This document shows, piece by piece, positions 1 to 64,000 of a stretch of 64,000 bases of DNA. A program made the translations under genes and the position numbers. The notes beneath the pieces are model-generated. The model saw nothing but the letters and a program-made list of their open reading frames with translations, made no database searches and was not told the DNA's origin. The stretch spans positions 1-64,000 of the forward strand of contig JAOADG010000012.1 of the NCBI GenBank assembly GCA_026417415.1, written 5' to 3'. Every line of letters begins with the position of its first letter. Within the stretch, counting starts at the first letter, position 1. The DNA comes from a bacterium. GTDB taxonomy: Bacteria > Electryoneota > JAOADG01.

Positions 1-39
1 TTTGATTAAATAAAAAACAAAAGGGAATTCAATAAAAAA

Positions 40-67
40 CCGCATCTCGAGGAGATGCGGTTTTTTT
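40..67. terminator. bidirectional intrinsic terminator
   Basis: A perfect 9-bp stem (ccgcatctc / gagatgcgg, 3-nt loop) is followed by seven T and preceded by a run of A, so it can terminate in both directions. It lies just beyond the stop of the minus-strand outer-membrane protein gene and would end that transcript. Confidence 0.85.
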
Positions 68-86
68 ATGAGGTTTTCAGAGTAAA

Positions 87-1229
87 TTACTTCACATCAG
101 GTGTGTAAGTAAGTGAAGCCATCGTTGACCAATCACCAGCAGAACCAGTCAAGAAATACGGTCCCCGATTGATTAAATTTTTATCCAAATTCAGATCAAG
201 TGCAAAGTTACCTTTCTTAAAACCAGCACCTAAATAAAGATTAGTTACTGAACTGGCATTCTCGTAACCTGTTGTATTATTATCATCGGAATAAGTTGTC
301 CATGCACGCTCTGCACCGAATCGACCAACCATCCAATTATTTACAGATCCTTCAAAACCAAATTTGTAATATGGGAAAACCATACTAGATGTTTTAACAG
401 ATACTGACGGTGCACCGGATGGTTCAGTTTTATCTTCTGAGTTTTCAATAGCAATTCCGACATCTGATACGAAGAAAGCTTTATCGTTCATCTTACTACT
501 AAATCCTGCACCCAAGCCGATAGCAGTGCTAGATAATGAACGCTTGCCAACATTCGTTACATCAATACCTTGATTAAGCATTTGAAATCCGAGATGAGGA
601 ATTAAATATACACCCTCATCCAGTTCATACCAATAACGTGCATTAAGATTAAGTTTCATTCCACCATTGGGCTTGGAAACATCATTGCCTTGAGCATTTT
701 TATCAGTGAATGTATGATTACGGAAACGTAAGGACGCTTCAAGTTGTTCCATCAAAGTAATACCAAAACCTAATCCTAAATACATTTGCGAACGTTCGGT
801 CTTATCATTGGTGGCTTTACTTTTCCAGCTATTTTGATAGAGAGATAAATTAAATCCAAATGGCATTTCACTTAATTTGCGTCCATAGAAAAAGTTTAAT
901 TTTGGTGCTGTAACGTTTTCACCTGTTCCATTTTCATCTACTACTGGTCCATAAATACCACCTTCGGGTACATCCAGATTATCAAGGTATAAACCATAAT
1001 ATCCTGTCCCGAACTGATAATGGCCGCCCAAAGTATAGACACCACCACTAAGTGTCATCGTTGCAATATAAGGATAATCTATCACGGTCTGTGGATAGAC
1101 ATTGATATTTGAACGATCTTTCATCACATTTCCTACATTACCAAGTGTTAAAACACTGGTACCAGAAGCAAACACAGAACTAACAATAACCATCAATGAT
1201 AAGAAAACGAGCAGTAGCTTTTTGCTCAT
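87..1229 (-). CDS. outer-membrane beta-barrel protein, function unknown
   Basis: A 380-residue protein with a clear Sec signal peptide (KK, hydrophobic core LLLVFLSLMVIVSSVF, cleavage near ASG at residues 21-23). The mature part alternates short amphipathic strands rich in aromatic and Gly residues with polar turns, as expected of an outer-membrane beta-barrel; strands such as YKFGFEGSV and NLYLGAGFKKG near the C-terminus support this. A strong Shine-Dalgarno (AAAGGAG) precedes the ATG. It is a single-gene unit closed by a terminator and divergent from a lipoprotein gene. I cannot assign a substrate. Porin-like or surface-anchoring roles are both possible. Confidence 0.7.
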   Translation of the reverse strand: MSKKLLLVFLSLMVIVSSVFASGTSVLTLGNVGNVMKDRSNINVYPQTVIDYPYIATMTLSGGVYTLGGHYQFGTGYYGLYLDNLDVPEGGIYGPVVDENGTGENVTAPKLNFFYGRKLSEMPFGFNLSLYQNSWKSKATNDKTERSQMYLGLGFGITLMEQLEASLRFRNHTFTDKNAQGNDVSKPNGGMKLNLNARYWYELDEGVYLIPHLGFQMLNQGIDVTNVGKRSLSSTAIGLGAGFSSKMNDKAFFVSDVGIAIENSEDKTEPSGAPSVSVKTSSMVFPYYKFGFEGSVNNWMVGRFGAERAWTTYSDDNNTTGYENASSVTNLYLGAGFKKGNFALDLNLDKNLINRGPYFLTGSAGDWSTMASLTYTPDVK

Positions 1230-1465
1230 AATGGGATCTCCTTTTTAAATAGAACTTGAAAACAGATTCGATAGCGTCTTTTGTACAAGTAAAATGGGTT
1301 AGTCAGTAAACCCTCCGTAAAATACAGCAAATTTATCTAAATTTACAAGTTCTTACTTCAACTGTACACAAAAAATGCTTTCCAAAAAAATTGACCCTGC
1401 TTGCGAAATGAAAAGAACCTATTTAACTTTCGTTTACATCTTTAATCTGTTGAAGAGAGGTCTTC

Positions 1466-2389
1466 ATGAATTTCCGTATGTTTCATTACTTCTTCGTTGC
1501 TATCATTTCAATCGTGTTGTTGGGCTGTGGTGAAGACAGCACAAAACCAATTCTTACTACTCGTGAAACAAGGGATAGTGATGATTCTGAAGTTGCTTTA
1601 TTTGTTGCAAAAGCATTCAGCAAGTTTATGGTTGCTGTAGAAGATCATAAATCTCATTTCGGTATCAATGGTGGTGTGGATTACAATGTATTTCGACCAA
1701 TTGAATGGAGATCACAAACAACGCCAGCACCAGGGTTAGGAATTTTGTGGACCAATTTATATTACTATCGGACCATTCAAAATACAGATTTACAAATTTT
1801 AAGATTTGATAATGCTATCCCATCAAGTACACCGTTTCGACCTGCAAGATTAGAGCATGGATTGTATCGGTATGGTCAACTTTCAATTGTGGTCAATTCT
1901 CCAGCCATTCCAGATTCAATGAGAAATTTTCCCATTGCATATGATATCATTGAGTTTGATATGCGATATGAAGGTGATCCCAATAATCCAACCACTTTTC
2001 AAGGCGTGGGAGATTTGTCCGGTGTAGTCAATGTTCGAATTGATTTTAGTTCACCACAAGGTCGTGGAAGCATTCAGCAATCTGACACCATTCGAACACA
2101 TGTAGTATTTAATCAGGTTGGAATTAGACAAGGGGATTTTAGTGGAAATGTTACCTTTACAGGAATGTATCCATATTACAATCCTTTAACGGATGTACGC
2201 AGTTTTTCAAGAAAACGTATGGATGTAACCATTTCCGTTGATTCACGTGGAAGGGGAACAGGTACAATTTGGATGAATGGTGAAGAAAGAGTAAGATTAT
2301 TTTTTAATGGAAGACCCTATTATTATACTGGTACTTATACTGTACGTGCCAACGGTTTTTCTCGTGAGTATCCTATAGTCATTCAATAA
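1466..2389 (+). CDS. putative lipoprotein
   Basis: A 307-residue protein whose N-terminus has a hydrophobic segment ending in the lipobox LLGC, so Cys21 is the probable lipidation site. The rest has no recognisable domain; it is rich in aromatic, Arg and Gly residues and looks like a beta-rich envelope protein. The AGAGG sequence upstream of the ATG gives a plausible ribosome binding site. It stands alone: divergent from the outer-membrane barrel gene and closed by the terminator at 2463-2489. Its function is unknown. Confidence 0.65.
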   Translation: MNFRMFHYFFVAIISIVLLGCGEDSTKPILTTRETRDSDDSEVALFVAKAFSKFMVAVEDHKSHFGINGGVDYNVFRPIEWRSQTTPAPGLGILWTNLYYYRTIQNTDLQILRFDNAIPSSTPFRPARLEHGLYRYGQLSIVVNSPAIPDSMRNFPIAYDIIEFDMRYEGDPNNPTTFQGVGDLSGVVNVRIDFSSPQGRGSIQQSDTIRTHVVFNQVGIRQGDFSGNVTFTGMYPYYNPLTDVRSFSRKRMDVTISVDSRGRGTGTIWMNGEERVRLFFNGRPYYYTGTYTVRANGFSREYPIVIQ

Positions 2390-2462
2390 CGGAATATGAT
2401 TTTGCAAAATACAATAGTAGTAGTAGTTTTATCCGATTAACGCCCTGTTGGTTTAAACTGGA

Positions 2463-2489
2463 ACGGGGCGATATCGCCCCGTTTTTTTT
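2463..2489 (+). terminator. intrinsic terminator after lipoprotein gene
   Basis: The 20-bp perfect palindrome acggggcgat/atcgccccgt is followed by eight T. It separates the lipoprotein gene from valS, whose start lies 27 bases downstream. Confidence 0.88.
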
Positions 2490-2515
2490 GAAGCTTTATC
2501 AATTGAACAAGGACT

Positions 2516-5227
2516 ATGAAAAAAGAAAATGTAATCAACAAAAAATCGTCAAGTGCTTACGACCCTTCACAAGTTGAACAGAAATGGTATCGTATATGGG
2601 AAGAAAGTGGTGCTTTCATTGCTTCTGATACCCAGCGTCCACCGTACGCGATTATGATACCGCCACCCAACATTACGGGTGCTTTGCATATGGGACATGC
2701 ATTAAATAATACCATACAAGATATTGTGATTCGTATGAAACGGATGCAAGGGTATGATGCGCTATGGCTACCCGGTACTGATCACGCAGGAATTGCTACT
2801 CAATCCGTGGTGGAAAAAAAATTACGTCTTGAAAATAAAACACGACACGATTTAGGAAGAGAGAAATTTATTGAAGAAGTTTGGAAATGGCGTGAGGAGT
2901 ACGGAAATCGAATTTTACAACAGCTTAGAAGATTAGGATGCTCGTGCGATTGGAGTAGAACACGATTTACTTTAGATGAAGGTTTATCAAGAGCAGTCCG
3001 AGAGGTTTTCTGTGCATTATATGATGAAGGATTAATTTATCGTGGTTTACGAATTGTAAACTGGTGTCCAACCTGTCACTCTGCGATTTCCGATGATGAG
3101 GTTGAACATCGTGACGAAGATGGCTTTTTATACGAAATTCGTTATCCATTGGTTTATGGTAATGAAGCATTAGTAGTGGCTACAACTCGACCAGAAACCA
3201 TGTTTGGCGATGTTGCAGTTGCGGTGCATCCGGATGATACAAGATGGAATAAATTCATTGGTAAAATGGTGCAATTACCACTTACCAATAGAACCATTCC
3301 TGTGATTGCAGATAACGCGGTGGAACTTGATTTTGGTACAGGTTGCTTGAAAATCACTCCTGCACATGATGCAAACGATTTTGAAATAGGGAAAAGGCAT
3401 CAACTCGAACCATTCTGTGTGATTTCTACAGATGGAACAATGAATCAAAATGCACCGGAAAAGTATCGTGGTTTAGACAGATTTGAATGCAGAAAAATTG
3501 CATTGCATGATTTGGAACAACAAGGATTGCTTCAAAAAATTGTTCCTTACAGGCATGCTGTGGGTCATTGTTATCGAACAGATGATGTCATTGAACCCTA
3601 CTTATCAGAACAATGGTTTGTTAAAATGGCAGATTTGGCACAACCTGCGCTTGATGCTTATCGTCAAGGACGAGTACGATTTATCCCAGCAAGATACGGA
3701 AAAATCTATGAGAGTTGGTTGGAAAATGTCCGTGACTGGTGTATTTCGCGGCAATTGTGGTGGGGACATAGAATTCCAATTTGGACTTGTAAAGATTGCG
3801 GATATATCCAAGCATACCGAAACGATCCGAAGCTTTGTCCCCAATGTAGTTCAACCCATTTAGAACAAGATCCAGATGTACTGGACACTTGGTTTTCATC
3901 ACAACTTTGGCCCTTTTCAACATTAGGTTGGCCTGATCAAACAGCAGATTTGAAAAAGTGGTACCCTACCAATTTACTTTCCACAGCCAGAGAAATCATT
4001 TTCTTTTGGGTTGCACGAATGGTCATGATGGGTGAAAAATTTATGAAAGATGTTCCATTTGATACGGTTTACATACACGGGACAGTGCTGGATTCTCTGG
4101 GAAGAAGGATGTCAAAATCGCTTGGAAATGGTATTGACCCAATTGATCTAATTGAAGAATATGGATGTGATGCAGTGCGCTTTTCTTTGATGATGTTGAA
4201 TACGGAGGGACAGGATATAAAACTTTCACCCGATAAAATGGAAATGGGAAAACACTTTGCAAACAAGATTTGGAATGCGATTCGGTTTGTATATACTGCG
4301 TTAGAAGATTACACACCTCCTAAACAGTCATCACATGAATTCAAAGAACGTGAAGATCGATGGATACTATCACGATTACAATACATTATTCAAGAAGTTA
4401 CTCTATCTATTGATGAATATCGTTTAAGAGAGGGTGCATTGGCATTGTATGAATTTTTTTGGAAAGAGTTTTGTGATTGGTACTTAGAACTCATTAAACC
4501 ACGGTTGAATGCAATTAAAAAAGATTTTCCAACTGAAGATGAAATCCAAAGTGCGAACGATGCGAAATGGGTAATGAATCAAGTAGTGGATAATTTTTTA
4601 AGATTATTGCATCCATATATGCCTCACATTTCAGAAGAATTATGGCAGGCCTATCCAAATGCGAAAAGAAATCAAGATGGATTACGCAATCTTTTAATCA
4701 AAGAATCGTGGTGTGCGCCATTGAATTCTAATCGTGATCTTCATTTAGAAGAGACATTTGAATTGACGATAGAACTGGTGCGAAATTTACGTGCTTTAAG
4801 AACCAGTGTCGGTTTGACCGAAAAAACACCAATACAAGTAATTTGTTCTACTTCATCTGAAAAGGTACTCTATGAGTTAGAAGAAATGCGGTCTGTGATT
4901 ATCCGTTCAGCAAAGTTATCTGAATTGATTGTTGGAAAAGATTTGGAACGACCAAAACATTCATTGTCATTTCTTTTACCTCAAGGTCCAACAGCGGTTT
5001 ATGTACCATTGGAAGGATTGGTGGATATTGAAGCAGAAAGAGTAAAAGCAGAAAAGAAGTTACAAGAATTGCAATTTCAATACGAGCAAAAAGAAGCACA
5101 ACTACAGAACGAAAATTTTATTCAACGTGCGAAACCCCATGCAATTCAAGTGATTGTTGAAGCGCGCAATCGAATTTATGAACAAATACAAATCTTAAAA
5201 GCGCATATTGATTATTTAATCAAGTAG
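2516..5227 (+). CDS. valS: valyl-tRNA synthetase
   Basis: Class I aminoacyl-tRNA synthetase that charges tRNA-Val in the cytoplasm. The 903 residues match the family length. The HIGH signature appears as HMGH at residues 58-61, the KMSKS loop as RMSKS at 531-535, and GTDHAGIATQ marks the N-terminal catalytic fold. The editing (CP1) domain includes TTRPETMFGDVAVAVHP. A zinc ribbon with CxxC pairs lies before the DVLDTWFSS motif. The last ~70 residues form the charged coiled-coil arm typical of ValRS. The ATG is preceded by AAGGA. It is a monocistronic unit, convergent with the RNase H gene. Confidence 0.97.
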   Translation: MKKENVINKKSSSAYDPSQVEQKWYRIWEESGAFIASDTQRPPYAIMIPPPNITGALHMGHALNNTIQDIVIRMKRMQGYDALWLPGTDHAGIATQSVVEKKLRLENKTRHDLGREKFIEEVWKWREEYGNRILQQLRRLGCSCDWSRTRFTLDEGLSRAVREVFCALYDEGLIYRGLRIVNWCPTCHSAISDDEVEHRDEDGFLYEIRYPLVYGNEALVVATTRPETMFGDVAVAVHPDDTRWNKFIGKMVQLPLTNRTIPVIADNAVELDFGTGCLKITPAHDANDFEIGKRHQLEPFCVISTDGTMNQNAPEKYRGLDRFECRKIALHDLEQQGLLQKIVPYRHAVGHCYRTDDVIEPYLSEQWFVKMADLAQPALDAYRQGRVRFIPARYGKIYESWLENVRDWCISRQLWWGHRIPIWTCKDCGYIQAYRNDPKLCPQCSSTHLEQDPDVLDTWFSSQLWPFSTLGWPDQTADLKKWYPTNLLSTAREIIFFWVARMVMMGEKFMKDVPFDTVYIHGTVLDSLGRRMSKSLGNGIDPIDLIEEYGCDAVRFSLMMLNTEGQDIKLSPDKMEMGKHFANKIWNAIRFVYTALEDYTPPKQSSHEFKEREDRWILSRLQYIIQEVTLSIDEYRLREGALALYEFFWKEFCDWYLELIKPRLNAIKKDFPTEDEIQSANDAKWVMNQVVDNFLRLLHPYMPHISEELWQAYPNAKRNQDGLRNLLIKESWCAPLNSNRDLHLEETFELTIELVRNLRALRTSVGLTEKTPIQVICSTSSEKVLYELEEMRSVIIRSAKLSELIVGKDLERPKHSLSFLLPQGPTAVYVPLEGLVDIEAERVKAEKKLQELQFQYEQKEAQLQNENFIQRAKPHAIQVIVEARNRIYEQIQILKAHIDYLIK

Positions 5228-5353
5228 ATATTTTTGATTTGCATTTTTGCATTGAGTTTCAGCAACGAATAAACATGCAAGAAGCATCATAGATTCCCCT
5301 TTTCTTGGATGCTTAGAAATAAGAAAAAGTATTAATGTATTAGATAGAAAATG

Positions 5354-5845
5354 TCAATCGTTATTCTTGAAAAGTTGATTTTTAATTCCATATCTAGACA
5401 ACAATTGCAGAAATTCTTTTCTTAAAGATTCATCAATTTCATCTTGATGATCTAAAGCGAAATTGGCAAGTTTGTCAGCAATTCTATTTTGTATTCGTGG
5501 AATATGAACAATTGTAACAAAGTGAAGATTGGTAAGAAGAGTAATTGCAACGTGATGTAGTGGCAACAACTCTTTAGATCGGACTTTCCAATTTCCTATG
5601 ATCTGCTCAGCAAGCAATTGACTGTCAGTGTAGATTGTTGCAGTTTGATAGGGATGTTGTTTTAACCAAAGTAATGAAAGAATAAAAGCAAAATATTCTG
5701 CTTGATTATTTGTATATATCCCAAGACGTAAACACCATTTGGCTATAGTACGAGAAGATTTCTTAACTATTCCTGCTGCAGAAGATTCACCGGGATTGTG
5801 TCGTGAAGCTCCATCTATCCAAATCAAAAAATGGTTTGCTCTCAA
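5354..5845 (-). CDS. RNase HI-family ribonuclease
   Basis: RNase H fold protein that probably cleaves the RNA strand of RNA-DNA hybrids. The four acidic catalytic positions are visible: Asp in WIDGASRHNPG, Glu in NNQAEYFAF, Asp in YTDSQLLAEQ and Asp in NRIADKLAN. The reading frame is open up to a TTG at 5881, but no ATG precedes the domain. I place the start at the TTG at 5845-5843 because it overlaps the upstream stop as TTGA and gives the usual short leader before the first catalytic strand (163 aa); the TTG at 5881 would give 175 aa. Pairing with a C4 zinc-ribbon gene also occurs in Actinobacteria and suggests coupled expression. Confidence 0.85.
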   Translation of the reverse strand: MRANHFLIWIDGASRHNPGESSAAGIVKKSSRTIAKWCLRLGIYTNNQAEYFAFILSLLWLKQHPYQTATIYTDSQLLAEQIIGNWKVRSKELLPLHHVAITLLTNLHFVTIVHIPRIQNRIADKLANFALDHQDEIDESLRKEFLQLLSRYGIKNQLFKNND

Positions 5846-6576
5846 TCCTTTAAATCCATAGTAATCAACACGCGTCCGCAAGATTCACAAAGAATAAAAT
5901 CATGCAAAGTTTTGATTTCTACTTGTCTTTGAGGGGGTACGATATTAAAACATCCACCACAAGCGCCGTTTTCTTTTAAAAATGCAATACCTTTTCCGGA
6001 ACGAGCTTTTCTTATCCGTTCATAGTGGTTATAGATGGGGACAGCAATTTTGGTGACGGTTTCTTCGCGCATTTTTTTAAGTCTAATTTCCTCTTCGGAC
6101 ACGTCTTGAACAACATCTTCCAAATCTTTTTTAAGTTTAAGAAAATCAATTTTTAGTTGGTGTATATGCTTTTCTAAACGGGATTGTTCATCTTCTTTTT
6201 TTTGAAGTTCTTGTCCAACACGTTGGATCTCTTCTGAATTTTTTCCGAGAAGTTTTTGGAGTTCTTCAATTTCTTTGGTTAATGCTTCATATTCACGATT
6301 GGAAGTGACTGTATATAACTGGTCTTCGTATTGTCGTTTTCTGATTCTTGCTTCTTCAATACCACGTGTTAAACTAAGACGACGCTCATTTAACTGTTCA
6401 ATGGTTCGTATGGTTTGAACCAACAGTTGATCGAAACGATTGATTTGGTTTTGGAGTTTTTCTAATTCTGTGGGCAACTCACCACGATCTTCTTCAATAT
6501 CGGATAGTTGGTCATCAATTTCTTGTAAATGAATCAGATATTTCAACTGTTCGCGAAGATGTTCTGTGTCCGTCAC
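5842..6576 (-). CDS. coiled-coil C4-type zinc-ribbon protein (DUF164/CT398-like)
   Basis: 244 residues: a long heptad-rich coiled coil (about residues 10-180) followed by a zinc ribbon with two Cys pairs, GACGGC and LCESCG near the C-terminus. Proteins of this family bind nucleic acid or partner proteins; their biochemical role is not settled. The start is GTG at 6576, with GGAG 6 bases upstream. The stop overlaps the likely TTG start of the RNase H gene, so the two are probably translated together. Confidence 0.85.
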   Translation of the reverse strand: MTDTEHLREQLKYLIHLQEIDDQLSDIEEDRGELPTELEKLQNQINRFDQLLVQTIRTIEQLNERRLSLTRGIEEARIRKRQYEDQLYTVTSNREYEALTKEIEELQKLLGKNSEEIQRVGQELQKKEDEQSRLEKHIHQLKIDFLKLKKDLEDVVQDVSEEEIRLKKMREETVTKIAVPIYNHYERIRKARSGKGIAFLKENGACGGCFNIVPPQRQVEIKTLHDFILCESCGRVLITMDLKD

Positions 6577-6603
6577 TTTTACTCCATACCTTTATTCATT
6601 GAA

Positions 6604-6641
6604 CAAAACAAAAAAGGAATGAGCAAGATTCTCATTCCTTT
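6604..6641 (-). terminator. minus-strand intrinsic terminator after the CAT tRNA
   Basis: An 11-bp stem (aaaggaatgag / ctcattccttt, 7-nt loop) is followed on the minus strand by TTTTTTGTTTTGTT. It lies between the minus-strand tRNA and the zinc-ribbon gene, so it should end the tRNA transcript. Confidence 0.75.
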
Positions 6642-6734
6642 ATAGTATTGAAATGTAATTCGTTGATATCGAACTACATTGATAAACTTTCATTGGTAAA
6701 ATGTCGTTATCCATAAATACTTTGTTTGTTTCCG

Positions 6735-6808
<74 letters not shown>

Positions 6809-7236
6809 CAATTTCTCCAAACAACAATATAAACACCAAACTTCTATTTTAACAAACTTAACAAATTCACTCTAAGAGCACAAAACAATCAAAACATAAT
6901 CCCTGATTTTTCTTAAGATATGATGAAAAGAATTTTCAAAAATCCTTGTAGGAATTACGTAATTTCTTCCAATGGATCTGATGGTAAAAAACCATTGATT
7001 TAAAATTCCAAACTATAATAATACATCATAAGCAATGTACAAATTGATCCATCAATCAAACTGAAATAACACCTAATGAACAATAGATTTTTTGGGTTGA
7101 ATAATAGAAAACAATTCCAATTGTCCTGATGTAACTTTTTAATACCTTTTGAAGAACAAAACACTAAAGAATAATGTGAAACTCTAAAATAACAGACGTT
7201 TCTGATATCAATTACGAAAATTAAATAAACAATCTA
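6809..7236. other. gene-free spacer between tRNA and ferritin-like gene
   Basis: About 430 bases of AT-rich sequence with no convincing ORF, RNA fold or repeat. It must carry the tRNA promoter at its left end. No clear terminator for the ferritin-like gene was found. Confidence 0.5.
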
Positions 7237-7749
7237 TCAAAAGGGTGAAAAATTATTCTGTGCCCAATACTCTTCTCGCAATTCTTGTGCTGCTCGCGAA
7301 AACGCACCGGCATGCGACATTTCCCATTCTAACAATTGTAAGTAGAAATCGCGTAATTCACCGGGACCAGCTTCTTCTGCCAATCTTCTATAACGGTCAA
7401 TAGCCGCTTGTTCCAACTGTTGGCCTACGGATAGAGCGGTCATTTCAAAGTGTGCATCTTTTAAACGGGTTCTTAGTTCTTTTGAAAAGATAGGATGATC
7501 TCCTTCCATATCGGTGACAGGAATAGGAGGGACTTTTTCTAAAGGTTCATCGTTCAATAGATGAGCATACTGCTTTTTTAACCAAGCAAGGTGTTCCGCT
7601 TCTTCTTGAGCCAAATTTTGAAAAACCTCTTTTCCTTTTGGATCGCTTGTTCGTGATGCTGCTACTGTAAAAAATTCAATACCGGTGCGTTCTGCAATCA
7701 TTGCTTCTTTGAGACCTTCCAGTAATTTTTGTTTGGTGCTTTGGTTCAT
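7237..7749 (-). CDS. ferritin-like/rubrerythrin-type diiron protein
   Basis: 170 residues forming a four-helix ferritin-like bundle. The two half-sites of a diiron centre are visible: Glu in AERTGIEFF, then EEAEH in the first pair, and Glu in LEQAAIDRY followed by EWEMSH in the second. It lacks the rubredoxin Cys4 domain of classical rubrerythrin, so it resembles rubrerythrin-like peroxidase or stress proteins. The ATG is preceded by AGGAG at 6-base spacing. It is a single-gene unit. A role in peroxide or iron handling in the cytoplasm is inferred from the family. Confidence 0.82.
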   Translation of the reverse strand: MNQSTKQKLLEGLKEAMIAERTGIEFFTVAASRTSDPKGKEVFQNLAQEEAEHLAWLKKQYAHLLNDEPLEKVPPIPVTDMEGDHPIFSKELRTRLKDAHFEMTALSVGQQLEQAAIDRYRRLAEEAGPGELRDFYLQLLEWEMSHAGAFSRAAQELREEYWAQNNFSPF

Positions 7750-7883
7750 AATGGCTCCTATAACAACATTTAAGATTGTTTTCTAAAATATACTTGAAAA
7801 AAGGTACAGAAGAAATTGAAGAATCACGATTCGCATTCTGAAGGAAAGTATTGTAGTTTGATTGAATTCAAAGATAACAATTT

Positions 7884-8789
7884 ATGAAAACACGTTATGC
7901 TTACATCGGTGTTGGTATAGCCATTTTTGCTTTTGCTTGGTCTGCAATTTTTATACGTTTTGCAAACGAAGCACCACCACTAATCATTGCTTTCTATAGA
8001 ATGCTTATTGCTTCTTTATTTTGGACACCATTTTTCTTTATCAAAAATACAAAACAGAAAAAACATCCAAAGTTAACCCAAAAACATTGGAAATGGATAA
8101 TTTTAGCAGGACTTTTTTTATGCTTTCATTTTGCTACTTGGATTACATCACTAACTCTCACGACAGTGGGTTCAGCAGTTTTCATGATTTTATTGCAACC
8201 CCTTTTAATTGCAACCGCAGCACATATTTGGTTAAAAGAGCACCTCAAAAAGATTCATTTCATCGCATTGGCATTAACCATAATGGGTGCGATCTTAATC
8301 ACGTGGGGTGATATACAAATTAAAAAAGAGTATCTGATTGGAGATATTTTAGCGCTTATTGGAGCAGCGTTGGCAGGAGGTTACTTATTTATAGCAAGGT
8401 TAACGCAAACAGGATTCGTTGGTACAAAAGAAGGATTACATTTGTTTCAGTATCTACCGATTGTGTATTGGGTAGCCACCTTTGGTTTATTGGTTTTATG
8501 CATACTTTCAAATAACTCTTTTTTTCCATATTCCACAAAAACATGGTGGGCATTGCTTGGAACTGGAGTCGTTCCAACCATAATCGGACACAGCTTATTC
8601 AATTGGGCAATGAAACACCTTCCTGCACTTACCGTGAACATTGCATTGGTTGGAGAACCGATTGGTTCTACCATTCTTGCATGGATTTTTTTTCAAGAAC
8701 CGATCTCATTTGGAATTTTGCTGGGAGGTCCAATTATGATCATTGCAGTCATTTTAGTAGTCAAATCACCAACAAAATCTGAAACTTGA
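7884..8789 (+). CDS. EamA/DMT-family transporter
   Basis: 301 residues with ten predicted membrane helices in two homologous halves of five, the drug/metabolite transporter layout. The first half begins with FAWSAIFIRFANEAPP and the second ends with LVGEPIGSTILAWIFFQEPIS, both typical of EamA repeats. It acts in the inner membrane, most likely as a metabolite exporter; the substrate cannot be told from sequence. It lies alone, convergent with the methyltransferase gene. Confidence 0.88.
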   Translation: MKTRYAYIGVGIAIFAFAWSAIFIRFANEAPPLIIAFYRMLIASLFWTPFFFIKNTKQKKHPKLTQKHWKWIILAGLFLCFHFATWITSLTLTTVGSAVFMILLQPLLIATAAHIWLKEHLKKIHFIALALTIMGAILITWGDIQIKKEYLIGDILALIGAALAGGYLFIARLTQTGFVGTKEGLHLFQYLPIVYWVATFGLLVLCILSNNSFFPYSTKTWWALLGTGVVPTIIGHSLFNWAMKHLPALTVNIALVGEPIGSTILAWIFFQEPISFGILLGGPIMIIAVILVVKSPTKSET

Positions 8790-8823
8790 GAGAAATAACA
8801 AGAAGTGAAATTTAAAGTATAAA

Positions 8824-9618
8824 CTACTGTAATTTTCTTGCTAAAATATGTACACGATCATCGTTTTCTGAACCGCGAGAAAAGGTCGTATTGGAATAGA
8901 CCGAAAGAATGTGAAAATTAGCTTGTGAAGCGGTTTGTATCATTTCATCAATGGAATAAATTTTTTGCATGTGTTTTTCTACATAGACCGTAGTGGGATC
9001 GTTTGAATGGATGATTTCAAAATCATTGTAGTGGATTTGATTTTCTTCATTGTACCAACTGTGTCGCCAATAAGTCCAATCACCATAAGTTTGGATTTCA
9101 CACCAATGGTTTAGATTCCGCAAACTGTTTCGTTCAGTACATAAATCAAACAAAAACAATCCATTTGGGATCAGAGCATTATACACTCGTTGAAAAAACT
9201 TTAGTACTTCTGTAATGTTCAATAAATAGTTCATACTATCATATACAGTAAAAAGTGCAGCAAGATTTTGAAAGGTAAAGGTGTGAAAACTTTCTACTTC
9301 AAAGTTTAATTGATAATTTGATTTTTTCCTTGCAACTTGAATCATTTCTTCAGATGCATCAAAGCCAGTAATTGCAATTCCTTTTCGAAACAATTGAATG
9401 GTGATATTTCCTGAACCACAACCACCTTCACACCAAATGCCATTTGGTACGTTTGAGCGCTTGAAAACTTCGTAAATGTAATTGGACCAAAAAATGTAAT
9501 TCACATGCCACATTAGTTGGTCATAAAAGTTTGACAAAAGACAATAGGGTTTTATTGGTATAACGCGATTAGCAGTTGTTGACAATGGCTTCGGCTGCTT
9601 AGAGGACTTTGAACGCAT
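8824..9618 (-). CDS. class I SAM-dependent methyltransferase
   Basis: About 264 residues. Motif I of the Rossmann fold is visible as EGGCGSGNITIQLF, followed by the acidic ribose-binding residue in ITGFDASEEMI and by ALFTVYDSMNYLL at motif IV, so SAM binding is well supported. The substrate is unknown. The frame opens with a TTG at 9621 directly followed by ATG at 9618; I prefer the ATG. No good Shine-Dalgarno is seen, and the gene starts 9 bases after the rex stop, so translation may be coupled to rex. Confidence 0.83.
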   Translation of the reverse strand: MRSKSSKQPKPLSTTANRVIPIKPYCLLSNFYDQLMWHVNYIFWSNYIYEVFKRSNVPNGIWCEGGCGSGNITIQLFRKGIAITGFDASEEMIQVARKKSNYQLNFEVESFHTFTFQNLAALFTVYDSMNYLLNITEVLKFFQRVYNALIPNGLFLFDLCTERNSLRNLNHWCEIQTYGDWTYWRHSWYNEENQIHYNDFEIIHSNDPTTVYVEKHMQKIYSIDEMIQTASQANFHILSVYSNTTFSRGSENDDRVHILARKLQ

Positions 9619-9626
9619 CAATCAAA

Positions 9627-10262
9627 TTACATTTTTTTATTGGTTAAAAAGAAACTTAATGACTCAATTTCATAAGCCATATTTTCTTGTCGGACAAAAA
9701 CATTTTGAGGAACTTGTAGGGTAACTGGAGCAAAATTTAAGATGGCACGACATCCAGCTTGAACGGCTAAATCTGCTGCGGCTTGGGCTGAATGAGCTGG
9801 AACGGAGATGATGGTGATGGCAATCTCAAATTCTTTGTAAAATAACTCGGCATCCTTTGGTGATTGAATCGTTAATCCATTGACTTTTGTACCAATTTTG
9901 TCTGGATCGTTATCAATAAGCAGTTTGATATTAAAGCCGCGATTGCGAAATCCTTCATAAGCCACTAAAGCACGCCCTATATTTCCGACTCCAATCAATG
10001 CGACATTCCAAGTTCGGTTTAAACCTAATAATTTACTGATGCTTGTCATTAAAGTGAGTACATTGTACCCTAAACCACGTCGCCCAAACGCTCCAAAATA
10101 AGAAAGATCTTTACGAACTTGTGCTGCTGTGATTTTGTTTTCTGCTGCAATGTACTGACTCGAAACCGTACGAATTCTTTGCTGATGTGCTGACTCAAGT
10201 GTTCGTAAATACATAGATAAACGACGTATGGTTGCATCGGATAAACGTGTCTCTAATGCCAT
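9627..10262 (-). CDS. rex: redox-sensing transcriptional repressor Rex
   Basis: 211 residues. The N-terminal winged helix contains TIRRLSMYLRTLE and ITAAQVRKDLSYFGAFGRRGLGYNV, the signature DNA-binding region of Rex. The C-terminal Rossmann domain has GVGNIGRAL for NAD(H) binding. Rex represses fermentation and respiration genes when NADH is low and releases DNA when NADH rises. It lies between gyrA and a methyltransferase gene on the same strand, 76 bases after gyrA, with no terminator seen. GAGG precedes the ATG. I did not find a convincing Rex operator at its own promoter. Confidence 0.95.
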   Translation of the reverse strand: MALETRLSDATIRRLSMYLRTLESAHQQRIRTVSSQYIAAENKITAAQVRKDLSYFGAFGRRGLGYNVLTLMTSISKLLGLNRTWNVALIGVGNIGRALVAYEGFRNRGFNIKLLIDNDPDKIGTKVNGLTIQSPKDAELFYKEFEIAITIISVPAHSAQAAADLAVQAGCRAILNFAPVTLQVPQNVFVRQENMAYEIESLSFFLTNKKM

Positions 10263-10338
10263 ATGAACCTCACAAAATGGTTAAACTAAAGTTAACTGCA
10301 AATTGATTCGAGCGAAACAAAAAAACGTAAAAACAAAA

Positions 10339-12954
10339 TTATTCTGTTCCCCCTAACAACAATTCATTGCCATTGTCATCGTTGTCACCATTGGAATCTG
10401 GTGCAACTTTGGTAATGTCAGCAATGGTTTCGCCTTCTTCTAATTTGATTAATTTTACACCTTGTGTTGCTCGACCTGTTACCCGAATTTGACTTACGGG
10501 CTGCCGAATGGCAGTACCTCCGGTGGTTATCACCATTAAATCATCTTCATCTTTTACCAGAAGCAATGCAATCATTGGACCGTTACGTTGATTCGCTTTT
10601 ACTGCAATAACGCCTTGACCACCTCGGTTTTGAATGCGATACTCATCTAAAGTTGTGCGTTTGCCAAATCCGTGATCCGTAACCGCAAGCAAAGTGTACT
10701 CTGTTTTTGTATCAACATCTTTATCTACTACAACAAAACCGATCACATAATCATCTTTGGATAAAGTAATTCCTCGTACACCTTCGGTGTTTCGGCCTGT
10801 TTCACGAACCGATTCTTCATCAAACCGAATGCACTTCCCATGATGGGTCCCGATGATAATTTGTTGTGCACCATTGGATACAAGTGCTTGAACCAAATCA
10901 TCCCCTTCTCTTAATGAAATTGCAATGATGCCAGTTTTGCGTTCAAATTTGAACTCTTCAAGAGAGGTCTTTTTCACTTTGCCTTGTCTAGTGACGAAAA
11001 CGATATATTGATTGGGATGATAGTTTTGGGCTGGAATGAGCGCACGAATTTCTTCACCTTTTTCACGATCAATAGGAATCAAATTCACAATTGGAGTACC
11101 GCGTGATGTACGACTGGCTTGGGGAATTTCAAACACCTTTAAGTAAAAACAACGTCCATGATTTGTAAAAATTAATAGCGTATCATGGGAATTGGCAGTA
11201 AATAAATGATCAATCCAATCGGTCTCTTTGGGTTTAGTCGCTTGTAATCCTTTGCCACCGCGGTTTTGACGTCTTAGTGTACTTACAGGCATACGCTTAA
11301 TGTATTGTTGGTGGCTAATGGTGACAATCATTTCTTCATTGGGAATTAAATCTTGCCAACCAATTTCACTGGTTTCCAATGTTATTCGGGTGCGACGGTC
11401 ATCCCCATAATTCGCTTCAATTTCTTTAAGTTCTTGTTTGATGACTTCGCGTTGTTTCATCGGGTCATTCAACAGATTTTCTAATTCAAGAATGATTTCA
11501 CGTAAAGATTGAATTTCTTCTTCTAACTTTTGTCTTTCCAAACCAGTAAGTCGTGAGAGACGCATTTCTAATATCGCTTTGGCTTGTTCTTCGCTCAGTC
11601 CTTGACCTTCAACAACTTTTGCCATCGTAAGTGTAAGTTGAAGTTGTTGCATCAATGCGTATGTGCGTTCATATGTGAAAAAGAGCATTAAATCATTTTT
11701 TGCATCTTCAACTGTTTTTGCAGAGCGAATGATTGTGACCACGCGATCAATATCATCTACTGCGAGACGCAAACCTAATGCGATGTGTAAACGATCACGC
11801 GCTTTTTTTAAATCAAACTCTGCACGTCGGATAATCACTTGATTACGATGTTTTAAAAATGCTGTGCACAATTCTTTTAGGGTACAAACTTTTGGAATTC
11901 CATCCACTAAAGCCAAAAGAATAACTCCAAAAGTAGTTTGTAATGGGGTGTGTGCATACAATGCATTTTCGACTTGGGAGGCAAGTGAATCTCGTTTCAG
12001 ATCAATTACAATTCGCATCCCTTCACGATCGGATTCATCGCGTACGTCTGAAATTCCTTCTATTTTCCCTTCGTTAGCAAGTTCTGCGATTCGTTCAATC
12101 AGTTTGCTTTTATTGACTTGATAAGGAATTTCACGTATCACCAAACGTTGCCGATTTCCTCGATCAGTTTCTTCAGTTTCTACAAGGCCACGAACGATAA
12201 TCCGACCTCGGCCGGTGGTATAAGCATCCCGAATTCCCTCGATACCTAAGATGATACCACCAGTTGGAAAATCAGGTGCTAAGCAATAAACAGGGCTACG
12301 ATTGCTGGGTATTTGAATTAGTTCTTCATTAGTCAAATTGGGGTTGTCAAGAAGTGCTTCAAGAATCCAAACTATTTCACGCAAATTGTGAGGCGGTATA
12401 TTAGTTGCCATACCTACAGCAATCCCCGAACTTCCATTTACCAATAGGTTTGGAAGTTTACTAGGTAAAACGGATGGTTCTTTGAGAGTATCGTCGTAAT
12501 TGGGAACAAACGGTACAGTTTCTTTGTCCAAATCTGCCAGCATTTCTTCTGCTAAACGTTGTAAGCGTGATTCGGTATATCGCATTGCAGCAGCACCATC
12601 TCCATCAATGCTGCCAAAGTTACCTTGACCATCAACTAAAGGGTATCGCAAACTAAACGGTTGAACCATCCGAACGAGTGTGTCATAAATCGCTGCATCG
12701 CCATGGGGGTGATATTTACCCATAACATCACCCACAATTCTGGCTGACTTTTTGTAAGGCCTACCGGCTGTTGCGCCAATTTCTTGCATTCCATATAAAA
12801 TGCGGCGGTGAACAGGTTTTAGTCCATCACGAACATCCGGTAATGCACGTGAAACAATGACGGACATGGAGTAATCTAGATAGGACGATTTCATCTCGTC
12901 CGTAATATCTACAGGGATAATTTGGCTATTGTCAAAAATGGTATCTTGGTTCAT
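10339..12954 (-). CDS. gyrA: DNA gyrase subunit A
   Basis: Type IIA topoisomerase subunit that breaks and rejoins DNA to introduce negative supercoils with GyrB. The start is the ATG of MNQDTIF at 12954 (871 aa); the frame is open further upstream, but that part is not conserved and overlaps the divergent rpsU leader. The catalytic Tyr lies in AMRYTESRL. The DNA-wrapping domain carries two GyrA-box-like motifs, QNRGGKG and QNRGGQG, which separate gyrase from ParC. The quinolone region reads [10 protein letters not shown], with Ala at the position of E. coli Ser83. The C-terminus is an acidic Asp/Asn tail. gyrB is not in the window. Confidence 0.95.
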
Positions 12955-13164
12955 TATCTTTTCTTTCAAACTTTGAGAATCATCTGTACACATGAAAATT
13001 GAACAAACGGAAGGGGGCAAATTACCCCCCATTACAACCGCTGAAATATAAGAAAAATCAATACTTTGAACAAGTTCATCCGATTGAAAAAAGTAACATA
13101 GGAAGAAAAAATAGAAGTTTGAAAACCATCAAAAAATTTGTACATTACTGCCGAAATTGTAATG

Positions 13165-13176
13165 GAAAGGAGGTGA
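13165..13176 (+). promoter_or_regulatory. perfect 12-nt Shine-Dalgarno of rpsU
   Basis: The sequence gaaaggaggtga is fully complementary to the usual bacterial 16S 3' end and sits 5 bases before the TTG that I assign as the rpsU start. It decides that start, because no ATG is near. It is the longest Shine-Dalgarno match that I noticed in the window. Confidence 0.85.
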
Positions 13177-13181
13177 AAAAA

Positions 13182-13373
13182 TTGCCTTATATTAAAGTTC
13201 GAGACAACGAAACCTTTGAACGTGCATATCGTAGATTTACGAAAAGTTGTGAGAAAAGTGGATTAATGGCTGAAATCAGAAAACATGAACGTTATGAAAA
13301 ACCTTCAGAAGCAAAGAAAAGAAAGTCAGCCGCTGCACGTAGAAAATTGCGAAAAGCAATGAGTCAAATGTAA
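13182..13373 (+). CDS. rpsU: 30S ribosomal protein bS21
   Basis: 63 residues, the normal bS21 length, beginning PYIKVRDNETFERAYRRFTKSCEKSG and ending in a basic tail (KKRKSAAARRKLRKAM). bS21 sits near the 3' end of 16S rRNA on the 30S platform. The start codon is TTG, chosen because of the perfect Shine-Dalgarno 5 bases upstream and because it gives the conserved N-terminus. The frame is open upstream to 12999, but that part does not look like protein. A terminator follows, then yqeY, a common gene pair. Confidence 0.95.
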   Translation: MPYIKVRDNETFERAYRRFTKSCEKSGLMAEIRKHERYEKPSEAKKRKSAAARRKLRKAMSQM

Positions 13374-13378
13374 CAGTG

Positions 13379-13400
13379 ACCCCCTTAGACGGGGGTTTTT
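13379..13400 (+). terminator. terminator or attenuator between rpsU and yqeY
   Basis: The stem accccc / gggggt with a 6-nt loop is followed by T5. It sits 5 bases after the rpsU stop and about 25 bases before yqeY, so it may allow partial read-through into yqeY. Confidence 0.75.
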
Positions 13401-13422
13401 GGTAAATGTCTGGAGAAACAGT

Positions 13423-13884
13423 ATGAGTGAAACATTAGAACAACGGTTAATGCGTGATGCTCAAAATGCACTTAAAGAACAAAATAAACGTAAAAGAGAA
13501 ATTTTAACTACACTATTGGCTATTGTAAAAAAAGCACGGATAGATGCCGCTGGAAAACCGTTTGGTCCTGCAGAAGAACTCTCAGCATTGGAAAAAGCAA
13601 AAAAACAACGTGAAGAAGCCGTAGAAATTTATCGCCAAGCAGGAAAAACGGAACAAATGAATAAAGAGTTAGAAGAAATAGAAATCATCAAACAGTATTT
13701 GCCTGAGCAATTGTCCGAAGATGAAGTGAAAGCGATCGTTCAAAGAGCCATTGCTGAAACTGGTGCAACAACGATTAAAGAGATGGGAAAGGTAATGGCA
13801 ATTGTTCAACCACAGACGAAAGGAAGGTTTTCAGCAGAAAAAGTTGCACAAATCGTAAAACAAAATCTTAGCCAAAGTTCATAA
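13423..13884 (+). CDS. yqeY: GatB/YqeY domain protein
   Basis: 153 residues of the YqeY family, related to the tail of the GatB subunit of the tRNA-dependent amidotransferase. Family motifs include KREILTTLLAIVKKA near the N-terminus, EIEIIKQYLPEQLSEDE, and MGKVMAIVQPQTKGRFSAEKV near the C-terminus. The ATG of MSETLEQ is chosen because GGAG lies 8 bases upstream; the open frame extends 8 codons further. The precise function is not established, although a tRNA-linked role is assumed. It lies downstream of rpsU. Confidence 0.92.
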   Translation: MSETLEQRLMRDAQNALKEQNKRKREILTTLLAIVKKARIDAAGKPFGPAEELSALEKAKKQREEAVEIYRQAGKTEQMNKELEEIEIIKQYLPEQLSEDEVKAIVQRAIAETGATTIKEMGKVMAIVQPQTKGRFSAEKVAQIVKQNLSQSS

Positions 13885-13964
13885 AAAAGTTTATCTTAAT
13901 TAATTGACGACCATTTGATATTTTTTAAAAGAACAACAAAACTGTCTTCAAAAAGGATGAACCC

Positions 13965-14906
13965 ATGCCTCCCTTAAGAACTCTTGACGAAGTTCGTTCT
14001 TTTGCCATTCGGATTGCAGAACATTCTGGAAGATTAAAAGTAGCAGTACCTGCGGCCAATGATGATGATGTTATTGGTGCGTTAAAAGAAGCAGCCATTG
14101 AAGGTTTTATTGAAGCCATATTAATTGGTCCCAAAAGCGATATTCAATCCTTAACTGAGCAAGTTGATTTTCCAAAAGACCGATATGAAATCATTCATGA
14201 AACAGATGTGAAAGCAGCTGCCAACTTAGCGTGTAAATTAGCACAAAACGGAACTGCTCAACTCATTATGAAAGGAAATCTTCCTACAGGTACGCTTCTA
14301 AAAGCAGTTCTAACCAAAGAGTATGGACTTCGTACAGGAAGGATTTTATCCCACGTTGCTGTTCTATCCATTCCACGATTACCAAGGTTACTGGGAATTA
14401 CAGATGGTGGAATGTTACCAGCGCCGGATGAAATTACACGTCCACAAGTTGTTGAAAATGCTGTTCAAGTATTTCATGCTTTAGGCATACAAAAACCAAA
14501 AGTTGCGTTATTGTCTGCCACGGATGATGTGGTTCCAGGGGTTCCGGTAACAAGAGATTTGGCCGCATTTGCGAAAGGTGCTGAACGTGGTGCTATTAAA
14601 AATGCAATTGTGGACGGACCGCTTGCTTTTGACAGCGCAGTTTGGGCTCCGATTACTGGACGTTTGCTTTTCCGATCACCAGTAGCAGGTGCAGCAGATA
14701 TTGTGGTAGTTGGTTCGTTTGAGGCAGGAAACATTATCGTCAAAGCGTTGTATTTGCTTGCTGATGCTGGGATGGCGGGTGTGATCTGCGGTGCTAAGGT
14801 ACCAGTTGCGTTGGTAAGTCGTTCAGATACTGCACAAAACAAAATGTATTCATTAGCATTGGCAACAGTCGTAGCCGCCTATGCAGATGGGAGAATTGGA
14901 GCATGA
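13965..14906 (+). CDS. ptb: phosphate butyryl/acetyltransferase-family enzyme
   Basis: 313 residues of the phosphate acyltransferase family (Ptb/Pta), which exchange CoA for phosphate on acyl groups. Typical motifs are LIMKGNLPTGTLLKAV, LLGITDGGM, IVDGPLAFDSAV and the CoA-site segment LVSRSDTAQNKMYSLALA. The length and the absence of a Pta N-terminal domain favour the butyryltransferase type. It overlaps the next gene by 4 bases (ATGA), so the two paralogues are co-translated. No butyrate or acetate kinase gene lies nearby, so substrate and direction remain uncertain. Confidence 0.87.
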   Translation: MPPLRTLDEVRSFAIRIAEHSGRLKVAVPAANDDDVIGALKEAAIEGFIEAILIGPKSDIQSLTEQVDFPKDRYEIIHETDVKAAANLACKLAQNGTAQLIMKGNLPTGTLLKAVLTKEYGLRTGRILSHVAVLSIPRLPRLLGITDGGMLPAPDEITRPQVVENAVQVFHALGIQKPKVALLSATDDVVPGVPVTRDLAAFAKGAERGAIKNAIVDGPLAFDSAVWAPITGRLLFRSPVAGAADIVVVGSFEAGNIIVKALYLLADAGMAGVICGAKVPVALVSRSDTAQNKMYSLALATVVAAYADGRIGA

Positions 14907-15784
14907 TTGAATCTGTGAATGCTAAAGCACTAAATGATTTTTTATCCATTTTACCAAAAAGAAATCACATTCGTTTGGGAATTCTTTTACCATCTCTCCC
15001 AGATGCTGCAAATGCAATCAAAGCAGCAGTTAAACAAGAGTGGATCGTTCCTGTATTATTAGGAAACAAAAAAGATCAAGAATTGTTTTCTTACCTTTCT
15101 GGGGTGGATGCCGAATCCATTACAGCCGAAAATGCTTTGCAAGCCCTTGAGATAGCGATTAACGAAGAAAAGATTCAAGCCCTGTTAAGAGGTGAAGCAG
15201 GCGTTCACAATTTGTTTGCTACCTTATTGAGAATGCCTTCTTTTCGAATAGGGTGGATCTCTCAAGTAGCACTACTCCATTTAAATTCAAGAACATTCCT
15301 TTTATCGGACGCTGCAGTTACCTTGTTACCTACCTTAGAGCAAAAGGTAAAAATTGTTGAAAATGCGATCCGTGTTGCCAGAGTGATTGGATTTGATCCT
15401 CCAAAAGTTGCTTTGCTTGCTGCAGTTGAGACCATTTCAACCGACATTCCAGTTGGGATGCACGATGCAATTTTGGCAAAAATGAGTGAACGCGGACAGT
15501 TTGGAAATGCTTTATTGGAGGGCCCGCTTGCTTTGGATTTAGCAATATCCGAAGATGCTGCCAAAAAGAAAAAAGTAAAAAGTCCTGTTGCTGGAAACGC
15601 AAATGTTTTAATTGCACCGAACTTAGAAGTTGGCAACGGTTTATACAAAGCGTTGATTACACTTGCTGGTGCCGCTTCTGCATCCGTGGTAGTAGGAGGT
15701 TCAATTCCTATCGCTTTGCCGTCAAGATCAGATAGCATAGAAGCGTTTATCAATTCAATTTTACTAACCTCTATTCTATCTTAA
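14903..15784 (+). CDS. divergent second phosphate acyltransferase paralogue
   Basis: 293 residues aligning along their whole length with the preceding gene. It keeps LLEGPLALDLAIS, SPVAGNANVLIAPNLEVGNGLYKAL and the PSRSDS segment near the C-terminus. It has diverged elsewhere: the MKG signature of the active-site region is replaced by LRGEAGVHNLF, and the DGGM motif by SDAAV. It may therefore be a regulatory or structural partner of the first protein, or an enzyme with altered specificity. It starts inside the upstream stop (ATGA overlap). Its own stop lies only 2 bases from the convergent YchF-like gene, with no visible terminator. Confidence 0.78.
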   Translation: MIESVNAKALNDFLSILPKRNHIRLGILLPSLPDAANAIKAAVKQEWIVPVLLGNKKDQELFSYLSGVDAESITAENALQALEIAINEEKIQALLRGEAGVHNLFATLLRMPSFRIGWISQVALLHLNSRTFLLSDAAVTLLPTLEQKVKIVENAIRVARVIGFDPPKVALLAAVETISTDIPVGMHDAILAKMSERGQFGNALLEGPLALDLAISEDAAKKKKVKSPVAGNANVLIAPNLEVGNGLYKALITLAGAASASVVVGGSIPIALPSRSDSIEAFINSILLTSILS

Positions 15785-15786
15785 AA

Positions 15787-16851
15787 TCAGATCGCAAAAC
15801 GAATAAATAATACATCTCCATCTTGTACAAGATAGTTCTTACCTTCAAGGCGAACTAAACCTTTTTCTTTTAATAAATGCATAGATTGATGTTGTAAAAG
15901 ATCTTCGCAACGTGAAACTTCTGCACGGATAAATCCTCGTGCCAAATCACTATGGATCGTAGCAGCCGCACCTACAGCGGTGGTATTTCGTTTGATGGTC
16001 CATGCACGACATTCCTCTTCACCTACAGTGAAAAAGGTGATGTAATCTAATAGATGGTAACAAGTTCTAATAACCTTGTGTGATGCAGGTTCGTGAATTC
16101 CTAATTCCTCTAAAAATAGATCGCGATCCGCTTCTTCCAATTCACTGATTTCTCGTTCTAGTTCACCTTGCAGTGCAAGGAATTCACTGCGGATAGTTAA
16201 CTCCGATTGAATTTGCTTTTCCCATTCCTCAGCTTGATGAAAATAGAATTCACTTAAATTCAAAATCACCAAAAGCGGTTTGTAACTTAGAAATTGAAAA
16301 CCACGCAACAGTTTATCTTCTTCATTTGTAAAGGTAAGCGTACGAAGTGGTTGATTTTGATCCAAAACCTCTTTGCACTTTTCTAATAGTTTTAATTCTA
16401 CATTGAATTGTGGATTTTGCATTTTTTTGAGTTGGACTTGAAGTTTTTCTATTCGTTTTTCTATAATTCCTAAATCATTCAATAGAAATTCTTCTTCTGC
16501 GATATTGAATTCACGAACGGGATTAGGTGGCAGTCCATCTTCCCCTTCAAATCCTCGTACAACTAAAGCAAGCGCATTGGTTTGTGAAAGAGCTTTTAAA
16601 AAATCTTCTTCATACCCTTTTTTTCCTGTACCACTCTCTAATCCACCGACGTCAACAAATTCAACGGTAGCGTAGATTTCCCTTTTTGGATTGTAAATTT
16701 GGCTTAATTTAGGCAATCTAGTGTCAGGAACCTTTGCAACACCATAGTGAGTTTCTCGTTTACCGTAACTACGCTCAATACGTTGTCCAACTAAAGCTGA
16801 GAAAATGGTAGTTTTTCCTACACGTGGTAAACCAACTAATCCTACTTGCAC
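15787..16851 (-). CDS. YchF/OLA1-like P-loop ATPase
   Basis: 354 residues of the Obg-related YchF family. G1 reads GLPRVGKTT (typical YchF: NVGKST), FVDVGGLESG is the switch II region, and the G4 specificity motif is NLSE, the NxxE form linked to ATP rather than GTP binding. A coiled-coil insertion lies around residues 125-160, and a TGS-like (DUF933) domain with ECRAWTIKRNTTAVGAAATIH and LVQDGDVLFIRF ends the protein. YchF binds ribosomes and is linked to redox stress. The variant G1 suggests a side branch of the family. The start is GTG with AAGGA 8 bases upstream. Confidence 0.87.
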   Translation of the reverse strand: MQVGLVGLPRVGKTTIFSALVGQRIERSYGKRETHYGVAKVPDTRLPKLSQIYNPKREIYATVEFVDVGGLESGTGKKGYEEDFLKALSQTNALALVVRGFEGEDGLPPNPVREFNIAEEEFLLNDLGIIEKRIEKLQVQLKKMQNPQFNVELKLLEKCKEVLDQNQPLRTLTFTNEEDKLLRGFQFLSYKPLLVILNLSEFYFHQAEEWEKQIQSELTIRSEFLALQGELEREISELEEADRDLFLEELGIHEPASHKVIRTCYHLLDYITFFTVGEEECRAWTIKRNTTAVGAAATIHSDLARGFIRAEVSRCEDLLQHQSMHLLKEKGLVRLEGKNYLVQDGDVLFIRFAI

Positions 16852-16952
16852 GTTTTCATTCCTTCTACGATTATTCTTAATATAATGTAGAAGATTTTGA
16901 AATTTGGAATGTTATATTCATAGCAATTATAATCATTCCGTAAGGAGTGGAG

Positions 16953-17498
16953 ATGCTAACACCAGAACGAGCACAATTAGAAGCAATCTTGTTTGCAACC
17001 GATCTTCCCCTGACCATTACAAAAATCGCTGAATTGTTAGTAATGCCTGTGGGACGTGTAGAGCGCGAAATTGAAATGTTGGAAGAATATTATCAAACCA
17101 ATGGACATGCACTTACTGTGTCACGTGAAGGAAATGCTGTTCGTTTAAGAACCAGAAAAGAATTTGCTGAAATTGTGATTGCGGTTCGTGGTGAGCCACC
17201 ACGTTTAACCAAAGCAGCATTGGAAACACTTGCCATTATCGCTCTTTCTGAGCAAGCGGTTACAAGAACAACCATAGAAAGAATAAGAGGAGTAGATTCA
17301 GAAACCGTAATCAATGGATTGGTCGCAAGAGGTTTGATTGAGGAAGCAAAACGCGAAGATACAATAGGAAGACCTATTGTATATCGCGTCACGGAACTGT
17401 TTTGTGAATTGTTTGGGCTATCTGATATTAGTGAATTAAAAACTGAGTTTCAGAAATTACAAAAGACAGAGCAACCGAATACCCTTGAACGAACTTGA
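16953..17498 (+). CDS. scpB: segregation and condensation protein B
   Basis: 181 residues with two winged-helix domains. The first contains LEAILFATDLPLTITKIAELL. The second contains LTKAALETLAIIALSEQAVTRTTIERIRGVDSE and GRPIVYRVTE, the hallmark of ScpB. ScpB dimerises and binds ScpA at the SMC head to build the chromosome-condensing complex. I use the ATG at 16953, 5 bases after AAGGAG; a GTG at 16947 in the same frame overlaps the Shine-Dalgarno. scpA is not next to it, and no terminator separates scpB from the convergent homoaconitase gene. Confidence 0.93.
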   Translation: MLTPERAQLEAILFATDLPLTITKIAELLVMPVGRVEREIEMLEEYYQTNGHALTVSREGNAVRLRTRKEFAEIVIAVRGEPPRLTKAALETLAIIALSEQAVTRTTIERIRGVDSETVINGLVARGLIEEAKREDTIGRPIVYRVTELFCELFGLSDISELKTEFQKLQKTEQPNTLERT

Positions 17499-17519
17499 AA
17501 TTTGACTAATTAGAAAAGA

Positions 17520-19490
17520 TTATGCATGAACTTTTTTTCTAATCCAATTTTCTAATCCACCGACCACGATTAATTCCTGCGCTGAAGTTCCTACAGGTCC
17601 AATAGAAAACGATTGATCACGGAATGTAATCGTTGAACTTGCAAAATGAATGGATATTTCCTCTTCAAGCCGAATCGTCAATTGATCTGTGCCTAATTGT
17701 TGTTTTAAGAACTTAACGAAATCTGGCGATTCGACTACCAAAAAACCATTGTTTAATGCGTTTCTTTGATAGGTTTGGTTAAATGAACCTGCCACAACCA
17801 ATTGAATTCCACGGTACTTTAAAGCAGTAGCCGCTTGTTCTCGTGATGAACCCGTACCGAAATTAAAGCCACCAACCAAGATATCCCCTTTCTGAACAAT
17901 ATGTCGAAAATTTGGATCATAATTTTCCATCACCACTTCTGCTTGTTCTTCTGGGGTCATATCGTCTTTGTAGGTGTATTTGCCCGGATAAATACCATCG
18001 GTATTTAAATTATCCTGATGACAGAAAACAATATTTCCCGTTACAGTTTCAGGAAATCCATCCACAATTTCTACTTTACTAGCAATTGATGGTCTTGAAA
18101 ATTCAAACATAGAACTCTTGGGCAATTGGCTATCAAAAGAAACAGGACCGCAGATGTATCCATGAATTGCAGAAGCAGCAACAACGGCGGGAGATGCCAA
18201 ATAGGCAATTGCTTTTGGAGAACCCATTCGTCCTTTGAAATTGCGATTGGTAGCAGAAATTCCAACTTCGTTGTCTTCTAACAATCCTTCACCTAATCCG
18301 ATACACGGTCCACATCCTGGAGGTAACTCAATTGCACCAGCTTGAATTAATTTCTGCCAATCTCCTCGACGTTTGCTTTCTTCTTGGACTTCGCGTGATG
18401 CTGCAGAAATATAAAACTTTACCTCACTTGAAAACCGTTTTCCGTTGACAACTTCAGCTGCTGCTGCAATATCTTCTACACGGCTATTAACACAAGATAC
18501 TAAGTATGCTTTGTGGATTTTAATCTTTTGTTTTTCAATATCTGTAACACTCTGCATGGTTTTCACATGATTCGGTCCAGAAACATAGGGTCTAACAGTA
18601 GATAAATCAAATTCAATACGTTTTGCATATTGTGCGTCGGGATCTGCAGTTGGAGCAGTGAGTTGAATATGTTGAAGTGTTTGTGGGTTTAATCTTGGGT
18701 GTTGACCATTCCCATCAATATCTGAAGGAACTCCCTCTAATCCGCGTTGTTGAATAAATTGAACACGCTTTTCAAGCCAATCAAAAGTCACATCATCAAT
18801 TGGAAACAAACCTACCAATGCACCCCACTCAGTGGTCATATTTGCAATTGCTAATCGTTGATCGATACTTAGTGTTCGTACTCCATCGCCACAAAACTCA
18901 ATAGCATGATTAAGTACTTCGTCACGATTATACAATCCACACAAAGTAATTATCACATCTTTTCCAGTTACACCGGGTAGCAACGAGCCAGTGAATACCA
19001 CTTGAACAATTGGTGGAACTTGCCACCAAGTTGTTCCTGTTGCCCAAATGGATGCTGCATCGGTACGAACAACCGGTGTGCCTAAGCAACCCAAACCACC
19101 ATACATATTTGAATGACTATCTGATGCAACAACAAAACTACCGGGGAATGCATAACCCTCTTCGCACATGATTTGATGGCCAATTCCACGTCCTGCTGGG
19201 TAGAAATCTACACCCATTTCTTTTGCAAAATCGGAGATCCGTTGATACTTACGTAAATTTTCTTCTGATGTATCTTGGATGTTATGATCCAATGCGAAAA
19301 CGGGTTGACGTGGATTTTTAATTTTTGGAACTCCAAGTTCTTTAAACTTTTTAATTACAGCACCAGTATTATCATGCGTCATAACATGTCGTGGTTGAAT
19401 GGTTACATAATCCCCTGCATGCACTTCGTGATGCATCGGTAGATTTACAGCATAATTTTGGACGATTTTTTCTATCATTGTTTGTGGCAT
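17520..19490 (-). CDS. lys4: homoaconitase, fungal Lys4-like
   Basis: 656 residues of the aconitase superfamily with strong resemblance to fungal homoaconitase Lys4, which converts homocitrate to homoisocitrate in the alpha-aminoadipate route to lysine. Segments that recall Lys4 are YPAGRGIGHQIM-EEGYAFP, VASDSHSNMYGGLG, RTDAASIWATGTTWWQ and NMTTEWGALVGLFP. The three cluster-ligand Cys are in SCVNSR and GCGPCIG, and the swivelling domain has GTGSSREQAATALK. Bacterial aconitases AcnA and AcnB look different. AGAGGT lies before the ATG. The rest of an alpha-aminoadipate pathway is not visible here, so use as an aconitase in the citric acid cycle remains possible. Confidence 0.86.
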   Translation of the reverse strand: MPQTMIEKIVQNYAVNLPMHHEVHAGDYVTIQPRHVMTHDNTGAVIKKFKELGVPKIKNPRQPVFALDHNIQDTSEENLRKYQRISDFAKEMGVDFYPAGRGIGHQIMCEEGYAFPGSFVVASDSHSNMYGGLGCLGTPVVRTDAASIWATGTTWWQVPPIVQVVFTGSLLPGVTGKDVIITLCGLYNRDEVLNHAIEFCGDGVRTLSIDQRLAIANMTTEWGALVGLFPIDDVTFDWLEKRVQFIQQRGLEGVPSDIDGNGQHPRLNPQTLQHIQLTAPTADPDAQYAKRIEFDLSTVRPYVSGPNHVKTMQSVTDIEKQKIKIHKAYLVSCVNSRVEDIAAAAEVVNGKRFSSEVKFYISAASREVQEESKRRGDWQKLIQAGAIELPPGCGPCIGLGEGLLEDNEVGISATNRNFKGRMGSPKAIAYLASPAVVAASAIHGYICGPVSFDSQLPKSSMFEFSRPSIASKVEIVDGFPETVTGNIVFCHQDNLNTDGIYPGKYTYKDDMTPEEQAEVVMENYDPNFRHIVQKGDILVGGFNFGTGSSREQAATALKYRGIQLVVAGSFNQTYQRNALNNGFLVVESPDFVKFLKQQLGTDQLTIRLEEEISIHFASSTITFRDQSFSIGPVGTSAQELIVVGGLENWIRKKVHA

Positions 19491-19596
19491 GTTGACCTCT
19501 TACAGTTGAAATGGTTTTTGAAAATTCATCTTTCTAAAAAAGTTAGACAAGGTTAGATGAAGCAACAAATTAGAAAAAAGGTTAGTATAGAAATTT

Positions 19597-20301
19597 ATGT
19601 GTGTTATACCTTACCCTGAACCATTGGTTGAAGGGATTTTGTTAAAAAGATACAAACGTTTCTTAGCAGATGTCCAACTTTATTCTGGCGAAATTGTAAT
19701 TGCACATTGTCCAAATCCTGGTAGGATGACTTCATGTTTATTCGTCCATGAAAAAATTCGTCTATTGCCTACTCCTAAAAATAAACTCAAATACAGATGG
19801 GTGCAATCTTACACTCCCTATGGATGGGCAGGAATTGACACCATGTTACCTAATGAATTGTTGTGGAAAGCGCTACAAAACGGATCGATACAAGAGTTAA
19901 AAGATACAAAATATATCCGTAAAGAATATCAAGTTGATCATTCGCGTTTTGATTTTTTTCTTCCTTATACAGAAAAAGAAGTAAAAGGGACACTCATTGA
20001 AGTAAAATCAGTAACGTGGTATGATGAAAGTGGTTTTTTATTCTTTCCAGATGCTCCAAGCAAGCGAGCAGTAAAACATTTACAAACCATGATTGAGTTT
20101 GTACAATCAAAGAAAATGAATGGAGTGGTAATCTACCTTGTTCAACATCCTAAAGGAAATCAAGTTTTACCAGCTGCACAAATTGATCCCCTTTATGCAA
20201 GAGTTGCAAAAGAAGCAGTAGAAATAGGGATCAAATTTTTCACCTATCGAGTACATTTTACTCAAAATTATGCGGCTTTAGATACGAATTTGCTCGCATA
20301 A
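19597..20301 (+). CDS. sfsA: SfsA-family nuclease/DNA-binding protein
   Basis: 234 residues of the SfsA family, named for sugar fermentation stimulation in E. coli and now regarded as OB-fold plus PD-(D/E)XK nuclease-like. Visible motifs are LVEGILLKRYKRFLADV, AHCPNPGRM, and in the nuclease-like half YQVDHSRFDFFLP, TLIEVKSVTW and FPDAPSKRAVKHLQTM, where Asp, Glu and Lys form the expected active-site pattern. It stands alone and shares a bidirectional terminator with the convergent surface-protein gene. Confidence 0.93.
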   Translation: MCVIPYPEPLVEGILLKRYKRFLADVQLYSGEIVIAHCPNPGRMTSCLFVHEKIRLLPTPKNKLKYRWVQSYTPYGWAGIDTMLPNELLWKALQNGSIQELKDTKYIRKEYQVDHSRFDFFLPYTEKEVKGTLIEVKSVTWYDESGFLFFPDAPSKRAVKHLQTMIEFVQSKKMNGVVIYLVQHPKGNQVLPAAQIDPLYARVAKEAVEIGIKFFTYRVHFTQNYAALDTNLLA

Positions 20302-20309
20302 CCTCAAAA

Positions 20310-20342
20310 AAAAACGGGACGAATGTTCGTCCCGTTTTTTTC
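20310..20342. terminator. bidirectional terminator between sfsA and surface protein
   Basis: A stem of at least 8 bp within acgggacgaa tg ttcgtcccgt is flanked by A8 on the left and T7 on the right, so it can act for both convergent genes. Confidence 0.88.
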
Positions 20343-20356
20343 ATCATCTGTGAAAC

Positions 20357-23125
20357 TTACTTCAAGAGTAAAATTTTACGGCTTGCTTCGAACTTTCCTG
20401 CTTGCATTTTAACGATGTAAGTACCGGATGCAAGTGCTTGACCTTGTGCATTCTTACCATCCCAAGATAGGATATGCGAGCCGGGCTGTAGTTCATTTTC
20501 TAATAAGTTTCTTACTTCTCGTCCATTGAGATCATAGATACGAATAGTAACCTTTGAAATGGTCGGAAGATCGAATCGTATGTTCGTTATACTATTGAAT
20601 GGATTCGGGTAGTTAGGTTTGAGCTCGAACTTGTTTGGAAGTTCATTTACATAAACCTCAACTGTACGTCCAAAAGTAAACCCAGAACCATCAATATCTA
20701 TTGAACGTAAACGGTAGGAATAGGTTTGCCCCATAGAAACATTTCTATCTACAAATTCATACACGAAACCTTCCGATGATGTACCGCCTTCTGCTTGTGA
20801 ACGTAATTCAGGATTGGTTAAGAAACTAGCAATCTTGATATAATCTGAATTATTAGAACTTCTATAGATTTCAAATCCAGCATTGTTCGTTTCAGAAGCA
20901 GTTACCCATTGCAATGTGACGGTTCCATTTCGTGATCCACCAACAAACGATTCTAACTCCACTGGAAGTGCAGTATTTACATAGGGTAATGGGAAAGAAC
21001 CTGCAGCGCTTGTAGACGAAGAGAAAGTAAAGCTTGAGGCACTGTTAACTGATGTATAAACTTGATCCAAATCAGATGCAGTGCTGCTGGTATTAATGGT
21101 CAAGAACAAATACCTTGGTGTAGTGGTGATCGCTTGTGCTGAAAACGAGAACGATATTGCTGCTGGTGTGGTAAACGATGCTGTTGAACCAATTTGTGTA
21201 TCACCACCGAAGGTTGCATCATTTGAAATCCAAAGTTTTACAGCAGTAATATCGGTGTTGTCGGCCGTCGTGAAAAAGTTTACGCCATCACCATCCATAT
21301 CAAAAGTTACGCCTGTTAACATCGCAGTTCCATGGCTTGCAGAAAGATTAAGGCGATAAATGGGGGCATTGGTTTGACTTGCACCAACCCATGCCGCAAC
21401 TAACGTCCCAGTTACATTCAACACATTTCCAGTTGATACATGGATTGTTCTACTAGAAAACTCTGTTCCGTTTGCGGGTAAGTCGTTGACAGTAATTTTC
21501 CAAGTATATGTTTGTCCAGCATCTAATGCACCATCACCTGAATAAGAATAATCCGAAGTTCCAGATATACTTGTAAGATTTAACGTCAATGATTTACTTC
21601 CAGAAGTTAGATAACTGCTACCAGGTGTTATTGTTAACGTATGGTTATCGCCTGTTCGTTCAAAAGTGATGACAACTGATTGATAAGGTTCAACGTTTGT
21701 CCATGTAAAGATCTGTGTGCCAGCAGGAACATAAGAGCCGTTAGAGGGTGAAGTTAAAGATGGTGCGACTGTTGACACATCATAAACAAAGCTAGCAAAA
21801 TCCACATTACTACTTGTATTTCCAACAATGTCATCGTAATAAAGTCGAACAGTATAAGTCGAACCGTTCACCAATGCTGTAGTGTTGGATTGCGAATGAA
21901 TGGTAAATAGTGCATCACCGACATCATTCGAACTGGGAACGACTGAAAAAGAATTGCTATAGTAACGTAGTAATCCACTGTACCATCCTGAAGCAGTATT
22001 TGAAAATACAATGGTTTGATGGGCAGTACCACCACTACGGAATTCTAAAGTAATGCGGTTTCCAGAAGATGATGCGGTTTCTGGAATGTTAAACCGAACT
22101 TTGATGGTATCATCATCACGTCCTTGTTGGAAAGCACTGGATGGTAAATTTAAAGTAGGTGTAGCAGCAGTTATGTCATATACAAAACTTGTAAATTCTG
22201 CGTAGTTTGATGCTTTCCCAGTTTCTTTTGTATAAATCCGAACCGTATAAGTTGATCCATCAACCAATGCTGTATTGTTTGTTTGTGATGCAATAGAAAA
22301 AGTGTTATCTCCTGGATCAGCTGATCCTGTTGCAGTAAAGCTTCCTGCGCCACCAGGCGTATAAGTCAAATCACGACTATAAGAACCAGCCGTTTCTTCA
22401 TTAAAAACGATTTCGTGTAAGACAGTTCCCCCTCCAGTGCGTATTTGCAGCTTAACTTCATTATCTACTGCGTTAACTGGGAGAGTATATCTTACTCGAA
22501 TTGTATTGTTATCACGTCCATTTTGAAATGATGCAGAGGGTATGTGCAGAGTGGGCGCAGCAGAAAGCAATTGAACACTCATGTAACTGTTTGTATAGAT
22601 ACCAGAGCCGAATGCACTTACTGCACTTGCAGTACCCCAAGAAATACTGGATGCACGCCAAGCTGTAGCAACGTAATCAAAATCTTCGTTAATGTAAACC
22701 ACACTGCCACGAATTTGTATCGATTGAGTTCCAGTTGGAACTATAGTTGGAAGTAAGAAATACCCCGTAACAGTTCGATTGGATAAATCAGTATCGGTTA
22801 CAGTAAAACGACGTTTTGTTTGAGTGCTTGTTGCTGTTAAAGCAAACGATGCATTCGGTGTAGAAGAAGAAAAATATCTTACCTGAACTGTATCTGACTG
22901 GGTCAATGAAGCACTTGTACCCGCAAGAGTTACCAATTCTGTAATACCAGTAACATCATCCAATCGGAAACGAATAAACACGGTATCGCCTACTGCAACA
23001 ACATTATCAGAAACACCTAAACTAGATGTCATCCCGATTGCATCAATTGTCTGTGCGTAGAGAATTGATGGCAGAATCAATAAAAAACTAAAGACAAGTA
23101 AAAGTTTTACTTTTTTCACAAAACG
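20357..23125 (-). CDS. secreted multidomain surface protein with T9SS type A sorting domain
   Basis: 922 residues. The start is the ATG of MRFVKKVKLLL, placed 6 bases after AAGGAGG; an in-frame ATG 21 bases upstream overlaps the Shine-Dalgarno. A signal peptide ends near ILYAQ. Two related beta-sandwich repeats follow, recognisable by SASFQNGRDNNTIRVRYTLP and SSAFQQGRDDDTIKVRFNIP, then a third divergent repeat, a fibronectin-like module (LESFVGGSRNGTVTLQW) and a C-terminal sorting domain with NYPNPFNSITNIRFDLP and terminal KILLLK. The type IX system would carry it across the outer membrane. No catalytic domain is seen; adhesion or a structural role is inferred. Confidence 0.87.
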   Translation of the reverse strand, partial: RFVKKVKLLLVFSFLLILPSILYAQTIDAIGMTSSLGVSDNVVAVGDTVFIRFRLDDVTGITELVTLAGTSASLTQSDTVQVRYFSSSTPNASFALTATSTQTKRRFTVTDTDLSNRTVTGYFLLPTIVPTGTQSIQIRGSVVYINEDFDYVATAWRASSISWGTASAVSAFGSGIYTNSYMSVQLLSAAPTLHIPSASFQNGRDNNTIRVRYTLPVNAVDNEVKLQIRTGGGTVLHEIVFNEETAGSYSRDLTYTPGGAGSFTATGSADPGDNTFSIASQTNNTALVDGSTYTVRIYTKETGKASNYAEFTSFVYDITAATPTLNLPSSAFQQGRDDDTIKVRFNIPETASSSGNRITLEFRSGGTAHQTIVFSNTASGWYSGLLRYYSNSFSVVPSSNDVGDALFTIHSQSNTTALVNGSTYTVRLYYDDIVGNTSSNVDFASFVYDVSTVAPSLTSPSNGSYVPAGTQIFTWTNVEPYQSVVITFERTGDNHTLTITPGSSYLTSGSKSLTLNLTSISGTSDYSYSGDGALDAGQTYTWKITVNDLPANGTEFSSRTIHVSTGNVLNVTGTLVAAWVGASQTNAPIYRLNLSASHGTAMLTGVTFDMDGDGVNFFTTADNTDITAVKLWISNDATFGGDTQIGSTASFTTPAAISFSFSAQAITTTPRYLFLTINTSSTASDLDQVYTSVNSASSFTFSSSTSAAGSFPLPYVNTALPVELESFVGGSRNGTVTLQWVTASETNNAGFEIYRSSNNSDYIKIASFLTNPELRSQAEGGTSSEGFVYEFVDRNVSMGQTYSYRLRSIDIDGSGFTFGRTVEVYVNELPNKFELKPNYPNPFNSITNIRFDLPTISKVTIRIYDLNGREVRNLLENELQPGSHILSWDGKNAQGQALASGTYIVKMQAGKFEASRKILLLK

Positions 23126-23407
23126 CATTAGCAACCTCCTTCGCATTTTTAATTACAACCTAAAATACATCATCTTTTCATAAAAGCAAGAATCTAAAAT
23201 CTTGAGCGGAAAAATTAAAGGTGATTTTGAACACTTTAAAGAGTGATCGTTCACATATTCTTAATAAACTCTTTCAAAGTTTTGTAAATACAAAAAATTT
23301 TGCGAAACTTTACCTAACCTTCCGTTTAATCCAAAGATTAAAATAACCAACTGTTTTAAAAATAACAACCAATTTTTAAAGTTTGAGTATTATTGAAACT
23401 CAGAGAG

Positions 23408-23857
23408 CTAATACTTATCTCGTGGTATCAAGCCACTTTCAATGCTATCCTGTGTAGCTGGAATACCCCACCCCCATAACAAACCGGTTGCGATATCAAT
23501 ATATACGAATCGATCCCTCCCACCGGGCATAGAAGGCAAACTTTGGGCTTCAACAGTATGTGCTGGGTTACCTAATAGTTCAAAAGACCAATGCTGCTTT
23601 GTTTCTTTATCTAAAATGACCCAATTTTTGGTTTGGGTCATATAGGTGATCGTTACAGGTTCATCGGCGGTCGCTGCGTATCTGTTGTAAGCATTTGCAA
23701 AATCTTTTAACGCCATTTGAACTTCTTTTTTAGCCATATACAAAGGGTACCAAGAAGAGATATACCACAGTAAAATTCCTAATAGCGCAATTCCTATGGC
23801 TAATAGTAAAATGATTTTCAAAACCTCATTAACATTATCGCTACGTAAACCGGACAT
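23408..23857 (-). CDS. single-pass membrane protein of unknown function
   Basis: 149 residues. The start is the ATG of MSGLRSDN, with GGAGG 7 bases upstream; the open frame continues 6 codons further. One hydrophobic helix (LKIILLLAIGIALLGILLWYISSWY, about residues 12-36) anchors it, with the C-terminal ~110 residues probably outside the cytoplasm. The layout recalls pilin-like or minor pseudopilin proteins, but there is no prepilin cleavage motif. It is divergent from the aminotransferase gene. I do not recognise the family. Confidence 0.6.
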   Translation of the reverse strand: MSGLRSDNVNEVLKIILLLAIGIALLGILLWYISSWYPLYMAKKEVQMALKDFANAYNRYAATADEPVTITYMTQTKNWVILDKETKQHWSFELLGNPAHTVEAQSLPSMPGGRDRFVYIDIATGLLWGWGIPATQDSIESGLIPRDKY

Positions 23858-23933
23858 ACAGTGCCTCCAAATCACTTGTTGTTTTTTGCTATATTAAGAT
23901 TTTCAATCAAAAGATACAAACAAAGGGGAAACT

Positions 23934-25091
23934 ATGTTTTTCAGAGCAAATCGGATGCAAAAATTGCCACCTTATCTGTTTGCTGGGTTAGAAGCAAAAG
24001 CGGAAGAGTTGAAATCCAAAGGCATTGATATTATTGACTTAGGTATCGGAGATCCGGATCTACCACCTCCAAAAATCTTTACGGATGCAATCAAAGCGTT
24101 TTTAGAACTTCCCAATGCTCATCTCTATCCAACTTCTATAGGTGATTTAGAGGTACGAAAAAGTATTGCTCGATGGATGAAAGTAAAGTTTCAAGTAGAG
24201 GTCGATCCTAAAACTCAAATTTGTGTACTTATCGGTGCGAAAGAAGGACTGGCCAATCTTGCGCGTGCGTTCGTTAATTCTGATGATCAAGTTGCTGTTC
24301 CTGATCCTGCATATCCCGTTTATGCAAATGGTGCCACAATTTTATCGGATGGAATACCTGTTTATCTACCTTTATTTCAAAAGAATCAAATGCTTCTTGA
24401 TGTTGATTTGCTTGATCAAAAGTTCAAAATGGTTTATTTGAATTATCCCAACAACCCAACAGGTGCCATTGCGACAAATGAGTGGTTTAGTCAATTATCA
24501 GAGTGGGCAAAATCAAATTCAGAAACCATCGTTGTCCATGACAATGCTTATAGTGAACTTACGTTTTATGGATATAAAGCACCGTCATGGTTACAATTTT
24601 ATGAAAATGGAATTGAGTTTTTTTCGCTTTCTAAAATGGTTAATGCAACTGGTTTTCGTATCGGATTCGCAGTGGGACATCCTGAAATCATTCAAGCATT
24701 GGTAAAAGTGAAAACTCAATTGGATAGTGGAGCGCCTTTATTCATCCAATTGGCAATGAAGCAAATTCTGGATATGTATGACGAGTATGGAAATCCACCG
24801 CAAATAATCCTTGAAAATCTTAACGTTTATGGTGAACGAAGAAATGTAATGGAACAAGGTTTAACACAACTCGGGATGAGTTTTGTGAAAAGTCCTGCTA
24901 CTTTTTATGTATGGACAAAAGTTCCAGATGGGTGGGATGATTTAACTTTTACAGAGGCAGCGCTTGAAAAAGGCGTTATTCTCACTCCTGGAAGAGGGTT
25001 TGGCAATCAAGGAAAAAATTACGTGCGTTTTGCTTTGACTCAATCAACAGAAAGGATTCTTGCAGCGATTCAACGATTAAAAACGTTGTAA
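23934..25091 (+). CDS. dapL: class I/II aminotransferase, LL-diaminopimelate aminotransferase-like
   Basis: 385 residues, fold type I PLP enzyme. The Schiff-base Lys is in FFSLSKMVNATGFRIGFAVG. Other family motifs are DLGIGDPDLPPP, the YPVY loop in PDPAYPVYANGA, and NYPNNPTGA. The N-terminal LPPYLFAGLEAKAEELKSKG and the following IDIIDLGIGDPDLP resemble the DapL group, which makes LL-diaminopimelate directly from tetrahydrodipicolinate. A related aspartate, alanine or aminoadipate aminotransferase is possible. AAAGGGG precedes the ATG. It is a single-gene unit convergent with the protease gene. Confidence 0.78.
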   Translation: MFFRANRMQKLPPYLFAGLEAKAEELKSKGIDIIDLGIGDPDLPPPKIFTDAIKAFLELPNAHLYPTSIGDLEVRKSIARWMKVKFQVEVDPKTQICVLIGAKEGLANLARAFVNSDDQVAVPDPAYPVYANGATILSDGIPVYLPLFQKNQMLLDVDLLDQKFKMVYLNYPNNPTGAIATNEWFSQLSEWAKSNSETIVVHDNAYSELTFYGYKAPSWLQFYENGIEFFSLSKMVNATGFRIGFAVGHPEIIQALVKVKTQLDSGAPLFIQLAMKQILDMYDEYGNPPQIILENLNVYGERRNVMEQGLTQLGMSFVKSPATFYVWTKVPDGWDDLTFTEAALEKGVILTPGRGFGNQGKNYVRFALTQSTERILAAIQRLKTL

Positions 25092-25231
25092 CTATTGATT
25101 AAATGGAGTATTAAAGAAAAAGAAATTCACTGTAACTATTAAACGAGTAATCAAACAACGTCTGATTGAAAAGCGTTGTTGACGTTTAGGACACACTATA
25201 TTTTCAAAGTGTAAATAAAAGATTTTCTTTG

Positions 25232-27472
25232 CTACTTGAGTAAGACCACCGTTTTTTGTTCAATGATTTGATGATTCGAGATTAAAACCAAATAATAAGT
25301 ACCCGATGGGAGACCATCAGCGTTCAAGAGAATCTCTTTTTGTTCGCGGTTACCGGTAAGTTCTCGGATTAATTTACCTTCTACAGAATACACTGCAATT
25401 TGATAATTCAATCTAAATTCGTTGTGTATAACGATTCTCGTTGTTGAGTTAAAAGGATTTGGGTGAATACTCATCACATCAAATTGTTGTGGTATGTTAG
25501 TTTCACCATTTTCTTCAATGTTCAAAACGCGAATAGAAAAATTTGCATCAGACGTATCCGCAATTTCTACAGCCATCTCTAAGGTTCTTACTCGTACTCT
25601 GGCATTTTGTGTAGCAGGTCCAGTACATAGCCAAGAGTAAGGGCTACTAAGAACACTATCGCCAATGACTTCCCAGTTGCCCGATGGATAATTCCGATCA
25701 ATTTCTAAACGAACAGTTCCTACAATTCCATTTTGATTCCATAAGATCGCGTGACGATTTCCAGCAGTGAAAAGTTCATTACCATTGGGACGTGTTAATG
25801 TGATCGTTCCATATCCAATAGAAAAATTTTCATCACTAACACCACTTACTGCCGGATTCATTGTGTTGGTGCGTACACGAATTCGTGCTTGTGATGTTGT
25901 ATCTCCAGTGATTGTCCAAACAAAAATGCTTTCTGCGGTCACATTATTATGGATCAATTCCCATGGCCCGTTGGGATAGTTCCGATTGATTTCTATGGTC
26001 TTTGATCCTGTTATTCCACTGGGTGCCCATTCAATGGTCATCCTAGAACCCACAGCGTAAAACTCGCCACCATTGGGCGTTTCCATAACAATACTTGCAC
26101 CATTTACCATAAGATCTGCAGTCATGACAGGTCCCGAATTGCTTATTCCAAGAATTCCAACCTGTGTAGAAGTATTTGAGTAAGAGCGACTATTAGGGGT
26201 TGTAGAAGTATTGAAGTTACGGTTGTAACTAGTACCGGGATATGGATCACCAGCATCTCCTGAATTGACGTTTCTTTCTAAATCCCAACGTCCATCAGCT
26301 TGTTCTAGAGCAACTCGGTAGTGACCAGAAGAAGTACGTCCCGGGTACCATTCATTGCGGTTGTGGCTTACAGTACGATCAATATGATAAATCAAAAGAC
26401 CATCAGCAGGTAAAGCCGCATCATAACCAATGCGTTGACGATTTTCTAAAAGAAAGTACTGGCTACCGAGTGTGCCGTTTCGCCATAACCGATAGATTAT
26501 GCCACTGGTTTGTACCGCAGGAATTTGTTGATTACTAAGGGTTGTGGTGACATTAATGGATGAGGTAACTCCCATAGCAATCTTACAGTAAGCATCTGGA
26601 TGTGCTGGTGAATTGCCACGTTGACCATTCCAAGAACCACCGGCCATTAAAGACCAACTTCCTAATCCTTCTGAACTATAATCTGTATCATACAGATCAG
26701 GTAAGCCAAAAAATGAATGGCCCATTTCATGTGCAAATACACCACAAGTCATATCATTTGGATTTACCCAATATTCCGGCACTGTATTGTAATTTTGAAT
26801 GGTTACACCATCTACGTTGACTGGGTTTGGTAAATTCCAAGCGTGTGACCATATATGATTGTTATTTCCAGTAAGTTCTGCACCGGGACCTGAGTGGACC
26901 ACCATGAGACCATCTACGATATTGTCTCCATCAAAATCATATTGAGAAAAATCTACGAAAGGATTGGCTAAAAGAATTGCGTCTTCAACCATTCGTTGAG
27001 CGTTTTGGGGATATGTACCAAAACCGTTTTGACCATTCGTATAGTATGAATACAACTGAGGTGCCCGAATCCAACCTACCATGCTCGGTGGATGAAATGT
27101 GGTAATGTAAAGTTGTTCACGGGAAATTTCACGAAAGTAATGTCTAACTTTACCAACACTGTTTCCGTACATTAAACTGTCAAAAAAACTCGCAGAGGTT
27201 TGAAAAGGTTGGTCAACGAAATCCACCAACAATAAAATGGATGGAAAATAAGTTGTATCTATTTCGTCTGCATTTCGTTGCCAACGTACCTGAACAGGTT
27301 GTTCAACACCTAAGTTTCTCAAGTGATTTTCATTGATTAAAAAATAAGGTTGAGTGATTGAACCTTCCCGAATGCGCTCTAAGAGTTCAGGAGATGGCGG
27401 CATCCCATAACTCAAGCCAAGTATACCCATCGTCAATACAACAGTGAATCCTAACCGAAAAATTAAATGCAT
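25232..27472 (-). CDS. secreted M6-family metalloprotease with T9SS sorting domain
   Basis: 746 residues. A signal peptide (LGFTVVLTMGILGLSYG) is followed by an M6 (immune inhibitor A-like) peptidase domain to about residue 430. The zinc site is HEMGH in CGVFAHEMGHSFFGLPDLYD, with a downstream Met turn candidate in WSLMAGG. Two related beta repeats follow, beginning with METPNGGEFYAVGSRMTIEW and LTRPNGNELFTAGNRHAILW. The C-terminal sorting domain has SIHPNPFNSTTRIVIHN and ends TVVLLK. It would be exported by the type IX system as an extracellular or cell-surface protease for nutrient protein degradation. Confidence 0.9.
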   Translation of the reverse strand: MHLIFRLGFTVVLTMGILGLSYGMPPSPELLERIREGSITQPYFLINENHLRNLGVEQPVQVRWQRNADEIDTTYFPSILLLVDFVDQPFQTSASFFDSLMYGNSVGKVRHYFREISREQLYITTFHPPSMVGWIRAPQLYSYYTNGQNGFGTYPQNAQRMVEDAILLANPFVDFSQYDFDGDNIVDGLMVVHSGPGAELTGNNNHIWSHAWNLPNPVNVDGVTIQNYNTVPEYWVNPNDMTCGVFAHEMGHSFFGLPDLYDTDYSSEGLGSWSLMAGGSWNGQRGNSPAHPDAYCKIAMGVTSSINVTTTLSNQQIPAVQTSGIIYRLWRNGTLGSQYFLLENRQRIGYDAALPADGLLIYHIDRTVSHNRNEWYPGRTSSGHYRVALEQADGRWDLERNVNSGDAGDPYPGTSYNRNFNTSTTPNSRSYSNTSTQVGILGISNSGPVMTADLMVNGASIVMETPNGGEFYAVGSRMTIEWAPSGITGSKTIEINRNYPNGPWELIHNNVTAESIFVWTITGDTTSQARIRVRTNTMNPAVSGVSDENFSIGYGTITLTRPNGNELFTAGNRHAILWNQNGIVGTVRLEIDRNYPSGNWEVIGDSVLSSPYSWLCTGPATQNARVRVRTLEMAVEIADTSDANFSIRVLNIEENGETNIPQQFDVMSIHPNPFNSTTRIVIHNEFRLNYQIAVYSVEGKLIRELTGNREQKEILLNADGLPSGTYYLVLISNHQIIEQKTVVLLK

Positions 27473-27564
27473 AGGAATACCTTAAACTGGAAAAGAAAAC
27501 AATGTAAAGGAAGAATGGTCACTAAAAAAACAGAGTTGGAGCATAATAAGAAGAATTACACTTG

Positions 27565-27638
27565 CGACCTCGGAGGGATTTGAACCCCCAACCCTCAGAT
27601 CCGAAGTCTGATGCTCTATCCAATTGAGCTACGAGGCC
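27565..27638 (-). tRNA. tRNA-Arg (TCG)
   Basis: A 74-nt cloverleaf on the minus strand: acceptor GGCCTCG/CGAGGTC with one G-T pair, D arm GCTC...GAGC, anticodon stem TCAGA/TCTGA with loop CTTCGGA (anticodon TCG, reading CGA and probably other CGN codons), T arm GGGGG/CCCTC with loop TTCAAAT, discriminator G73. The 3' CCA is not encoded. It lies between the DUF1858 gene and the protease gene. Confidence 0.93.
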
Positions 27639-27682
27639 TGTTTGAAGAAATAAAATAAAAAAAGGATTCAAAAAAGAAAACT

Positions 27683-27898
27683 TCACCGTGTTGCCTCTTT
27701 TTGAATAAGTTCATTCAGTTCTATAATGCAGCTTTCTAAGAATTGTTGGTTGTATCCCTTTTCACGAACAGCGCTTCCCAAAGTACCCCATATTGGTTCT
27801 CCACACGCAATACATTTGATCCCTTTTTGCATCAGGTAACGCACAGTAACAGGGTATAATCTCACCAACTCTTCTATCGTAGTATGTTCAGTGATCAT
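27683..27898 (-). CDS. DUF1858 domain protein
   Basis: 71 residues forming one DUF1858 domain (hybrid-cluster-protein-associated, also the N-terminal part of ScdA/RIC-type proteins). The typical start TTIEELVRLYPVTVRYLMQKGIKC is followed by a CIACG redox motif. Members are thought to bind or handle redox-active centres, but their biochemical role is not established. The ATG has a weak GGA upstream. tRNA-Arg follows on the same strand. Confidence 0.85.
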   Translation of the reverse strand: MITEHTTIEELVRLYPVTVRYLMQKGIKCIACGEPIWGTLGSAVREKGYNQQFLESCIIELNELIQKEATR

Positions 27899-28029
27899 AG
27901 TTTATCCATCTATAGTGATTTTTCTTGAAACGTTCTGAAATACGCAAATCCTTTCAAGAATGTTTGCACTCAACCGTTTGCTATTGTATTCTATAAATCT
28001 AAATGATTGAATAATAGTTTGATTATCAT

Positions 28030-28854
28030 ATGATTAAAAAAGGAACACCACCTGCTGATTCTGCTTCCGACCATTATTCTTTGATATGGTTGCCTCCCAA
28101 TCATGCAGAACCGCATACTATTACCATGTCCATTGCAGCATGGAGATGGATACGGTTAGGACTGCTCTTATTAATTCTTTTGGCAATGATTATCTTGGTG
28201 ACTTGGGGTGTGTCACTTAGAAGAGCAATTCAATACGATTCGTTAGCAGCAGAAAATGAGAAGTTAAAATCAAGTTTGAGAACTGTAGAAAAGTTAAGAG
28301 CACAAATGGAAGATTTGCTCATTTTAGATCAACAAATTCGTCGTGCAATTGGAGGTGCACCTGCACTCAATGAAGAAGATCGGGCGATATTAAAAGACAG
28401 ATTTCGTAAAAAACAGATGGAACGTGAATTAACTACAACAGTGGATGTCCTTGATTTAACGGCAATTCCACGGGTGTTACCCGTAAATGGAATGATTTCA
28501 AGAGGGTTTCAGAAAGATCCTTTTGCTGGGAATTATGGACATCGTGCTGTTGATATTGCAGTACCCGAAGGAACTCCGATTTTGGCTTCAGCATCTGGGA
28601 CAGTTCTATTTTCAGGTTGGACCTATCGTTATGGAAAAATGATGATTATTGGCCATCGTACAGGGTACTTTACGATGTATGCACATTGTCAAGTGCTGTT
28701 TTTTGAAACAGGAGATGTGGTGAATCAAGGCGAACCGATTGCCTTATCGGGAAACACAGGGCTATCTTCGGCACCCCACTTGCATTTCGAAGTTTGGAAA
28801 AATGAGCAAATTCTTGATCCATTTAAAGTGTTAGTCCATTATCAAAAAAAATAA
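28030..28854 (+). CDS. M23 (LytM) peptidase, membrane-anchored
   Basis: 274 residues: a short cytoplasmic N-terminus, one membrane helix (LGLLLLILLAMIILVTWGVSL, about residues 48-68), a coiled coil (about 75-140), and a C-terminal LytM domain. The zinc-binding and catalytic residues are visible as His in NYGHRAVDIAV with Asp two positions after Val, His in MYAHC, and HLHFE. It should cleave peptidoglycan cross-bridges in the periplasm. It directly precedes a bactofilin gene, a pairing known to shape the cell wall in other bacteria (for example CcmA with Csd1 in Helicobacter). Confidence 0.9.
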   Translation: MIKKGTPPADSASDHYSLIWLPPNHAEPHTITMSIAAWRWIRLGLLLLILLAMIILVTWGVSLRRAIQYDSLAAENEKLKSSLRTVEKLRAQMEDLLILDQQIRRAIGGAPALNEEDRAILKDRFRKKQMERELTTTVDVLDLTAIPRVLPVNGMISRGFQKDPFAGNYGHRAVDIAVPEGTPILASASGTVLFSGWTYRYGKMMIIGHRTGYFTMYAHCQVLFFETGDVVNQGEPIALSGNTGLSSAPHLHFEVWKNEQILDPFKVLVHYQKK

Positions 28855-28881
28855 AAGCAAAGATACTATAAGGAGTGATTC

Positions 28882-29298
28882 ATGTTTGTGAAAGGAACCC
28901 CGATTGCAACTACGGATCAATTCACAATTATCGGACCGGGTACTGTTGTATCTGGCAATATTACTGCTCCACATATGATTAAAATGTACGGAAAAGTAAC
29001 AGGTGACATCGCTTCGGATGATGCAATTGCCATAGGAAATAGTGCTGAAGTTCAAGGAAATGTTTCCGGTAGATCAGTGGAAATTGCCGGAAAAGTAGCA
29101 GGAACTGTATCCGCAATTGACAAAGTAAAATTATCTGAGACCGCTTCACTTAAGGGTGATATTGTGTGTAAAAAATTGGTGATTGAAGAAGGTGCGATTT
29201 TTGAAGGGAATACCTCCATGAGTACTGAATCATTACAGCTCCATTTTCCAACGGAACGCTCAAAATCAAGTGTAACTACACCCAATCCAAAACTTTGA
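28882..29298 (+). CDS. bactofilin
   Basis: 138 residues of the polymer-forming cytoskeletal family. The central ~100 residues form a regular right-handed beta-helix, with repeating units such as GPGTVVSGNITAPHMIKMYGKVTGDI and EVQGNVSGRSVEIAGKVAGTV. Disordered tails flank the core. Bactofilins polymerise without nucleotide and place cell-wall enzymes at the membrane. AAGGAG precedes the ATG. The gene starts 27 bases after the M23 peptidase, so the two very likely work together. Confidence 0.93.
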   Translation: MFVKGTPIATTDQFTIIGPGTVVSGNITAPHMIKMYGKVTGDIASDDAIAIGNSAEVQGNVSGRSVEIAGKVAGTVSAIDKVKLSETASLKGDIVCKKLVIEEGAIFEGNTSMSTESLQLHFPTERSKSSVTTPNPKL

Positions 29299-29329
29299 TG
29301 GATGGATTGTATTCTAGGTAAAATACATT

Positions 29330-29599
29330 ATGCTTGATCGCGAATCCGTACGATCCTTAGCAATTGTTGCAGAATACAGTGCTTTAGGAATTCAGTTGTT
29401 AGCGATGATTGCTGTATTTGCCCTTTTAGGGTGGTGGCTCGATTCTTTGTGGAATACAAAGCCGTACCTACTCATGATAGGTGCATTATTAGGTTCAGTA
29501 GCAGGGATTTACAATTTTATTCGCGCTGTCCAAAAGCTAAATCAAAAATTAGAAAAAAAGGAAAAAGAAAAAATCAATCAAACAGAAACTCAAAAATAG
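29330..29599 (+). CDS. atpZ: AtpZ/AtpI-type ATP synthase assembly protein
   Basis: 89 residues with two membrane helices separated by a short loop (QLLAMIAVFALLGWWLDSLW and PYLLMIGALLGSVAGIYNFI), then a Lys/Glu-rich cytoplasmic tail. Length, the WWLD motif and position as first gene of the F0 group match the AtpZ/AtpI family, which helps assemble the c-ring or supplies divalent ions. The Shine-Dalgarno is weak. It follows bactofilin by 31 bases and may be part of the same long operon. Confidence 0.82.
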   Translation: MLDRESVRSLAIVAEYSALGIQLLAMIAVFALLGWWLDSLWNTKPYLLMIGALLGSVAGIYNFIRAVQKLNQKLEKKEKEKINQTETQK

Positions 29600-29649
29600 G
29601 AGTTGACGAACCCATTTTTACAATGTAATTTACGAATTTTTGATACCGA

Positions 29650-30045
29650 ATGAGATTAACGATTGTAAAAGAAATGGTGGCAACTCTAATGGTATTTGCC
29701 ATCATTTATTTTGTGCCACCGTATGGGTTTGAAGCCCAAAAATATGGTTTTAGCATTGTAACTGCGTTGGGTGTTTTTGGGGCTGGAATTGTACAAGTGA
29801 AAATTTTACAAAAAACACCAGAAAAAACATTAAAAGCAATCCTAATCGGAATCACGATTCGCAGTATCGTTGTTCTTTGTTCAATAATCCTTGTTTGGAA
29901 AGTTGCTTCAGATAAACTGTTTGGGATAACCATTTCCATAATGCTGGTTTATTGGGTCATCTTACTAGTAGAATTACCTTGGTTCAAGGTGGTATTAAAT
30001 AATCAAATGAAAGAAAAGGAGAGGGAAAGTAAAACGAATGGCTGA
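29650..30045 (+). CDS. AtpI-like membrane protein of the ATP synthase operon
   Basis: 131 residues with about four membrane helices (TLMVFAIIYFVPP, FSIVTALGVFGAGIVQV, ILIGITIRSIVVLCSIILVW, ITISIMLVYWVILLVEL) and a basic C-terminal tail. It overlaps the start of atpB by 8 bases, so it is clearly part of the operon. It resembles AtpI (ATP synthase subunit I) in size and layout but shows no diagnostic motif that I can point to. A role in F0 assembly is inferred from position. Confidence 0.65.
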   Translation: MRLTIVKEMVATLMVFAIIYFVPPYGFEAQKYGFSIVTALGVFGAGIVQVKILQKTPEKTLKAILIGITIRSIVVLCSIILVWKVASDKLFGITISIMLVYWVILLVELPWFKVVLNNQMKEKERESKTNG

Positions 30046-30976
30046 ACACGGACAACCTGTTGGTGCTGAATTTATTCAAGATAGTGTGCTCACGAATCCA
30101 AGCACTCTCCACCTAAATCATTCACAGCATGATTATAGTTTTGCACACGATTCGTTGTGGGAAGGAAAAGATTTGGTTTACAATTTATTGGATCACGAAT
30201 TGGACTTTTTACCCAAAATCCAAATTGGCAGTTTAGACCTTTCTATGACCAAACATGCTTTTATTCTTGCAATAGCATCAATCATTCTATTGATTGTTGC
30301 TACCTTGGCCGGGAGATCCGCAAAAAAAAGAATGGGCAAAGCGCCTACAGGATTGGGAAACCTCTTTGAAGTGATAGTGAAATTTATTCGTGATGAAGTA
30401 GTTTACCCTGCTATGGGCGAAAAAATGGGTAGGCACCTGTTGAACTATTTTTTAACGGTGTTCTTTTTCATCTTAATTGCCAATTTATCAGGTTTAATTC
30501 CCGGTTCGAAATCTCCTACCATGAATATTGCTACTACAATGGGACTTGCATTGATGACATTGGTGCTGATGATTTACGGTGGGATTCGTACACATGGCTT
30601 CATTGGATTTCTGAAACATTTCGCACCACCAGGGATACCCCCATTTGTTTATCTCATTCTAACACCAATAGAAATCGTTGGCGTATTCATTAAACCGTTC
30701 GCTTTGACCATCCGACTTTTTGCCAATATGGTGGCAGGAAAAGCGCTGGTGTTAAGTTTTATCGGACTTATTTTCATGCTGGCATTAGGAGCAGGAGCCA
30801 TTGGAGCTTTTACAATCGGAATTTTGCCTTTTCTTGGTGGATTAGGAATAATGGTATTAGAAGTATTTATTGCATTTTTACAAGCATTTATTTTTACGAT
30901 GTTATCAGCGTTGTTTATTGGTCAGCTTTCTTCCCATCACGGGGATGAACATCATGAAACAACCCATGAACATTAA
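30038..30976 (+). CDS. atpB: ATP synthase F0 subunit a
   Basis: 312 residues, the integral membrane stator subunit that forms the two proton half-channels. The essential Arg is in FALTIRLFANMVAGKAL. Upstream helices include FLTVFFFILIANLSGLIPG, with the NLxGLIPG motif. The N-terminal ~70 residues are hydrophilic and lengthen the protein compared with E. coli AtpB, and the C-terminus ends in a His-rich tail. AAGGAGAGG precedes the start, which overlaps the upstream gene by 8 bases. Hairpins at 30985-31066 separate it from atpE. Confidence 0.95.
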   Translation: MAEHGQPVGAEFIQDSVLTNPSTLHLNHSQHDYSFAHDSLWEGKDLVYNLLDHELDFLPKIQIGSLDLSMTKHAFILAIASIILLIVATLAGRSAKKRMGKAPTGLGNLFEVIVKFIRDEVVYPAMGEKMGRHLLNYFLTVFFFILIANLSGLIPGSKSPTMNIATTMGLALMTLVLMIYGGIRTHGFIGFLKHFAPPGIPPFVYLILTPIEIVGVFIKPFALTIRLFANMVAGKALVLSFIGLIFMLALGAGAIGAFTIGILPFLGGLGIMVLEVFIAFLQAFIFTMLSALFIGQLSSHHGDEHHETTHEH

Positions 30977-30984
30977 ATTTAAAA

Positions 30985-31066
30985 CTCAAAATGGTAAACG
31001 CAGTTTACATTTTGAGAGAAACTCAGACCTTGGCTGAGTGCCTATCTAAAGCGAGATGCGGATAGG
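30985..31066 (+). other. three consecutive hairpins upstream of atpE
   Basis: The atpB-atpE gap contains three stems in a row: ctcaaaatg-gtaaac with gtttac-attttgag (30985-31016, one bulge), actcag/ctgagt (31021-31039) and cctatc/gatagg (31041-31066). None is followed by a T-run, so they are not terminators. They could form a 5' shield or processing site for the atpE message. Confidence 0.7.
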
Positions 31067-31096
31067 AACAACGGATTATTAAAAAAAGGAGAAACA

Positions 31097-31324
31097 ATGG
31101 AAGGAGCAGGATTAGCATTATTATCAGCCGGTATTGGAGCTGGATTGGTAGTAATCGGTGCAGGACACGGTATTGGACGTTTGGCTGAGAAAGCAATGGA
31201 AGGGATAGCAAGACAACCTGAAGCAACGGCTAAAATCCAAACCGCGATGATTATTGCAGCCGCACTTATTGAAGGGGTGGCTTTGTTCTGTGCAGTTATC
31301 TGTTTACTACTTTCATTTAAGTAA
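31097..31324 (+). CDS. atpE: ATP synthase F0 subunit c
   Basis: 75 residues, two helices joined by the polar loop GIARQPEA. The ion-binding carboxylate is the Glu in AALIEGVALF. In Na+-coupled c-rings a Gln precedes the loop and Ser/Thr follows the Glu; here the aligned residues are Ile (GHGIGRLAEK) and Gly, so proton coupling is expected. AAAAGGAG gives a strong ribosome binding site. Strong hairpins flank the gene on both sides, which fits a need for more c subunit than the other subunits. Confidence 0.95.
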   Translation: MEGAGLALLSAGIGAGLVVIGAGHGIGRLAEKAMEGIARQPEATAKIQTAMIIAAALIEGVALFCAVICLLLSFK

Positions 31325-31332
31325 GAAAACAA

Positions 31333-31367
31333 CACTTCGCCAAAGAATTCGTTTCTTTGGCGAAGTG
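31333..31367 (+). other. 15-bp perfect hairpin between atpE and atpF
   Basis: The arms cacttcgccaaagaa and ttctttggcgaagtg pair perfectly around a 5-nt loop (ttcgt). There is no T-run after it, so it is unlikely to be a normal terminator. It starts 8 bases after the atpE stop and could protect the 3' end of a processed atpE message. Confidence 0.8.
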
Positions 31368-31406
31368 CTATCTGTTGATTCATCGTCGTGAAAGGAAACG
31401 TAGCGA

Positions 31407-31901
31407 ATGAACGCAATTGATTTAGTCACTCCAAAGATAGGAATGTGGTTTTGGACCACACTCTTATTTCTTGCATTATTGTTCATTTTAAGAAAAACGG
31501 CTTGGAATGTGATTTTGAAAGCACTTGAGGAAAGAGAAAAAAATATCGCAAATGATATTGAACAAGCAAAACAAGCCAGAATTCAAGCCGAAAAGATTCG
31601 TGAGGAAATGATTGAACAACAAACCAAGCAGCTTGCACAAGCCAATGAACAGATTGCATTGATGTTAAAAAATGCCACAGATAGAGCCCAAGAGATTGAA
31701 GAGAAAGCAAAACAAACTGCTCAAAAAATTCAAGAACAATCTAAATATGAAATTGAATTAGAAAGACAAAAAGCAATTGCCAGCATAAGAAATGAAGTGG
31801 CTAACATTGCGATGCTCGCTGCGAAAACCATAATCGAACGTGAAATTAAACCTGAAGATCACAATAAAATCATTCAAGATACATTAAACCGAATGAATTA
31901 G
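31407..31901 (+). CDS. atpF: ATP synthase F0 subunit b
   Basis: 164 residues: one N-terminal membrane helix (FWTTLLFLALLFILRKTAW) followed by a long, charged coiled coil (EEREKNIANDIEQAKQARIQAEKIREEM) that forms the peripheral stalk linking F0 to F1. Length and layout are standard. AAAGGAAA precedes the ATG. atpH begins 10 bases after its stop. Confidence 0.94.
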   Translation: MNAIDLVTPKIGMWFWTTLLFLALLFILRKTAWNVILKALEEREKNIANDIEQAKQARIQAEKIREEMIEQQTKQLAQANEQIALMLKNATDRAQEIEEKAKQTAQKIQEQSKYEIELERQKAIASIRNEVANIAMLAAKTIIEREIKPEDHNKIIQDTLNRMN

Positions 31902-31910
31902 GATAAAATA

Positions 31911-32447
31911 GTGAAAGTTTTAGTTCAACGATACACATATGCATTGATTCTTGCAGCCAAAGAGGCAAAGGCGCTTGACGCAGTGACAAAAGACATTGCA
32001 CAGTTAGAACGTTTATTAACAGAAAATCTCGATGGCAATGAATTTCAAAATCGTATCAGTTCACCGATTTACACCAAAGCGGAAAGAAAAGAGTATATTC
32101 TTTCCCATTTTCAAAATGCACACGATTTGACCAAAAACTTTATTGCGATGGTGATGGATCGAGGAAGAGAAAAGATACTCATTGAAGTCCCTTCTGTCTT
32201 TCGTCAAATTCAACGTATGATAGAAGGGATTGTATGGGTTCAAATCACTTCCGCTAAACCCTTGAGTACACAAGAACTTCAAGCGTTTCAAATCAAGTTA
32301 ACGAAATCTCTAAACAAAAAAGTTGAGTGTAGTACCGAAGTTGACCCCACGTTAATTAGTGGGGTAGTCATTGAGGTAGAAGGAAAACGGTTTGACAGTT
32401 CGTTAAAACGTAAAATTGAAGAACTTCACACTTTGTTAATTCATTGA
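31911..32447 (+). CDS. atpH: ATP synthase F1 subunit delta
   Basis: 178 residues of the OSCP/delta family, which joins the b stalk to the top of F1. The N-terminal helical domain begins VQRYTYALILAAKEAKALDAV, and the C-terminal part has the family segment KKVECSTEVDPTLISGVVIEVEGKRFDSSLKRKIEEL. The start is GTG, with AGGA 7 bases upstream; no ATG lies nearby in frame. Confidence 0.94.
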   Translation: MKVLVQRYTYALILAAKEAKALDAVTKDIAQLERLLTENLDGNEFQNRISSPIYTKAERKEYILSHFQNAHDLTKNFIAMVMDRGREKILIEVPSVFRQIQRMIEGIVWVQITSAKPLSTQELQAFQIKLTKSLNKKVECSTEVDPTLISGVVIEVEGKRFDSSLKRKIEELHTLLIH

Positions 32448-32485
32448 ACCAATTTTGTAGAAGGAATAAGGAATAAGGAAGTAGT

Positions 32486-33994
32486 ATGCAACTTAGACCA
32501 GACGAAATTACATCTGTACTAAAAGAAAGAATCCAATCGTTTGACCGGAAAATACAAACAGACGAAATCGGCAAAGTTCTCACTGTAGGAGATGGAATTG
32601 CTCGGGTTTATGGATTAGACAATTGTCTTGCGGGTGAACTGATTGAGTTCCCGGGACAAGTGTACGGAATGGCTTTGAACTTAGAAGAAGACAATGTTGG
32701 AATTGCTCTTTTTGGAAGTGATGAGCACATCCGAGAAGGAGATATTGTCAAACGTACTGGAAGAGTTGTGGATGTGCCTGTCGGTGAAGAACTATGTGGA
32801 AGAGTGGTCAATCCATTAGGGATTCCGATTGATGGGAAAGGTCCTATTTTAGCAAAACGCAGGAATCCTGTAGAAAGAAAGGCAACAGGTGTAATTACTC
32901 GTCAACCGGTAAAAGAACCCTTGATGACTGGAATTAAAGCCATTGATGGAATGATCCCAATTGGTCGTGGACAAAGAGAATTGATTATTGGTGATCGGGG
33001 TACTGGAAAAACAGCAATTGCTGTGGATACCATCATTAACCAAAAAGGACAGAACGTTTATTGCATTTATGTCGCGATTGGTCAAAAAGGTTCTACGATT
33101 GCAAAAGTGGTTAAACAATTGCAAGACCACGGTGCAATGGATTATACCACTGTGATTTCATCCACTGCAGTAGAAACTGCACCTATTCAATTTCTTGCTC
33201 CTTATGCTGGTGCTGCAATGGGAGAGTATTTCAGAGACAACGGCAAGCATGCGTTGGTGATTTATGATGATCTAACCAAACATGCTTGGGCGTATAGACA
33301 ATTGTCTTTGCTTTTAAGGCGACCACCAGGACGAGAAGCATATCCCGGTGATGTGTTCTATTTGCATTCAAGGTTGTTGGAACGAGCTGCAAAATTATCC
33401 GATGCTTTAGGAGGAGGTTCATTAACCGCATTACCCATTATTGAAACTCAAGCAGGTGACGTTGCTGCTTACATACCAACCAATGTGATTTCAATAACGG
33501 ACGGCCAAATCTACCTTGAACCTGATCTTTTCTATTCAGGAATACGTCCTGCAATCAATGTTGGTATCTCTGTTTCACGTGTAGGTTCAAGTGCTCAGTT
33601 TAAGGCGATGAAGGCCGTTGCCGGTACCATGCGACTGGATTTAGCGCAATATCGAGAACTTGCTGCGTTTGCTCAATTCGGAAGTGATTTAGATGTTGCC
33701 ACCAGAAAACAGCTTATTCGCGGTGAAAGAGTAACAGAAATTTTAAAGCAGGGGCAGTTTACCCCTTGGCCCTTAGAAAAACAAGTAGCAACGATGTTTG
33801 CAGCCACCCAAGGTTATGCAGACGATATTCCCAGAGAAAAAGTAAAACAGTGGGAAAGTGAACTCATCGCATTTTTAGAGAACAGTCATGGAAATGTGTT
33901 GAAAGAGATTGCAGAGAAAAAAGAACTTTCAGAAGAAATCAAATTAAAATTAAAATCTGCCATTGAACATTTCAATCAATTGTTTGTTGCTTGA
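32486..33994 (+). CDS. atpA: ATP synthase F1 subunit alpha
   Basis: 502 residues, the usual length. The non-catalytic nucleotide site has the Walker [10 protein letters not shown], and the C-terminal region contains the alpha signature [22 protein letters not shown]. The N-terminal beta-barrel includes [10 protein letters not shown]. It forms the alpha3-beta3 hexamer with AtpD. AAGGAAG precedes the ATG. It lies between atpH and atpG in the standard order. Confidence 0.98.
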
Positions 33995-34026
33995 TTGTTG
34001 TGATTTGTAAGGAGTTTTAGAGAAAA

Positions 34027-34890
34027 ATGCCCTCATTAAAACAGATTAAGCGTCGTATTGCTAGTGTGAAATCTACGCAACAAATCACCAAAGCAATGAA
34101 GATGGTTGCTGCAGCGAAACTAAGAAAAGCACAAAACAATATGATGGCAGCAAGACCATATTCACATCGGTTACGAACCGTTATCGCAGACATGGCTGCC
34201 CGAACTGATTTTTCACATTTTCTACTGGCAGTTAGAGAACCTCAACAAGTTGCATTTGTTGTAGTCGCATCTGATCGCGGGATGGCGGGTAGTTTCAATA
34301 CCAATGTGATTAAAAAAGCAGTCGCGACCTACGAAGAATTTGAAGGTTCAGATCGATTTCTTATTACGGTAGGTAGAAAAGCGACGGACTATTTTGTAAA
34401 AAGAAATTATCCTGTACTATCTAAACACCTCAATGTTTTTCCTGATCCTACTTTAGAGTCAGCGAGGTCAATTGGCGAAAATATCATTGAGAAATATAGA
34501 AACAATGAGTTAGGTTTGGATCGTGTGTACTTAATTTACAATGAGTTTAAAAACGCAGCACAGCAGAGAATCGTGGTAGAGCAACTTTTGCCGATTACTC
34601 CTGAAAAAATGGAAAGCGAACCATATCTTCTGGATGTTCTTTTTGAACCCGATCCAGAAACGATTTTAAATACAATTTTACCTTTATACATCAATGTTAC
34701 GATTTGGCATGTTCTATTGGAATCTTTTGCTGCAGAAATGGCTGCACGAATGACTGCGATGGAAAACGCAACCAAAGCAGCAGGTGATTTAATTAAATCC
34801 TTGACGTTACAATTCAATAAAGCAAGGCAAAGTGCAATTACAAAAGAATTGCTTGAAATTGTGTCCGGTGCAGAAGCATTAAAAGGGTAA
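34027..34890 (+). CDS. atpG: ATP synthase F1 subunit gamma
   Basis: 287 residues, the central rotating shaft. The N-terminal helix contains RRIASVKSTQQITKAMKMVAAAKLRKAQ and the C-terminal helix contains MTAMENATKAAGDLIKSLTLQFNKARQSAITKEL, both strongly conserved. The middle domain has FVVVASDRGMAGSFNTNV. AAGGAG lies 13 bases upstream of the ATG. A 125-base gap separates it from atpD, wider than elsewhere in the operon. Confidence 0.97.
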   Translation: MPSLKQIKRRIASVKSTQQITKAMKMVAAAKLRKAQNNMMAARPYSHRLRTVIADMAARTDFSHFLLAVREPQQVAFVVVASDRGMAGSFNTNVIKKAVATYEEFEGSDRFLITVGRKATDYFVKRNYPVLSKHLNVFPDPTLESARSIGENIIEKYRNNELGLDRVYLIYNEFKNAAQQRIVVEQLLPITPEKMESEPYLLDVLFEPDPETILNTILPLYINVTIWHVLLESFAAEMAARMTAMENATKAAGDLIKSLTLQFNKARQSAITKELLEIVSGAEALKG

Positions 34891-34944
34891 ACAAAAAGCG
34901 GTTGAAGTTAGAGAGTAGTAGTAAATAACCGTTAAGAAGTTAAA

Positions 34945-34956
34945 GTTTCTAGAAAC
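34945..34956. other. 12-bp palindrome in the atpG-atpD gap
   Basis: The palindrome gtttctagaaac lies in the longest spacer of the atp operon. It could be a regulator site or have no function; nothing else in the spacer supports a promoter. Confidence 0.3.
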
Positions 34957-35006
34957 AATTTCGTTTAAGATTTACAAAATAAGATAATTACTAACGATTT
35001 ACATAG

Positions 35007-36518
<1,512 letters not shown>

Positions 36519-36532
36519 TTTTCAGGTGTTCA

Positions 36533-36931
36533 ATGGCAAACAATATCCTTTTTGAAATTCTTACTCCTCGTGGAGTTGTTTACAAAGCAAATGTTAAACA
36601 TGTTAAATTGCCGGGAATTGCTGGTCAATTTGGTGTACTACCTCAGCATATCCCATTTATGACGACTTTGGATATCGGTGTGATTGAACTAGACACCATT
36701 GAAGGAAAACAAGAAAAAATAGCTGTTTCTGGTGGATTTGTAGAGGTGCTTCCAGAAAAGATTGTTTTGTTTGCCGAAACGGCTGAAACTTCTGAAATGA
36801 TTGATTTGCAACGTGCACAAAACGCTTTACAACGTGCTGAAGAAAAATTAAAATCTGCAACTGACGAAATTGAAATAGAACGTCTGAAAATGGCGATTGC
36901 CAGAGCAAAAGCAAGAATTAAAGCAAAGTAA
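36533..36931 (+). CDS. atpC: ATP synthase F1 subunit epsilon
   Basis: 132 residues. The N-terminal beta-sandwich begins FEILTPRGVVYKANVKHVKLPGIAGQFGVLPQHIPFMT, and the C-terminal half is the helical hairpin (LQRAQNALQRAEEKLKSATDEIEIERLKMAIARAKARI) that can inhibit rotation. It begins 14 bases after atpD and closes the operon with a terminator overlapping its stop codon. Confidence 0.95.
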   Translation: MANNILFEILTPRGVVYKANVKHVKLPGIAGQFGVLPQHIPFMTTLDIGVIELDTIEGKQEKIAVSGGFVEVLPEKIVLFAETAETSEMIDLQRAQNALQRAEEKLKSATDEIEIERLKMAIARAKARIKAK

Positions 36932-36952
36932 TAGAAATCACTTTGTTTTTTT
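36924..36952 (+). terminator. probable terminator of the atp operon
   Basis: A 6-bp stem (caaagt/actttg, 10-nt loop) is followed by seven T. The left arm overlaps the atpC stop codon. The stem is short but the T-run is clear. Confidence 0.6.
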
Positions 36953-37053
36953 AACTTTGTATGTATATTAAGAATGGGGTTCTAACAACAGATTGAGAAT
37001 CATTACATACTAAAAAAGTTGAAGAAATAAGGACTCGGTAAAGAGGTAACTTT

Positions 37054-39156
37054 ATGATTGGAATAACATCCTTCAGGAGAAGAACGATAGAGGGAATTTT
37101 TTTCTCTGTTTTTCTCATTGCATCCTTTGCGTATGGAGTTACTGAAGAGAAGTTCAAATTGGCAAAAATCCGACACGTTCAAAAAGAGATGATTGGGTTT
37201 ACTGCAGAAAGACAAATTCGAGAAAGATTTCTTCAACAACTTGTCCAAGGTAATGCTCGTGAAATACGTCTTAGAAGACGTGCTGGTGAAGTGGTACCAA
37301 CCTTTTCTTATCCTGAAGGAGAAACCGAAAAATATTTTAATGTAGATGATACCTTAAACATCGTTGTTAATTTTTATGAATACCGTGATTCAGTTCGACT
37401 TGAATATGATAAAAAGTTAACTGCAGCAAGGAAAATTAAAAAAGATTTATTAGCAACTGCATCCCCGATAGCACTTGAGAGAATGAGAATATTTGATTGG
37501 AGTGCATTCTACTCTGCTTACGGAGCAAACATTGAGCTACGCAGCGATCCACAACTTGCATTACTTATTTCTGATGAATACGCTAGAAATTATCCTCAAG
37601 CTTTAGCCGACAGTTTTTGGTTCTATCGTGGAGAAGCAGCTTTAACTGCTGGGTATTATCGCGAGGCAATAGAAAGTTATGATCGAGTATTTGTATTGGA
37701 GACCTCTGCATTCCGACCTAAAACAATCGAACGATTAGCATTTTTATACGCTGAATTAGGCGATGCAAAACGTGCGGATAGAGTGTATCAGGTTTGGTTA
37801 AAAGCGGGAAAACCCCTTGCAGCAGATGGAAAAGTGGCTTTTCATATCGGACGTGCTCAATACGAAGCTGGAAATTATATCAAAGCAATAGAAGCGCTAC
37901 GATTAGTACCCAATAAAACACGATATGCATTTCGTGCAAAACTGTTATTAGGGTCAGCTTTAGCAAATACAGATCAATACGATAGTGCCATTGTCGTATT
38001 AAGGCCTTTTATTACTCAAAAAGTCATTGATAGAGTTGCGATTGAACCTGAACAGTATGTTTATGCTGCTTTGTTAGTTGCTCAAATACGTACGCTGATG
38101 GGAAAAGGAGATGAAGGTTTAAAAATACTATCTGTTTTGGATGTAAATGACGTCTATGGCGACAAAGTATTGTTTACAAAAGCATGGATTTACCGTACTA
38201 TCGGCCGTTTTGACGATATGGCACAAACGGCTGATTTACTTGTCCGCAAAAAAATATGGTCTCCTTATGTTCCTATTGCATCTGCTTGGTTATCAGAGGT
38301 TGCTGAATTAAAAGCGGATAAGTCCAGTGAAAAAAGCTATATCAACATCATAAAAATTTTAGAACAGAGTCAAAAAGCATCAAGATTTGCCGAAGAAAGA
38401 TTAGGCATTTATCGAATGATGAATGAACTCCATGAGTTAGAAGCACAAATCTTATTAAAAGAAGATATTGAATTGTTTAGACAGTATTTACGTGAACAAG
38501 GGCGATTAACGAATTTGTTAGAATATAACCTGCATCATGCTACTTTAATTTCCAACCCATTGATCACAGAAATTTCAATGCTAACGGATTCACTAGCAAA
38601 GTACAGACTAACGTTAAATCGTTTGCGACAAGTAGTAGATACAACAAAAAGCGGAAAATTAGAGAAACAATATATCCGATTAAGACGTGCGACTGAGATT
38701 CTCGAAGAGAGATTGCAAGAAATTCATCGTTTGACCAAAAATTTACAACCTGCTATCCGTTTAGAGCAGGATCAAAAAGTGCTGTTAAGAGAATTAGATG
38801 CATATTCAAAAAAAGCACTTCATTTGCTATCGGAAGGTGCTGATCCTTCTACATTACCTATTCCTGATAGAGCAACGATGGCTCATTTGAATCTTGATAA
38901 ATTCAGTTCACAACTCATTTCAATGAAAATGGATCAAATACGAACCAATATAGATGCATTTGCTGGATTTGCGTTACAAAGATATGCTTTGGGTGGATTG
39001 GATTTTGATGTATTGGTTCGACATCGAGAACAAAGCGATGAATTGACGTTGTACATCAATCAGATTAACGCTTTGATTGAAGCTAGAAATCAAGAATTTG
39101 ATGAAGTTGAAATGCGCAATATTCCTGAAAGTAAAAATCCGACTAATCCACAATAA
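37054..39156 (+). CDS. exported TPR/coiled-coil protein of the TolQR-AgmX operon
   Basis: 700 residues. A signal peptide (GIFFSVFLIASFAYG, cleavage near residue 28) is followed by a helical, repeat-rich region. TPR units are clearest at about 190-340 (YPQALADSFWFYRGEAALTAGYYREAIESYDRVF, then KVAFHIGRAQYEAGNYIKAIEALRLVP). The C-terminal ~250 residues are coiled coil. No lipobox is seen, so it is probably periplasmic. It is followed after 17 bases by the giant TPR gene and then by ExbB/ExbD/AgmX genes. TPR proteins of Myxococcus gliding loci have similar neighbours; direct homology cannot be shown by eye. Confidence 0.75.
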   Translation: MIGITSFRRRTIEGIFFSVFLIASFAYGVTEEKFKLAKIRHVQKEMIGFTAERQIRERFLQQLVQGNAREIRLRRRAGEVVPTFSYPEGETEKYFNVDDTLNIVVNFYEYRDSVRLEYDKKLTAARKIKKDLLATASPIALERMRIFDWSAFYSAYGANIELRSDPQLALLISDEYARNYPQALADSFWFYRGEAALTAGYYREAIESYDRVFVLETSAFRPKTIERLAFLYAELGDAKRADRVYQVWLKAGKPLAADGKVAFHIGRAQYEAGNYIKAIEALRLVPNKTRYAFRAKLLLGSALANTDQYDSAIVVLRPFITQKVIDRVAIEPEQYVYAALLVAQIRTLMGKGDEGLKILSVLDVNDVYGDKVLFTKAWIYRTIGRFDDMAQTADLLVRKKIWSPYVPIASAWLSEVAELKADKSSEKSYINIIKILEQSQKASRFAEERLGIYRMMNELHELEAQILLKEDIELFRQYLREQGRLTNLLEYNLHHATLISNPLITEISMLTDSLAKYRLTLNRLRQVVDTTKSGKLEKQYIRLRRATEILEERLQEIHRLTKNLQPAIRLEQDQKVLLRELDAYSKKALHLLSEGADPSTLPIPDRATMAHLNLDKFSSQLISMKMDQIRTNIDAFAGFALQRYALGGLDFDVLVRHREQSDELTLYINQINALIEARNQEFDEVEMRNIPESKNPTNPQ

Positions 39157-39173
39157 TAAGGGAGTGTTTGCCT

Positions 39174-42100
39174 ATGCGAAGATGTAACACTGGGTCATTA
39201 GTCATTTTCTATGTTGCACTACTAAGTTGGATTTTACCTCAACAAGTATTGGCGCAATCCACTGATAACCTTGATTCTTTAGCTATTCTTCGTTTAAAAA
39301 ACGAATTGCTTTCTATAGAAAAACAGTTAACAGAGATTACGCGTTTAAGTGGAACTGGTATTAGTGATCCGAATTCTCTTGCATCCCAACGATTTACTGA
39401 ATTACGCGAGCGCCAAGTGGCGATTGAGAGACGCATTAAAATGCTCTCTTACAAAGGTTTGGACAATGATTCTTTAAGAATTTTAGTAGAAAATTACCAA
39501 AGAGAAAAAGAACGCATTAACCGTGAAAGTCAGTCATTAAGAAAAGTATTTATTGCACGCTGCGAAACATTTTTGAATCAATGGAGACAAACAGATCCCA
39601 GACAAAGATTGCAAATACCGGATGATTTAATTGCACAAATTGTTTTAAGATTGGCCGAATTGTATGCTTTTGAAGCGTTTGATGATTATGGTGAGGCGAT
39701 GGAAAAATGGAATAAAAATCCAACTTTACCTGAACCAAAAGTGAATTACAACAAAGCAGCCAAAACCTTTGCAGAAGTGGTAAGAGATTTCCCCAACTCA
39801 CGGTGGGCTCCCGATGCGATGTATAGTTTAGCGTATATCAAAACCGAACAAGCTAATCCTGATCCGTTTATCTATGATCCATTAAGAGATGAAGCAAGGA
39901 GTTTATATACTCAGCTTATTGAATACTACCCAACTAGTCGTTATGTGGATGAAGCGTATTTTGCGTTGGGAGATTATTGGTTCCATACTCCCCCAAAAAA
40001 CACGAAACCTGCTCAGCAACTTGACTCCGCTGAATATTATTACAAACTGATTGTACAAAGAGGAAATAAAAATAAACTGGGTACCGCTTACTATATGCTG
40101 GGTTGGACTCAGTTTAGAAGAAACACAGGTATATCCTATGCAAGGGCGGTAGAATATTTTGAGAAAACAATTTATTTCTACACTGAGAACCCAGAAATCG
40201 TTGCGATAAGTAAACGGGATGATCGTGAAGAAGCCATTAAGTACATTGCAGGGATTTTTGTCGATCAAGGTAAAGTTTGGAACGGTTCAGGCGCTGCAAA
40301 TGCTGTTCAATTTGTGGAAGCCGATTCATTTCGAGCAAACACTTATGGAACAAAGATGCTTGAAATACTTGGACAACAGCTTACCATCGCGCAGAATGCC
40401 TATGATTCAGCAATTTATGTCTGGAAAGGAGCAATACGGATTGCACCTTTAAATGAACGTGCTCCATTTATCCAAAAAAATATTTTAGATATGGCACGAT
40501 ACGAACTGAATAACATGAATCTGTGGTATGTTGAAGGGATCAAGTTATTTGAAAACTACAACTCTAAATCACCATGGTGGGCTGCGAACACTTCACCTAA
40601 GATACGAAAGCAAATCCGATCGATGATCCGTACTGTTTATGATGAAGTAACGCGCTATGCTGTTGCGAGATCAATTGATAATACTCGACCTGATTATAAC
40701 CCAAGTATGATTGATGAAGCAATTAAACTTGCTTCAGGAATGGTGAATGAATTTCCCAATGATTCTGCTGCTTATGAATGGAATTTTCAAGTTGCTAATA
40801 TGTTGGCAAGTCCGCAAGTCAATCGAATTGAAGAAGCATATGAGGAGTATAAAAAGGTTTCTGAAAACTATCCATTTACATGGCACAAGCAGGAATCCAA
40901 TTTACAGATGCTTTTGCTAGCAAATGAAAAGGCAACCACGCAATTAAAAGCATTTCCTTACAAAGAAGCAGAAACAGATACTGCGACAGGTTTACCACTT
41001 GCTGTGAATGATACACTCACTGATGGCGAAAAACTACTCATACTCGCAGCTGATAAATATGCAAATTCATATCCACAAGATGATACCATCTCTTCTACCT
41101 ACTTGTACAAAGCCGGTCTCGTACTTTACCGACGTGGCTACATTGATTCTTCTGCTACTTTTTTTAATCGTGTAATAAAAAATTATCCTACCTCAAAAGC
41201 TTATGAATCAGCATTTCAATTGTATGTTAATACCTTTTTAGTGAAGAGAGATTTTAAAGGTGCAGAAGTTGCTACACAGGAACTTATTGCGGCACCAGTA
41301 TCTGATTCTCTAAAGGTGTTCGCAAAAGAGAGACGTGCGGCAGCAGCTTTTTTCAATGCAGCCGGGCTTCAAGCCAGTGCTGAAAAAATTCTGGAAGATA
41401 CAACAACGGCCTCGAAATCAGATGCTTATCGTATTTATGAAGAGGCAGGAGATAACTATGTGAAGGTTGCGGTAGAAACCGATCCTCAGTTCTTTAAAGA
41501 TGGTGACTTAGCATTAGAGAACGCTGCACTCTCTTATCGAAAAGCACAAAAACCAGAAAAAGTGATTTATGCATACAATTTATTAGTGGAAAAGTTTCCT
41601 ACCTCTAATCGTGTTCCGAGAGCTTTATACAATTCCGGTTTGATTCTTCAGAATGAATTAAAAAACAATTTAGCTGCTGCACAAAAATTTGAATTGTTAG
41701 TCAAGAATTATCCCAAAGGCGAATACGATGTTAAACAAGCATTAATCAACGCTTCCTACAATTATGAAGAAGCAAAAGATTATTCAAGTGCAGTTCGTAT
41801 CAATCAAGAATTTGCAAAGTTATTTCCTAATGAACCTGAAGCTGTCCAACTTCTCTTCAAAACTGCCGGATTGTATCTAAAATTAGGCAATGTGGATGGT
41901 GCAAATAAAATATATGAAGAATTTGCTCGGCAATATCCCAATAGTCCAAACACTGTTGTGGCACATTATGAAAGAGCAAAGTACGCAGATGAGAGAAATG
42001 ACCGCGTAGTGGCACGTAGAGAATATCAACTTGCCTATGAACGGCACAATCAGCTGGTCGCTGCAGGTGGTACTGGAAATCCAGAGTACGCTTCAAAGGC

Positions 42101-44561
42101 ATTGTATCGGATTACTCAATGGGATTTAGATACTTATAGAAACATTCAATTTACAGCGTCCAAGCAATATAGAGAAGGTGTACAACAACGCGATCAGAAA
42201 AAAGCATTAAGAGAAATCCTGTTTAATAACATTCGTAATCTTGTTCAGTTGAGTCAAATTGAACAATTTGAAGCGTTGTATTGGGCAGGTGAATTGGATG
42301 AAAATTTCGGTACCACACATCTCAATCAAAAAGTTGAACCAGCAAAAGATGCAATTACCAATTATGACAATAGAGAGTTGATCATTGAAGAAACAATTGA
42401 GTTTTATAAACTCGCTGTTAAGGAATATGCGAATTCTCTTGTACAATACGATAAGGCAATAGAATTGCTTGAACAACAATACAACGAGCAAGTTGCATTA
42501 AGAGATACACTTTTTGCACAAATAGAAAAAATGACTCAGTCCAATGCATCTGGGATTGCAGACTCAAATACCGTTTTAGAGGTTAGAAACAATCTAGTCA
42601 ATAAACTCAATACTGCACTTGTTGAAGCAAAGAGATGGCGAGAGCGTGCCAGAGAAAAAGCTCCGGAACTTGCGTTTCGTAACGCAATGCTCAAAAAAGA
42701 GATATTATTAAGTGCTTCAGCTTTACCCGATGTTCCCAATCCTAAAATAAAAGATGTGGATGTTGGTAGAACTTTGTACCGTCAACAAGTACTAAGTGGT
42801 GTAATTGGTGAATTCACGAAAAAACTTTTTGAATCCTTTATGGAAGCCATTAAAGTTGCACGAGAAGCTGGATACGAAGAAAAATGGGCACAACCTGCAC
42901 GTGTTGAAATGGCTTCAGCAGTTGATTTTGTGTTGAAAGATGCATCACAATTGAATCAACGCTGGTTTGATATTTTTCAAAGATATCACCAAGATATCCA
43001 GAATTTATTACCAAGAGGTGAAGGTGCAAGAGATAGGCAACGAAGAGAAGTTTTAACCATAGCATCTGAACTTGAACAAATCGTTGCATTGTATGCAGGT
43101 GATAAAGGTGTAACAGCTGTTGTAAATAAAATTATCAATGAACTAATCGAAATCATTCAATCCGATGAAAAAGAATTCGTAGCAATGCAACCTATGGTTG
43201 AGAAAGTTTTGAAATGGTATTTGGACGAAGCAGAAAAAACAGTTCCTTATATTGAAATTTCACGGAATGCTGATATAAGTGCGAAAAATAAATTTGCGGA
43301 AACCAGTCAATATCAATATGAAGATGCATATCTAAAATATGAGTCCATCCGTTTGTACTTTGAAAGCCAATATAAAGATTTATTAAGTTCGGGTTATGAT
43401 CTTAGTGAGCGGTATAAGTTTGATTCTCCAACAGTTCCGATGTTGATACAAAAGTTAGCAGAGATTGATCCTGAAACTTATGGTGCTAAAGTAGGGATCA
43501 CTGTAAAAGAGAACGTAGTTTATAGTGATGAAAATTGGATTGCGATTGATAAATATATTGAAGGATTTACTGAATCGAATTTAGATTTAACAGGTTGGAG
43601 ATACGCTGAAATTAGTCCTATGGTATTCAACGATAGTGCAAAAGCAGTATTGGGAGCTGCAAAACCTATACACTACGTAACCAAACCCAATGGAACCAAA
43701 ACATGGTTCAGAAAAGCAGTTTGGATACCAGAAAGGGTTACCTCTGCATCCTTGTCATTTGTTGCAGATCAAATTGTTTCGGTATTTGCAAACAAAGAGT
43801 TTTTATACTCAACTCCAGAAGAAGTTACAGATTGGACGATGCCAGTAACTATAGATGTTTCACCGATTATCAAAGCGGGATATAATGTTCTAACCTTTGA
43901 AGTCGAAGATACGGATGGATCAAATAATGGAATTGCAGTGATGTTTAAATATCGAACAGTACCAGGTGTTGTAACTCCAGTTTATCCGGAACCACCCAAT
44001 GCTTCAACGATTAACAATGTTAAGCGGGGATTGGATATACCACCTCCTGTAGAAACGAAAGCAGAGCCCACGATCGAAAAACAGGAACAAGTTACACCTG
44101 AAGCTCCTACTACTGGAACAGAAGCACCGGTTGCTATTCCAGAAACCATTCCCCAGCAACCTGTAGAAACGCCTATACAGCAAGCTACACCGGTTCAGGA
44201 AGAACAGAAAGAAGTAGTTCCGGAAACAGAGATACCGGTTTCTACACCGGAATCAGTTCCACAACAACCTGTAGAAACGCCTACACAGCAAGCTGCACCG
44301 GTTCAGGAGGAAGTGACACCTAAAACTGAACAATTGGAAACAACACCAGTAATTCCTGAAGTAGAGCAACAAAAAGAAGTTTTACCAGAATCGGTCACAA
44401 CACCAGTAGATACAACTAATACAACAACTACTGTTCAAGACACAATTCAAACCTTGCCAGTTGAAGAAACAGTCCCAAGAGGAATGGAGGAATTAGAGGA
44501 AATTCCTGTGGATACATCATCTGCTCCTGTGGACACTTTAGAACCTAATCAAGGTCAATAA
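39174..44561 (+). CDS. giant exported TPR protein with C-terminal beta-sandwich and PETQ-rich tail
   Basis: About 1795 residues. I use the ATG at 39174 (9 bases after AAGGGAG); an in-frame TTG at 39168 is too close to it. A signal peptide ends near VLAQ. From about residue 180 to 1020 there are many TPR-like units, for example AAKTFAEVVRDFPNSRWAPDAMYSLAYI and ASYNYEEAKDYSSAVRINQEFAKLFPNEPEAV, typical of YbgF/BamD-like periplasmic repeats. A coiled-coil region follows, then a beta-rich module at about 1450-1595 resembling galactose-binding folds (WFRKAVWIPERVTSASLSFV). The last ~180 residues are Pro/Glu/Thr/Gln-rich with an internal repeat. A scaffold role in the envelope is inferred. Confidence 0.8.
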   Translation: MRRCNTGSLVIFYVALLSWILPQQVLAQSTDNLDSLAILRLKNELLSIEKQLTEITRLSGTGISDPNSLASQRFTELRERQVAIERRIKMLSYKGLDNDSLRILVENYQREKERINRESQSLRKVFIARCETFLNQWRQTDPRQRLQIPDDLIAQIVLRLAELYAFEAFDDYGEAMEKWNKNPTLPEPKVNYNKAAKTFAEVVRDFPNSRWAPDAMYSLAYIKTEQANPDPFIYDPLRDEARSLYTQLIEYYPTSRYVDEAYFALGDYWFHTPPKNTKPAQQLDSAEYYYKLIVQRGNKNKLGTAYYMLGWTQFRRNTGISYARAVEYFEKTIYFYTENPEIVAISKRDDREEAIKYIAGIFVDQGKVWNGSGAANAVQFVEADSFRANTYGTKMLEILGQQLTIAQNAYDSAIYVWKGAIRIAPLNERAPFIQKNILDMARYELNNMNLWYVEGIKLFENYNSKSPWWAANTSPKIRKQIRSMIRTVYDEVTRYAVARSIDNTRPDYNPSMIDEAIKLASGMVNEFPNDSAAYEWNFQVANMLASPQVNRIEEAYEEYKKVSENYPFTWHKQESNLQMLLLANEKATTQLKAFPYKEAETDTATGLPLAVNDTLTDGEKLLILAADKYANSYPQDDTISSTYLYKAGLVLYRRGYIDSSATFFNRVIKNYPTSKAYESAFQLYVNTFLVKRDFKGAEVATQELIAAPVSDSLKVFAKERRAAAAFFNAAGLQASAEKILEDTTTASKSDAYRIYEEAGDNYVKVAVETDPQFFKDGDLALENAALSYRKAQKPEKVIYAYNLLVEKFPTSNRVPRALYNSGLILQNELKNNLAAAQKFELLVKNYPKGEYDVKQALINASYNYEEAKDYSSAVRINQEFAKLFPNEPEAVQLLFKTAGLYLKLGNVDGANKIYEEFARQYPNSPNTVVAHYERAKYADERNDRVVARREYQLAYERHNQLVAAGGTGNPEYASKALYRITQWDLDTYRNIQFTASKQYREGVQQRDQKKALREILFNNIRNLVQLSQIEQFEALYWAGELDENFGTTHLNQKVEPAKDAITNYDNRELIIEETIEFYKLAVKEYANSLVQYDKAIELLEQQYNEQVALRDTLFAQIEKMTQSNASGIADSNTVLEVRNNLVNKLNTALVEAKRWRERAREKAPELAFRNAMLKKEILLSASALPDVPNPKIKDVDVGRTLYRQQVLSGVIGEFTKKLFESFMEAIKVAREAGYEEKWAQPARVEMASAVDFVLKDASQLNQRWFDIFQRYHQDIQNLLPRGEGARDRQRREVLTIASELEQIVALYAGDKGVTAVVNKIINELIEIIQSDEKEFVAMQPMVEKVLKWYLDEAEKTVPYIEISRNADISAKNKFAETSQYQYEDAYLKYESIRLYFESQYKDLLSSGYDLSERYKFDSPTVPMLIQKLAEIDPETYGAKVGITVKENVVYSDENWIAIDKYIEGFTESNLDLTGWRYAEISPMVFNDSAKAVLGAAKPIHYVTKPNGTKTWFRKAVWIPERVTSASLSFVADQIVSVFANKEFLYSTPEEVTDWTMPVTIDVSPIIKAGYNVLTFEVEDTDGSNNGIAVMFKYRTVPGVVTPVYPEPPNASTINNVKRGLDIPPPVETKAEPTIEKQEQVTPEAPTTGTEAPVAIPETIPQQPVETPIQQATPVQEEQKEVVPETEIPVSTPESVPQQPVETPTQQAAPVQEEVTPKTEQLETTPVIPEVEQQKEVLPESVTTPVDTTNTTTTVQDTIQTLPVEETVPRGMEELEEIPVDTSSAPVDTLEPNQGQ
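44154..44311 (+). repeat. 108-bp-period repeat inside the giant TPR gene
   Basis: About 50 bases starting cagcaacctgtagaaacgcct recur 108 bases later as caacaacctgtagaaacgcct with few changes, encoding a 36-residue-spaced repeat (QQPVETP-QQA-PVQEE). It lies in the Pro/Glu/Thr/Gln-rich tail and marks recent internal duplication. Confidence 0.8.
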
Positions 44562-44584
44562 GTGGAATAGGAAAGGAGAAAATT

Positions 44585-44902
44585 ATGAGAGTTATCATTG
44601 TCATTTTATCCTTATTCAGTTTAGGTATCGGTTCTTTGGCGTATTCACAACAAACGATGACTTTTGAAGAAAAAATTCGAGCGGAAGTGGATTTTCCAAA
44701 GTGGATGCTCTTTGGTGGAAGACAAAGATCGGAGTTCCCAAAGGCGACTTTGGATTTAAATGCAAGCGATATTTTAACAAAAGTACCGTATGTATTATAT
44801 AGAGCGGATCCAGTTGAAAGAAAACCCTTACTGGGTTTTCAACTAAATGATAAGGATTTTTATACACCAACCATTAAAATTGAGTTTGAATTAAAAAGGT
44901 AA
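44585..44902 (+). CDS. small secreted protein of unknown function
   Basis: 105 residues with a signal peptide (VIIVILSLFSLGIGSLAYSQQ). The mature ~83 residues contain FPKWMLFGGRQRSEFPKATLDLNASDILTKVPYVLYRADPV and look beta-rich. AAAGGAG precedes the ATG. It sits between the giant TPR gene and the ExbB gene in the same orientation, so it is probably a periplasmic part of the same machine. I do not recognise the family. Confidence 0.65.
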   Translation: MRVIIVILSLFSLGIGSLAYSQQTMTFEEKIRAEVDFPKWMLFGGRQRSEFPKATLDLNASDILTKVPYVLYRADPVERKPLLGFQLNDKDFYTPTIKIEFELKR

Positions 44903-44973
44903 TTGCAAGAATTTGTTATTTCAATTATATTCGCAACTTGGTTAAACAATAGGACTTTAACGGAGGAATCAAA

Positions 44974-45618
44974 ATGGAACAATTTTTATCAAAGTTCTTC
45001 TCAGCTTACAACTTAGCAAATGATGGAAGTTTGTTTATGTGGGCAATTGCTTTAATGGGTGCTTGGGGTCTAGTAATCATCGTTGAACGCTTTAACACCA
45101 TTTGGATGAAAGCCAATGTAAACGCAAAAGCGTTTATGACAGAAATTTATCAGTATTTGCGTTCAAATAACGTAGATGCTGCAATCAAACTCTGTAGTGA
45201 GGGTGAACAAAAAGCATTGGTCAAAGTTGTCGGTGCAATTCTAAAAGCGTATAAGCAACACGGTGATTATCGTGCCATGCAAAATGCAGCTGACGAAGCG
45301 GTTTTGGAAATTGTACCACATTTGAATAAGCGTACTCCAATGCTACAAATGATCTCGGGTGTATCTACGTTGTTAGGGCTAATCGGGACCATTTATGGTT
45401 TGATTATTGCATTCTCTGCTGCTGCTGCTGCCGGTGCGGGTGGTTCTCAAGCATTAACGGTAGGTATTTCTGTAGCAATGTTAACGACCTTTGCCGGTCT
45501 TATGAATGCTATTCCGATTTCATTGTTGCATGCTGTTATCCAAAGCAAGACCAATCATATCATTGAAACCATTGACGAAAATTCTGTAAAATTGATGAAC
45601 TTCTTAATTGCCAAATAA
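44974..45618 (+). CDS. MotA/TolQ/ExbB proton channel protein
   Basis: 214 residues with three membrane helices: one near residues 18-37 (LFMWAIALMGAWGLVIIVERF), then a cytoplasmic loop of ~85 residues, then helices around 125-145 (VSTLLGLIGTIYGLIIAF) and 160-185 (GISVAMLTTFAGLMNAIPISLL). These match the TolQ/ExbB core with its LLGLxGT motif and conserved Thr. It should form a pentamer around ExbD subunits and convert proton flow to motion. GGAGG lies before the ATG. Two ExbD genes follow directly. Confidence 0.93.
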   Translation: MEQFLSKFFSAYNLANDGSLFMWAIALMGAWGLVIIVERFNTIWMKANVNAKAFMTEIYQYLRSNNVDAAIKLCSEGEQKALVKVVGAILKAYKQHGDYRAMQNAADEAVLEIVPHLNKRTPMLQMISGVSTLLGLIGTIYGLIIAFSAAAAAGAGGSQALTVGISVAMLTTFAGLMNAIPISLLHAVIQSKTNHIIETIDENSVKLMNFLIAK

Positions 45619-45651
45619 TTGGATTAAAACAGAAGAAAGGAACTTTATTTT

Positions 45652-46272
45652 ATGGCGTTCCAACCATCCAAAAAGGCAAAACTGTTATTTAGAGATTACT
45701 CGGAACCTGATTTAGTCCCGTTAATGAACATCATGTTGATTTTGATTCCTTTGTTGGTCTCAATTGTATCGTTCATTCAGTTTGCTTTCTTACAGTATAA
45801 TCCTAATCCTGCAGCGGGTGGAGAAGGCGCTGGTGGAGGTGGCGGTGGAAGTGGTGAAGCGGGAGAAATGTTAAACTTGGTGCTTAATATTACTGAAAAT
45901 TCTTTTCAAATTTCAGTTCTCAATGCACTGCCAGGAAGTCCTAACTATTTTGAAATACCAAAGTTAGAGAATGGGCGATACAACTATACCGGTCTTAAAG
46001 ATCGGTTAATGTACATTAGAAAAGAAATCGTTAAAGATCCTATTGAGACGAAAGAAACCATTGATCCGTTAACACGACAGATTTCTTATACAATGCGGTT
46101 TCGTTACGCTGATGGAAATATCATCAACATATCAGCAAAGAATGAGATTCCTTGGCAAGTATGTACACGAGTACTTGATGTCATTCGTGAGTACGAAGTG
46201 AAGACACTTCCGAACGGTGCAAAATTATCTATCCCTTTGTTTGCTGAACCTGTATTTGGTCAAATTCAATAA
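45652..46272 (+). CDS. ExbD/TolR-family protein with Asn in place of the membrane Asp
   Basis: 206 residues: short cytoplasmic N-terminus, one membrane helix (LVPLMNIMLILIPLLVSIVSF, residues 21-41), a Gly-rich linker (about 56-68) and a periplasmic domain. In ExbD/TolR the helix begins with a proton-carrying Asp (TPFIDVMLVL in E. coli ExbD). The aligned residue here is Asn26, so this subunit cannot be protonated in the usual way. AAAGGA precedes the ATG. It is followed after 18 bases by a second ExbD gene that keeps the Asp. Confidence 0.88.
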   Translation: MAFQPSKKAKLLFRDYSEPDLVPLMNIMLILIPLLVSIVSFIQFAFLQYNPNPAAGGEGAGGGGGGSGEAGEMLNLVLNITENSFQISVLNALPGSPNYFEIPKLENGRYNYTGLKDRLMYIRKEIVKDPIETKETIDPLTRQISYTMRFRYADGNIINISAKNEIPWQVCTRVLDVIREYEVKTLPNGAKLSIPLFAEPVFGQIQ

Positions 46273-46290
46273 GAGAGGAGTGGTAGCATT

Positions 46291-46788
46291 ATGGCAATGA
46301 GCCCCACTAAAAGGGTAAAAAATAAAACCAAAGAGTTTAAAATGCCGCCATTAACCTCGTTAATGGATGCCATAACCATCTTGACATTCTTTTTATTGAC
46401 TCAAATGTCAACCAGCACGATTTTACATCCACTTATTGAATCGGTTCCTAAATCTACCGTTGAAAACGAAGTAGTCAAAGGGTTAGTTCTTGGATTAGAC
46501 CGTAGTGGATTGTTTCAGGATCTTGGACAAACAGTAAAAGAAGAACAGCGAAAAATTTTGTTGGCATCACCTAGCGAGATGGAATCACCTGAACTGGATA
46601 TACCAGCATTAACCGCAGTATTAAGTGATGAAATCCAACGTACTCAAGCAAGAGGTCTTCCACCACATACCATTACATTAATGGTGGATTCATTGATAAA
46701 ATACAGTTGGGTACTCAAAGTCATTAATACAGCAGGCAATTTGAATTATCCAAAAATTGACTTTGTGGTATTAAAAGGAAGAGGATAA
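46291..46788 (+). CDS. ExbD/TolR-family protein with conserved membrane Asp
   Basis: 165 residues: basic N-terminus, one membrane helix (LTSLMDAITILTFFLLTQM, residues 21-39) and a periplasmic domain ending in ITLMVDSLIKYSWVLKVINTAG, the ExbD-type fold. Asp26 aligns with Asp25 of E. coli ExbD and should carry the proton. GAGGAG precedes the ATG. It is likely the active partner of the Asn-bearing ExbD encoded just upstream, both within the ExbB pentamer. Confidence 0.9.
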   Translation: MAMSPTKRVKNKTKEFKMPPLTSLMDAITILTFFLLTQMSTSTILHPLIESVPKSTVENEVVKGLVLGLDRSGLFQDLGQTVKEEQRKILLASPSEMESPELDIPALTAVLSDEIQRTQARGLPPHTITLMVDSLIKYSWVLKVINTAGNLNYPKIDFVVLKGRG

Positions 46789-46798
46789 GGGGGAAACT

Positions 46799-47845
46799 AT
46801 GGCTACAGCGGTTTCTACGTTCCCAAAACATTTGGAAAGGAATTGGTTCCGTGAAAAAATGGAGGAAGACCGCGATTTTCTGATCATCTTCTTCTTAGGA
46901 TACCTATTGGTAATCACTTTTTTTGCGGTGATGGGTTCTTTAGAATGGAAAGAAATGACGCTTGAAGATGCACAAAGACATTTAGATAAATTGTACTCGG
47001 TAAAGACATCTACGCCTGCCTATGCACGACGGCAAATTATGCAACAAGGTAAGAAAGAAGAAGAAGTGAAAACTGCTGATGAAGGACGACAAGCAGAGGC
47101 ACGTGGAAGAACTGAAGAAAAGAAAGTTCTATCTGCGGAAGAACGTCGTGCTCGCCGTGAAGCTGCTGCTGGTGCTATGTCTGCACAGATTGGTTCTGCC
47201 ATTGATGCCGCTTCATCTGTAGGAATCTTTAGACGTGCAGGTGCTGCTGGTGGTGGACGTGGAGGTAGAGGTGCAGGTGCAGTTGCTGGGCTTAGCACCG
47301 GTATTGGTAGCGGTGCGGACATGAAAGGTCTTGCGGGTATTGGTGTATCTGGTCAGGATTTAGCCAATGCCCAGCGATTGAGAGGTTCAGGTTCACTAAT
47401 TGAAGGTGGTGGTGGTACTGGTGGTAGGTTAAATTTAAGAGATATGACACCTGCGGAAATTGATGCATTGATTAAGCGTGCAAGTGTTAAAGCCGTAGGA
47501 GCACCCACAGTTGTAGGTTCAGAAAAAGCCAAAGTTGCTAAAGGTAGAACCACTGAGGATTTATCAAGACAAATTGCAAGTTATTCTAATCAAGTTAAAG
47601 CATGTTATCAGCAGTTTTTAAGACAAGATCCCAATTTAGCTGGAACTGTTCGTTTATCTTTTACCATAAAACCAAATGGCACTACTTCAGCAGTGCGAGT
47701 CACGGAAAGTGATTGGAGTGATGCAAGTTTAGGAAATCGAGTAAACGCATGTATTGTTCAACGAGCACAAAGTTGGAGATTTGATCAAATAGAAGCTACG
47801 AGTGGTGACTTGACTGTAAATTACACGTATGTATTTTCTCGGTAA
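46799..47845 (+). CDS. TonB-like protein with AgmX/PglI C-terminal domain
   Basis: 348 residues. One membrane helix (about 27-46, FLIIFFLGYLLVITFFAVMG) is followed by a charged coiled coil (about 80-130), a Gly-rich linker (about 145-215) and a C-terminal domain (about 255-348). That domain contains SNQVKACYQQFLRQDPNLAGTVRLSFTIKPNGTTSAVRV and CIVQRAQSWRF, the pattern of the AgmX/PglI C-terminal family, with two conserved Cys. Such proteins transmit force from ExbB/ExbD to envelope partners, like TonB; AgmX is a Myxococcus gliding protein. GGGGG precedes the ATG, and a terminator follows the gene. Confidence 0.88.
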   Translation: MATAVSTFPKHLERNWFREKMEEDRDFLIIFFLGYLLVITFFAVMGSLEWKEMTLEDAQRHLDKLYSVKTSTPAYARRQIMQQGKKEEEVKTADEGRQAEARGRTEEKKVLSAEERRARREAAAGAMSAQIGSAIDAASSVGIFRRAGAAGGGRGGRGAGAVAGLSTGIGSGADMKGLAGIGVSGQDLANAQRLRGSGSLIEGGGGTGGRLNLRDMTPAEIDALIKRASVKAVGAPTVVGSEKAKVAKGRTTEDLSRQIASYSNQVKACYQQFLRQDPNLAGTVRLSFTIKPNGTTSAVRVTESDWSDASLGNRVNACIVQRAQSWRFDQIEATSGDLTVNYTYVFSR

Positions 47846-47905
47846 ATGCGGAGGTGAATTTAATATCTTTTTTGATTTAGTAAGTGTTGAATTTCGTTAA
47901 GCTAC

Positions 47906-47945
47906 AAGGAACCGTAGTCATCTTCGGTTCCTTTCTAATTTTATT
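47906..47945 (+). terminator. terminator of the TPR-ExbBD-AgmX operon
   Basis: A 9-bp stem (aaggaaccg/cggttcctt, 10-nt loop) is followed by a T-rich stretch (tctaattttatttta). It separates this operon from aspS. Confidence 0.75.
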
Positions 47946-47966
47946 TTAGATAATTGGAATCAATTT

Positions 47967-49709
47967 ATGCGAACAAACTACTGTGGGTTGTTATCAAGTC
48001 ACGATTTAGGTAAGTCAGTAACTTTATGTGGATGGGTAGATAGAATTAGGGATTTAGGTGGTTTGGTGTTTATTGATTTGCGTGATCGTGAAGGGATTAT
48101 CCAAATCAATGTACCTCAAGGAGAACTGACAGAAATTGCAAAGCAATTAGGGCGCGAATACGTCATCCAAGTACAAGGCGAAGTCGTTAAGAAACCCGTT
48201 CCGAATCCTAAGTTAAATACAGGTGATATTGAAGTTTTGGCAAGTTCAATTGAAATTTTTTCCCCTGCAAATTTGCCTCCTTATGAATTAAGTGAACCCA
48301 ATGTATCCGAAGAACTGCGATTGAAATATCGTTATTATGATTTAAGAAGACCGGAGCTACAAAACAATTTGCGTATTCGTGCAAAAGCGATGCGGTCTGT
48401 GCGATCGTTTTATGATGCACATGGATTTATTGAAGTAGAAACACCTGTTTTAATGCGTTCCACACCTGAAGGTGCAAGAGATTACATTGTTCCATCACGC
48501 ATCCATCAAGGGTGCTTTTATGCGTTACCTCAATCTCCACAACAGTACAAACAATTGTTAATGGTTGCAGGCTTTGATCGATACTACCAAATTGTAAAAT
48601 GTTTTCGTGATGAAGATTTACGTGCAGATAGACAACCGGAGTTTACTCAAATTGATGTGGAAATGTCTTTTGTTAAGGAAAACGATGTAATGACTATTGC
48701 AGAAGAAATGGTGGTGGTGCTTTTTCAGGAGGTTTTACAAGTTCAGTTGCCGACACCGTTTCCAAAACTTGATTTTGAAACCGCAATGAAAATCTATGGT
48801 TCTGATAAGCCAGATTTACGTTTCCAACTACCACTAATTACGGTTACAAAGTATTTTCAAAATAGTGGTTTTCATGGTTTCGATCAGGAAGTTGAAAAAG
48901 GTGGTGAAGTCGTCGCGTTAAAACTACATGGACAATCTAATGTATCGCGTAAATCTTTAGATGTATGGCAAGAGAAAGCTAAAAAATATGGTCTTGCTGG
49001 TCTGGTGACCATTAAAAAGCAAGAAAGTAATTTATCCTCAAGTATTTCTAAATTTGTCTCACCTACAACTATACAAAACGTTGCAAATGCACTTGAGATG
49101 GAAAACGGAGATTTAGTGATATGTGCTGCTGCTGATCCGGAAACCATTTATCCTGCTTTTGGAAACTTACGAGTTTACTTTGCAAACGAATTCAATTTAA
49201 TCAAGAAAAATCAGTGGGCACCTGTATGGGTAGTCGGTTTTCCATTGTTTGAATGGAATAAAGAAGAAAATCGTTGGACTGCGGTACATCATCCTTTTAC
49301 ATCGCCTATTCCAGAACATGAAAGTATCTTAGAATTGACTCCTGAACGTGTGAAAGCACGTGCTTATGACTTGGTTTTAAATGGAAATGAAATAGGTGGT
49401 GGTTCAATACGCAACCACCGTTCTGATTTACAAAAAAAAGTATTTTCTGTACTTGGTCTTTCTCAAGAAGAAGCAAAAGAGAAATTTGGGTACTTTTTAG
49501 AAGCATTGACTTATGGTACACCACCTCACGGCGGTATTGCGTTTGGTTTCGACCGGATAGTTGCTTTACTATGCGGTGTGGATAACATTCGTGAAGTGAT
49601 TGCGTTTCCGAAAACGACTACTGCAGCATCTCTTATGGATGGTTCACCTGCACCGGTGTCACCTAAGCAGTTACAAGAATTGGGAATACAAATTGTTCAA
49701 TCAAAATGA
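47967..49709 (+). CDS. aspS: aspartyl-tRNA synthetase
   Basis: 580 residues of the bacterial AspRS type, class II. The N-terminal OB-fold contains VTLCGWVDRIRDLGGLVFIDLRDREGIIQI. Class II motif 2 is seen in FRDEDLRADRQPEFTQIDVEMSF and motif 3 in GIAFGFDRIVALLCG. A GAD-type insertion lies between them. It charges tRNA-Asp and possibly tRNA-Asn if an amidotransferase is present. The Shine-Dalgarno is weak. It overlaps phoH by 4 bases (ATGA) and begins a six-gene operon. Confidence 0.97.
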   Translation: MRTNYCGLLSSHDLGKSVTLCGWVDRIRDLGGLVFIDLRDREGIIQINVPQGELTEIAKQLGREYVIQVQGEVVKKPVPNPKLNTGDIEVLASSIEIFSPANLPPYELSEPNVSEELRLKYRYYDLRRPELQNNLRIRAKAMRSVRSFYDAHGFIEVETPVLMRSTPEGARDYIVPSRIHQGCFYALPQSPQQYKQLLMVAGFDRYYQIVKCFRDEDLRADRQPEFTQIDVEMSFVKENDVMTIAEEMVVVLFQEVLQVQLPTPFPKLDFETAMKIYGSDKPDLRFQLPLITVTKYFQNSGFHGFDQEVEKGGEVVALKLHGQSNVSRKSLDVWQEKAKKYGLAGLVTIKKQESNLSSSISKFVSPTTIQNVANALEMENGDLVICAAADPETIYPAFGNLRVYFANEFNLIKKNQWAPVWVVGFPLFEWNKEENRWTAVHHPFTSPIPEHESILELTPERVKARAYDLVLNGNEIGGGSIRNHRSDLQKKVFSVLGLSQEEAKEKFGYFLEALTYGTPPHGGIAFGFDRIVALLCGVDNIREVIAFPKTTTAASLMDGSPAPVSPKQLQELGIQIVQSK

Positions 49710-50737
49710 AAAAGAATTTATCTAAACAGACCTATAAAAAACAAAAGATTATACGTTGGGAGTTAGAACTTGGTTTAGATATTGGACCAGAATTGCTTGG
49801 ACCCAATGATGCTCATATTCGTTATTTAGAACAATACTTTCTTTCTTCAATTACGGTTCGAGGTACCAATTTAGTAGTCCATGGTCCAGAAAATGAAAAG
49901 TCATTAATTGAAGCAGTTTTTCGTGATTTAATGACCATTTACCGTGAAAAAAAGATCCCAATCCATAGTAGAGATGTGGAAACGGCGGTTGCTTTAGCAG
50001 CCAATCCTATGAGTGCTCGTAATAATGGCAACCATAAAATTATTTCGCAAGAATCATCTTTAAGCGTTTCTACCATATCACCGTTGTTAAGGATACCGGT
50101 TCAAGCGAAATCAGAAGGACAAAAGAATTACCTTGAAAAATTAAAAAAGTATTCTATTCTATTTGTAACAGGTCCTGCAGGTTCCGGAAAAACCTACTTA
50201 GCTGTTGCTGTTGCGGTAGCAAGTTTGCTTGAAGGGTCAGTGGATCGAATTATTTTAGTTAGACCTGTAGTTGAAGCAGGAGAACATCTTGGTTTTTTAC
50301 CCGGTGATATTAAAGAAAAAGTAGATCCCTATTTTCGTCCTATTTATGATGCTTTAATGGAATTGTTACCTTCTGATAAATTGAAAAAATTTCTTTATAG
50401 CGGAATGATAGAAATAGCACCACTTGCTTATATGCGTGGACGTACCTTAAACCGTTCTTTCATAATTTTAGATGAAGCGCAAAATACAACTAGCGGTCAA
50501 ATGAAAATGTTTCTTACACGGATTGGAAGAGATTCGCGTGCGGTGATTACTGGAGATATTACACAGGTTGATTTACCTGATCACGTAACATCCGGCCTTA
50601 CTGAGGCATTAGCCATACTCAAAGATGTGGATGGAGTCGGGCAAATTGAACTAAGCGGAAAAGATATTGTCAGACACGGTTTGGTGATTGAAATTGTTGC
50701 TGCATATGACCGCATGAGCAAATCTAAGAAAAAATGA
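49706..50737 (+). CDS. phoH: PhoH-like ATPase (YbeZ)
   Basis: 343 residues. The ATPase domain has Walker A GPAGSGKT and Walker B SFIILDEAQN, plus the family motifs RPVVEAGEHLGFLPGDIKEKVDPY and TGDITQVDLPD. A KH-like N-terminal part (residues 1-120) precedes it. PhoH/YbeZ is thought to work with YbeY in ribosomal RNA maturation, and ybeY lies two genes downstream. It overlaps both neighbours by 4 bases. Confidence 0.95.
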   Translation: MKKNLSKQTYKKQKIIRWELELGLDIGPELLGPNDAHIRYLEQYFLSSITVRGTNLVVHGPENEKSLIEAVFRDLMTIYREKKIPIHSRDVETAVALAANPMSARNNGNHKIISQESSLSVSTISPLLRIPVQAKSEGQKNYLEKLKKYSILFVTGPAGSGKTYLAVAVAVASLLEGSVDRIILVRPVVEAGEHLGFLPGDIKEKVDPYFRPIYDALMELLPSDKLKKFLYSGMIEIAPLAYMRGRTLNRSFIILDEAQNTTSGQMKMFLTRIGRDSRAVITGDITQVDLPDHVTSGLTEALAILKDVDGVGQIELSGKDIVRHGLVIEIVAAYDRMSKSKKK

Positions 50738-52956
50738 AACGTTCTTATTCATTTCGATGGATTGCTGTATCTTCGCTGGAAGAAAATCTTAAACGGCTAC
50801 TCATCATTGGTTTAGCTACCTTTGCTTTAGTAGCTTTTTTACCAAATCCTTTTGGTAATGAATTTGCTGATTTACGTGTGGGTGCAGTGGCTACGGTTGA
50901 AATCATTGCACCTTTTGATTTTGAGATTTTAAAAGATCCGGAAGAGTTATCCCAAGAACGCTACACTGCACGAGAAAACACGCCTCCCGTAATTGAATAT
51001 AATGATTCAATTTCCAAAGCAATCCTTCAAAAAGCTCAAAAACTACATCATTTTTTCAAAACGGAAATTCCAAAATTAGCGAAAAAAAATAATACACAAA
51101 TAGATCCTATTGTAGATGAAATGGTAGTTTCCTTATGGCGCGATGATCAATATCTCATTGATCGAGAAAATTTGTGGTGGTTAATCAGAAAGTGGAATGA
51201 AAATGAAAAATCTATCTTGGATGCTCTTGACCGATGGTATGACTTGATTGACAAATTGGTTAATCGTGGTATTGCGGAGTTTCCTGAAAACAGTGCTAAT
51301 CCGAAGATAACCACGTTGAAAGATGGTGTAGCGGCAACCTCGGATCGCTCACTTTTTATTTCAACAGAAAATTTATCCCAAGAACTTCTTGAATTGTTAC
51401 GCGAGCGCGAACCTTCAGAAGAGTTTCTTCGTGTGGGTTATGATTTGATTAGACCGTTATTACAACCTAATTGGTACTACAATTATCAAGCAACACAAAA
51501 ATTACGAGATGCAGCCGCCGCTGCAATTCCATCTGCCCAAGGGATTGTTCTAAAGGGTGAAAAAATCGTTGATCGAGGAAAAAGAATTGATCAAACGACC
51601 CTACAAGTTTTAAAATCACTTCAATTAAAACAAAATGAATTGTTGGCTTCGCAAGGGACTTGGGGGTGGTTGCTACCTAAAATTGGAAGAGGGTTTGTTG
51701 TCTTTCTATTGCTTACTCTATGGTTAGTTGTTTTGCTTACTTTGCGCTACGAAAAAGTGAGAAAATTCCGTGATGTTCTTTTAGCAATTGGATTAATTGG
51801 GGTACCTGAAGTAATCTTGGTTTATGGGATTTCATTAAACAATTTATCTATTTTTTTATTTCCTATCGCGGCATTTATTCTATCCATTTCGATATTGTAT
51901 GATGTTGAAATAGCTTTAATTAGTATAGTCATCTACACAGGTTTAATGGTCGTTTTAGGTGAAGCAAGTTCAACATTAATTCTGTTTACTGTTTTATCCA
52001 GTGCTGTAGCATTGGTATTTGTAAGTTCTATAACCTCAAGAAGCCAATTGTTTCGTTCAATTCCTGTCATCTTTATTGTTACCGCGTTTTTGATTGGTCT
52101 TCGAGTCCTAACGGATGTACAATGGTCTGATCAAAATTTTAGTGATCTATCTGCCGGCTTGATGAATTCATTGGCAAGCCCATTAATTGCATTTGGTTTA
52201 ATCGTGGCAGCAGAAAAGGTATTTCTATGGACAACCGACTTAACCTTTATTGAACTTGCGGATTTTAATCGCCCCGTTCTTCGAAAATTGGCACTGGAAG
52301 CGCCCGGAACCTTTCATCATTCGCTTTTAGTAGGTGCTTTATCTGAAGCAGCTGCAAGAGCCATTCAAGCCAATCCCATTTTGGCAAGGTGTATTGCCTA
52401 TTATCATGATATAGGAAAGTTGGATCTTCGCGAGTACTTCATTGAAAATCAAGTAGGAATAGAAAATCCTCACGATAAAATGTCACCTTTAGAATCTGCA
52501 AAGATTTTAAGAAAACATATCCAGCAAGGGATTGATAAAGCGAAAGAATTAAAGTTACCTGATGAAATCATTGCAGGTATTCCGGAACATCACGGTACCT
52601 CTATTATGAAATATTTTTATCAAAAGGCATTGGCACTATACTCAAACGAAGTGAATGAAGGCGATTATCGTTATAGTGGGCCTAAACCAAAAAGCAAAGA
52701 GACCGCAATTTTAATGCTTGCTGATAGCTGCGAAGCAATTAGTAGAACTTTGAAAAATCCATCTCGTCTCGAAATTCGTAAAGCAATACGTGAGATTATC
52801 CAGGAAAAAGTTAGTGATGGACAGTTAGTAAATTCTTCCCTTACCTTCACTGATCTTAAGAGAATTGAAACAGCATTTGTAACTGTATTAGATGGTATTT
52901 TACATAAAAGAATTGTCTATCCGAGTAGTGTAAAGAAAATTGAGGGATTTGAATGA
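50734..52956 (+). CDS. pgpH: 7TM-HD phosphodiesterase, PgpH-like
   Basis: 740 residues: an N-terminal membrane anchor (RLLIIGLATFALVAFLP), an extracytoplasmic 7TMR-HDED domain (about 50-310), seven membrane helices (about 320-500) and a cytoplasmic HD domain. Catalytic metal ligands are in PGTFHHSLLVGAL, YYHDIGKLD and GIPEHHGT. PgpH of Listeria degrades c-di-AMP; this protein has the same architecture, so the window organism probably uses c-di-AMP. It is translationally coupled to phoH and ybeY. Confidence 0.93.
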   Translation: MKRSYSFRWIAVSSLEENLKRLLIIGLATFALVAFLPNPFGNEFADLRVGAVATVEIIAPFDFEILKDPEELSQERYTARENTPPVIEYNDSISKAILQKAQKLHHFFKTEIPKLAKKNNTQIDPIVDEMVVSLWRDDQYLIDRENLWWLIRKWNENEKSILDALDRWYDLIDKLVNRGIAEFPENSANPKITTLKDGVAATSDRSLFISTENLSQELLELLREREPSEEFLRVGYDLIRPLLQPNWYYNYQATQKLRDAAAAAIPSAQGIVLKGEKIVDRGKRIDQTTLQVLKSLQLKQNELLASQGTWGWLLPKIGRGFVVFLLLTLWLVVLLTLRYEKVRKFRDVLLAIGLIGVPEVILVYGISLNNLSIFLFPIAAFILSISILYDVEIALISIVIYTGLMVVLGEASSTLILFTVLSSAVALVFVSSITSRSQLFRSIPVIFIVTAFLIGLRVLTDVQWSDQNFSDLSAGLMNSLASPLIAFGLIVAAEKVFLWTTDLTFIELADFNRPVLRKLALEAPGTFHHSLLVGALSEAAARAIQANPILARCIAYYHDIGKLDLREYFIENQVGIENPHDKMSPLESAKILRKHIQQGIDKAKELKLPDEIIAGIPEHHGTSIMKYFYQKALALYSNEVNEGDYRYSGPKPKSKETAILMLADSCEAISRTLKNPSRLEIRKAIREIIQEKVSDGQLVNSSLTFTDLKRIETAFVTVLDGILHKRIVYPSSVKKIEGFE

Positions 52957-53375
52957 TTGACGTGATCAATTTGCATGAAAAATATCGCGTCAATAAAAGA
53001 GCGATTAGAAAAGCAGTACGAAAAACATTTCTAATTGAAAAGAAGAAATACGATCAAATTTGTGTCGTTTTAGTCAACGATGATAGGATAAAACAAATTC
53101 ACTTGCAATATATGAATGATAATTCAGCAACAGATGTAATCACTTTTGATTTAACTTGGTATGCTCAAAGAATTAGTGGAGATATTTTTATTTCATTAGA
53201 TACTGCCAAAATTAATGCAAAAGAGTTTCAGGTTACTTTACTAAATGAAGTTTTGCGTTTAGCTATTCACGGTGCTTTGCACTTATGTGGATATAAAGAT
53301 AACTACGCAGTTCTTAGAAAAATAATGTCCGACAGAGAAAACCAAATTCTCAATGAATTACTCGAAATAAAATAA
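52953..53375 (+). CDS. ybeY: rRNA maturation endonuclease YbeY
   Basis: 140 residues. The family core is DNSATDVITFDLTW and the zinc motif IHGALHLCGYKDN. Classical YbeY has three zinc His (HGxLHLxGYDH); here the third is missing, replaced by the GYKDN form that also occurs in Bacteroidetes. The protein processes 16S rRNA ends and takes part in ribosome quality control. It overlaps pgpH by 4 bases and precedes the CBS gene by 2 bases, the usual phoH-pgpH-ybeY order. Confidence 0.94.
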   Translation: MIDVINLHEKYRVNKRAIRKAVRKTFLIEKKKYDQICVVLVNDDRIKQIHLQYMNDNSATDVITFDLTWYAQRISGDIFISLDTAKINAKEFQVTLLNEVLRLAIHGALHLCGYKDNYAVLRKIMSDRENQILNELLEIK

Positions 53376-53377
53376 CC

Positions 53378-54664
53378 ATGGAACCATTTCTGATAATCTT
53401 ACTTTTTGTAGCCCTCTATTTTTTCCTTTTTATCATTGTTACTGTAGAGATTGCATTTTTTGCTTTAACGAAAAAGGACATGGATGTACTGAACAAAGAA
53501 AATGATTTTGAGAGAAAAATTATTATTTATCGTCGAAAACCCAGAGAAATCATTTTAACTTCAATCACAACGACTACAATTTTTTTATTAGCATTAGGTG
53601 TTTTAATCGCTTACTGTACGAAATTGATCGCACATAATCAACTTAAAACCTTTACCACAATTAACTTGTTGATTTGGTTTTTCGTTCAAGTATTGGTGGT
53701 CATTTTAATAGGTGGAATACTACCTAGAATTTATGCAGTGGCTAATCCCATACAGACGTTAAGACGTTTTTTACCTGCGTTCTTTTTATTTTATAAAATC
53801 TTTTATCCCGTGGTCTCGCTCTTACGATTGATCACCACGAGGTTGGCAATTCTATTAGGTGTACACAAAGAGAGTTTGTACGTATCGGAAAGTTTTGTTT
53901 CAGCCATTGTAGAAGTAGAACAAGAAAATGATCACGTAACCGAAGAAGAAAGGAAAATGATTCGAGGGGTAATGGAGTTTGGTGATAAAACAGCAAAAGA
54001 AATCATGGTACCCCGTCCTGATGTAGTGTTTCTAAGTGTAGATATCAATATCCCAGATGCAATACGTTTGGTAAAAGAATCTCATCGGAGTAGAATTCCT
54101 GTTTATGAAGAGAACATTGATCATATCGTAGGTATTTTGTATGCAAAAGATTTATTGGGTGAGTTACCTGAAAATGCAACCATTCGTTCGTTATGTCGTG
54201 CTGCACATTCAGTTCCTGAATATAAAAAGGTAGATGAGTTGTTGAGGGAAATGCTGCGATTGCATATCCACATGGCAATCGTGATAGATGAATATGGTGG
54301 AACGTCAGGAGTTGTGACCTTGGAAGATATCGTAGAAGAGATCATCGGGGAAATACAAGATGAGTACGACCGTGATACGAAAAAAATCGAAATTGAATCT
54401 GAAAATTCATGGATTGTGGAAGCGAGTTTTCTAACTTCAGAATTAAACCGAGAATTAGATACCACAGTGGTTCCAGAAAGTGATGAATATGACACAATTG
54501 GAGGTTATATTTTATCAATTGCAGGTCGTGTACCTGATATCGGTGAAGAATTCGCAGTTGGGAATTGGAAATTTATCGTTGTCAACAAATCACAAACTAG
54601 AATAAAAAAAATTCGGATTATTAAAGAAGAAGTAGTACAGGATACTGAAGATGAATCTGAGTGA
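53378..54664 (+). CDS. CorC/TlyC-type CNNM transporter with CBS pair
   Basis: 428 residues: a DUF21 membrane domain with several helices (about 1-165), a CBS pair (about 200-325, including MVPRPDVVFLSVDINIPDAIRLVKESHRSRIPVYE and HMAIVIDEYGGTSGVVTLEDIVEEIIGEIQDEYD), and a CorC/HlyC domain at the end (about 340-415). Members are Mg2+ or other divalent cation transporters or their regulators. GldE of Bacteroidetes, linked to gliding, has the same layout. The end overlaps the next gene by 14 bases. Confidence 0.9.
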   Translation: MEPFLIILLFVALYFFLFIIVTVEIAFFALTKKDMDVLNKENDFERKIIIYRRKPREIILTSITTTTIFLLALGVLIAYCTKLIAHNQLKTFTTINLLIWFFVQVLVVILIGGILPRIYAVANPIQTLRRFLPAFFLFYKIFYPVVSLLRLITTRLAILLGVHKESLYVSESFVSAIVEVEQENDHVTEEERKMIRGVMEFGDKTAKEIMVPRPDVVFLSVDINIPDAIRLVKESHRSRIPVYEENIDHIVGILYAKDLLGELPENATIRSLCRAAHSVPEYKKVDELLREMLRLHIHMAIVIDEYGGTSGVVTLEDIVEEIIGEIQDEYDRDTKKIEIESENSWIVEASFLTSELNRELDTTVVPESDEYDTIGGYILSIAGRVPDIGEEFAVGNWKFIVVNKSQTRIKKIRIIKEEVVQDTEDESE

Positions 54665-55232
54665 TTTGTGGTTAAGATTGGGATATTGGTTAGCAAAACA
54701 AAGATATAAGAATTACATTCGTAAAGATGAAACCTATTCGTTTCAACAAGGGTTGAAAATCAAAAAAATATTATTGTGTATGCCTGATTATAGCAATCAA
54801 GTTCCTGAAGCAGCAAATACTATTAATTATGTAAAAAGTTATTTTCAAAACTGTGAATTAAAAGTCATTTTTTATGATGCAATTGAAGCAAACATCCCAA
54901 ACGAATATCGTTCGTGGGGAATGATGACCAACTCTTCGTTTGATATCTTTGGGATTCCTAAACGTACCTTTATTGAATCCATTAGAAGTGAAAAATGTGA
55001 TATCGCGATAGATTTAGCATGTCCTACGAATGAGGTGAATGATATTCTTTGTTTATTGTCCGGATGTAAATGGCATGCATCTTTAGAATACAAAGGGATG
55101 GATGCGAATTTTCTGTCTTCAGCAAATATCAAAGTGGTTGCTAAAAACGAAACTTCACGTGAACAGCAATATCGTACACTATTTCGAATTTTAGCAAATT
55201 TACAAAATCCTTTGAAACAGGTGAGAACCTAA
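54651..55232 (+). CDS. conserved-looking hypothetical protein at the end of the aspS operon
   Basis: 193 residues without a signal peptide. The Rossmann-like alternation KIKKILLCMPDYSNQVPEAANTINYVKSYF and CDIAIDLACPTNEVNDILCLLSGCKWHASLEYKG recall the N-terminal half of family 9 glycosyltransferases or DUF6913-type proteins of Bacteroidetes, but no catalytic motif is visible. It overlaps the CBS gene by 14 bases and so is co-translated. Its function is unknown. Confidence 0.7.
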   Translation: MNLSDLWLRLGYWLAKQRYKNYIRKDETYSFQQGLKIKKILLCMPDYSNQVPEAANTINYVKSYFQNCELKVIFYDAIEANIPNEYRSWGMMTNSSFDIFGIPKRTFIESIRSEKCDIAIDLACPTNEVNDILCLLSGCKWHASLEYKGMDANFLSSANIKVVAKNETSREQQYRTLFRILANLQNPLKQVRT

Positions 55233-55404
55233 CTAAAATAATGAAAAAGAAAGCAGAACGTGATGATTGTTCAATATCTTAACTTGAAGTGGGAACTGTT
55301 TGAGTGGTTGATTCTTGTCGTAGTTGAATCAATCTCCAATCAGTTAAAAATCTTAGAAACACACCACAACGTTCTGCATTCTCAGAGTTGGAGAGTTTTT
55401 TTCA

Positions 55405-56940
55405 ATGAAAAAAGAAATAATAGTGAATGCTGCACCCAACGAAACCAGAATCGCCCTCCTGGAAGACGAAGTATTGGTGGAGCTATTTGTCCAAAGAGAC
55501 GAGAACGAAAGAACTGTTGGGGATATCTATCTTGGCAAAGTCCGTAAAGTCCTAGAAGGAATGCGGGCTGCATTCGTGGATATTGGATGGTCCCAAGATG
55601 CTTTTCTACATTTTTCTGACATTGGGTCTGGTGCATTATCCCTTGATAATTTATCCAGTTCACTAACAGAAGATGACATTGAATTAGACGATCGAGGTCG
55701 TGCAGAACGTGCCAAACTTAATGTTGGCGAAAATATATTAGTTCAAATTATTAAAGAACCAATTGGAACCAAAGGTCCAAGAATTACAAGTCAATTGGCT
55801 TTACCGGGTCGTTTTTGTGTTCTTTTGCCCGGTGAATTGGCAATTGGTGTATCGCGAAGAGTGGTTGATTTTCGCGAACGGAAGAGATTAAAAAGTTTAG
55901 CATCTGAGTTAAGGCCTGAAGGTTGTGGATTAATCATAAGAACGGTAGCTGAAAATAAGCCAGAAGATTTGATTCGTAAAGACGTTGAATCGCTCCATAA
56001 GTTTTGGAAAATGATTGAAGCAAAGGCCAATCATTCAACCCCACCAACACTCATTTACAAAGATGTATCGGTTTCTGATTCCGTTATTCGAGATTTGTTT
56101 ACTTCGGATATCGATCGGTTTGTGGTAGATAGTAAAGCTTTGTATCGCCAAACGGAGGAATACTTACGTAACGTCGCACCAAATTTATTGGATAGGTTAA
56201 GTTTATATACCGGGAAGGTGCCTATTTTTGATGCTTATCGGATAGAAGCAGAAATTGAAAAATCACTTATGAGAAAAGTGTGGTTAAAAGGTGGTGGATA
56301 CATCATCATTGATCACACAGAAGCATTGATCACAATAGATGTCAATAGTGGAAAATTTGTTGGAAAAAAGAATCACGAAGAAAATAGTTTACAAGTCAAC
56401 ATTCAAGCAGCAAGAGAAATTTGTCGTCAATTAAGGTTAAGAGATATTGGTGGACAGATAGTGATAGATTTTATAGATATGAATGATGAAAGAAATAAAA
56501 GAAAAGTTGAAGAAGAAATGAGACGTGAGTTAAAACGTGATCGTGCAAAAACAGATTTTGAACCGATTAGTCGTTTTGGATTGATGCAAATGACCCGACA
56601 ACGGATAAAGCCCTCTTTAATTTTTACCTACAATCAACCTTGTCCAATGTGTGAGGGGTCTGGGCTTATTGCTTCCAAGGAAACAGTGGTCATTCAAATT
56701 GATCGTTGGTTAAAGCGATTTCGTGCAACATCAAAAGAATTAAGATTAAAAATCACTGTCCATCCAGACATCTATGGATTTTTAACAGGGGGAATAAAAA
56801 GCCAAATCAATCAAATGATGTGGCATCACAAAATCTTTATTACCTTAGTTGCGGATGCTACATTAAAAATTCACCAATTTCAAGTATATAGTTACAAACA
56901 AAAAAGAGATATCACTGAAGATTTCTTACAATCGGTGTGA
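55405..56940 (+). CDS. rng: Rne/Rng-family ribonuclease
   Basis: 511 residues, the RNase G-type length without the RNase E scaffold tail. An S1 domain lies at about 35-125 (GDIYLGKVRKVLEGMRAAFVDIG). The DNase-like catalytic region has the metal-binding Asp residues in ITIDVNSGKFVG and IVIDFIDMND. The Zn-link is CPMCEGSGLI. It cleaves single-stranded RNA near 5' monophosphates and matures 16S rRNA. A spacer of ~170 bases separates it from the aspS operon. A hairpin follows the gene. Confidence 0.94.
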   Translation: MKKEIIVNAAPNETRIALLEDEVLVELFVQRDENERTVGDIYLGKVRKVLEGMRAAFVDIGWSQDAFLHFSDIGSGALSLDNLSSSLTEDDIELDDRGRAERAKLNVGENILVQIIKEPIGTKGPRITSQLALPGRFCVLLPGELAIGVSRRVVDFRERKRLKSLASELRPEGCGLIIRTVAENKPEDLIRKDVESLHKFWKMIEAKANHSTPPTLIYKDVSVSDSVIRDLFTSDIDRFVVDSKALYRQTEEYLRNVAPNLLDRLSLYTGKVPIFDAYRIEAEIEKSLMRKVWLKGGGYIIIDHTEALITIDVNSGKFVGKKNHEENSLQVNIQAAREICRQLRLRDIGGQIVIDFIDMNDERNKRKVEEEMRRELKRDRAKTDFEPISRFGLMQMTRQRIKPSLIFTYNQPCPMCEGSGLIASKETVVIQIDRWLKRFRATSKELRLKITVHPDIYGFLTGGIKSQINQMMWHHKIFITLVADATLKIHQFQVYSYKQKRDITEDFLQSV

Positions 56941-56963
56941 TATTATCAAATCATAGACAATAG

Positions 56964-56995
56964 CCATAAAACAATAGCAGTTTTATGGTTTACAA
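56964..56995 (+). terminator. probable terminator after rng
   Basis: A perfect 9-bp stem (ccataaaac/gttttatgg, 7-nt loop) is followed by a weak T-rich stretch (tttacaatat). The short T-run lowers confidence. Confidence 0.55.
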
Positions 56996-57031
56996 TATAC
57001 ATTAGTTCATAGATTTCTAAGGAGGCGGTTT

Positions 57032-59383
57032 ATGAAAAAAGAAAGGTTGATCCTTTTCATCCTCTTTTGTTTGATCTATTCTTTAGGGGTTTCCGCTGAA
57101 TTTGAATTATCACAAAATGTTCCTGTAAATGCAATTCGTAACCTTGAAATACAATATCTTCCCAATCCCATAGATGAAACGAATGACACTTTATTATACC
57201 ATTGGAATTTTACTACTCCTTCTGGTTGGACTTTTTACGATGCATCCAACTTACCTCCTTATTGGCATCCCGATACCGTTCCGGGACGTGGAAATGACAG
57301 TGCTTGGTGGTGTGGTACCAGAGAGTTTAGAGGATATGGAAACTACTGGAATCAAGTAGTACAAACTCCGATGTTGGATCTTAGCGCGACCACCAATCCT
57401 ATTTTAGCATGCAAACTTTGGGTATCCGTAGAAAACGGAAATTATGATGGTGTGACCTTATGGATTTCTACAAACGGAGGAAATTCATTTTCGGTGATAA
57501 ACAATGTGAATCCGCCATACAATGCCAATAATCTAAATGCAGCATCAAGTTTGGTATGGAACTATGGAAACAATATTCCCGGTTATTCAGGTGAGACGTA
57601 TGGATATCGTGTAGTCACTGCAAACTTAGTTAACTTCCGACAAGATTCGGTTATTGTACGATGGACCTTACTATCCGATCGTGCAATATCCTCAGAAACC
57701 AGAGATACCATGCGAGGCGCGTACTTAGATTCAATCCGAATTTCCGATGGTGCAAACTTGTTGTTTGTAGATGATGGAAATCAAATGAATGCAAATAGTT
57801 TACAGCCGATACCGACGTGGGGTTTCGGTGTCTATTGGACCTGGTCAAATGCACAATATGTTTCTGCACCTACAGCAGCCAACTGTGATGATGATATGCC
57901 CAATCAAGCAAGTTGTCTTGTGAGTCCACCCATTCAATTACCAAATATGGCAACGTATTTTCGGTTTCAAGTAAGATGTGATATGCCTGATTCTACTCAT
58001 GCTGGAAGTAATTATCTAAGGGATTACTATCGTGTAGAACTGATGGGTCCTGATTCGGTTTGGAGATGGGTAATTTCTGATTATTCAAGAGGTGGTTATG
58101 GTTATCCCAATTGGTATGACTACGGACCGGGTTCGCCTTACAATGGTAACCTACAATTGAATCTTTCTGCTTATGCTGGTCAAACAATTAGATTAAGATG
58201 GAAAGCAATTACTGATTACGACAACAATCCAAGTGGTACAGGATTATGGATTGATGATGTACGCATTTATGGTACCGATGCACCTTTATATCAACTGATG
58301 CCATTGGAATTGAGAATTCCTTTTCCTACCACTTTAGGAAGAGATTTAACACAAACTCCATTTGTACGTATTAAAAATATCGGAGCAGGAAATCTTACTA
58401 ACCTTCAATGGGCACTCCGTTTAGATAATGAGCAATTTATCCAACAACCACCAATACCACTTTTACAAGCAGATAGTATTCGTTCTTATTCATTCAACTT
58501 AGAATTAGATACTGTTCGTTCATTTTATCCGGCTGTACGATTTATTCTTCCTAATGATTCAGTTGTATTTCAAGAATATGATGAAGTAATTATTCGGTCT
58601 CCGAACTATTATGAATTGGGTTATGATACAAGACATTTTTGGATTGGAGATACTATGCCCAGTGGACGAAGTATCGCTGTTCGTTTTCAACCCTCTTCAG
58701 AAAACTTCCTTGGAAACTTTAATGTGGTTCAGGCACGATTTGCTACAATGGGGGATCAAAGTGGAGCAGTGCATTTGAAAATTATGTCTGCTTCTGGAGC
58801 AAGACCCGGTTCTACTTTATTAGACACCATTGTTGTATGTACTCCAGGAAATCCAAATCGTGCCAAGTGGTATGAGTTTAATGTAGAAGGAAGACCTGAG
58901 GGAATGAATCGATCGGGTGTAATTTGGGTAGTATTAGATAGAGTTGCAGGTCAACCGTTACCGTTATTTGCTTGTGATACTATTACCTATGGAATTCAGA
59001 AAACGTATACTTGGCTTGGTGGAACTTCCACACCATCCCAACACAATCGTGATGTTGCAGTCAGATTAGTGATCCAATGGCCATACAACGATGTGAATTC
59101 AAATGTAGAAAATATACTTCCCAATACATTTCAGATATCTACGTATCCTAATCCAATGAATTCTATAACCAATTGTGTACTCACTCTTCCGAAGTCAGAT
59201 GAAGTAAACATGAATGTATATTCAATAGATGGAAGAAAGGTGGATCAATTGTTCAAAGGTAAGTTACATGCAGGGAAACACACTTTTCAATGGAATGCGT
59301 TCAAGCAAACAAGTGGAATGTATTTTATCGTTGCAACGAATTCTCACGAGATGAGAGTATCCAAATTGATTTTACTGAAATAA
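57032..59383 (+). CDS. secreted surface protein with T9SS type A sorting domain
   Basis: 783 residues. A signal peptide (LILFILFCLIYSLGVSA) is followed by two beta-sandwich modules that look like MAM/concanavalin-type or galactose-binding folds, with repeated GLWIDDVRIYG-like and GAYLDSIRISDG segments at about 400 and 230. The C-terminal sorting domain contains STYPNPMNSITNCVLTLP and ends RVSKLILLK. It is Trp- and Tyr-rich. No protease or glycosidase motif is visible, so an adhesive or carbohydrate-binding role is only an inference. GGAGGCGG precedes the ATG. A DUF3467 gene follows after 14 bases. Confidence 0.85.
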   Translation: MKKERLILFILFCLIYSLGVSAEFELSQNVPVNAIRNLEIQYLPNPIDETNDTLLYHWNFTTPSGWTFYDASNLPPYWHPDTVPGRGNDSAWWCGTREFRGYGNYWNQVVQTPMLDLSATTNPILACKLWVSVENGNYDGVTLWISTNGGNSFSVINNVNPPYNANNLNAASSLVWNYGNNIPGYSGETYGYRVVTANLVNFRQDSVIVRWTLLSDRAISSETRDTMRGAYLDSIRISDGANLLFVDDGNQMNANSLQPIPTWGFGVYWTWSNAQYVSAPTAANCDDDMPNQASCLVSPPIQLPNMATYFRFQVRCDMPDSTHAGSNYLRDYYRVELMGPDSVWRWVISDYSRGGYGYPNWYDYGPGSPYNGNLQLNLSAYAGQTIRLRWKAITDYDNNPSGTGLWIDDVRIYGTDAPLYQLMPLELRIPFPTTLGRDLTQTPFVRIKNIGAGNLTNLQWALRLDNEQFIQQPPIPLLQADSIRSYSFNLELDTVRSFYPAVRFILPNDSVVFQEYDEVIIRSPNYYELGYDTRHFWIGDTMPSGRSIAVRFQPSSENFLGNFNVVQARFATMGDQSGAVHLKIMSASGARPGSTLLDTIVVCTPGNPNRAKWYEFNVEGRPEGMNRSGVIWVVLDRVAGQPLPLFACDTITYGIQKTYTWLGGTSTPSQHNRDVAVRLVIQWPYNDVNSNVENILPNTFQISTYPNPMNSITNCVLTLPKSDEVNMNVYSIDGRKVDQLFKGKLHAGKHTFQWNAFKQTSGMYFIVATNSHEMRVSKLILLK

Positions 59384-59397
59384 AAGAAAGGATCTTT

Positions 59398-59712
59398 ATG
59401 TCAACCAATATTCCAACCCCTCCACAAGGACAAATTACTATTGAATTAGATGAAACTACAGGTCAAGGCATCTATTCCAATCTGGTTTTAATTGTTCACT
59501 CCAATGCTGAGTTTGTGCTTGACTTTACAAAAGTTTTACCGGGATTACCAAAAGCAAAGGTGCAATCAAGAGTGATTCTTGCGCCACCACATGCGAAGGC
59601 ACTTCTTAATGCGTTAAAAGAAAATATTCAAAAGTATGAAGAACAATTTGGTGAGATTACTTTACCCGGAGCACCAAACGATAAGCAATTTGGATTCAAA
59701 GTGAACCAGTGA
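59398..59712 (+). CDS. DUF3467 protein
   Basis: 104 residues starting at MSTNIPTPPQG, 7 bases after AAAGGA; an open frame runs 36 codons further upstream inside the previous gene but is not conserved. The family core is GQGIYSNLVLIVHSNAEFVLDFTKVLPGLPKAKVQSRVILAPPHAKALLNALKENIQKYE. DUF3467 proteins are small cytoplasmic proteins common in Bacteroidetes and archaea with no known function. It may be cotranscribed with the surface-protein gene. Confidence 0.88.
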   Translation: MSTNIPTPPQGQITIELDETTGQGIYSNLVLIVHSNAEFVLDFTKVLPGLPKAKVQSRVILAPPHAKALLNALKENIQKYEEQFGEITLPGAPNDKQFGFKVNQ

Positions 59713-59742
59713 ACGTGACGAATGGATAATCATTTGAATAGA

Positions 59743-60663
59743 TTATCGTAATCCAAACATCGCACGTAAGATATACCCTGCAATAGCAGGGTTTTCTTTT
59801 AATCTGCGTATGCTATAAGCATACCATTTTTCTCCAAATGGAACATACATTCGGAGTGGATGTCCTTGCTGAACAATTCTATCTCCTAATTCAGGCAAAA
59901 CGCCTAACAACATCTGGAATTCATATTTTTCTTTAGGGATGGATCGTTTTTCTATTTGTTGAATTGAGTAACGGATTAATACTTCATCGTGAGTAGCAAT
60001 TCCTACAGAAATATCGTGATCTAAAAGTGAATCAAGACAGCGTTTGAAATTGGTTCTAATTTCTTCTCGCCCTTTATAAGCAATGCTCTCTGGTTCTACG
60101 TAAATTCCTTTACAAAGTCGAATATGTTTTCCAGCATCGGCTAGTGTATGACTCATTAAAGAGGAAAGGTTTTCAATGTCATTGAGTGTTCTACGAAGGT
60201 ATGCTTGCAATACTACCCCCACATTGGTAAAACCACTAGCACGCAATTGTCTATAAAGTTCTAGTGTGGAATCAGTATAAGGAGAATCTTCCATATCAAT
60301 TCTAACAAAAGTATTTTTTTCCCGTGCTGAAGTTAACAACTTTTGGTAGATATGAAAGGCGTGTTGAAAATCAATACCTAAACCCATTTGGGTTGGTTTA
60401 ACGGAGACATTTCCTTGAAGTTGTTCAAATTGAATTGCTTCTAAAACGCGCAAATATTCTTCGGCTGCAGCATCTGCTTCGGTCAAATCTTGGATGTGTT
60501 CACCAAGCACATCAATGGTTACTTGACGACCTTTTGAATTTTGTTGTTTACTTTCACGGATGGCATCTTCTAATCTGGGTCCAGCGATATAGCGTTTTGC
60601 AACAGCATAAACAAGGGATTTAGGGAGTAAAGGGAGCATTTTAACAACCAATGAATTTAGCAT
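59743..60663 (-). CDS. proline dehydrogenase
   Basis: 306 residues, monofunctional ProDH like that of Thermus. The FAD-dependent TIM barrel has the family motifs HIRLCKGIYVEP, VGIATHDE, YEFQMLLGVLPE and YVPFGEKWYAYSIRRLKENP, the last binding proline. It oxidises proline to pyrroline-5-carboxylate, passing electrons to quinone at the membrane. The partner P5C dehydrogenase is not nearby. GGAGGAT precedes the ATG. It is convergent with the DUF3467 gene. Confidence 0.94.
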   Translation of the reverse strand: MLNSLVVKMLPLLPKSLVYAVAKRYIAGPRLEDAIRESKQQNSKGRQVTIDVLGEHIQDLTEADAAAEEYLRVLEAIQFEQLQGNVSVKPTQMGLGIDFQHAFHIYQKLLTSAREKNTFVRIDMEDSPYTDSTLELYRQLRASGFTNVGVVLQAYLRRTLNDIENLSSLMSHTLADAGKHIRLCKGIYVEPESIAYKGREEIRTNFKRCLDSLLDHDISVGIATHDEVLIRYSIQQIEKRSIPKEKYEFQMLLGVLPELGDRIVQQGHPLRMYVPFGEKWYAYSIRRLKENPAIAGYILRAMFGLR

Positions 60664-61179
60664 TTATCCTCCAAGGTGATTCCATCGGTATTCGGTAAGA
60701 TCATAGAAGAATTGCATATTGTGGATTGAAATGTGTGGGTGCTGGTTAATCAATACGTTCCAAGTAAAATATGCAAATTTTAATCAAACGAAGCAAAAAG
60801 CATTGATTCCATAGATATACAATGCAAAGAATGAGTCAATCACTTTTATTAAAAGGATAGCGAAGTGAATGTTGACAGTAGATTGCAAGGAGAAGATGAA
60901 AAAGTAACTCTTAACTAAGTATGTAAAAACTCAAAAACAAAAAATCTTTTCACACGGATCATTCATTGATTGTTGGTTGGCGACAGCATCAACAAAAGAA
61001 CTTCAAAAAACTGTGCAACAACGATTTTCAAGTGCCGTGATACTGAAAAGCATCCTATTGGAAAGCGCAAGCAAATTATCATGATCAGTTGCATTAAAAA
61101 CTCTTTTTGAATAACTGCTCAAAGTTTAACAAGGATTACTTTTCAATTTTCGGATTTCTTCAAAATCTCTGTGAGTAAA

Positions 61180-61210
61180 ACTCTTTGAGGTATTCTATCC
61201 CTCTAAGAGT
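61180..61210. other. imperfect inverted repeat upstream of KaiC-like gene
   Basis: The arms actctttgagg and cctctaagagt pair in 10 of 11 positions around a 9-nt loop. There is no T-run, so it may be a protein-binding operator rather than a terminator. Confidence 0.45.
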
Positions 61211-61231
61211 ATTTCACCCCATTTCTCCTTT

Positions 61232-61317
61232 TTCAAACGATTTTTCAAACGATGAATTTTGATTCAAACGGAGATTTTACTCGTTTTAAACAATTCTTTC
61301 ACTGCAATTCAAACGAT
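61232..61317 (+). repeat. four TTCAAACG direct repeats upstream of KaiC-like gene
   Basis: The motif ttcaaacgat occurs at 61232-61241, 61244-61253 and 61308-61317, and as ttcaaacgga at 61263-61272. The first two copies are 12 bases apart. The cluster lies 60-150 bases before the start of the KaiC-like gene, so it is a candidate regulator-binding array. Confidence 0.6.
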
Positions 61318-61378
61318 AGGGTGTCATCTTGTAAGCGAAATAGGTTGAAAAAGACCTAATCAGCAAAAGGAGAAAAAC

Positions 61379-63064
61379 ATGATTTATTCAAGAATTAGTT
61401 CCGGGTTAGAATTCCTTGATGCGACCTATGGTGGATTGTACTCCAATCGGAGTTATTTGTTAAGAGGACCCTCGCAATCAGGGAGAACTACTGCTGCACT
61501 TCAATTTTTATTGGCAGGGGTAGAAAACAATGAAGCCGGTATTCTCATTTCTAGCGATCGAATTGAGAATGTCATTTTGAAAGCAGAATCCGTTGGTTTG
61601 TCTTTAGAAAATTATTTAATGGACAATCGTTTGATTTTAATGGAATATCCAAAAGACATTATCAACGGTCGTTTTCAATTGGGTGGGATAATCCATCTAT
61701 TGGGAGAGATAGAAAGGTATATCAACAATTATGGATGTAGCAGAATCGTTTTTGATACCATTATACCACTTCTATCTAAAGCGAGAGAACCTCATTTAAC
61801 CAACTATGTGTATTCATTGATGAATTCTCTGGATGCGTTGCATGGTACGATATTGGTGACTTCGGGTGAACCAAACAGTCCGGTTGCTACCAGAATTACA
61901 GAGTTGTTAGAAGATGCAGTTGTCGGTTCATTTGTATTGAGTTCAATTCCTTTAAGACAAGGAACGCAAAAGACCTTTTCTGTTCATAAAATGATTAATC
62001 CATTGTTTCCACCACAAACCTTCAAAATCAAATTTGAATATGGGACAGGAATTGTACTTGATGAATCTGGTATTGCTGCAGAAATGGGAAGCGAATCCCT
62101 GACTCATGTCAATATCCAAGAAATTCCTTTACATATAGCAGTGTTAGATCGAGATGAAGACACACAATCTTATTTAGAAGATATCTTTGCAAAGGGTAGT
62201 CATGTGGTGTTGGTAGAGAGTGAAGAAGAGTTGTTATCCCAACATTTGTTATTGGATTATGACGTGGTCTTAATAAACACCCGTTGTGCACCCAACTGGC
62301 ATCAAATTGTTCCAGTGGTAAGAGAAGCAAACCCTAAACAACCAATTTATATCATTTCTGAAAGTCGCGTAGGATCAATTAGTTATCAAGCGGTCAAACA
62401 AATTGGTGCAGATGGATTGTTTTATAAACCGATGGCAAAGCAAGATGTATTAAAGGCGATTGAAAAAGCATTCCGCACTTATGGAATTTTGGATGATATC
62501 ATTGAGAAGCGCTTGCGTTCACCATTAACCAATATGCCGGTTGATTTTGAATCTCCTGCGATAATGGGCGATCAAGTCGTAGTAGAGCAAACAACCAAAA
62601 CAGGAAATTTAATTACCTTAGCCGTTTTCAAAGAGCAAGTCCAACTCCAAATTTTGAAAAGCAATCAAGGTTCCTACAAATCCTCTTTTGCTTTAGTTTC
62701 CTTCCGAATGATTAGTACACCCGAAATTACCAAATTGCCAAATCTACCGTTGGGATTAGAACTAGTGAAAAAGGTGGCTAATATCATCAGTGTTTCTTTA
62801 AGAGGTGCAAATGATCGTGCATGTAGAAGTATGGACAAAGTGATTGTTTTGCTTGAAGATTGTGATAAAGAAGGAGCAGAAGCATTTGTAAAGCGAGTGT
62901 TCCATGAAATGAAATCAGAGATTCAAGCCAAACTTAATATCCAAATTGGTAAACATCTGATGATTTCTAATGCGATTGCTATTTATCCAAAAGACGGGTC
63001 AGATGTGCAAACGCTGATTTCCCACGTGACAGATCATTCCAGAAACTTTAAACTGATTAACTAA
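61379..63064 (+). CDS. KaiC-like ATPase / receiver / GGDEF-like fusion with altered active sites
   Basis: 561 residues in three parts. Residues 1-230 form a KaiC/RadA-like RecA fold: Walker A GPSQSGRTT has Arg36 where Lys is normal, the catalytic Glu pair after the second strand is Asp60-Arg61, and Walker B is IVFD126. Residues 250-365 are a response-regulator receiver fold: acidic pocket LDRDED and Lys350 are kept, but the phosphorylated Asp is Asn300. Residues 435-555 resemble a GGDEF domain ending IAIYPKDGSDVQTLI, with SMDKV (484-488) for GGDEF. It is probably a binding or scaffold signalling protein, not an enzyme. AAAGGAG precedes the ATG, and a TPR gene follows. Confidence 0.8.
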   Translation: MIYSRISSGLEFLDATYGGLYSNRSYLLRGPSQSGRTTAALQFLLAGVENNEAGILISSDRIENVILKAESVGLSLENYLMDNRLILMEYPKDIINGRFQLGGIIHLLGEIERYINNYGCSRIVFDTIIPLLSKAREPHLTNYVYSLMNSLDALHGTILVTSGEPNSPVATRITELLEDAVVGSFVLSSIPLRQGTQKTFSVHKMINPLFPPQTFKIKFEYGTGIVLDESGIAAEMGSESLTHVNIQEIPLHIAVLDRDEDTQSYLEDIFAKGSHVVLVESEEELLSQHLLLDYDVVLINTRCAPNWHQIVPVVREANPKQPIYIISESRVGSISYQAVKQIGADGLFYKPMAKQDVLKAIEKAFRTYGILDDIIEKRLRSPLTNMPVDFESPAIMGDQVVVEQTTKTGNLITLAVFKEQVQLQILKSNQGSYKSSFALVSFRMISTPEITKLPNLPLGLELVKKVANIISVSLRGANDRACRSMDKVIVLLEDCDKEGAEAFVKRVFHEMKSEIQAKLNIQIGKHLMISNAIAIYPKDGSDVQTLISHVTDHSRNFKLIN

Positions 63065-63074
63065 AGGTAATTTT

Positions 63075-64000
63075 ATGCGCTCGTGGATAGTCGTGTTCAT
63101 AATAGGTATCGGATTGGCTTCAATCGTTAAAGCAGAAAGCCCTGAAGACATCCTATACAATGCAAAACAATTGAGATATGAAGGCATCTTAATCGAATCC
63201 GCATCGTTGTATGAAAAGTATCTTTTGCAAAATCCCAATGATGTTGAAGTCCGTTTTGAGTTCATTGAGTTACTGGAAATGTTAAAACAGAAAGAAAAAG
63301 TCATTGCACAGGTAAGAATACTTCGTAAGCAAGTTCCCAATGATCCACGGTTGGAAAAGTATTCAGAATTGCTGATTAGTACGAAAAAGGAAGCAATTGA
63401 GTCCAAGGTGAAAGAATTTGAAAACTATGTGAGCAGCCCTAATCCAAATCCGAAAACAGTTCTTGACTATGCACGATACTGCGCAAGTAGCGGATTGGTT
63501 GTAAGAGCATTTGAATTGTACCAACAATATTTGAGATTAAGACCAAACGATGATCGGATAAAACTTGAGTTTGCGCAACATTTGGGTTGGAACAATCGTT
63601 TCTCTGAATCGGAAGAGTGGTTAAATGAAATCCTAAAAAACAATCCCAATAACGTTGAGGCGAGAATGTTTTTGGCAGACATTAAGTACTGGCAAGGTTT
63701 TGATGATGATGCTTTACGTCAATATGAAACTGTCCTCAAAATTGCACCGAAAAATAACCGCGCTCTTGATGCAATAACGAGAATTAAAAAATCAAGCGGC
63801 TATCAAGAGAGAAAGTTGATTGCTGAAGCAAAAAATAATCCTGAAGGACAAGCATTAATTTCTTTAGCAAAATTCTATTACTCAGTGGATCGCTTTTACG
63901 AAGCAGATTCTTTACTAAAGTTACGTCTCCAAAGAATTCCAGATGATCGTGAAGCAAAAAAATTGTACAACGAAATGCAGGAAAATAGAAAGGTATTTTT
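63075..64000 (+). CDS. exported TPR protein, cut by window end
   Basis: The first 308 codons of a gene that continues beyond the window. A signal peptide (WIVVFIIGIGLASIVKA) is followed by TPR units such as LYEKYLLQNPNDVEVRFEFIELLEML and LYQQYLRLRPNDDRIKLEFAQHLGWNNRFSESEEWLNEILKNNPNNVEARMFLADIKYWQG, typical of periplasmic repeat proteins. It starts 10 bases after the KaiC-like gene with AAGG before the ATG, so the two are probably cotranscribed. The function cannot be told from the visible part. Confidence 0.82.
   Translation, partial: MRSWIVVFIIGIGLASIVKAESPEDILYNAKQLRYEGILIESASLYEKYLLQNPNDVEVRFEFIELLEMLKQKEKVIAQVRILRKQVPNDPRLEKYSELLISTKKEAIESKVKEFENYVSSPNPNPKTVLDYARYCASSGLVVRAFELYQQYLRLRPNDDRIKLEFAQHLGWNNRFSESEEWLNEILKNNPNNVEARMFLADIKYWQGFDDDALRQYETVLKIAPKNNRALDAITRIKKSSGYQERKLIAEAKNNPEGQALISLAKFYYSVDRFYEADSLLKLRLQRIPDDREAKKLYNEMQENRKVF

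Follow-up and report, generated by a model that had tools for sequence, protein, structure and literature searches.

The Agl/Glt core complex, encoded by aglRQS together with gltC, gltD, gltE and gltG, was described from Gammaproteobacteria, Deltaproteobacteria and one member of the Fibrobacteres (Luciano et al., 2011; PMC3169522). The gliding (Agl-Glt) and sporulation (Agl-Nfs) machines of Myxococcus have a motor and transducer homologous to those reported here, with the genes dispersed in M. xanthus and with many further parts. To our knowledge, a function has been demonstrated for none of the stand-alone core complexes since their description in 2011. A counterpart in Fibrobacter succinogenes (FSU_2396-2403), equated by gene order, annotation and Luciano et al. 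(2011), shares with the operon described here the order TPR, TPR, ExbB, ExbD, ExbD, TonB and the export of both TPR proteins, but has an OmpA gene in front. By family, TolQR-Pal, ExbBD-TonB and GldLM are proton motors of the same 5:2 type.

Here we analysed a 64,000-nucleotide stretch of DNA, hereafter the window, from a 2.2-Mb bacterial genome (40 contigs; GCA_026417415.1), and found an operon that, judged from its sequence, is a stand-alone Agl/Glt core complex in an FCB variant. With the described core complex (PMC3169522) it shares an AglR-type ExbB, two ExbDs, GltG- and GltD-like proteins, a putatively GltC-like protein and an extra small gene, all in one operon, whilst the FCB form differs in having neither a GltE gene nor the FHA region of GltG, in a longer TPR2 protein with a C-terminal jelly roll, and in lying beside ATP synthase genes in many genomes. 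The original prediction had put the assembly together from the genes of the window; as one unit this holds, but the machine is the ‘core complex’ already known (PMC3169522).

Layout and components of the operon

Seven ORFs, all on the plus strand, occupy positions 37054-47845 of the window with gaps of, in order, 11, 23, 71, 33, 18 and 10 nt (range 10-71 nt), and are followed by a terminator with a 9-bp hairpin (-16.1 kcal/mol, z -4.7, 0/200 shuffles folding as well), which the motif scan did not pick up because its loop exceeds 8 nt. Coordinates and hairpin thus confirm the predicted run of seven genes in one direction with short gaps and a terminator. The family scan returned, in gene order, TPR, TPR, no family, MotA_ExbB, ExbD, ExbD and an AgmX/PglI C-terminal domain, in agreement with the product list first proposed (including a TPR protein of about 1795 aa, ExbB, two ExbDs and AgmX/PglI). 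The features are as follows.

37054..39156, plus strand: TPR1, predicted exported, putatively GltC-like, 700 aa (TPR families; profile link to GltC)
39168..44561, plus strand: TPR2, predicted exported, GltD-like, 1797 aa (TPR_6/YbgF/BamD-type repeats; profile match to GltD-position proteins)
43503..43973, plus strand: predicted C-terminal jelly roll of TPR2, about residues 1446-1602 (AlphaFold2, Foldseek, Pfam in relatives)
44585..44902, plus strand: small, predicted secreted protein of the core-complex family, 105 aa (iterative family profile)
44974..45618, plus strand: ExbB/AglR-like predicted proton-channel subunit (PF01618, 3e-21; tree position; T139, T172)
45652..46272, plus strand: ExbD1, first ExbD-type axle subunit, with Asn at the site of the proton-carrying Asp (family scan, alignments)
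45727..45729, plus strand: Asn26 codon of ExbD1 (alignment to ExbD2 and other ExbDs)
46291..46788, plus strand: ExbD2, second ExbD-type axle subunit, with the conserved Asp (PF02472, 5.8e-6)
46366..46368, plus strand: Asp26 codon of ExbD2 (Asp in 86/86 distinct sequences)
46799..47845, plus strand: AgmX/PglI-domain putative transducer, GltG-like without the FHA region (NF033760, 1.5e-22; NF033768, 4e-21)
about 47906..47933, plus strand: terminator hairpin, then U-rich sequence (fold z -4.7)

Segments resembling signal peptides were recognised by eye at the N-termini of TPR1, TPR2 and the 105-aa protein, TPR2 measuring 1797 aa from a TTG codon and 1795 aa from the next ATG. Both TPR proteins were identified through bridging Myxococcota operons, themselves reached indirectly through one deltaproteobacterial locus, which match the GltC, GltE and GltG models and whose TPR proteins were matched by the profiles of FCB TPR1 and TPR2. 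The FCB TPR1 profile matched TPR1 of one bridging locus, L162, at 1e-23, and this protein matched GltC at 1e-15; the window TPR1 had no direct hit to the GltC model (NF033756), its link being indirect, via L162, L179, L305 and L307. The FCB TPR2 profile matched proteins in the GltD position of Myxococcota operons at about 4e-59 to 2e-99, and in family scans no match was seen between TPR2 and the curated GltD model. TPR1 is thus tentatively assigned as GltC-like and TPR2 as GltD-like, which would make the likeness to the Myxococcus machine one of homology. As first drawn, that likeness concerned the AglRQS motor and AgmX; the AglR-type clade of the motor, the GltD-like TPR2 and the putatively GltC-like TPR1 bear it out, but the first ExbD, with no proton-carrying Asp, departs from it.

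With motor, GltG, GltD and probably GltC homologous to Myxococcus gliding parts, the operon might be thought to drive gliding motility like Agl-Glt, a reading which we hold to be decidedly improbable. The FCB operons lack GltE, no gene for this TPR lipoprotein being found between TPR2 and ExbB in the FCB clusters, Luciano et al. (2011; PMC3169522) argued that motility is unlikely to result from the core by itself, and Caldithrix abyssi, a member of a phylum that commonly carries the cluster, is flagellated and lacks gliding genes of the Bacteroidetes type (PMC5317091).

For the 105-aa protein no family was returned by the first family scan, whilst an iterative family profile matched it at E values of about 1e-9 to 1e-11 and gathered about 100 clusters, including FCB, Chitinivibrionales and Myxococcota; its structural model was mostly unstructured and the fold uninformative. 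We take it, from this distribution, to be a conserved component of the core complex. The AgmX protein matched NF033768 at 4e-21 and had GltG (NF033760) as its best full-length model (1.5e-22), below the GltG equivalog cut-off of 650 bits; like GltG, it combines this C-terminal domain with a TM helix. Its match began at profile position 343, compared with 143-224 in Myxococcota, and by this match start, with the FHA judged by eye, the FHA region that GltG of the Myxococcota operons has at its N-terminus is absent from the window protein. A PDB sequence search with the same protein gave a chance match only and was discarded.

Motor phylogeny and the two ExbD proteins

The window ExbB (MotA_ExbB, PF01618, 3e-21) carries the invariant residues T139 and T172. 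In the ExbB tree FCB and Chitinivibrionales grouped with the Myxococcota core operons, to which the clade of the window was sister (support 99/94), with the dispersed Asp/Asp-type myxococcal motors just outside, a branching that assigns the window motor to the AglR-type clade. A role in general upkeep of the envelope or in TonB-type import would suit the housekeeping-like setting of the conserved locus, and TonB import is how the authors of the Fibrobacter study interpreted the counterpart there (PMC6851124). We nevertheless consider such a role fairly unlikely: the window ExbB branches away from Tol-Pal and TonB motors, including those of its own genome, where both systems are present as separate, complete copies (the Tol-Pal operon at locus L097, with the TolA-TolB-Pal that the window operon lacks); giant TPR proteins are foreign to either system; and the AgmX protein has no canonical TonB C-terminus, TonB_C scoring 18.2 bits against a Pfam cut-off of 24.6. 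The TonB-type operon of the genome (L098:6908-13194), its second motor, has an ExbB and two ExbDs of its own, runs PstS-like protein, TPR, ExbB, ExbD, ExbD, TonB and adjoins nuoLMN.

The two ExbDs of the window differ in their match to the ExbD family, ExbD2 reaching 5.8e-6 (PF02472) and ExbD1 0.0023, below cut-off. They also differ at the proton-carrying position, which among distinct FCB sequences is Asn in 80/83 ExbD1 proteins (Asp in 2, Ser in 1) and Asp in 86/86 ExbD2 proteins. The same division was found in the best 30 Myxococcota loci, where the first ExbD has Asn in 27 and Gly or Ser in 3 and the second has Asp throughout, whereas in the dispersed myxococcal motors both ExbDs carry Asp; AglQ and AglS of M. 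xanthus, both described with the Asp (PMC9389320), differ in this from the window, where only ExbD2 has it. A literature search for an Asn-bearing ExbD in AglQ/AglS returned no relevant paper, and we present the Asn/Asp split, as it appears in these alignments, as new. Models of 5:2 rotary motors usually assume two equivalent Asp. In the window motor, five ExbB would surround an ExbD1-ExbD2 heterodimer of which Asp26 of ExbD2 would be the sole proton carrier. In Chitinivibrionales there is also a natural fusion of ExbB to an Asn-type ExbD1 (L173:10769-12073, L181:10781-12094), adjoining a second ExbB, an ExbD2 and an AgmX-like gene, with no TPR genes beside it.

Conservation of the locus and type IX secretion

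Gene order was tallied over 80 loci, mostly from Calditrichota and KSB1, obtained from a scan of named genomes. All seven genes were uninterrupted and in the same order in 49/80, many of the others being cut by contig ends, and the order ExbB-ExbD1-ExbD2-AgmX was kept in 70/80. The repetition of the seven-gene order over several phyla puts the grouping far beyond chance, and the seven genes are, on this evidence of synteny, best regarded as one conserved unit. The proposal that they form one machine is thereby supported as regards the unit, and the TPR genes do not travel separately but stay with the motor genes. Within the phylum of the window, TPR1 and AgmX adjoin in families f2, f5 and f6 and lie on separate contigs in the f4 assemblies; both were missing from families f3 and f8, as represented by MAG assemblies that may miss genes. 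In relatives, as in the window, a frequent setting is between atpDC and aspS-phoH (AgmX-aspS adjacency in 51/80 loci, atpC-TPR1 in 25/80), and such neighbours suggest a housekeeping role. The window, like many FCB genomes, thus has a proton-consuming motor operon directly behind ATP synthase genes (31407-47845). A few genes downstream of the operon, 53378-54664 encodes a CorC/GldE-like membrane protein (TIGR03520, 258 bits, below cut-off).

The possibility that, where FCB lineages have no GldL/GldM, a motor of this type energises type IX secretion (T9SS) or surface movement linked to it was weighed against the distribution of both systems. The window genome has 62 T9SS sorting tails, SprA is present in 32/35 genomes with a window-type motor and in almost every genome of the phylum, and in profile searches, which divergent GldLM may escape, GldM never exceeded the cut-off in 41 + 23 genomes and GldL never did so either, the window genome included. 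In families f3 and f8 and in some of the f4 genomes, however, SprA and many tails occur without the operon, three Myxococcota/proteobacterial genomes have the core but no SprA, and the core operon was nowhere seen adjacent to sprA. We therefore judge this role unlikely, and a T9SS motor was dropped as the main reading on account of f3 and f8. That the one-Asp Agl/Glt core moves or powers the T9SS surface machinery in FCB phyla outside typical Bacteroidota, where T9SS occurs without detectable GldLM, likewise seems distinctly unlikely; if true, two different motor types would serve one secretion system. The observations prompt one to ask how type IX secretion is energised in such lineages. When a substitute motor was sought in f3 and f8, the other ExbBs proved to be of the Tol-Pal and TonB types, save for a trio beside sprA in f8: there, an ExbB-ExbD pair is divergent to the adjoining sprA (L248:7608-9300, L251:3937-5500), a candidate T9SS energiser, accompanied at L248 by a proline-rich TonB-like ORF. 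Within the window, three proteins carry T9SS sorting tails (20357-23146, 25232-27472 and 57032-59383), the second having an M6 metalloprotease domain.

A possible surface-glycan cargo

The C-terminal domain of TPR2 was modelled by AlphaFold2 as a confident jelly roll (pLDDT 85.6) which Foldseek matched to GH2 enzymes (E 1e-6, prob 1.00), and Pfam assigns the corresponding domain of relatives to GH2_N / Bac_rhamnosid_N. We regard it as a putative sugar-binding-like domain of the GH2 / rhamnosidase N-terminal type, although the sugar-binding fold of GH2 type is able to bind proteins too. Almost every FCB TPR2 has the domain, which in some cases is encoded by an ORF of its own, as in family f2, where the gene is split (L074:7596-8363, L075:10072-10803, L171:8719-9486); in the Myxococcota counterparts it was not detected.

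This extra domain makes a surface glycan or glycan-bound cargo probable rather than dedicated gliding, and we favour, with moderate confidence, the reading that the core variant passes force to a surface glycan or to glycan-bound adhesion or enzyme complexes. The AgmX/GltG-like protein would relay rotation or conformational work of the motor to the TPR proteins in the periplasm, and these in turn to outer-membrane or surface cargo, so that the machine would probably span the envelope. The cargo, most likely a surface glycan or glycan-bound adhesion or enzyme complexes and possibly including T9SS-exported proteins, would be recognised or anchored with the help of the TPR2 jelly roll. With neither GltE nor the FHA region, the FCB form may couple to its cargo differently from the described complex. 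Of the functions originally left side by side, moving cells, transporting cargo or maintaining the envelope, gliding is not indicated (PMC3169522, PMC5317091) and a glycan or adhesion cargo is favoured, indirectly.

Related systems are consistent with a glycan cargo. The Agl-Nfs machine of M. xanthus moves with and carries spore-coat polysaccharide (PMC3858216). Growth on cellulose raises the FSU_2396-2403 genes of F. succinogenes, with some of the ExbD and TonB-like products seen in cellulose-grown cells only, and a vesicle complex that contains FSU_2396/2397 also includes cellulases and a fibro-slime protein that binds cellulose (PMC6851124, PMC4619616, PMC8092306). An outer-membrane barrel gene followed the core operon in 19/19 Myxococcota cases with downstream sequence, a Wza-type exporter gene in 10 of these and a Wzc-like gene in 2, counts that include the search seeds (four barrel and two exporter proteins); at the same search sensitivity, no barrel or exporter genes were found beside the FCB operons.

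As a conserved, housekeeping-like operon in several FCB phyla, the core complex would offer new places in which to test its basal function, and an axle with one Asp and one Asn, kept over phyla, would put models of 5:2 rotary motors to a natural test.
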